Shown: piece after piece, positions 1 through 23,433 of the stretch | Numbering within the stretch: position 1 is the first letter of the stretch | Layout of the letters: every line of letters begins with the position of its first letter | Assembly: GCA_005880175.1 (NCBI GenBank) | Contig: VBJR01000166.1 | Span: forward strand, 1 to 23,433 | DNA length: 23,433 nt | Source of the DNA: Chloroflexota bacterium | GTDB taxonomy: Bacteria; Chloroflexota; Dormibacteria; Dormibacterales; Dormibacteraceae | Reading direction: 5' to 3' | Translations under genes and position numbers: made by a program | The notes under the pieces: generated by a model | The model's database searches: none | The model's input: only the letters and a program-made list of their open reading frames with translations | What the model was told of the DNA's origin: nothing

Positions 1-1840
1 CGTCGCGCAGCACCAGCGCGATGCCGCGGCCGGTGGCCACGCCGCCCTTCGTGCTCGCCCCCGGCTTCGGCGACGGCCGCGACTCCCAGCCCGCCGCCCT
101 GGCGGCCGCCTGCAGCACCGCGATCGCCCGCGGGTCGGTCAGGTACCGCAGCCGGAACGCCAGCGAGTCCTTGCCCGCCTTCGCGGCGATCTCGTCCACG
201 AAGGCCTCCTGGGCGAACGTGATCTGGTACTGCCCCGGCGAGCGCAGGAACGTCGTGCGGAGGCCGAACCCGTACGGCGAGTCGGCCGCCCCCAGCTCGG
301 GCAGGCCGTGCGCGAGCTCGAACGCGCTGGGGAACGTGTACAGGTCGGGCCCTGTCCAGCCGCCGACGCCAGTGGTGTTCAACGGCTTGCCGGCCAGCGC
401 CGCGCCCAGCTCCGTGCTGTCGCTGTTGGTCGGCATCCACGCCTCGTGCTTCCACGCCACGACCGAGCCGTCCGGGCCCAGGCCGGCGGCCAGGTCGTGG
501 ACCGTTCCCGGGCCGTGCGGCTCCCAGACGTGCTCGTCCTCCCGCATCCACTGGACCCGCACCGGCCGGCCCACGGCCTGCGAGAGCACGACCGCCTCGG
601 TGGCCGCGTCGTCGTAGTTGGCGCTCAGCCTGCCGTAGCACCCGGCGCCCTCGAACCGCATCACCTGGACCCGCTCGGGCGAGATGCCGAGCAGCGTCGC
701 CACGTTCTTCTGGAGCCCCTGCGGGTACTGCGTGGCCGACCACACCGTCACGCTGCCGTCGGCGCGGACGTCGGCCACCGCGCAGCTGGGCCCGATCATG
801 CCGTGGTTCTCGAACGGCGTCTGGTACGTCGCGCTGACCGTCTGGGCGGCCGCGGCCAGCGCCCCCGGGACGTCGCCGCGGCTCAGCTGCACGCGATCCT
901 GCGCCGGCAGCGCGCGCAGCGCCGAGTACACGGCGTCGCTCGTGGGCAGCTTGCTCCAGCTCGACCACGTCACCTCGAGCGCGCCCGCGCCCTTGATCGC
1001 GTCCCACTCCCGGTCCGCGACGACCGCGACCAGGTTGCCCTTCGTCACAGCCCGGGCGCCCGGCACCTTCGGCGCGAAGTCGCCGACCGAGACCAGCGTC
1101 GAGCCGATCCCCTTGGGATGGATGACGCGCGCGTGCAGCATGTTCGGCACGCGGACGTCCTGGACGTACGTCGCCTTCGCCGTCACCTTGTCGGGCACCT
1201 CGACCCGGGGGACGCTCTTGCCGACGGTCCCGTACCGGGACGGGTCCTTCGGCTTCGCCGTGCCGGTGACGCTCATGCGGAAGCCGCCGTAGCCGCTGAC
1301 CGTGATCGGCGCGACCGCGGTCAGCACGCGCCCCTTGACCAGCTCGCCGTAGCTCAGCCGGCGCGCGCCGCCGCTGACCACGCCGTCGGTCACCGTGAGC
1401 GCGTCCACCGGCGCGCCGAGCTGCTGCGACGCCAGCTTCAGCAGCGCCGCCCGCCCCTCGGCCGCGATCTGGCGCAGCTGCGCGCCGGCCACGCGGATGG
1501 ACGTGCTGCCCGCCGTGTCGCCCTGGTCGGGCGTCTGGTTCGTGTGGCCGAGGATCATCGTGATCCGGCCGATCGGCACGTCGAGCTCCTCCGCCACGAT
1601 CTGGGCCAGGCCGGTCTGGACGCCGTGGCCCAGCTCGACGTGGCCGCTGCGGGCGGTCACCGACCCGTCGGCGTGGATCGTGAGCCACGTGGCGAGGGCC
1701 GTCGGGTCGAGCGCCGGGTACGGCACCGCCGCGGCCGCCGCCTCGGTGAGAGCCCCCACCACCGCTCCGGGCACCGCCGTCGTGACGATCAGGGCGCCGC
1801 CGGCCTTGAGGAACGTCCGTCTGTCGAGCTCGTGCGTCAT
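1..1840 (-). CDS. Xanthine dehydrogenase family molybdopterin-binding subunit, Tat-exported, IorB-like (3' end outside window)
   Basis: This is the large catalytic subunit of a molybdenum hydroxylase of the isoquinoline 1-oxidoreductase/aldehyde oxidase type, which oxidises aldehydes or N-heterocycles at a molybdopterin cofactor. About 613 residues are visible. The N-terminus carries a twin-arginine signal (DRRTFLKAGG, residues 6-15) followed by a hydrophobic Ala/Val stretch, so the enzyme is probably exported folded. Recognisable family segments include SGHVELGHGVQTGLAQ (GHG where GQG is usual), GDTAGSTSIRVAGAQLRQ, GKSVPRVEVPDKVTAKATYVQDVR, FENHGMIGPSCAVADV, GAGCYGR and RPVRVQWMREDE. The ATG at 1840 lies 7 nt after the stop of the 2Fe-2S subunit gene and has a GTGAGG-like ribosome site, so the two are co-transcribed. 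The C-terminal part lies beyond position 1. The substrate cannot be told from sequence. Confidence 0.9.
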   Translation of the reverse strand, partial: MTHELDRRTFLKAGGALIVTTAVPGAVVGALTEAAAAAVPYPALDPTALATWLTIHADGSVTARSGHVELGHGVQTGLAQIVAEELDVPIGRITMILGHTNQTPDQGDTAGSTSIRVAGAQLRQIAAEGRAALLKLASQQLGAPVDALTVTDGVVSGGARRLSYGELVKGRVLTAVAPITVSGYGGFRMSVTGTAKPKDPSRYGTVGKSVPRVEVPDKVTAKATYVQDVRVPNMLHARVIHPKGIGSTLVSVGDFAPKVPGARAVTKGNLVAVVADREWDAIKGAGALEVTWSSWSKLPTSDAVYSALRALPAQDRVQLSRGDVPGALAAAAQTVSATYQTPFENHGMIGPSCAVADVRADGSVTVWSATQYPQGLQKNVATLLGISPERVQVMRFEGAGCYGRLSANYDDAATEAVVLSQAVGRPVRVQWMREDEHVWEPHGPGTVHDLAAGLGPDGSVVAWKHEAWMPTNSDSTELGAALAGKPLNTTGVGGWTGPDLYTFPSAFELAHGLPELGAADSPYGFGLRTTFLRSPGQYQITFAQEAFVDEIAAKAGKDSLAFRLRYLTDPRAIAVLQAAARAAGWESRPSPKPGASTKGGVATGRGIALVLRD

Positions 1841-1847
1841 GGCCGCC

Positions 1848-2510
1848 TCACCCCATCGCCTTCGCGGCGCGCTGCACCGCCGCGATGATGCTCATGTACG
1901 TGCCGCAGCGGCAGAGGTGCGGCGACGGCGGCGTGTTGGTGTAGGCGTCGCGGATCTGCGCCTCGGTCGGGTTGGGGATCCGCTCCAGGAGATCGACGGC
2001 GACCATCATCATGCCGCTCTGGCAGTAGCCACACTGCGGCACCTGCTGGTCGATCCACGCCTGCTGCACCGGGTGCAGCGTCTTCGCCGCCTGGTCGCCC
2101 GACAGGTTCTTCGCCTGCGCCCACCGCTCCGGCAGGCCTTCCAGCGTGATCACGTCCTGCTTGACCGTGGACCAGGCGGTGATGCACGAGCGGACCTCCC
2201 GCCCGTTCACCAGCACCGCGCAGGCGCCGCACTGGCCGAGGCCGCAGCCGAACTTGGGGCCCTTGAGGCCCATCTCGTCGCGGAGCACGTACAGCAGCGG
2301 CGTGTCGGGCGCCGCCTGGACCTGGTGCGTGCTCCCGTTGACGCGGATCGAGCCGGCCGGGATGGTCTGGCCGCTGTGCCTGACCACCTCGGCGACGGTG
2401 GCGGCGGCGGCCACCGCCACGACGGCCGCCCCCGCTCCGGCGGCGATCCGGGCACGGTCGGGCGGCGGGTCTGGGCTGCTGCCGGCAGGGCGCGCGTTCT
2501 CGTCAGCCAT
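1848..2510 (-). CDS. (2Fe-2S)-binding subunit of molybdenum hydroxylase, IorA-like, with N-terminal membrane anchor
   Basis: This is the electron-transfer subunit that pairs with the molybdopterin protein encoded just downstream. At 220 residues it is longer than the usual 150-160 because of an N-terminal extension with one hydrophobic segment (about residues 21-43), probably a membrane anchor or uncleaved signal. The plant-type ferredoxin cluster ligands are Cys89, Cys94, Cys97 and Cys109. The second cluster is bound by Cys160, Cys163, Cys200 and Cys202 (PQCGYCQSG and HLCRCGTY). The frame stays open to a GTG at 2540, but the ribosome site AAAGGAGAGG (2524-2533) lies inside that extension, so I chose the ATG at 2510. 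The gene follows the SDR gene on the same strand after a gap of about 105 nt that may hold its own promoter. Family assignment is strong; the substrate is unknown. Confidence 0.9.
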   Translation of the reverse strand: MADENARPAGSSPDPPPDRARIAAGAGAAVVAVAAAATVAEVVRHSGQTIPAGSIRVNGSTHQVQAAPDTPLLYVLRDEMGLKGPKFGCGLGQCGACAVLVNGREVRSCITAWSTVKQDVITLEGLPERWAQAKNLSGDQAAKTLHPVQQAWIDQQVPQCGYCQSGMMMVAVDLLERIPNPTEAQIRDAYTNTPPSPHLCRCGTYMSIIAAVQRAAKAMG

Positions 2511-2573
2511 CTCTGGCAACTCGCCTCTCCTTTCCCCCACCCACCCGCAGCCCGCAGGTGCAGAGCAACGATG

Positions 2574-2601
2574 ATGCTACGCCACCAGTTGTGAGCTGCA
2601 A
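2574..2601 (-). promoter_or_regulatory. Candidate promoter for the molybdenum hydroxylase pair
   Basis: On the minus strand TTGCAG (2596-2601) and TAGCAT (2574-2579) are separated by 16 nt, a plausible sigma-70-type -35/-10 pair. They lie in the only sizeable gap between the SDR stop and the 2Fe-2S subunit start. Such short motifs occur by chance, so this is weak evidence from pattern alone. Confidence 0.3.
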
Positions 2602-2615
2602 ATAGTTCGGGGACT

Positions 2616-3362
2616 CTACGCCATCGTCAGGCCGCCGCTCACGGACAGCGTCTGGCCGGTGACGTACGCCGCCTCGTCCGACGCGAAGAACGCCACCGCC
2701 GCCGCGATCTCCTCGGGCCGGGCCAGGCGGCGGAACGGGATCGCCTTGACCAGCGCGTCGCCGAGCCGCGGGTTGGCCTGGCGCGTCGCCTCCATCATCG
2801 GCGTGTCGGTCGGGCCCGGGCAGACCACGTTGACCCTGATGCCGTGGCGGGCCACCTCGCGGGCCACCGCCTTGCTGAAGCCGATGATGCCGGCCTTGGC
2901 GCCCGAGTAGACCACCTCGCCGCTGGAGCCCACGCGGCCGGCGTCCGAGCTGATGTTCACGATGGCGCCGCCGCCGCGCCCGATCATCCCGTCCAGCACC
3001 GCGCGCGTGCACGCGATCGTCCCGCGCAGATTGACCGCGATGACGCGGTCCCACGTCTCCTCCGTGCTCTCCAGGAACGGCTGGACCAGGTCCCAGCCGG
3101 CGCAGCAGACGAGCACGCCGACCGGGCCCAGCTGCCGCTCCGCCTCGGTCACCGCGGCCCGCATCGCCGACAGGTACGACACGTCGGCCTGCAGCGCGCA
3201 GCCGCGGTCGCCCAGCTCGGCGGCCGTCGCCCGGGCGCCCTCCAGGTTCAGGTCCACGGCCGCCACGCGGCAGCCCTCCTCGCCCAGCCGCAGCGCCACC
3301 GCGCGGCCGATGCCGCTGGCGGCCCCGGTCACGATCGCCACCTCGCCGTCGAATCCCCTCAT
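2616..3362 (-). CDS. Short-chain dehydrogenase/reductase, BadH-like (2-hydroxycyclohexanecarboxyl-CoA dehydrogenase type)
   Basis: This is an NAD(H)-dependent alcohol dehydrogenase of the classical SDR family, 248 residues and complete. The cofactor motif TGAASGIG is at 12-19, and Asp37 at the end of strand beta-2 favours NAD over NADP. CCAG at 86-89 replaces the usual NNAG. The catalytic residues are Asn111, Ser139, Tyr152 and Lys156. The stretches CAGWDLVQPF, SDAGRVGSSGEVVY, NVVCPGPTDTPM and the end GQTLSVSGGLTMA closely recall BadH of the cyclohexanecarboxylate (benzoate) pathway as I remember it. A beta-hydroxyacyl-CoA substrate is therefore plausible but not proven. The ATG at 3362 overlaps the HyuB stop (ATGA), indicating translational coupling and a shared operon with the hydantoinase genes. 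Cytoplasmic. Confidence 0.85.
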   Translation of the reverse strand: MRGFDGEVAIVTGAASGIGRAVALRLGEEGCRVAAVDLNLEGARATAAELGDRGCALQADVSYLSAMRAAVTEAERQLGPVGVLVCCAGWDLVQPFLESTEETWDRVIAVNLRGTIACTRAVLDGMIGRGGGAIVNISSDAGRVGSSGEVVYSGAKAGIIGFSKAVAREVARHGIRVNVVCPGPTDTPMMEATRQANPRLGDALVKAIPFRRLARPEEIAAAVAFFASDEAAYVTGQTLSVSGGLTMA

Positions 3363-4991
3363 GTCCGCACTCCGTACTCGCGTTCGGCCGCGGCCCGGCT
3401 GACCAGGCCCTCGGCCACGTCCTCCGCCACCTCGTCGGGCGGCCGCTCCCGGGGGTCGTGGTAGCCGCCGCCGCCCGGCAGCTCCAGCGTGAACGTGGCG
3501 CCGGCCGGCAGCGTCATGCTGAGCTTCGGGCTGCGCCGCACCCCGGTCGACCCACCCCGCGAAATCCGCACCCCGCCACCGCGATTTCGCGGGGACCCCG
3601 GGGACGTCCGGAAGCCGGCCCGAGCCCCCGGCCGCCCGCCCTCGTAGCCGGCGGCCGCCTGCGTGAACCGGTCGGACAGGACCGAGACCACGTACGGCTC
3701 GCCGGTCCGCACCTCCACCTCGATCACCTGGCCCAGCCCGCCGCGGCGCCGGCCGGGACCGCCCGAGTCGCGCCGGTACTCCTTGCGCCGGATCACCAGC
3801 GGGCTCGTGGACTCGATCACCTCGACCGGCGAGGCGGCCACGCCGCTCGGAAACGCGGTCGTCGAGAGGCCGTCGGCGGCCGGCCGGGCGCCCGTCCCGC
3901 CGGCCGAGAAGAACACGCCGACGAACCGCGTCGGGCCCGCCCCGCGGACGGTGGTCAGCCAGATGCCGCCCGCGCCCTCCGCGATGACCCGGCCCGGCAG
4001 CACCGGCTCCAGCGCGCCGAACACGGCATGGGGGATGTAGTGGCCCGCGATCTGGCGCGCCGCCACGGCCGCCGGGAACCGCGGGTTGAAGATCGAGCCC
4101 TCCGGCGCCGTCACGCGCACCGGCCGGAAGCTGCCGTCGTTGTGCGGCACCTCGGGCGCGACCGCGCACTTGAGCGCGTAGTTCGTGTACGCGGCCGTGT
4201 AGTTGAGGACCACGTTCATGCCCCGGTCCACCTGGTCCGAGCTGCCCGCGAAGTCGGCCGTGACCTCGTCGCCGCGCACCGACAGCCGGCACTGGATGCG
4301 GACCGGCTCGTCCAGGCCGTCCACGAAGCACGTCCGCTCGTAGTCGCCGTCGGGGATGGCGCGCAGCGCGTCGCGCATGGCCCGCTCCGAGCTCCAGGTA
4401 CGCGAGCAGGCGGTCGGCGCCGACCTGGTTGCCGGCCACCTGGGCGTGCAGGTCGCCCAGCACCTCCTCGGGCGCCCGCACGTTGGCGGCCAGGATCCGG
4501 TGCAGGTCGCGGTTCGGCTCGCCCCGCTCGTACAGCTTCGTGATCGGGATGGCGAGGCCCTCCTCGTACACCTCGCCCGCGTCGGCCGACAGCCCGCGCC
4601 CGCCGATGTCGATGGCGTGGCACGTGTTGCCGAAGAAGCCGACCAGGCGGTCGCCGCGGAAGACGGGCGTGACCACCGACAGGTCGTTGAGCTGGCCGGA
4701 CGTCATCCACGGGTCGTTCGTGATCAGCACGTCGCCGGTCGCCAGCGTCTCGGGCGGGTGGGCGGCCAGGAAGTGGCGCATGCCGGTCGCCAGCGAGTTG
4801 ATGTGGCCCGGCGTGCCGGTCACCGCCTGGGCGAGCATGCGGCCGCGCGCGTCGAACACGGCGGCGGAGAGGTCGCCCACCTCGCGCACGATCGGCGTGA
4901 ACGAGGTGCGCATCAGCGCGGCCGCCTGCTCGTTCGTGACCTGGATCAGCCGCGTCCAGAGGATCTCCAGCGTGACGGGGTCGATGCTCAT
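3359..4991 (-). CDS. hyuB: Hydantoinase B/oxoprolinase family protein, broken by an internal gap with frameshift
   Basis: This is the HyuB subunit of an ATP-dependent hydantoinase/5-oxoprolinase-type (or acetone carboxylase-like) enzyme, which works with HyuA to open or carboxylate a small substrate. The first part runs from ATG 4991 to about 4392 (MSIDPVTLEILWTRL, then TNDPWMTSGQLND, FFGNTCHAIDIGG and NVRAPEEVLGDLHAQVAGN). The protein then continues in another frame from about 4390 to the stop at 3359 (SERAMRDALRAIPDG, FPAAVAARQIAGHYIPHAVF, LELPGGGGYHDPRERPP). About 15-20 residues normally found between LLAYLE and SERAM are missing at the join, near a GAGCTC. Near the C-terminus a palindromic block adds residues not expected in the family. 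Start and stop overlap the neighbours as ATGA on both sides. The family is certain; whether the break is real or an assembly fault is open. Confidence 0.85.
3555..3594. repeat. Palindromic element inside the hyuB coding region
   Basis: The 12-nt arm CCCCGCGAAATC (3555-3566) is perfectly inverted as GATTTCGCGGGG (3583-3594) around a 16-nt loop. A smaller hairpin, CCGCG-AAAT-CGCGG on the minus strand, is nested at the boundary of the right arm. The AAAT/ATTT cores stand out in this GC-rich gene. The element encodes roughly PRNRGGGVRISRGGSTG, a low-complexity stretch that HyuB relatives lack as far as I recall, just before the conserved LPAG...LELPGGGGY end. It may be a REP-like element inserted in frame. 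No second copy was noticed in this window. Confidence 0.55.
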
Positions 4992-6851
4992 CCGGGCAGC
5001 TCCACCACCAGGTTGCCGTGCGCATCGATCTCGCCCGTGCCGCCGGGCCCGATCACCGCGGACGACTCGCGCTCCTCGACGACCGCCGGTCCGTGCACGC
5101 GCGCGCCCGGGGCCATGCGGTAGCGGTCCCAGACCTCGGCGTCCACGAACGCGCGCCGCTCCTCCGACCACACCGGGCGGCGGCCCTTGCGGGCGGGGCC
5201 GGCGGCGACGCCGGCGAGCCGCCGCCGGCCGTAGAGGTGGCTGTACGCGGCCTCGAACGCCTCCCGCACCTGGCCGGCCGGACGCCGGCCGTCCAGGGCG
5301 GCGCCGAGCGCCACCGTCACGCCCTCGCCCTGGCCGCGGTAGCGCACGTCGGCGGCGAGCGCGACCGTCACCTGGTCCGCCGGCACGCCGGCCCTCGCCA
5401 GGTGCGCGGCGCCCGCGGCCCGCATCGCCGCGAGGGCCTGGTGGACGTCCGCCCACCCCACCTCGCCCAGCCCGGCGGGCAGGCTGCGGGCGAAGTCGAA
5501 CGCGGGCGGCGCGGTGAGCATGCCGAACGCGGAGGCGACGCCAGCCGCCGGGGGCAGGACCAGCCGGCGGACGCCGAGGCGTCGTGCCACGCCCCACGCG
5601 TGGACCGGCCCGGCGCCGCCGGTGGCGACGAGGGCGAACCGGCGCAGGTCGCGGCCCCGCTCGATCGCGTGCATGCGGGCGGCGCCGGCCATGTTCTCGT
5701 CCACGACCTGGTGGATCGCGGACGCCGCCTCGGCCAGGTCCAGCCCCAGGCTGGCGGCCAGGCCGCCGACGGCCGAGCGGGCCGCGTCCACGTCGAGCGC
5801 CATCTCGCCGCCCAGGAAGAAGCCCGGGTCGAGGTTCGGCGCCGGCGCTCTCGGGGCCGACCTTGGGCAGGCCGAACCGGTCCACGCGGGCGATGCTGCC
5901 GCCGCCGGCCCCGATCTCGATCAGGTCGATGACCGGCACGCGCAGGGGCAGGCCGCTCTCGGGCGCGAAGCGGTAGACCCGGGCCACCTCGTGTTCCCGC
6001 GCCAGCAGCGGCTCGCCCGCCTCGATCAGCGCGGCCTTGGCGGTGGTGCCGCCCATGTCGAAGCCGAGCACGTCCCGCTCGCCGGCGGCCGCGCCCGAGA
6101 AGGCCGCGCTGAGGGCGCCCGCCGCCGGCCCCGACTCGGCCAGCCGGACCGGGAACCGGCGCCCGGTGTCCACCGCGGCCAGGCCGCCGGTCGACAGCAT
6201 CAGGTGGAGCGGGCAGCGCAGGCCGGCGTCCTCCAGGCGGCGCTCCAGCGTGGCCAGGTAGCGGTCCATCAGCGGCCTGACGTACGCGTTGGCGACGGTG
6301 GTGCTGGCGCGCACGTACTCGCCCAGCTCGGGCACGACGTCGCTGGAGGCGGAGACCGGCACGCCCGGCAGCTCCTCGGCCAGCAGGGCCGCCGCCCGCC
6401 GCTCGTGGTCCGGGTGCCGGTAGGAGTGGAGGAAGCAGACGGCGACCGCCTCGACGCCGGCGCGGCGCGCCCGGCCGGCCAGCCGGCGCACCTCGGCCTC
6501 GTCGAGCGGGCGGTCCACCGTGCCGTCCGCGAGCACCCGCTCGTCGACCTCCCAGCGCAGGCGGCGGGGCACGAGCGGCTCGGGCAGCTCGAGGAACAGG
6601 TCGTACAGGTCGTAGCGGTGCTCGCGCGCGATCTCGTAGGCGTCACGGAAACCACGCGTGGTGAGCAGGGCAGTTCGAGCGCCCTTGCGTTCGATCACCG
6701 CGTTGGTCACCAGGGTCGTGCCGTGAATGACGTGCTGGACCTGACCGGCGACGGCGGCGACGCGGCCCCCGACCAGCAGGACGAGGTCGGTGAACGTGCC
6801 GCCGATGTCGACGCCGATGCGGGCCCCGCCGGGCGCGGGTTCAGCGGGCAC
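4988..6851 (-). CDS. hyuA: Hydantoinase A/oxoprolinase family protein, with two internal gaps, one causing a frameshift
   Basis: This is the ATP-binding HyuA subunit (ASKHA fold) that partners HyuB in the next gene. The N-terminal part runs from GTG 6851 to about 5842: RIGVDIGGTFTDLV, HGTTLVTNAVIER, RLAESGPAAGAL, FDMGGTTAKAAL and IEIGAGGGSIARVDRFGLPK. The rest continues in another frame from about 5840 to the stop at 4988: NLDPGFFLGGEMALDVDAA, VVDENMAGAARMHAIERG, FALVATGGAGPVHA, DVRYRGQGE and a final Gly/Glu-rich strand. At the join, the block that normally reads like DPGPACYGRGG...TVTDAN after ESAGA is absent. A second, in-frame loss of about 30-35 residues lies near 6745-6755 (GGRVAAVA joined directly to GQVQHVIHG). 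The visible length of about 617 residues compares with the usual 680-700. The ATGA overlap with hyuB shows coupling. Upstream the frame is open into a HEPN remnant, so the true start is uncertain. Confidence 0.85.
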
Positions 6852-6960
6852 GCCGGCCGGCAGCCAGCTCCGCCGCGACCGCCGCCTTCAGTGGAGGCAG
6901 CGCGTCCGTGACGATGGCCCGCACCTGCTCGAGGCGCATCCGCTCCCGCTCGTCCCTCAC
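6852..6960 (-). pseudogene. Remnant of a HEPN (DUF86/HepT-like) gene, centre missing, reading into hyuA
   Basis: Directly after the nucleotidyltransferase, overlapping its stop as GTGA, a frame starts VRDERERM, the typical beginning of DUF86 HEPN proteins. It continues LEQVRAIVTDALPPLKAAVAAEL, the typical end of the same family. The middle, about 75 residues including the Rx4-6H ribonuclease motif, is missing at about 6930-6942. No stop follows; the frame runs into HyuA. MNT-HEPN pairs normally form toxin-antitoxin modules in which the MNT partner AMPylates the HEPN RNase. What remains here cannot be a working HEPN protein. The identification rests on the two short ends and on position. Confidence 0.55.
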
Positions 6961-7268
6961 AGCGCGACCGCGCCCCTCGACACCCGGGCGGTGAACTCGG
7001 GGGACGGGTCCTCGGTAACGTGCACGGGGCGGCCGAGCACCGTGCCCAGCTCCTCCTGCAGCCCGTCGAGCAGGCCGAAGTACGCGAACCCGCGCGGCTT
7101 CGGCTCGCGCAGGTCCACGAGCAGATCCACGTCGCTCTTCTCGTCCGCCGTGCCCCGCGCGACCGACCCGAAGACGCGCGGATTCTCCGCCCCCCTGGCC
7201 CGGAGGCTGCGCAGGATCTCCTCCCGCCGCGCCCGGACGTCCTCGATCGTGATGCGGCGCGCGCTCAT
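6957..7268 (-). CDS. Minimal nucleotidyltransferase (MNT domain, MntA-like antitoxin family)
   Basis: This is a small polymerase-beta-fold nucleotidyltransferase of 103 residues, the usual MNT size. The signature GS-x10-DxD is present as G34-S35 ... D46-V-D48 in the run FGSVARGTADEKSDVDLL. The third acidic position normally in a later strand (VDVV-like) appears to be His in GRPVHVTED, so catalysis may be altered. A start at 7277 is also open, but the GAGGGAGA ribosome site directly touches it, whereas it sits 9 nt before the ATG at 7268. The gene lies 31 nt after the thiol peroxidase stop and overlaps a HEPN remnant, which supports an MNT-HEPN toxin-antitoxin pair. Cytoplasmic. Confidence 0.8.
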   Translation of the reverse strand: MSARRITIEDVRARREEILRSLRARGAENPRVFGSVARGTADEKSDVDLLVDLREPKPRGFAYFGLLDGLQEELGTVLGRPVHVTEDPSPEFTARVSRGAVAL

Positions 7269-7299
7269 CGAACCCATTCTCCCTCAGCCGGAGAGCGGA

Positions 7300-7845
7300 C
7301 TACCCGGCCGCCGCCTCCCGGGCCGCGGCCAGCGCGGCGGCGTAGTCCGGCTCCGTCGTCAGCTCGCGCACGTACTCCACGTGGCGGATGCGGCCCTCGC
7401 GGTCGATCACGAAGACGGCGCGGCCGAGCAGGCGGTTCTCCTCCATCAGCAGTCCGTAGTCGATGCCGAACTGCTGGTTCATGTACGCCGAGGCCGTCGT
7501 GTGCGTCACGTCCGCCGCGCCGCACCAGCGGGCCTGCGCGAACACCAGGTCCATGCTGACCGTCAGCATCTCGACGTCGCCGCCCAGCGCCCGGCGCTCC
7601 TCTTCCCAGTGCCGCGTCTCGCGGTCGCACGTGGGCGTGTCCAGGGACGGCACGCAGCTCAGGATCAGCACCTTCCCGCGGTAGTCCGAGAGGTGCACCG
7701 GCGCCGGCACGAAGCCCTTGCCGGCCAGCTCCGCGTCGGGCGCCAGGTCGCCGGCCCTCAGCTCCTCGCCGATCGCCGTCAGCTCCTGGCCCCGCGCGGT
7801 GAACGCGCCCGGCCGCGTCGTGTAGGTCGCCAGGTCATCAGGCAT
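7300..7845 (-). CDS. tpx: Thiol peroxidase (atypical 2-Cys peroxiredoxin, Tpx)
   Basis: This enzyme reduces hydrogen peroxide and alkyl hydroperoxides using thioredoxin. It has 181 residues, slightly longer than the roughly 168 of E. coli Tpx. The peroxidatic site is SLDTPTCDRETR with Cys73, and the resolving Cys108 lies in FAQARWCGA, the spacing expected for Tpx. The conserved tail TTEPDYAAAL is present. The ATG at 7845 was chosen over an in-frame ATG at 7857 because GGAGG sits 5 nt upstream of it, inside the longer version. It is the first gene of the minus-strand block and is divergent from the hydrolase at 7925. Cytoplasmic. I see no sign of damage. Confidence 0.92.
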   Translation of the reverse strand: MPDDLATYTTRPGAFTARGQELTAIGEELRAGDLAPDAELAGKGFVPAPVHLSDYRGKVLILSCVPSLDTPTCDRETRHWEEERRALGGDVEMLTVSMDLVFAQARWCGAADVTHTTASAYMNQQFGIDYGLLMEENRLLGRAVFVIDREGRIRHVEYVRELTTEPDYAAALAAAREAAAG

Positions 7846-7885
7846 CGTCACCTCCATTCCGCGTGCGCGGCGTCCGCTCCCACCA

Positions 7886-7916
7886 GCCCGGGACCCGGGC
7901 GTCCGGAGAGTAGCAT
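7886..7916 (+). promoter_or_regulatory. Palindrome and candidate -10 element in the tpx/hydrolase divergent region
   Basis: GCCCGGG-A-CCCGGGC (7886-7900) is a perfect 7+1+7 palindrome in the 79-nt gap between two divergent genes. TAGCAT (7911-7916) follows and ends 8 nt before the hydrolase ATG, with no clear ribosome site. This is the arrangement expected for a leaderless transcript. No -35 was found. The interpretation is speculative. Confidence 0.25.
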
Positions 7917-7924
7917 CCGGGACC

Positions 7925-8736
7925 ATGGCGTACGCGACCGCGGCCGACGGAGTGCGACTCTGGTTCGAGGAGACCGGCTCCGGCTCGCCGGTCCTGTTCA
8001 TCCACGAGTTCGCGGGCGATCACCGGAGCTGGGAGCCGCAGGTGCGGGCCATGGCCCGCCGCCACCGCTGCGTCACGTACGACGCCCGCGGCTACCCCCG
8101 CTCCGACGTGCCGGAGGAGCGCACGTGGTCGGGCTGTCGATGGGCGGCTTCTGCACGCTCCACCTGGGCCTGCGCCACCCCGAGCGGGCGCTCTCGCTGA
8201 CGGTCGCGGGGTGCGGGTACGGCGCCCAGCCGGGCCTGCTGGAGCGCTGGCAGGCCGAGACGGAGGCGAGCGCCCGCTCGTTCGAGACCGACGGCGCGGC
8301 GGCCACGGCCGAGCGCTACATGGTGGGCCCGGCGCGGGTGCAGCTCCAGCGCAAGGATCCCCGCGGCTGGGAGGAGTCGAAGCGCTGGCTGGCCGAGCAC
8401 CCGCCGGCCGGCTCGGCCCTGACGCTGCGGGGCGTCCAGATGCGGCGGCCGTCGCTGTACGACCTCACCGACCAGCTCGCGCGCGTGCGGGTCCCCATGC
8501 TGCTGGTGACCGGCGACGAGGACGAGGGCTGCCTGGAGCCGAACCTCATGCTCAAGCGGACGATCCCGACGGCCGCGCTGGCGGTGCTGCCGCGGACCGG
8601 GCACGCCTGCAACCTGGAGGAGCCGGCGCTGTTCAACCGCCTGGTGCTGGACTTCGTCGCGGCCGTCGAGGCGGGCCGCTGGGAGCCGCGCGATCCGCGC
8701 TCCCTGGGCGCCAGCCTGACCGGCATGGAGCGGTAG
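7925..8736 (+). CDS. Alpha/beta hydrolase, broken by an internal gap with frameshift
   Basis: This is a serine hydrolase of the alpha/beta fold; the substrate is unknown (ester, lactone or similar). The first part, from ATG 7925 to about 8119, encodes the N-terminal strands: LFIHEFAGDHRSWEPQ (oxyanion region), VTYDARGYPRSDVPEE. From about 8119 the protein continues in another frame: AHVVGLSMGGF with the nucleophile Ser in G-x-S-x-G, the cap region, then LLVTGDEDEG (acid) and PRTGHACNLEEP (catalytic His). The segment of about 25-30 residues that normally links the two parts (the helix before the nucleophile elbow) is missing at 8116-8122. All three catalytic residues survive, but in two frames. 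The stop directly abuts the GTG start of the next gene, so the two form an operon. Confidence 0.8.
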
Positions 8737-9555
8737 GTGCGCTACGGCTGGGTGCTCCCCTACGGGGACGCCCGGACCGCCGCCGACCTCGCCGCGCTCG
8801 CCGAGCGCCACCGCTGGGACGGGTTCTTCGTCTGGGAGGCGGTCTGGGGCATCGACGCCTGGGTCGCGCTGGCCGCCGCCGCCATGCGGACCGAGCGCAT
8901 CCGGCTGGGCACGATGCTCACGCCGCTGCCGAGGCGCCGGCCCTGGGACGTGGCCGGGCAGGTGGCGACGCTGGACAACCTGTCCGGCGGCCGGACCATC
9001 CTGAGCGTCGGGCTGGGCGCGCCCGACGACCGCTGGTGGCTGTTCGAGGACGATCCGGGCCGCCGGGTCCGCGCCGAGCGGCTCGACGAGGGCCTGGAGC
9101 TGATGGGCCGCCTGTGGAGCGGCGAGCCCGTGAGCTTCGAGGGCGCGCACTACCGGGCCCGCCCGGCCGACCGGCTGGTGCCGCCGCCGCCGGTGCAGCG
9201 GCCGCGCGCGCCGGTCTGGGTGGTGGGCGCCTGGCCGCGGCCGAAGTCGATGCGCCGGGCCGCGGCGTGGGACGGCTGGATCCCCAACTACGCACCCCGC
9301 GAGGGCGAGGGGGAGCTCACGCCCGAGCTCCTGCGGGCCGGCGTCGAGTGGGTGCGCGAGCGCCGCGCGGCCGCCGGCCTGACCATGGACGGCTACGACG
9401 TGGTTGCCGAGGGCACGACGACCGACCCCGGGGAGCCGGCCGAATGGGCCGCCGCCGGGGCGACGTGGTGGCTGGAGGCGGACTGGTCGAGCATGGACCC
9501 GGACGCGGTGCGCGAGGCCGCCCGGGCCCGGTTGAGCGCAGGGCCGCCCCGCTGA
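8737..9555 (+). CDS. LLM class flavin-dependent oxidoreductase, F420-type
   Basis: This is a bacterial luciferase-like TIM-barrel oxidoreductase of 272 residues, probably using coenzyme F420 or FMN. Recognisable segments are WDGFFVWEAVWGIDAWVALAA, RTERIRLGTMLTPLPRRRPW, VATLDNLSGGRTILSVGLGA, RAERLDEGLELMGRLWSGEP and the end GATWWLEADW. The GTG start at 8737 immediately follows the hydrolase TAG (TAGGTG), which points to translational coupling; GGAG lies a few bases upstream. It is followed by two hairpins and a convergent gene. The length and all blocks look intact. The substrate is unknown; cofactor preference is inferred from the family, since F420 use is common in high-GC Gram-positives and Chloroflexota. 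Confidence 0.85.
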   Translation: MRYGWVLPYGDARTAADLAALAERHRWDGFFVWEAVWGIDAWVALAAAAMRTERIRLGTMLTPLPRRRPWDVAGQVATLDNLSGGRTILSVGLGAPDDRWWLFEDDPGRRVRAERLDEGLELMGRLWSGEPVSFEGAHYRARPADRLVPPPPVQRPRAPVWVVGAWPRPKSMRRAAAWDGWIPNYAPREGEGELTPELLRAGVEWVRERRAAAGLTMDGYDVVAEGTTTDPGEPAEWAAAGATWWLEADWSSMDPDAVREAARARLSAGPPR

Positions 9556-9619
9556 GCCGGATTCCGCCGACGGAGGCGGACGCGGCGCCGAGTCGCCGAC
9601 TGTTCGGTGGAATCCGGCT
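9555..9619. repeat. Long imperfect inverted repeat after the oxidoreductase gene
   Basis: AGCCGGATTCCGCCGA (9555-9570) pairs with TCGGTGGAATCCGGCT (9604-9619) with a single mismatch over 16 nt and a 33-nt loop that itself contains CGGCGCCG. It begins at the last base of the TGA stop. It may act as a terminator or RNA-stabilising hairpin, or be a palindromic repeat of a dispersed family. Confidence 0.6.
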
Positions 9620-9629
9620 GAGAACGGAT

Positions 9630-9659
9630 GCGGCCCCTCCGGGGGAGCGGAGGGGCCGC
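9630..9659. terminator. Hairpin between convergent genes, probable bidirectional terminator
   Basis: GCGGCCCCTCCG (9630-9641) pairs perfectly with CGGAGGGGCCGC (9648-9659), a 12-bp GC stem with a 6-nt loop. No T-rich tract follows on either strand, which is common in high-GC bacteria. It lies between the plus-strand oxidoreductase and the minus-strand membrane protein gene, where both transcripts must end. Confidence 0.6.
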
Positions 9660-9679
9660 GACTGTGGAAGGGATGTTCG

Positions 9680-10291
9680 CTACGGGTGGGCCGAGGGCTT
9701 GCCGTGGCCGTGGTCGCCGTTGTTCCCGTTGCCGACCTGCCCCCCGGCGTTCTGGGCCGGGGCCTGGTTCTGACCCTGACCCTGGGCACCCGACTGGCCG
9801 TTGTCGCTGCCGGCGCCCTTCGGCGGCTGGCCGTTCTCCTGGCTCTCGCGCTGGCCGGGCTTCGGGCTCGGGCTGGCGCCGGTGTGAGTGGTCGACTGGC
9901 TGTGCTGGGCGCTCGTCTGCTCGCCGTGCTGCCGGGCGAAGGCGCTGACGCACTGGCCGACGTTCGTGTCGGCGGCCTTGCACTGCGCGACCACCTGGAC
10001 CACGTGCTGCCCCCAGTTCACGGGGTTCGCGCTGTGGGTGCTGGCGGTGCCCGCGGCCGCACCCGCGGCCAGAGCGACGACTGCGCCCCCCAGCAGAGAC
10101 TTTGCCCCCAGGGCTGCGCCAATGCCGAATCGAATCGGTGTCACGCGGCCTCCTTGGTGTCGGGGAGCGACCCGGTACCGGGCCTCGGCCGGCCGGGGCA
10201 CCGGTCCCAGCTCCGGATCGAGGGCGGTGCGAAGCTGTCCGCGGAGCCAGCGGTCGAAGTCGGCGCCCGGATCGCTACCCGTCGGTGTCAT
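9680..10291 (-). CDS. Small single-pass membrane protein with Gln/Gly-rich tail, paired with ECF sigma factor
   Basis: A 203-residue protein of no family I recognise. Residues 1-50 are soluble and charged (DFDRWLRGQLRTAL), followed by one hydrophobic segment at about 55-82. A short ordered part with two cysteines (Cys104 and Cys114) comes next. From about residue 125 to the end there is a low-complexity tail rich in Gln, Gly, Ser, Pro and Asn. The ATG at 10291 overlaps the sigma factor stop as ATGA, so both are made together. The topology (cytoplasmic N-terminus, membrane helix, extracytoplasmic tail) and the position fit an anti-sigma factor or a membrane sensor, but no zinc-binding anti-sigma (HxxxCxxC) motif is visible. 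Function is inferred from context only. Confidence 0.75.
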   Translation of the reverse strand: MTPTGSDPGADFDRWLRGQLRTALDPELGPVPRPAEARYRVAPRHQGGRVTPIRFGIGAALGAKSLLGGAVVALAAGAAAGTASTHSANPVNWGQHVVQVVAQCKAADTNVGQCVSAFARQHGEQTSAQHSQSTTHTGASPSPKPGQRESQENGQPPKGAGSDNGQSGAQGQGQNQAPAQNAGGQVGNGNNGDHGHGKPSAHP

Positions 10292-10845
10292 TCGTCCCAG
10301 GGAACGCTGGTGACCAGCGCAGTACGCCACTCCCGTCCGTCGGCGAGCCGCCGCTGCAGCTGCGCCCGGGCCCGGATGAGCCGCGAGGCGACCGTCCGCT
10401 CGGGGATGCCGAGGGCGTGCGCGATGTCGCGGTTGGAGTAGCCGTGGTAGTGGCGGAGGACGAGCGCGGCCGCCTGCTTGGGCGGCAGGGCGCGGAGCTC
10501 GCGGAGGAGGTCCCAGCGCGCCGCCAGGTCCGTCGTCTCCGACTGCTCGGGCGCGCCGAGGCGGCGGATGAGCTCGCCCACCTCGCGCAGCCGCTCCCGG
10601 CGGCGCCACGAGATGGCCATGTTGATCGCGATGCGGTGCAGCCACGCCTCGGCGGGCGCGGCCGGCTTCCACTCCGCCCAGGAGCGATAGGCGCGCAGGA
10701 ACGCCTCCTGGGCGCAGTCCTCGGCGGCCGCGCGGTCCCGCAGCAGGGCGAGCACGGTGCCCAGCACCCGCTGGTACGTGGCGGTGTACAGCCGGTCGAA
10801 GTCCTCCCGGCTGCCGGGTCGGTAGCGAGGCGGTTCGGTGTCGAT
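10288..10845 (-). CDS. RNA polymerase sigma-70 factor, ECF subfamily (5' end unclear)
   Basis: This is a group 4 sigma factor of about 185 residues. Region 2 is DFDRLYTATYQRVLGTVLALLRDRAAAEDCAQEAFLRAY followed by the DNA-contacting AEAWLHRIAINMAISWRRR. Region 4 is LRALPPKQAAALVLRHYHG with the helix-turn-helix SNRDIAHALGIPERTVASRLIRAR. It directs polymerase to a specialised regulon, probably in response to a signal relayed by the overlapping downstream membrane protein. The frame has no ATG, GTG or TTG near the expected N-terminus. The homologous sequence begins at about 10845 with an ATC, and the next usable start lies inside region 2. The 5' end and the divergent promoter region therefore look incomplete; coordinates at that end are approximate. 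Confidence 0.85.
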   Translation of the reverse strand: MDTEPPRYRPGSREDFDRLYTATYQRVLGTVLALLRDRAAAEDCAQEAFLRAYRSWAEWKPAAPAEAWLHRIAINMAISWRRRERLREVGELIRRLGAPEQSETTDLAARWDLLRELRALPPKQAAALVLRHYHGYSNRDIAHALGIPERTVASRLIRARAQLQRRLADGREWRTALVTSVPWDE

Positions 10846-10890
10846 TCCACCAGGGACAACGCGCGAGGACCCGCGACTACGCCCGGCATC

Positions 10891-11802
10891 ATGGCGAACC
10901 CGGCGCACCCGAGGCACGGCGGGCTCGGCCAGATGGGTTCCCGGATCGCCGAGCGACTGCTGGAGGCCGGCCACCGCGTCACCGGCTGGAACCGGACGCG
11001 AGCCAAGGCGGAGTGGCTGATCGAGCGCGGGATGCGTTGGGCCGACACGCCTCGCGACGTGGCGCTGGCCTCCGACGTCGTCTTCAGCATGGTGACCGAC
11101 ACGGCGGCGCTGCGGCACGTGACCGGCGGCGAGCACGGCCTGCTGGCCGGCCTCGGCGAGGGCAAGGTCTACGTGGACATGAGCACCGTCAGCCCGGCCG
11201 CCAGCGGCGAGCTGGCCGTGCGCGTGCGCGAGACCGGCGCCCGGATGCTGGACGCGCCCGTGTCCGGCTCGCTCGTGACGCTGGAGGAGGGCCGGCTGTC
11301 GCTGATGGTCGGCGGCGACCCGGAGACGTTCGAGCGGGTGCGGTCGGTGCTGCGCGACATCGGGCCCACCGTCACCCACGTCGGCCCCAACGGGCACGGG
11401 GCGCTGATGAAGATCGCGACCAACCTGGGCCTGGCGGTCCAGATGCTCGCGTTCAGCGAGGCCGTGCTGCTGGCGGAGAAGGGCGGCATCGCGCGGGAGA
11501 CCGCCGTCCACGTCCTGACCAACTCGGCGATCGCCTCGCCCATGGTCAGGTACCGGGGCCCGTTCGTCCTCCAGCAGCCCGACGAGGCCTGGTTCGACGT
11601 CGGCATGATGCAGAAGGACCTGCGGCTGGCCCTGGAGGCCGCCCTCGAGACCGACGTGCCCCTGCCCACCACCGCCGTCACCAACGAGTTCCTCACGGCG
11701 GCCCGGGGCATGGGCCTCGGCGACTACGACTTCGCGATCGTGTTCGACGTGCTGGCCGCGATGGCGGGCGTCGAGGTCCGCAGGGACGGAGGGGAGCGAT
11801 GA
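10891..11802 (+). CDS. NAD(P)-dependent oxidoreductase, 3-hydroxyisobutyrate dehydrogenase family (N-terminus possibly damaged)
   Basis: This is a beta-hydroxyacid dehydrogenase of 303 residues that oxidises a 3-hydroxy acid or reduces the matching semialdehyde. The Rossmann motif GLGQMG is at about 11-16. The substrate-binding block DMSTVSPAASGELA and the DAPVSGSLVTLEEGRLSLMVGG segment follow, then the catalytic Lys in GHGALMKIATN. The hydrophobic first beta strand that should precede GLGQMG is replaced by PAHPRHG, and no ribosome site is visible before the ATG at 10891. A piece at the 5' end is probably missing here, as in the divergent sigma gene. The stop overlaps the start of the M24 gene (ATGA), so they form an operon. 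Confidence 0.82.
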   Translation: MANPAHPRHGGLGQMGSRIAERLLEAGHRVTGWNRTRAKAEWLIERGMRWADTPRDVALASDVVFSMVTDTAALRHVTGGEHGLLAGLGEGKVYVDMSTVSPAASGELAVRVRETGARMLDAPVSGSLVTLEEGRLSLMVGGDPETFERVRSVLRDIGPTVTHVGPNGHGALMKIATNLGLAVQMLAFSEAVLLAEKGGIARETAVHVLTNSAIASPMVRYRGPFVLQQPDEAWFDVGMMQKDLRLALEAALETDVPLPTTAVTNEFLTAARGMGLGDYDFAIVFDVLAAMAGVEVRRDGGER

Positions 11803-13025
11803 GCGCGAAGACCCGGACGTACGGCGCGATGGGCGTGGACTGGGAGGCGCGGGTGGACTTCGAGCGGCTCCGCACGCAGCGCCTGGCCCGAGCCAGGCGG
11901 ATGCTGACGGAGTCGTCGCTGGGCGCCCTGCTCTGCTTCGACATGAACAACATCCGCTACCTGACGGCGACCCACATCGGCACCTGGGCGCTGGACAAGG
12001 CGGCCCGGTTCGCGCTGCTGCCGCAGGGCGGGGAGCCCATCATGTGGGACTTCGGCTCCGCGGCGCGCCACCACAAGCTGTACTGCCCCTGGCTGGGCGA
12101 CGAGCGCTCCCGCGCCGGCATCTCCACCATGCGCGGGACGTTCAGCCCCGAGATGGGCAGGGCCGAGGACGTGGCCAGGAAGATCCGGGTCGAGCTGGAG
12201 GCGCACGGCCTGCTCGGCGAGCCGCTGGGCGTGGACATCGTGGAGCCGCCCGTGCTGTTCGCGCTCCAGGCCGAGGGCATCCAGGTGGTGGACGGCCAGC
12301 AGCTCATGCAGGACGTGCGCCTGATCAAGACGGGCGACGAGATCACGCTGCTCTCGACCGCGTGCGCGATGGTGGACGCCGCGTACGACCACCTCTACCA
12401 GGCGCTCCGCCCCGGCATCCGCGAGAACGAGTGCGTGGGCCTGGTCACGAAGGTGCTGCACGACATGGGGTCGGAGTTCGTGGACGGCGTCAACGCGATC
12501 ACCGGCGAGCGCGCGAACCCGCACCCGCACGTGTACACGGACCGCGCCCTGCGGCCGGGCGGCAGCGCGTCGCCGGCGCTGGTGGACGCGTATCGCCGCT
12601 GCCGCGACATACTCGACCAGGCGATCGCGATGATCCGGCCCGGCGTCACCACCGCCGAGGTGGCGGCGACGTGGCCGGCGGCGACCGAGTTCGGGTTCCC
12701 CGACGAGGAGTCCGCGTTCGCCCTGCAGTTCGGCCACGGCTGCGGCCTCTCGCACTGGGAGAAGCCGATCTTCAGCCGCCTGGTCTCCCTCGACCACCCG
12801 CAGGTGATCGAGGAGGACATGTGCTTCGCGCTGGAGACGTTCTGGCCCTCCACGGACGGCTGGTCCGCCGCCCGGATCGAGGAGCAGCTGGTGGTCACCG
12901 CCGGCGGCTGCGAGGTGATCACGCGGTTCCCGGCGGAGCAGCTGCTGGTCGCGGGCCAGCGCTACTGGACGGTGACGGGCCCGCTGGCGACGACGCGCGA
13001 GGTGCAGTCGAACCTGAACGCGTAG
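11799..13025 (+). CDS. M24 peptidase-fold protein (Xaa-Pro peptidase/DddP-like) lacking its central metal-ligand block
   Basis: This protein of 408 residues has the pita-bread fold of aminopeptidase P-type enzymes. The N-terminal creatinase-like domain (about 1-175) contains DMNNIRYLTATHIGTWALDK. The catalytic domain retains His313 (FGHG), Glu346 (FALETFW) and Glu361/Glu362 (AARIEE). Between RPG (252-254) and SASPALVDAY about 25 residues are missing in frame, where relatives carry a segment like YFDI...GYRTCYYRTF that supplies the two metal-binding Asp residues. As written, the protein should not bind its dimetal centre. GGAGGGGAG precedes the ATG, which overlaps the dehydrogenase stop. Close relatives as I recall them include DMSP lyase DddP and Xaa-Pro dipeptidases; the real substrate is unknown. 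The convergent stress protein gene ends 16 nt away. Confidence 0.85.
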   Translation: MSAKTRTYGAMGVDWEARVDFERLRTQRLARARRMLTESSLGALLCFDMNNIRYLTATHIGTWALDKAARFALLPQGGEPIMWDFGSAARHHKLYCPWLGDERSRAGISTMRGTFSPEMGRAEDVARKIRVELEAHGLLGEPLGVDIVEPPVLFALQAEGIQVVDGQQLMQDVRLIKTGDEITLLSTACAMVDAAYDHLYQALRPGIRENECVGLVTKVLHDMGSEFVDGVNAITGERANPHPHVYTDRALRPGGSASPALVDAYRRCRDILDQAIAMIRPGVTTAEVAATWPAATEFGFPDEESAFALQFGHGCGLSHWEKPIFSRLVSLDHPQVIEEDMCFALETFWPSTDGWSAARIEEQLVVTAGGCEVITRFPAEQLLVAGQRYWTVTGPLATTREVQSNLNA

Positions 13026-13041
13026 CCGCCAGCGGTGGGCC

Positions 13042-13878
13042 TCAGCGGACCGCCGCCTGGCGAACGTGGCGGGCCAGCAGCACCGGCCGGCGGAGCTGGT
13101 GGATGACCTCGTGGCCGACGCTCCCCAGCACCAGGCCGCCCAGGTGCGACGGCCGCCGGGAGCCGAGCACGACCAGGTCCGCGCCATGCCGCCGCGCCGC
13201 GGCCACGATGGCGCCGGCCACAGAGGGGTCGGTCACGATCTCGCCTGTGGCCCGGGCCCCGCCGGCCTCGACCGCATCCACGCCCCGGCGCAGGATGCCC
13301 TCGGCCTCCTGGTCCGTCTCCGTCACGCCGGCGGCCGCCACGGTCGCCAGCGGCACGACGTGGAGGACGCGCACCTCCGCACCGAACCCGGACGCGACGC
13401 GGGCCGCCTCGGCCGCCGCCTCGTCCGACGTCGGCGAGCCGTCCACCGCCAGCAGCACCGTCCGCGGCTCGGCCGGGGCCGGGGGCTGGAACGGCGCGTG
13501 CAGCACCAGCATCGGCGCCTCCAGGCGGCTGGCCGCCGACTGGCCGACGCTGCCCAGCAGCAGCGCGCCCACCTCCGAGCGGCCGTGCGAGCCGAGCACG
13601 ACCAGATCGGCATGGGCGCCGGCCTCCGCCACGACCGCGCCCACGTCGTCGCCCGGGCCGAGCGGCCGGATCTCGCCCTCGGCCGCGATGCCCTCCTCCC
13701 GGAGCGTGTCCACGACCGCCGTCACCAGCCGCCGGCCGGCGCCATTGGGAGCGTCCGGACGGGCCACGTGGAGGACCCGGACGCCGGCGTCCCACCGCCG
13801 CGCGTACGCGCCGACCACCGGCAGGGCGGCCGCCAGCATCTCGTCGTCGTCGATCGCGAACAGGATGGTCCGTTCCAT
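13042..13878 (-). CDS. Tandem universal stress protein (two UspA domains)
   Basis: A 278-residue cytoplasmic protein made of two UspA domains (about 1-128 and 138-270). Each carries the ATP-binding signature G-2x-G-9x-G-(S/T): GSHGRSEVGALLLGS at 96-110, and GSRRPSHLGGLVLGS at 239-253, where Arg-Pro replaces the usual His-Gly. Such proteins help cells survive starvation, hypoxia or redox stress; the molecular role is poorly defined. The frame is open to 13989, but the ATG at 13878 has GGAGG 9 nt upstream and starts the domain exactly (MERTILFAIDDDEM), so it was chosen. It lies 146 nt downstream of the CoA-transferase stop on the same strand, so it may have its own promoter. Intact. Confidence 0.9.
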   Translation of the reverse strand: MERTILFAIDDDEMLAAALPVVGAYARRWDAGVRVLHVARPDAPNGAGRRLVTAVVDTLREEGIAAEGEIRPLGPGDDVGAVVAEAGAHADLVVLGSHGRSEVGALLLGSVGQSAASRLEAPMLVLHAPFQPPAPAEPRTVLLAVDGSPTSDEAAAEAARVASGFGAEVRVLHVVPLATVAAAGVTETDQEAEGILRRGVDAVEAGGARATGEIVTDPSVAGAIVAAARRHGADLVVLGSRRPSHLGGLVLGSVGHEVIHQLRRPVLLARHVRQAAVR

Positions 13879-14024
13879 CACCGCCTGCCTCCGGGGGTGC
13901 GCCTCGCTGGCTCGACGGCCGGTGCCGGGCACACCCCGGAGGGCTCTACCAGCCGTCTGTTGCTCGATCCGCTGCGCAGCGATCGTCATTCACAGGAACC
14001 GGCGCGCCCGCCCGGTCATTCGGC

Positions 14025-15215
14025 TCAGACGACGCCGCGGCGGCGCAGGTCGGCCACCCGCTCGGGCGAGAGGCCCAGCTCCGCCAGCAGCTCCGCCGTG
14101 TGCTGGCCCGGCTCGGGGCTGGGCGCGCGCACGCTGGCCACCGCCCGGCTGGTCGTGACCGGCGCCCGCACCAGGTCCAGGTGCCCCAGCACCGGGTGCT
14201 CCACGCCGGCCACCATCTCCAGGTGGCCCACCTGGGGGTCCGCGAACGTCTCGTCCACCCGGTAGACGGGCCCCGCCGGCACCCCGGCCTCGTTGAGAGC
14301 GCTCACCCACTCGGCCGTCGGGCGCTGGCGCAGGCGCCCCGCGATCAGCGCGTTGAGCTCGGGCCGGGCCGCCGTCCGCTTCGCGACCGTGTCGTAGCGC
14401 GGGTCGCGGGCCAGCTCGGGCAGCCCGACCACGGCGCACAGCGCGTCCCACAGCCGGCCGCCCGCGCCCGCGACGTTGAGATGGCCGTCGGCGGTCTCGA
14501 AGCAGCCCATCGGCGTCATCGTCGGGTGGTTGTTGCCCTCCTGGCCGGGCACCTCGCCCGCGACGGTCCAGCGCGCCGCCTGGAAGTCCATCATCGCGAT
14601 CATCGCCTCGAGCAGGGACGTCCGGACCCACTGGCCCTCGCCGGTCCGGTCGCGCTCGTGCAGCGCGGCCAGGATGGCGACGGTGAGGTAGAGCCCCGCC
14701 GCCAGGTCGGAGACCGGGATGCCCACCCGGGTCGGCCCCGTGCCCGGCAGGCCGGTCACGCTCATCAGCCCGCCCATGCCCTGGGCGATCTGGTCCACGC
14801 CGCCGCGGCCGGCGTACGGGCCGGTCTGACCGAACCCCGAGATCGACGCGTACACCAGCCGCGGGTTGCGCGCCCGCACGGTCTCGTAGTCGAACCCCAG
14901 CCGGTGCTTGACGGGCGGCCGCATGTTCTCGACCAGCACGTCCGCGCCGTCCACCAGCCGCATCAGCAGGTCGCGGCCCTCGGCCGACTTGAGGTCGAGC
15001 GTCAGGCAGCGCTTGTTGCGGTGGAGGTTCTGGAAGTCCGGGGTGTGCCGGCGCTCGTCCATCTGGTCGCCGGCCGCGACGCCGGCCGGCGGCTCGACGC
15101 GGACCACGTCGGCGCCCCAGTCCGCCAGCTGCCTGACGCAGGTCGGCCCGGCCCGCGCGACGGTCAGGTCGATGACGCGCACGTCGGCGAGCGGCAGGCC
15201 GTTGTCCGCTGGCAT
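14025..15215 (-). CDS. Family III CoA-transferase (CaiB/BaiF, formyl-CoA transferase-like)
   Basis: This enzyme transfers CoA between carboxylic acids through an enzyme-bound mixed anhydride. It has 396 residues, the usual family length, and is complete. The catalytic Asp is Asp170 in GIPVSDLAAGLY, equivalent to Asp169 of formyl-CoA transferase. Other family blocks are RVIDLTVARAGPTCVRQLADWGADVVRVE, NKRCLTLDLKSAEGR, NMRPPVKHRLGFDYE, ISGFGQTGPYAGRGGVDQIAQGMGG, and NNHPTMTPMGCFETADGHL. A GTG at 15233 is also in frame; neither start has a convincing ribosome site, and I prefer the ATG at 15215. A strong hairpin separates it from the GH2 gene upstream. The acyl substrate cannot be predicted. Confidence 0.9.
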   Translation of the reverse strand: MPADNGLPLADVRVIDLTVARAGPTCVRQLADWGADVVRVEPPAGVAAGDQMDERRHTPDFQNLHRNKRCLTLDLKSAEGRDLLMRLVDGADVLVENMRPPVKHRLGFDYETVRARNPRLVYASISGFGQTGPYAGRGGVDQIAQGMGGLMSVTGLPGTGPTRVGIPVSDLAAGLYLTVAILAALHERDRTGEGQWVRTSLLEAMIAMMDFQAARWTVAGEVPGQEGNNHPTMTPMGCFETADGHLNVAGAGGRLWDALCAVVGLPELARDPRYDTVAKRTAARPELNALIAGRLRQRPTAEWVSALNEAGVPAGPVYRVDETFADPQVGHLEMVAGVEHPVLGHLDLVRAPVTTSRAVASVRAPSPEPGQHTAELLAELGLSPERVADLRRRGVV

Positions 15216-15237
15216 CTGAAGGGCACTGTACACGGGA

Positions 15238-15270
15238 GCCGGCCGCGCCCCACGTCGGGGCGCGGCCGGC
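15238..15270 (-). terminator. Strong hairpin after the GH2 gene
   Basis: GCCGGCCGCGCCCC (15238-15251) pairs perfectly with GGGGCGCGGCCGGC (15257-15270), a 14-bp GC stem with a 5-nt loop, 8 nt after the GH2 stop. No T tract follows. It probably terminates the ROK-GH2 transcript before the CoA-transferase gene. Confidence 0.7.
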
Positions 15271-15278
15271 CAGCCGCG

Positions 15279-18200
15279 CTACCGGATGGACGTCACGGGC
15301 GCGGCCCAGTCGCCGGCCGGCCCGATCTCGCCGCCGCCCGACACGTGGACCAGCGGCACCACGCTGCGCGGCGCGTCCCCCGCCACGCCGACCCCGAGCG
15401 TGACCGGGCTCCGGGCCGCGACCGCCAGCGAGACGCCCGGCCGCGTCACGCACGTGACCGTGGCGGTCGAGCACGCCCAGTCCGCGCCGCCGGACAGGGA
15501 CCGCGCGGACAGCCCCCCGGGCAGCTCCACCGCCAGCGTGACCTGCCCGCTCGTCGCCGCGAAGCCGGCGTTGGCCACCGTGATCGTGTACTGGTTGGCG
15601 CCGGCGCCCCTCGCGAACGGCGCGTACGGCACGCCGCCCGCCGACTGGAGCACCGTGACGCCCAGGTCCGGCCGCTGCCGGACCGCCGTCTGGTCGGTCG
15701 CCGTCATCGCGGCGGGCGCGGGCCCGCCCCCCAGCACCGTGACCGCGTTGGTCAGCGACGGCTGGGCGCCGTCCTCGACCGCGGCCGTCAGCGTGATCGG
15801 CGGGTACGCGGCCCCGGCGGCCAGCGGGTCGGAGCGGCCGCACGTCGCGAGCGGCGAGGAGCTGTTCAGCGGCCCCGGCAGGGCGGCCGGCTGCAGGCTG
15901 CACGACCAGCCCTCGCCGGTCATCCGGACGGCCGACATCCCGGCCGGCAGGGTGTCCACGACCGTCACCGTGCCCTGGCTGGCCCGGGTCGCGGACGTGT
16001 TGCGGACGGTCAGCGTGTAGCGGTCGGCCCCGTCGCCCTGGGCGAAGGCGCCGGCGTGCGCGCTGGCGACGGCCAGCTGGCCGGCCGGCAGCGTTGCCGC
16101 GGCGGGCGCCGCCACGACCGGCGTCGGCGCGCTGATCGTCCGCGCTCCCCTCCGCTCCCCGCCGCCGGAGACGGTCACCTTCTGCGTGACGGTGGCCGGC
16201 GCGTTGGCCGCCACGCGCACGACCAGGGTGATCGCCGCTGCCGTACACCGCCACGGCCTGCTCGGCGGCCGGCAGCTTGAATTCAGCGACGATCGGCGCG
16301 GTCGTCGCGCCGGCGCCCTGGTTGATCACCGTCACCTGGTAGCGGTCGGCGCCGTCCCCCTGCCGGAGCGCGCCCGCGAGCGCGTCGTCGGCCGTCAGGT
16401 TGGCCGAGCCGGTGACCGGGGTCGCGGCCGCGACCGAGGCGGACGGCCGCGCCGGGGCGCCGCCCGCGACCGAGGCCGCGTCCACCACGTGCAGGCCGGC
16501 CGCCGAGCTCTGGCTGCCGGAGCCGGCCAGGGCGGAGACGCCGACCTTCAGCGTCAGGGGCGGGAACGACCGGCCCGGCGCCAGCACCGCCGGCCGGCCG
16601 CCCGCGCCGCCGCTCTCCGTGCACACCTCGGTCGGGTCGTTCGACGTGTCGCACGTCCAGCCCGAGCCCGCGATCGAGACCAGGCTCAGGTCCTGGTCCA
16701 CCACGTCGGTCAGGGTCACCGGCGTCGTCCCGTCCGTCGGCGCCGTGCCGGTGTTCGTCACCGTCAGCGTGTACGTGTCGCTCGCGTCGCCCTGGACGAA
16801 GCTGGCCGGCGACGGGCTGACCGCGACCTTCCAGGCCACGTGCGGCCCGGCGGGCGCGGCCACGGCGGCCGGACCGGGCCCGGCGCCGGCCGCGGCCGGA
16901 TCGGGCGTGCCGGCGACGACCGGCGTCCCGTCGAAGCCGCCGAAGTGCTCGACGCCGGCCTCGGCGGCCGCCGCCCGCTGGGCCGTCACGGCCGCCGCGT
17001 CCTCGCCGGCGGGCACCGTCGCGGCCGGGACGTTCCAGCCGCTCACGCTGACCACCGGCTGGCGGCCGCCCAGCAGCGCCGTGTCGTACCGGGCGGTCAG
17101 GGTCTGCGACTGGCCGGGCCACAGCGTGACGTCGTTGTCGCTCCAGGTGATCGGCACGACCTGGTTGTCGCCGGCCTGGTCGCGGCGGACGTCGGCGCGC
17201 AGGAAGAACGCGACGGCCGGCGCCGGCGCGGGGTTCGTGAGCGTGACCCGGGTGACCGTCTGGCCGCCGTCGGTCTCGCTGCTGGCCACTGCCCGCACGC
17301 CCGTCCGCGCCAGGCCCTGGAGCGCCCGCAGGTCGCCGAACTGGGGCAGGCCCGACGTCGTGGCGCTGGTCAGCGCCTGCGGGTTGCCCTGCGTGTCCGT
17401 CCAGTCCACCACGTCCTTCTGCGTGGAGAGCCAGTACACGTTGCGGTCCACGACGGCGCCGCGCTGGCGGACGACCAGCTCCACCCAGTACGCCTGGGCG
17501 GGCGCGGGCGGCGCGGTGGTGGCCGGGACCCGCGGTGTGAGCACCGCGCCGTGGACGTCCTGGCTGGGCAGGCTGATCCCGCTCGCGACCTGGTCGTCCA
17601 GCACGGCGCCGGCGAAGTCGTGGACCCGCGCCTCGACCGAGACGTCGGGCTGAGTCACGCCGGACAGGTTGTCCAGCGCCACGGTGCCGGTGTCGTACGC
17701 GTAGATGGCGTGCAGCTCCGCGTTCGCCTTCTTGGCCCCGAAGAAGCTGCCGGCGGTGTCGTAGTCGTAGTTGTAGAGGTCCCACAGCAGCGTCGGCCAG
17801 CCCTTGTTGAGCTGCCAGTAGATCGTGCCGGTCGAGGGCGTCGGGCCGTTCGTCCAGTGGTCCACGAACGCCTCGAACTGGGCTCGCGTGTCCTCGTAGT
17901 TCTGGACCTGCGCCTGCTGCACGTACTGGGCCAGGCTGGACCACGCGCCATAGCGGTTGGTGATCGCCTGGTCCAGGTTGAACAGCGTGCCGAACGTGTA
18001 GCCGACGTGGCCGCCGTCGTCCGACTCGTAGTTCGAAACCGCTGGATCGAGTCCGGCGTCGGCACGGTCTGGCCGGCGCTCTGCTCGCTGTCGAAGCTCC
18101 ACGCCCCGCCGACGTTCGTCTGCGTCGAATCGTTGTCCACGGCGTTCGAGCTGGTGTGCGTGGAGTCGTACCAGTACGCCGGCGGCACCCAGTCGTACGG

Positions 18201-19865
18201 GCCCTCCTTCTCGCCGGCCGGCCCCGCGATGGCGCTGCGGTTGGCCTCGGCCGACGAGATGACGGGCACGTCGAGCCCGGCCTGCGCGAAGCCCTGGAGC
18301 GAGACCGCCTCCTGCTCCGGGATGGGGTTGTTGTCGCTCCAGCTGTAGTTGATCACGCTCGGGTGGTCGCGCAGCCGGCGCCCGATCGTGAGCGACGCCT
18401 GGTACATGCCGTGGAAGTCACCGGCCGTCACCCCGGTGCCGCCGCCGTCCGGCTGCCAGAAGTCGCAGCACTGGAAGCCCGCGTCGATCAGGATGCCGGC
18501 GCGGTCGAGCTGCGCGTAGAAGTCGGCGGGCAGCTCCTTGCCCTCGGTGCGGATCGCGTTCAGGCCCAGGCTCCGGATCAGCGCGACCTGGTTGGCCGTG
18601 TCCGCCGCCGAGTAGTGGAGGAACAGGTTCTCGCCGAAGCCGCCGCCCCGGAAGACGAACGGCCGGCCGTTGATCGCGAAGACGCGGGCGCCGTCCCGGG
18701 CCATCGCCGACGGGGCGGTCAGGAACGTGGACACGGTTCGGATGCCGAAGTCCACGGGCGGCGCCGCGTCGGCGATGGCGCCGTCCTGAGACACCGACGC
18801 CGACAGCCGGTACAGCGGCTGGTCGCCCATCTGGTACGGCCACCAGACGCGCGGGTGCCGGACCGTGAGCTGCGGGAAGTCGGCCGGCGCCATCGTGACC
18901 GTCTGCGTGGCACCGGCGGGCACGGTGACGGTCCGGGAGACCTGGATCGGCGCCCCCCCGCCGGCCGGCGGCGCGATCGTGGCCGAGACCGTGCCCGTAA
19001 GGGCGGTCGCGGCCGCGTTCGACACGTCGGCCCGCACCGTCAGCGCGGCGCTGCTCAGGTCGGGCGCGTCGCTCTGCGTCACGTGCGCGTCACCGATCGC
19101 CAGCGGGCCGGCCGCGTGGAGCTGGACCGGGAACTGGATGCCCGTGTTGTTGTCGGGCGGGATCTGCGTCCAGTCCACGTTGTCCACGGTCAGCATCGAC
19201 GTCGAGTCGTTGGGGTACAGCTCGAGGGCCAGCGAGTTGGTCCCCGGCCGGAGCAGGTCCGTGACGTCGAACGTGGTCGCCGCGAACGCGCCGCGCACGG
19301 TGGCCTGGGTCGCCACCTCGACGCCGTTCACCCACACGTCCGCCTGCCCGACGACGCCGTTGACGACCAGCTCCACGCGCTGACCGGGGCGCGCGGCCCG
19401 GCTGAAGTCGGCGCGGAACCACCAGGGCACGGCGAACTCGGGGATCGTGTCCGGGCCCACGGTGGTCATCTGGCCGTAGCAGCGGCGCAGGTTGTCCGAG
19501 AAGAACACGTCGTGGCCGTCGGCGGGCGGCCCCTGGTGGATCGCGAACGACGGGTCGTGGAGGCAGACGCCGTTCTGGAGCAGCGCCTCGACCTCGGTCC
19601 CGGGCGCGCCGGCGTCGTCCGGCCGGACGGCGAGCCAGCCGGCGGTCGGGAAGCCGGGCCGGGAGATCTCGGCGCCGGCCTGCGGCGCGCCGGCCGTGCT
19701 CTGGACCCGCCAGCCGTCCAGCCCGAGCGTCGTGAGGCTCCCGACCGCCGGGACGGCCGGAGCCGCCGCCGCCGCCGCCGTCGCCGCGGGCGCCCCCGCC
19801 CCGGCGGCGCCGGCCCAGATCGCGGCGGCCGCCACCGCCGCCGCCCACCTGCGCGTCCTCTGCAT
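15279..19865 (-). CDS. csxA: Secreted GH2 exo-beta-D-glucosaminidase-like enzyme with DUF11-type repeats, two internal gaps with frameshifts
   Basis: This enzyme resembles CsxA, which releases glucosamine from the non-reducing end of chitosan; beta-mannosidase-type activity is an alternative. Three frame segments make one protein of roughly 1,500 residues: 19865 to about 18040, about 18036 to about 16240, and about 16236 to 15279. It begins with a Sec signal peptide (MQRTRRWAAAVAAAAIW, then Ala-rich). GH2 sugar-binding and immunoglobulin-like domains follow, then the TIM barrel with SWSDNNP (acid/base Asp) and GGAWSFDSEQSAG (nucleophile Glu). The C-terminal Ig domains of CsxA are recognisable (VDRNVYWLSTQKD, WNDN-like WSDNDVTLWPG). 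Four DUF11-like repeats with QGD...DxYTLTV motifs end the protein. About 18-24 residues are missing after DSIQRF, and about 30 in the second repeat after VYGSG. The ribosome site GGGAGAGGGG precedes the ATG. The gene follows the ROK repressor by 52 nt. Confidence 0.85.
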
Positions 19866-19917
19866 CGTCCCCTCTCCCTCGCCGCTCCCCCGCGGCTCGC
19901 TCAGATCGCCGCCGTCG

Positions 19918-21129
19918 TCATGCGCCTCCCGCTCTGCGCTCGAAGACCAGCTCCCGCGCCAGGTCCAGCGCGGTCGCGATGGCTCCGCGCAGCACCACGT
20001 CGTCGCCGAGCTGGCTGACCACCACCGCCGGCCGGAGCGGCGTCACCTCGTGCAGCCGCCGCACCAGCGCGTCCTGGAGCAGGTCCAGGTTGCGGCCGAT
20101 GCCGCCGCCCAGCACGACCAGCTCCGGGTCGAGGACGGCGGCCACCGCGGCCACCGCCAGCGCCAGGCGCTCGCCCTCCAGCTCGACGGCGCGGCGGGCC
20201 GCCGGGTCGCCCCGGCGCGCCGCCTCGAAGACGGCCTGGGCGGAGCGGGCCCCGGTCATGCCCAGCGCCACGGCCGTCCGCACCACCGCGTCGGCCGCCG
20301 CCGCCTCCTCGAACAGGCCGCGCCGGTTGGCCGCCGGCGCCGACGCTTGGGGCGCGCCCGGCTCCCCGTCCGCGCCCACCGGCAGGAACGCGACCTCGCC
20401 GGCCGCGCCCCGCGCCCCGCGGTGGAGGCGCCCGTTCACGACGACGCCCATGCCGAGGCCGGTGCCGACCGTCAGGAACACGAACGTGCCCACCCCCACG
20501 CCGGCGCCGAACGCGCCCTCGCCGATCGCCGCCAGGTTGGCGTCGTTCTCCAGGTCCAGGCTGGACCCGAGCGCCCGGCGCAGCTCCTCGACCAGCCCGG
20601 CGCGGCCCCAGCCGGGCAGGTTCGGCGCGAACTGCACGCGGCCGCCCTTCGAGTCGAACACGCCCGGGCTGCCGATCAGCGTGTGGACCACCTGGTCCCA
20701 GCTCAGGCCCGCCTCCGCGACGACCGCGCGGGCCACGCCGGCGACCGACTCGACGAGGCCGCTCGCGCTCCGCGCCCGGTTGGGCACGTCCCGCCGGCCG
20801 ACGATCGCGCCGGACAGGTCGGCGAGCGCGCAGCGGACCCAGGCCCGGCCGATGTCCACGCCGACCACGTGGCCGGCCGTGGGGTCGGGCTCGTACAGCA
20901 CGGCCAGGCGGCCGCGGCCGGGGCTCATGGAGCCCGCCACCCGGACCAGGCCGGCGCGCTCCAGGTTGGCCATCGTCAGCGAGACGGTGACCTTGGAGAG
21001 CCCGCTGGTCCGCGCCAGCTGGGCCCGCGAGGCGGGGCCGTCCCGGCGCAGGTGGCCGAGCAGCGCCCGCTCGTTCAGGGCGCGGAGGAGGCGGGGCGTG
21101 CCCGGCGTGCTGTCGATCTCGGCACTCAT
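19918..21129 (-). CDS. ROK family transcriptional repressor (NagC/XylR type), zinc-site residues absent
   Basis: A 403-residue sugar-responsive repressor. The N-terminal winged helix-turn-helix is SRAQLARTSGLSKVTVSLTMANLERAGLV (about 34-62). The ROK domain follows, with VVGVDIGRAWVRCALADLSG, LENDANLAAIGEGAFGAG, TVGTGLGMGVVVNG and VVLGGGIGRN. The usual zinc motif (GEIGH and CxCGxxGC) is missing: the sequence reads GEVAF and no cysteine cluster follows. It is probably autoregulated, since a TTAGGA-n5-TCCTAA palindrome lies 18 nt upstream of the ATG over a TAGGAT -10-like element. The glucosaminidase gene follows 52 nt downstream, and the permease and kinase genes are divergent. It most likely controls amino-sugar use, with a mono- or disaccharide effector. 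Intact. Confidence 0.92.
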   Translation of the reverse strand: MSAEIDSTPGTPRLLRALNERALLGHLRRDGPASRAQLARTSGLSKVTVSLTMANLERAGLVRVAGSMSPGRGRLAVLYEPDPTAGHVVGVDIGRAWVRCALADLSGAIVGRRDVPNRARSASGLVESVAGVARAVVAEAGLSWDQVVHTLIGSPGVFDSKGGRVQFAPNLPGWGRAGLVEELRRALGSSLDLENDANLAAIGEGAFGAGVGVGTFVFLTVGTGLGMGVVVNGRLHRGARGAAGEVAFLPVGADGEPGAPQASAPAANRRGLFEEAAAADAVVRTAVALGMTGARSAQAVFEAARRGDPAARRAVELEGERLALAVAAVAAVLDPELVVLGGGIGRNLDLLQDALVRRLHEVTPLRPAVVVSQLGDDVVLRGAIATALDLARELVFERRAGGA

Positions 21130-21132
21130 GTC

Positions 21133-21161
21133 TTGCCAACCATGGATTAGGAAACTATCCT
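21133..21161 (+). promoter_or_regulatory. Candidate promoter of the permease-kinase operon
   Basis: TTGCCA (21133-21138) and TATCCT (21156-21161) are spaced 17 nt apart, close to the consensus sigma-70 pair. The -10 lies inside the operator-like palindrome, so a bound repressor would block polymerase. It leaves an untranslated leader of about 65 nt before the permease ATG. Confidence 0.5.
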
Positions 21162-21163
21162 AA
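21147..21163. promoter_or_regulatory. Probable ROK repressor operator (palindrome)
   Basis: TTAGGAAACTATCCTAA has perfect 6-nt arms (TTAGGA/TCCTAA) and only one mismatch across the whole 17-nt dyad. It resembles the TTAGGAAA/TTTCCTAA type of site described for actinobacterial ROK regulators such as CsnR, as I recall it. It is AT-rich in a GC-rich region and sits between the divergent repressor and permease genes, so it can control both directions. Confidence 0.65.
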
Positions 21164-21232
21164 CTTTTGGATCGAGGATAGCCGGTCGGCGCCGGGGGCG
21201 CAAGCCGGGTCGCACGAGAGAGGAGGAGGAAG

Positions 21233-22657
21233 ATGGAAGCTCGCGTGGAGCCGCCGTCTCACGGCTTCGTCCGCAGCATCGGGCTGCTGCAGGCCACAGC
21301 CATCAACATGACCCAGATGGTCGGGATCGGGCCGTTCGTCACGATCCCGCTGATGGTGGCCGCGTTCGGGGGGCCGCAGGCGATCATGGGCTGGATCCTG
21401 GGGGCGATCCTGGCCCTGGCCGACGGCCTGGTGTGGGCCGAGCTGGGCGCCGCGATGCCGGGCGCCGGCGGCACGTACCTCTACCTGCGCGAGGCCTTCC
21501 AGTACCGGACGGGGCGGCTGATGCCGTTCATGTTCGTCTGGTCGGCCCTCCTGTTCATCCCGCTGATCATGTCCACGGGCATCGTCGGGCTGGTCCAGTA
21601 CATGGGCTACCTGGTCCCGAACATGGCCGACTGGCAGATCAAGGCGGCCTCGATCGTGATCAGCGTGGTCGTGGTGGCGCTGCTCTACCGCCGCATCGAG
21701 TCGATCGGCAAGATCACGACGGTGCTGTGGGTCGTGATGCTGCTGAGCGTCCTGCTGGTCACCGTGGCCGCGTTCAGCCACTTCAACCCGTCGCTGGCGT
21801 TCGCGTTCCCGGCCGACGCGTTCACGCCCAACGCGAAGTTCTTCCTGGGCCTCGGCGGCGGCCTGGTCATCGGCATCTACGACTACCTGGGCTACAACAC
21901 GACGTCGTACATCGCCGACGAGGTCAAGAACCCGGGCCGGGTGCTCCCGTTCTCGATCATCGTCTCGGTCATCGCGATCATGACGATCTACCTGCTCATG
22001 AACGTCGGCGTGCTCGGCGTGTTCCCGGCGGCCAAGGTGGCCGGCGCCACGTCGATCGCCTCGCTGGTGCTGGAGCAGACATGGGGCAAGGCCGCGGCGG
22101 ACGTCGTGACGGTGCTGATCATGATCACGGGGTTCGCGTCCGTGTTCTGCGGCCTGCTCGGGGGCTCCCGGGTGCCGTTCAACGCGGCGCACGACCGCGT
22201 CTTCCTGAAGTGGTTCGGCAACATGCACCCGACGCTGCGGTTCCCGCACGTGTCGCTGCTGGTGATGGGCGCGATCATGGCGGTCGCCTCGCTGCTGCCG
22301 CTGGCGCTCCTGATCAGCACCCTGACCGCGGTGTTCGTGATCGTCCAGGCCCTGGCCCAGATCGTCGCCCTGGTGGTGCTGCGGCAGCGGCAGCCGAACC
22401 TGCCCCGGCCGTACCGCATGTGGCTGTACCCGCTGCCGGCGATCGTCGCGTTCGTCCTCTGGGTGGGGACGTACTTCGCGTCGGGCTCGCAGGCCAGCCC
22501 GCAGTGGCTGCCGATCTACCTGTCGCTGCTCTGGCTGGCGGCCGGCATCGTCTCGTACCTGGTCTACGCGCGAGTGGAGCGGACGTGGCCGTTCGGGCCG
22601 ACCGAGATCAACGAGGAGTACGTGAAGGCGGCCGACGTGGCCACGCCTACGGCTTGA
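21233..22657 (+). CDS. APC superfamily permease (amino acid/polyamine-type transporter)
   Basis: An integral membrane transporter of 474 residues with about 12 hydrophobic segments. The first contains INMTQMVGIGPFVTIPLM, with a Gly-rich unwound region typical of APC carriers. The second begins MGWILGAILALADGLVWAELGAAMPGAGGTYLYLREAF, a hallmark of this family. The loop EVKNPGRVLPFSIIVS and SRVPFNAAHDRVFLKWFGNMHP are also typical. A strong ribosome site (GAGAGGAGGAGG) precedes the ATG. The kinase start lies 7 nt after the stop, and the promoter overlaps the ROK operator. The family normally carries amino acids or amines; the setting with a glucosaminidase and sugar kinase suggests glucosamine or a related amino sugar, which is inference. 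Intact. Confidence 0.9.
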   Translation: MEARVEPPSHGFVRSIGLLQATAINMTQMVGIGPFVTIPLMVAAFGGPQAIMGWILGAILALADGLVWAELGAAMPGAGGTYLYLREAFQYRTGRLMPFMFVWSALLFIPLIMSTGIVGLVQYMGYLVPNMADWQIKAASIVISVVVVALLYRRIESIGKITTVLWVVMLLSVLLVTVAAFSHFNPSLAFAFPADAFTPNAKFFLGLGGGLVIGIYDYLGYNTTSYIADEVKNPGRVLPFSIIVSVIAIMTIYLLMNVGVLGVFPAAKVAGATSIASLVLEQTWGKAAADVVTVLIMITGFASVFCGLLGGSRVPFNAAHDRVFLKWFGNMHPTLRFPHVSLLVMGAIMAVASLLPLALLISTLTAVFVIVQALAQIVALVVLRQRQPNLPRPYRMWLYPLPAIVAFVLWVGTYFASGSQASPQWLPIYLSLLWLAAGIVSYLVYARVERTWPFGPTEINEEYVKAADVATPTA

Positions 22658-22664
22658 CCGCCGG

Positions 22665-23433
22665 GTGAGCCCGCGCGACTTCGTCCTGGCGATCGACTTC
22701 GGCGGGACGAAGATCGCGCTGGCCACCGCGGACCTCGATGGCCGCCCGCTGGAGCGGAGCCTGCTGGCCACCGAGGCCCACGAGGGCGCGCCGCACGCGC
22801 TGCGGCGGGCCCTCGCCGAGGCGGCGGCGCTGGCGGCGCGCCGGGCCGGGCGCTGCCTGGGCGCGGGCGTGGTCAGCCCGGGGGTGATCCGGCCGGACCG
22901 CGTGGACCTGGTCCCGACGCTGCCCGGCTGGGAGCGCCTGGCGCTGCACGACGTGCTCCGCGAGGGCCTGGGCCTGGACTGCGTCGCCGTGGGCAACGAC
23001 GTCAAGGCGGCGGCGGAGGCGGAGGCCAGGTGGGGCAGCCTGCGGGACGCGGACCCGGCGCTGTTCGTCAGCCTGGGCACCGGGCTGGCGGCCGCGCTGG
23101 TGGTCGGGGGCCGGGTGGTCGTGGGGGCCCACGGGGCGGCCGGCGAGGTCGGCTACAGCCTGCGCGGCGTGGCGGACGAGCTGGGCGCGGCCGACGGGCG
23201 AGCGCCGCTGGAGGAGTTCGCCAGCGGCGGCGGGCTGGGCCGGCGGGGCAGCGAGGCGCTGGGCCAGCCGGTGAGCGCGGGCGAGGTGTTCGCGCGCGCC
23301 GAGCGCGACCCTCGCGCGCGGGCGCTGGTCGAGGAGACCCTGGCCGAGCTGGCCGTGCACGTGGCCAACTGGGCGGTGCTCGTGGACCCGGCCCGGATCG
23401 CGGTGGGCGGCGGCCTCATGGGGTCGCGCGAGG
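22665..23433 (+). CDS. ROK family sugar kinase (3' end outside window)
   Basis: A cytoplasmic sugar kinase of the ROK family, 256 residues visible, cut by the right edge. The phosphate-binding loop is AIDFGGTKIALATADLDG at the N-terminus. Then follow GVVSPGVIRPDRVDLVPTLPGW, VGNDVKAAAEAEARWG (catalytic Asp in GND), SLGTGLAAALVVGG, and VDPARIAVGGGLMGS. As in the repressor nearby, the zinc motif is missing: GEVGY stands for GEIGH and no Cys cluster follows. There is no DNA-binding domain. The GTG at 22665 follows the permease stop by 7 nt. It probably phosphorylates the sugar imported by the permease: glucosamine, N-acetylglucosamine or glucose are all possible. Confidence 0.88.
   Translation, partial: MSPRDFVLAIDFGGTKIALATADLDGRPLERSLLATEAHEGAPHALRRALAEAAALAARRAGRCLGAGVVSPGVIRPDRVDLVPTLPGWERLALHDVLREGLGLDCVAVGNDVKAAAEAEARWGSLRDADPALFVSLGTGLAAALVVGGRVVVGAHGAAGEVGYSLRGVADELGAADGRAPLEEFASGGGLGRRGSEALGQPVSAGEVFARAERDPRARALVEETLAELAVHVANWAVLVDPARIAVGGGLMGSRE

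Follow-up and report, generated by a model that had tools for sequence, protein, structure and literature searches.

Ten joins lacking family-conserved sequence in a high-GC metagenome contig are probably scaffold gaps that were closed up

Several neighboring genes in the stretch of DNA studied here (23,433 bases at its full length, hereafter the window) read cleanly on both sides of a point at which a short conserved block is missing, and the question is whether the organism or the assembly has lost these blocks. An earlier note on the window had named eight such joins (near 4392, 5841, 6750, 6936, 8119, 12561, 16236 and 18039) together with a probable ninth in the intergenic region 10840-10915, and had favored an artefact of a GC-rich assembly, with scaffold gaps collapsed or N runs stripped, over an unusual deletion process. 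The window belongs to a high-GC metagenome contig with relatives of Candidatus Dormibacterota type, and does not contain a single N. Each join was read in three frames, after which the loss was measured against relatives from 43 genomes of one phylum: G001 (locus L001), a MAG carrying the title Bacillota, and 42 more. These genomes appear to be Dormibacterota-type, and for that reason the Bacillota title of the G001 record may be wrong. Searches of the window for tRNAs and for Rfam matches at gathering score yielded none, a plasmid search returned nothing beyond short hydantoinase matches, and no viral match was obtained with the SDR protein as query.

Family sequence is missing at each of the eight joins named in the note and at two more (Table 1). 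The probable ninth was located at 10916/10917, where the dehydrogenase lacks its first strand, and a tenth, near 5210-5227, lies beyond the original list, which was therefore right in every entry but somewhat short in its count. The sizes proposed for the missing blocks, mostly about 15-35 residues and in one case about 75, agreed with those found by comparison with relatives.

Table 1. Joins at which sequence present in relatives or homologous repeats is absent from the window
Feature	Position	Strand	Observation
Hydantoinase B join	4392..4393	-	50 nt absent, frame change
Hydantoinase A C-terminal domain join	5210..5227	-	about 20-25 residues absent, in frame
Hydantoinase A join	5835..5841	-	71 nt absent, frame change
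Hydantoinase A N-terminal domain join	6727..6775	-	about 84-87 nt absent, in frame
HepT-like (HEPN) gene join, next to nucleotidyltransferase gene	6930..6940	-	75 residues absent, in frame
Alpha/beta hydrolase join	8118..8119	+	73 nt absent, frame change
3-hydroxyisobutyrate-dehydrogenase-like gene, join at 5' end	10916..10917	+	relatives match only from 10917 on
M24 Xaa-Pro peptidase join	12559..12561	+	72 nt absent, in frame
DUF11 repeats behind GH2, join	16220..16240	-	about 25-37 residues absent, frame change
GH2 exo-beta-D-glucosaminidase-like gene join	18038..18041	-	about 58 nt absent, frame change

Alignment to relatives, which the earlier note had proposed as a way of measuring the missing lengths, gave values that were constant, between 50 and 73 nt, at the best-covered joins. 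For the M24 peptidase, the additional 72 nt were present in 20 of 20 genomic copies, and all 38 aligned proteins had the corresponding 24 residues; among 120 homologues, the window's protein was alone in having an internal gap of at least 10 well-occupied columns. At the hydantoinase A join at 5835-5841, the extra 71 nt were found in all 14 relatives, with the best break after 5835, while 13 of 14 relatives had the extra 50 nt of hydantoinase B, with the best break after 4392 (the 14th, L042, is unaligned there, and the break was placed with 12 of the 13). The alpha/beta hydrolase was longer by 73 nt in eight of nine relatives, the ninth being read as 70 nt with these settings and all nine as 73 nt with others. 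Regarding the two remaining joins in hydantoinase A, the conserved-core stretch missing near 5210-5227 was present in 11 of 11 relatives, and the loss came to 72 and 75 nt against the two best-aligned of 14 loci, with scattered values from the others; near 6750, the window has 28-29 residues fewer than two of 15 loci, these two being the ones readable by our search patterns (13 were unreadable), and the DNA-based gap positions (6727-6774) and size estimates were scattered.

Similar limits of readability apply to two further joins. The minus-strand nucleotidyltransferase gene (Pfam, 6957-7277) is accompanied by a short neighbor at 6850-6960, without a Pfam match, which is probably its HepT-like partner and which is cut by the join at 6936; it is 75 residues shorter than its counterpart in G003 (L118), the sole relative readable by the search patterns among 11 loci. 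The join at 10916/10917 falls within the first codons of the dehydrogenase, with the matches of relatives starting at 10917 or later and the Pfam match beginning at profile position 6; the first strand of the NAD-binding fold, absent in the window, is present in eight of 12 relatives, comprising all the readable ones (four loci were unreadable by the search patterns).

The joins in the GH2 and DUF11 region were judged on protein evidence, since no convincing DNA relative of either was found among the 43 genomes. For the join at 18039, whose two flanks were found in 120 and 116 of 120 proteins, exactly 20 residues separate the measuring motifs in 109 proteins as compared with 2 nt in the window, hence a loss of about 58 nt. 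The other 11 proteins lack the motif pair used for measuring: in seven the block is present but its motif varies, one has most of the block and then ends, two end before it and one reads differently there. Internal gaps of at least 10 well-occupied columns occur in six of the 120 GH2 homologues, and the two GH2 pieces of the window showed no further private gap except one of 89 columns at the start of the right piece, which is the end of the alignment. At 16236, Pfam recognizes DUF11 on either side of the join, with the loss sized by eye from neighboring repeats only. The whole region (15279-19865, minus strand) apparently encodes an exo-beta-D-glucosaminidase-like GH2 protein fused to several DUF11 repeats.

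The window losses were common to none of the relatives examined, the nearest proteins being 88-90% identical and same-species sequence lying outside the comparison. The earlier note had regarded the same shortened proteins in close relatives as a sign against damage; they were looked for in the relatives examined and not found. For the M24 peptidase, those nearest proteins are of metagenomic origin, and its named matches are few, comprising Candidatus Dormibacteraeota (79%) and other phyla. Counting private losses of at least 30 nt, we found a single one in 64 gene copies of the relatives (77 kb, five genes), and at least one per gene in four of these five genes of the window. The single case resides in the M24 gene of G033 (L274, G033:C7:93800-96800), which has a private, clean, in-frame loss of 75 nt in 20 of 20 comparisons. 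It resembles the window's losses in these respects and in the lack of any N (none over the 107 kb of its sequence examined), but differs in being a single case, at a different place in the gene, in an open frame that starts with another protein, which by sight we take to be nitroreductase-like. At one point a DNA match across the join that lacked the extra 72 nt seemed to indicate that G033 shares the M24 loss of the window; this was rejected, as the block missing from the window is present in G033, whose own loss of 75 nt adjoins that place.

What the joins look like at the level of nucleotides bears on how they arose. At the four joins tested of the ten (M24, hydrolase, hydantoinase B and hydantoinase A), the two sides share 0-2 nt, i.e. 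they are blunt, and the identity of the flanks to relatives stays about level up to the break, which is sharp in hydantoinase A and M24 and less sharp in the hydrolase and hydantoinase B. These data together indicate that no read or k-mer overlap made the four tested joins. No direct repeat of at least 18 nt was detected within 500 nt at any join, the single repeat of this length being a pair of universal stress domains. Repeat-mediated deletion was accordingly rejected for want of flanking direct repeats (at least 18 nt, within 500 nt; four joins blunt), and false overlap merging was rejected on the blunt junctions at four joins and the lack of repeats.

Blunt joins would also be left by end joining in a living cell, and we therefore weighed the proposal that the blocks were lost in real, recent deletions of 50-230 nt sealed in this way, either in genes from which selection had just lapsed or under an active deletion process. 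Two other observations fit with it: the private 75-nt loss in G033, and the lack of any preference for keeping frame, which is kept at four of the nine genic joins (5218, 6750, 6936 and 12561), with three expected without selection, and broken at the other five, so that several joins do change frame, as had been stated. Despite these points, we regard real deletions as very unlikely, as evidenced by: 1) the ten lesions within 13.6 kb are of one class, with no other frameshifts or internal stops noticed in an unsystematic reading of the open frames and Pfam matches; 2) the relatives' gene copies hold but the one private loss in 77 kb; 3) codon bias is intact on either side of the joins, where the window departs from relatives mainly at third codon positions, like the dehydrogenase and SDR controls. 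The earlier judgment that independent recent deletions are unlikely was supported. Decaying bacterial genes usually carry small indels and stops too. The window resembles bacterial pseudogene decay in its broken frames but differs from it in the single lesion class noticed, in losses unshared with relatives and in its intact codon bias; mixed lesions with relaxed codon constraint were not seen. A more elaborate version, in which preferred blocks of about 71-75 nt are repeatedly excised and bluntly resealed across Dormibacterota genes (in the window and once in G033), seems to us highly improbable; in the sources that a literature search brought up, no description of a deletion process of this kind was seen.

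Composition is another conceivable cause, given that every kilobase of the window but one has a G+C content of 72-79% (the exception, at 21-22 kb, has 67%). If the missing blocks were the most GC-rich parts of their genes, short reads might have left them uncovered. One report on vertebrate draft assemblies describes false gene losses linked to GC and repeats (PMC9516821), which resemble the window in that gene parts are missing from the assembly and not from the organism, but differ from it in that the window's blocks are not consistently GC-extreme. As measured in relatives, the GC percentiles of the missing blocks within their genes were 2 for M24, 49 for the hydrolase, 23 for hydantoinase B and 78 for hydantoinase A, i.e. 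four of the ten joins. Local GC dropout was rejected as a general cause on these values and is, in our estimate, scarcely credible. Of the earlier reading, the closed gaps fit with most results, and GC-rich sequence at the blocks as their cause is not supported. Graph tangles from shared sequence were likewise rejected as a general cause on the same four joins, with the missing blocks at conservation percentiles of 75, 3, 9 and 94, respectively, in relatives.

The sizes and positions of the losses provide further constraints. As compared with uniform points, the range of the joins is narrower, with P = 0.057 for nine joins and about 0.037 for ten (same formula, by hand), and the clustering is thus only mild. 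In the control stretches 1-3360, 13000-15260 and 19880-23433, the last of which has weak matches only, no like joins were noticed, with the wholeness of the genes there judged by Pfam coverage, a coarse measure. Four losses (5210-5227, 5835, 8118 and 12560) are close to one another in size, at about 72-75, 71, 73 and 72 nt, a closeness that random gaps do not explain. The smallest loss found in the window is 50 nt. One way to arrive at several losses of 71-75 nt, and at the N-free loss of 75 nt in G033, is an assembly fault without Ns, whereby an assembler or gap closer butts or trims ends, perhaps by a preferred length and maybe in G033 as well. We consider this unlikely, as losses elsewhere in the window measure 50, about 58, about 85 and 225 nt, the 0-2 nt common to the two sides of the four tested joins exclude a false overlap merge there, and the joins have no repeat of at least 18 nt within 500 nt.

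N runs that are still in place were seen in related records. The MAG G019, which was selected for follow-up after Ns had appeared in one of its loci, has, within the 5.4 kb of L263 (G019:C101:20001-25412), runs of 50, 130, 25, 46 and 85 nt, four of the five in a 1.2-kb stretch at the end of the contig. The 20 kb ahead of L263 are free of N, and two more contigs of G019 have runs of 9, 66, 17, 20 and 80 nt. G031 and G032 carry one run each, of 42 and 31 nt, and six other stretches had none. The N runs of such short-read MAG scaffolds (9-130 nt in G019) resemble the window's losses in size and clustering, and closing runs of the G019 type would yield the pattern of the window. They differ in that the window is without Ns, with ends butted and losses of 50-225 nt, none shorter having been found. 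Against closed-up N runs, the sizes of 71-75 nt are closer together than those in G019, and no loss falls below 50 nt although G019 has runs of 9-46 nt. The genome loci retain Ns (six runs in 489 kb, with overlap between some loci) and the viral loci have none in 1.13 Mb, a difference that decides nothing for the source of the window. Among the titles and listings returned by a literature search, no paper on the stripping of Ns from metagenome records was found.

Taken together, we put a probability of roughly 0.8 on closed-up scaffold gaps, most likely produced by the deletion of N runs, and consider it very likely that an artefact of some kind is responsible. The missing lengths, constant within each set of relatives and unshared with any relative examined, count in favor of closed-up gaps, as do the blunt joins, the third-position bias on both sides of joins, the keeping of frame at about the chance rate, the spread of the blocks over GC and conservation percentiles, and the N runs of G019. 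We surmise that pieces of a short-read metagenome assembly were ordered by read pairs with unread gaps between them, and that these gaps, of about 50-90 nt and in one case about 225 nt, would then have been closed up, most likely when their N runs were deleted. We infer that the joins were once marked by Ns, later removed in a processing step. Because G033 has a like loss without an N, a cause other than N stripping retains some probability. The biology behind the losses is probably not there, and the living organism presumably has intact genes; the losses would acquire biological meaning only if reads showed the blocks to be truly absent.

In databases, unmarked joins of this sort appear as frameshifts, shortened proteins and gene losses that are not real, and they would mislead gene annotation. 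Should a shared processing step be at fault, further records would be affected as well, and G033 may be one of them. The M24 peptidase of the window is already such a short database entry, a protein of 408 residues from a contig of 52,375 bases, standing as the one member of its protein cluster.
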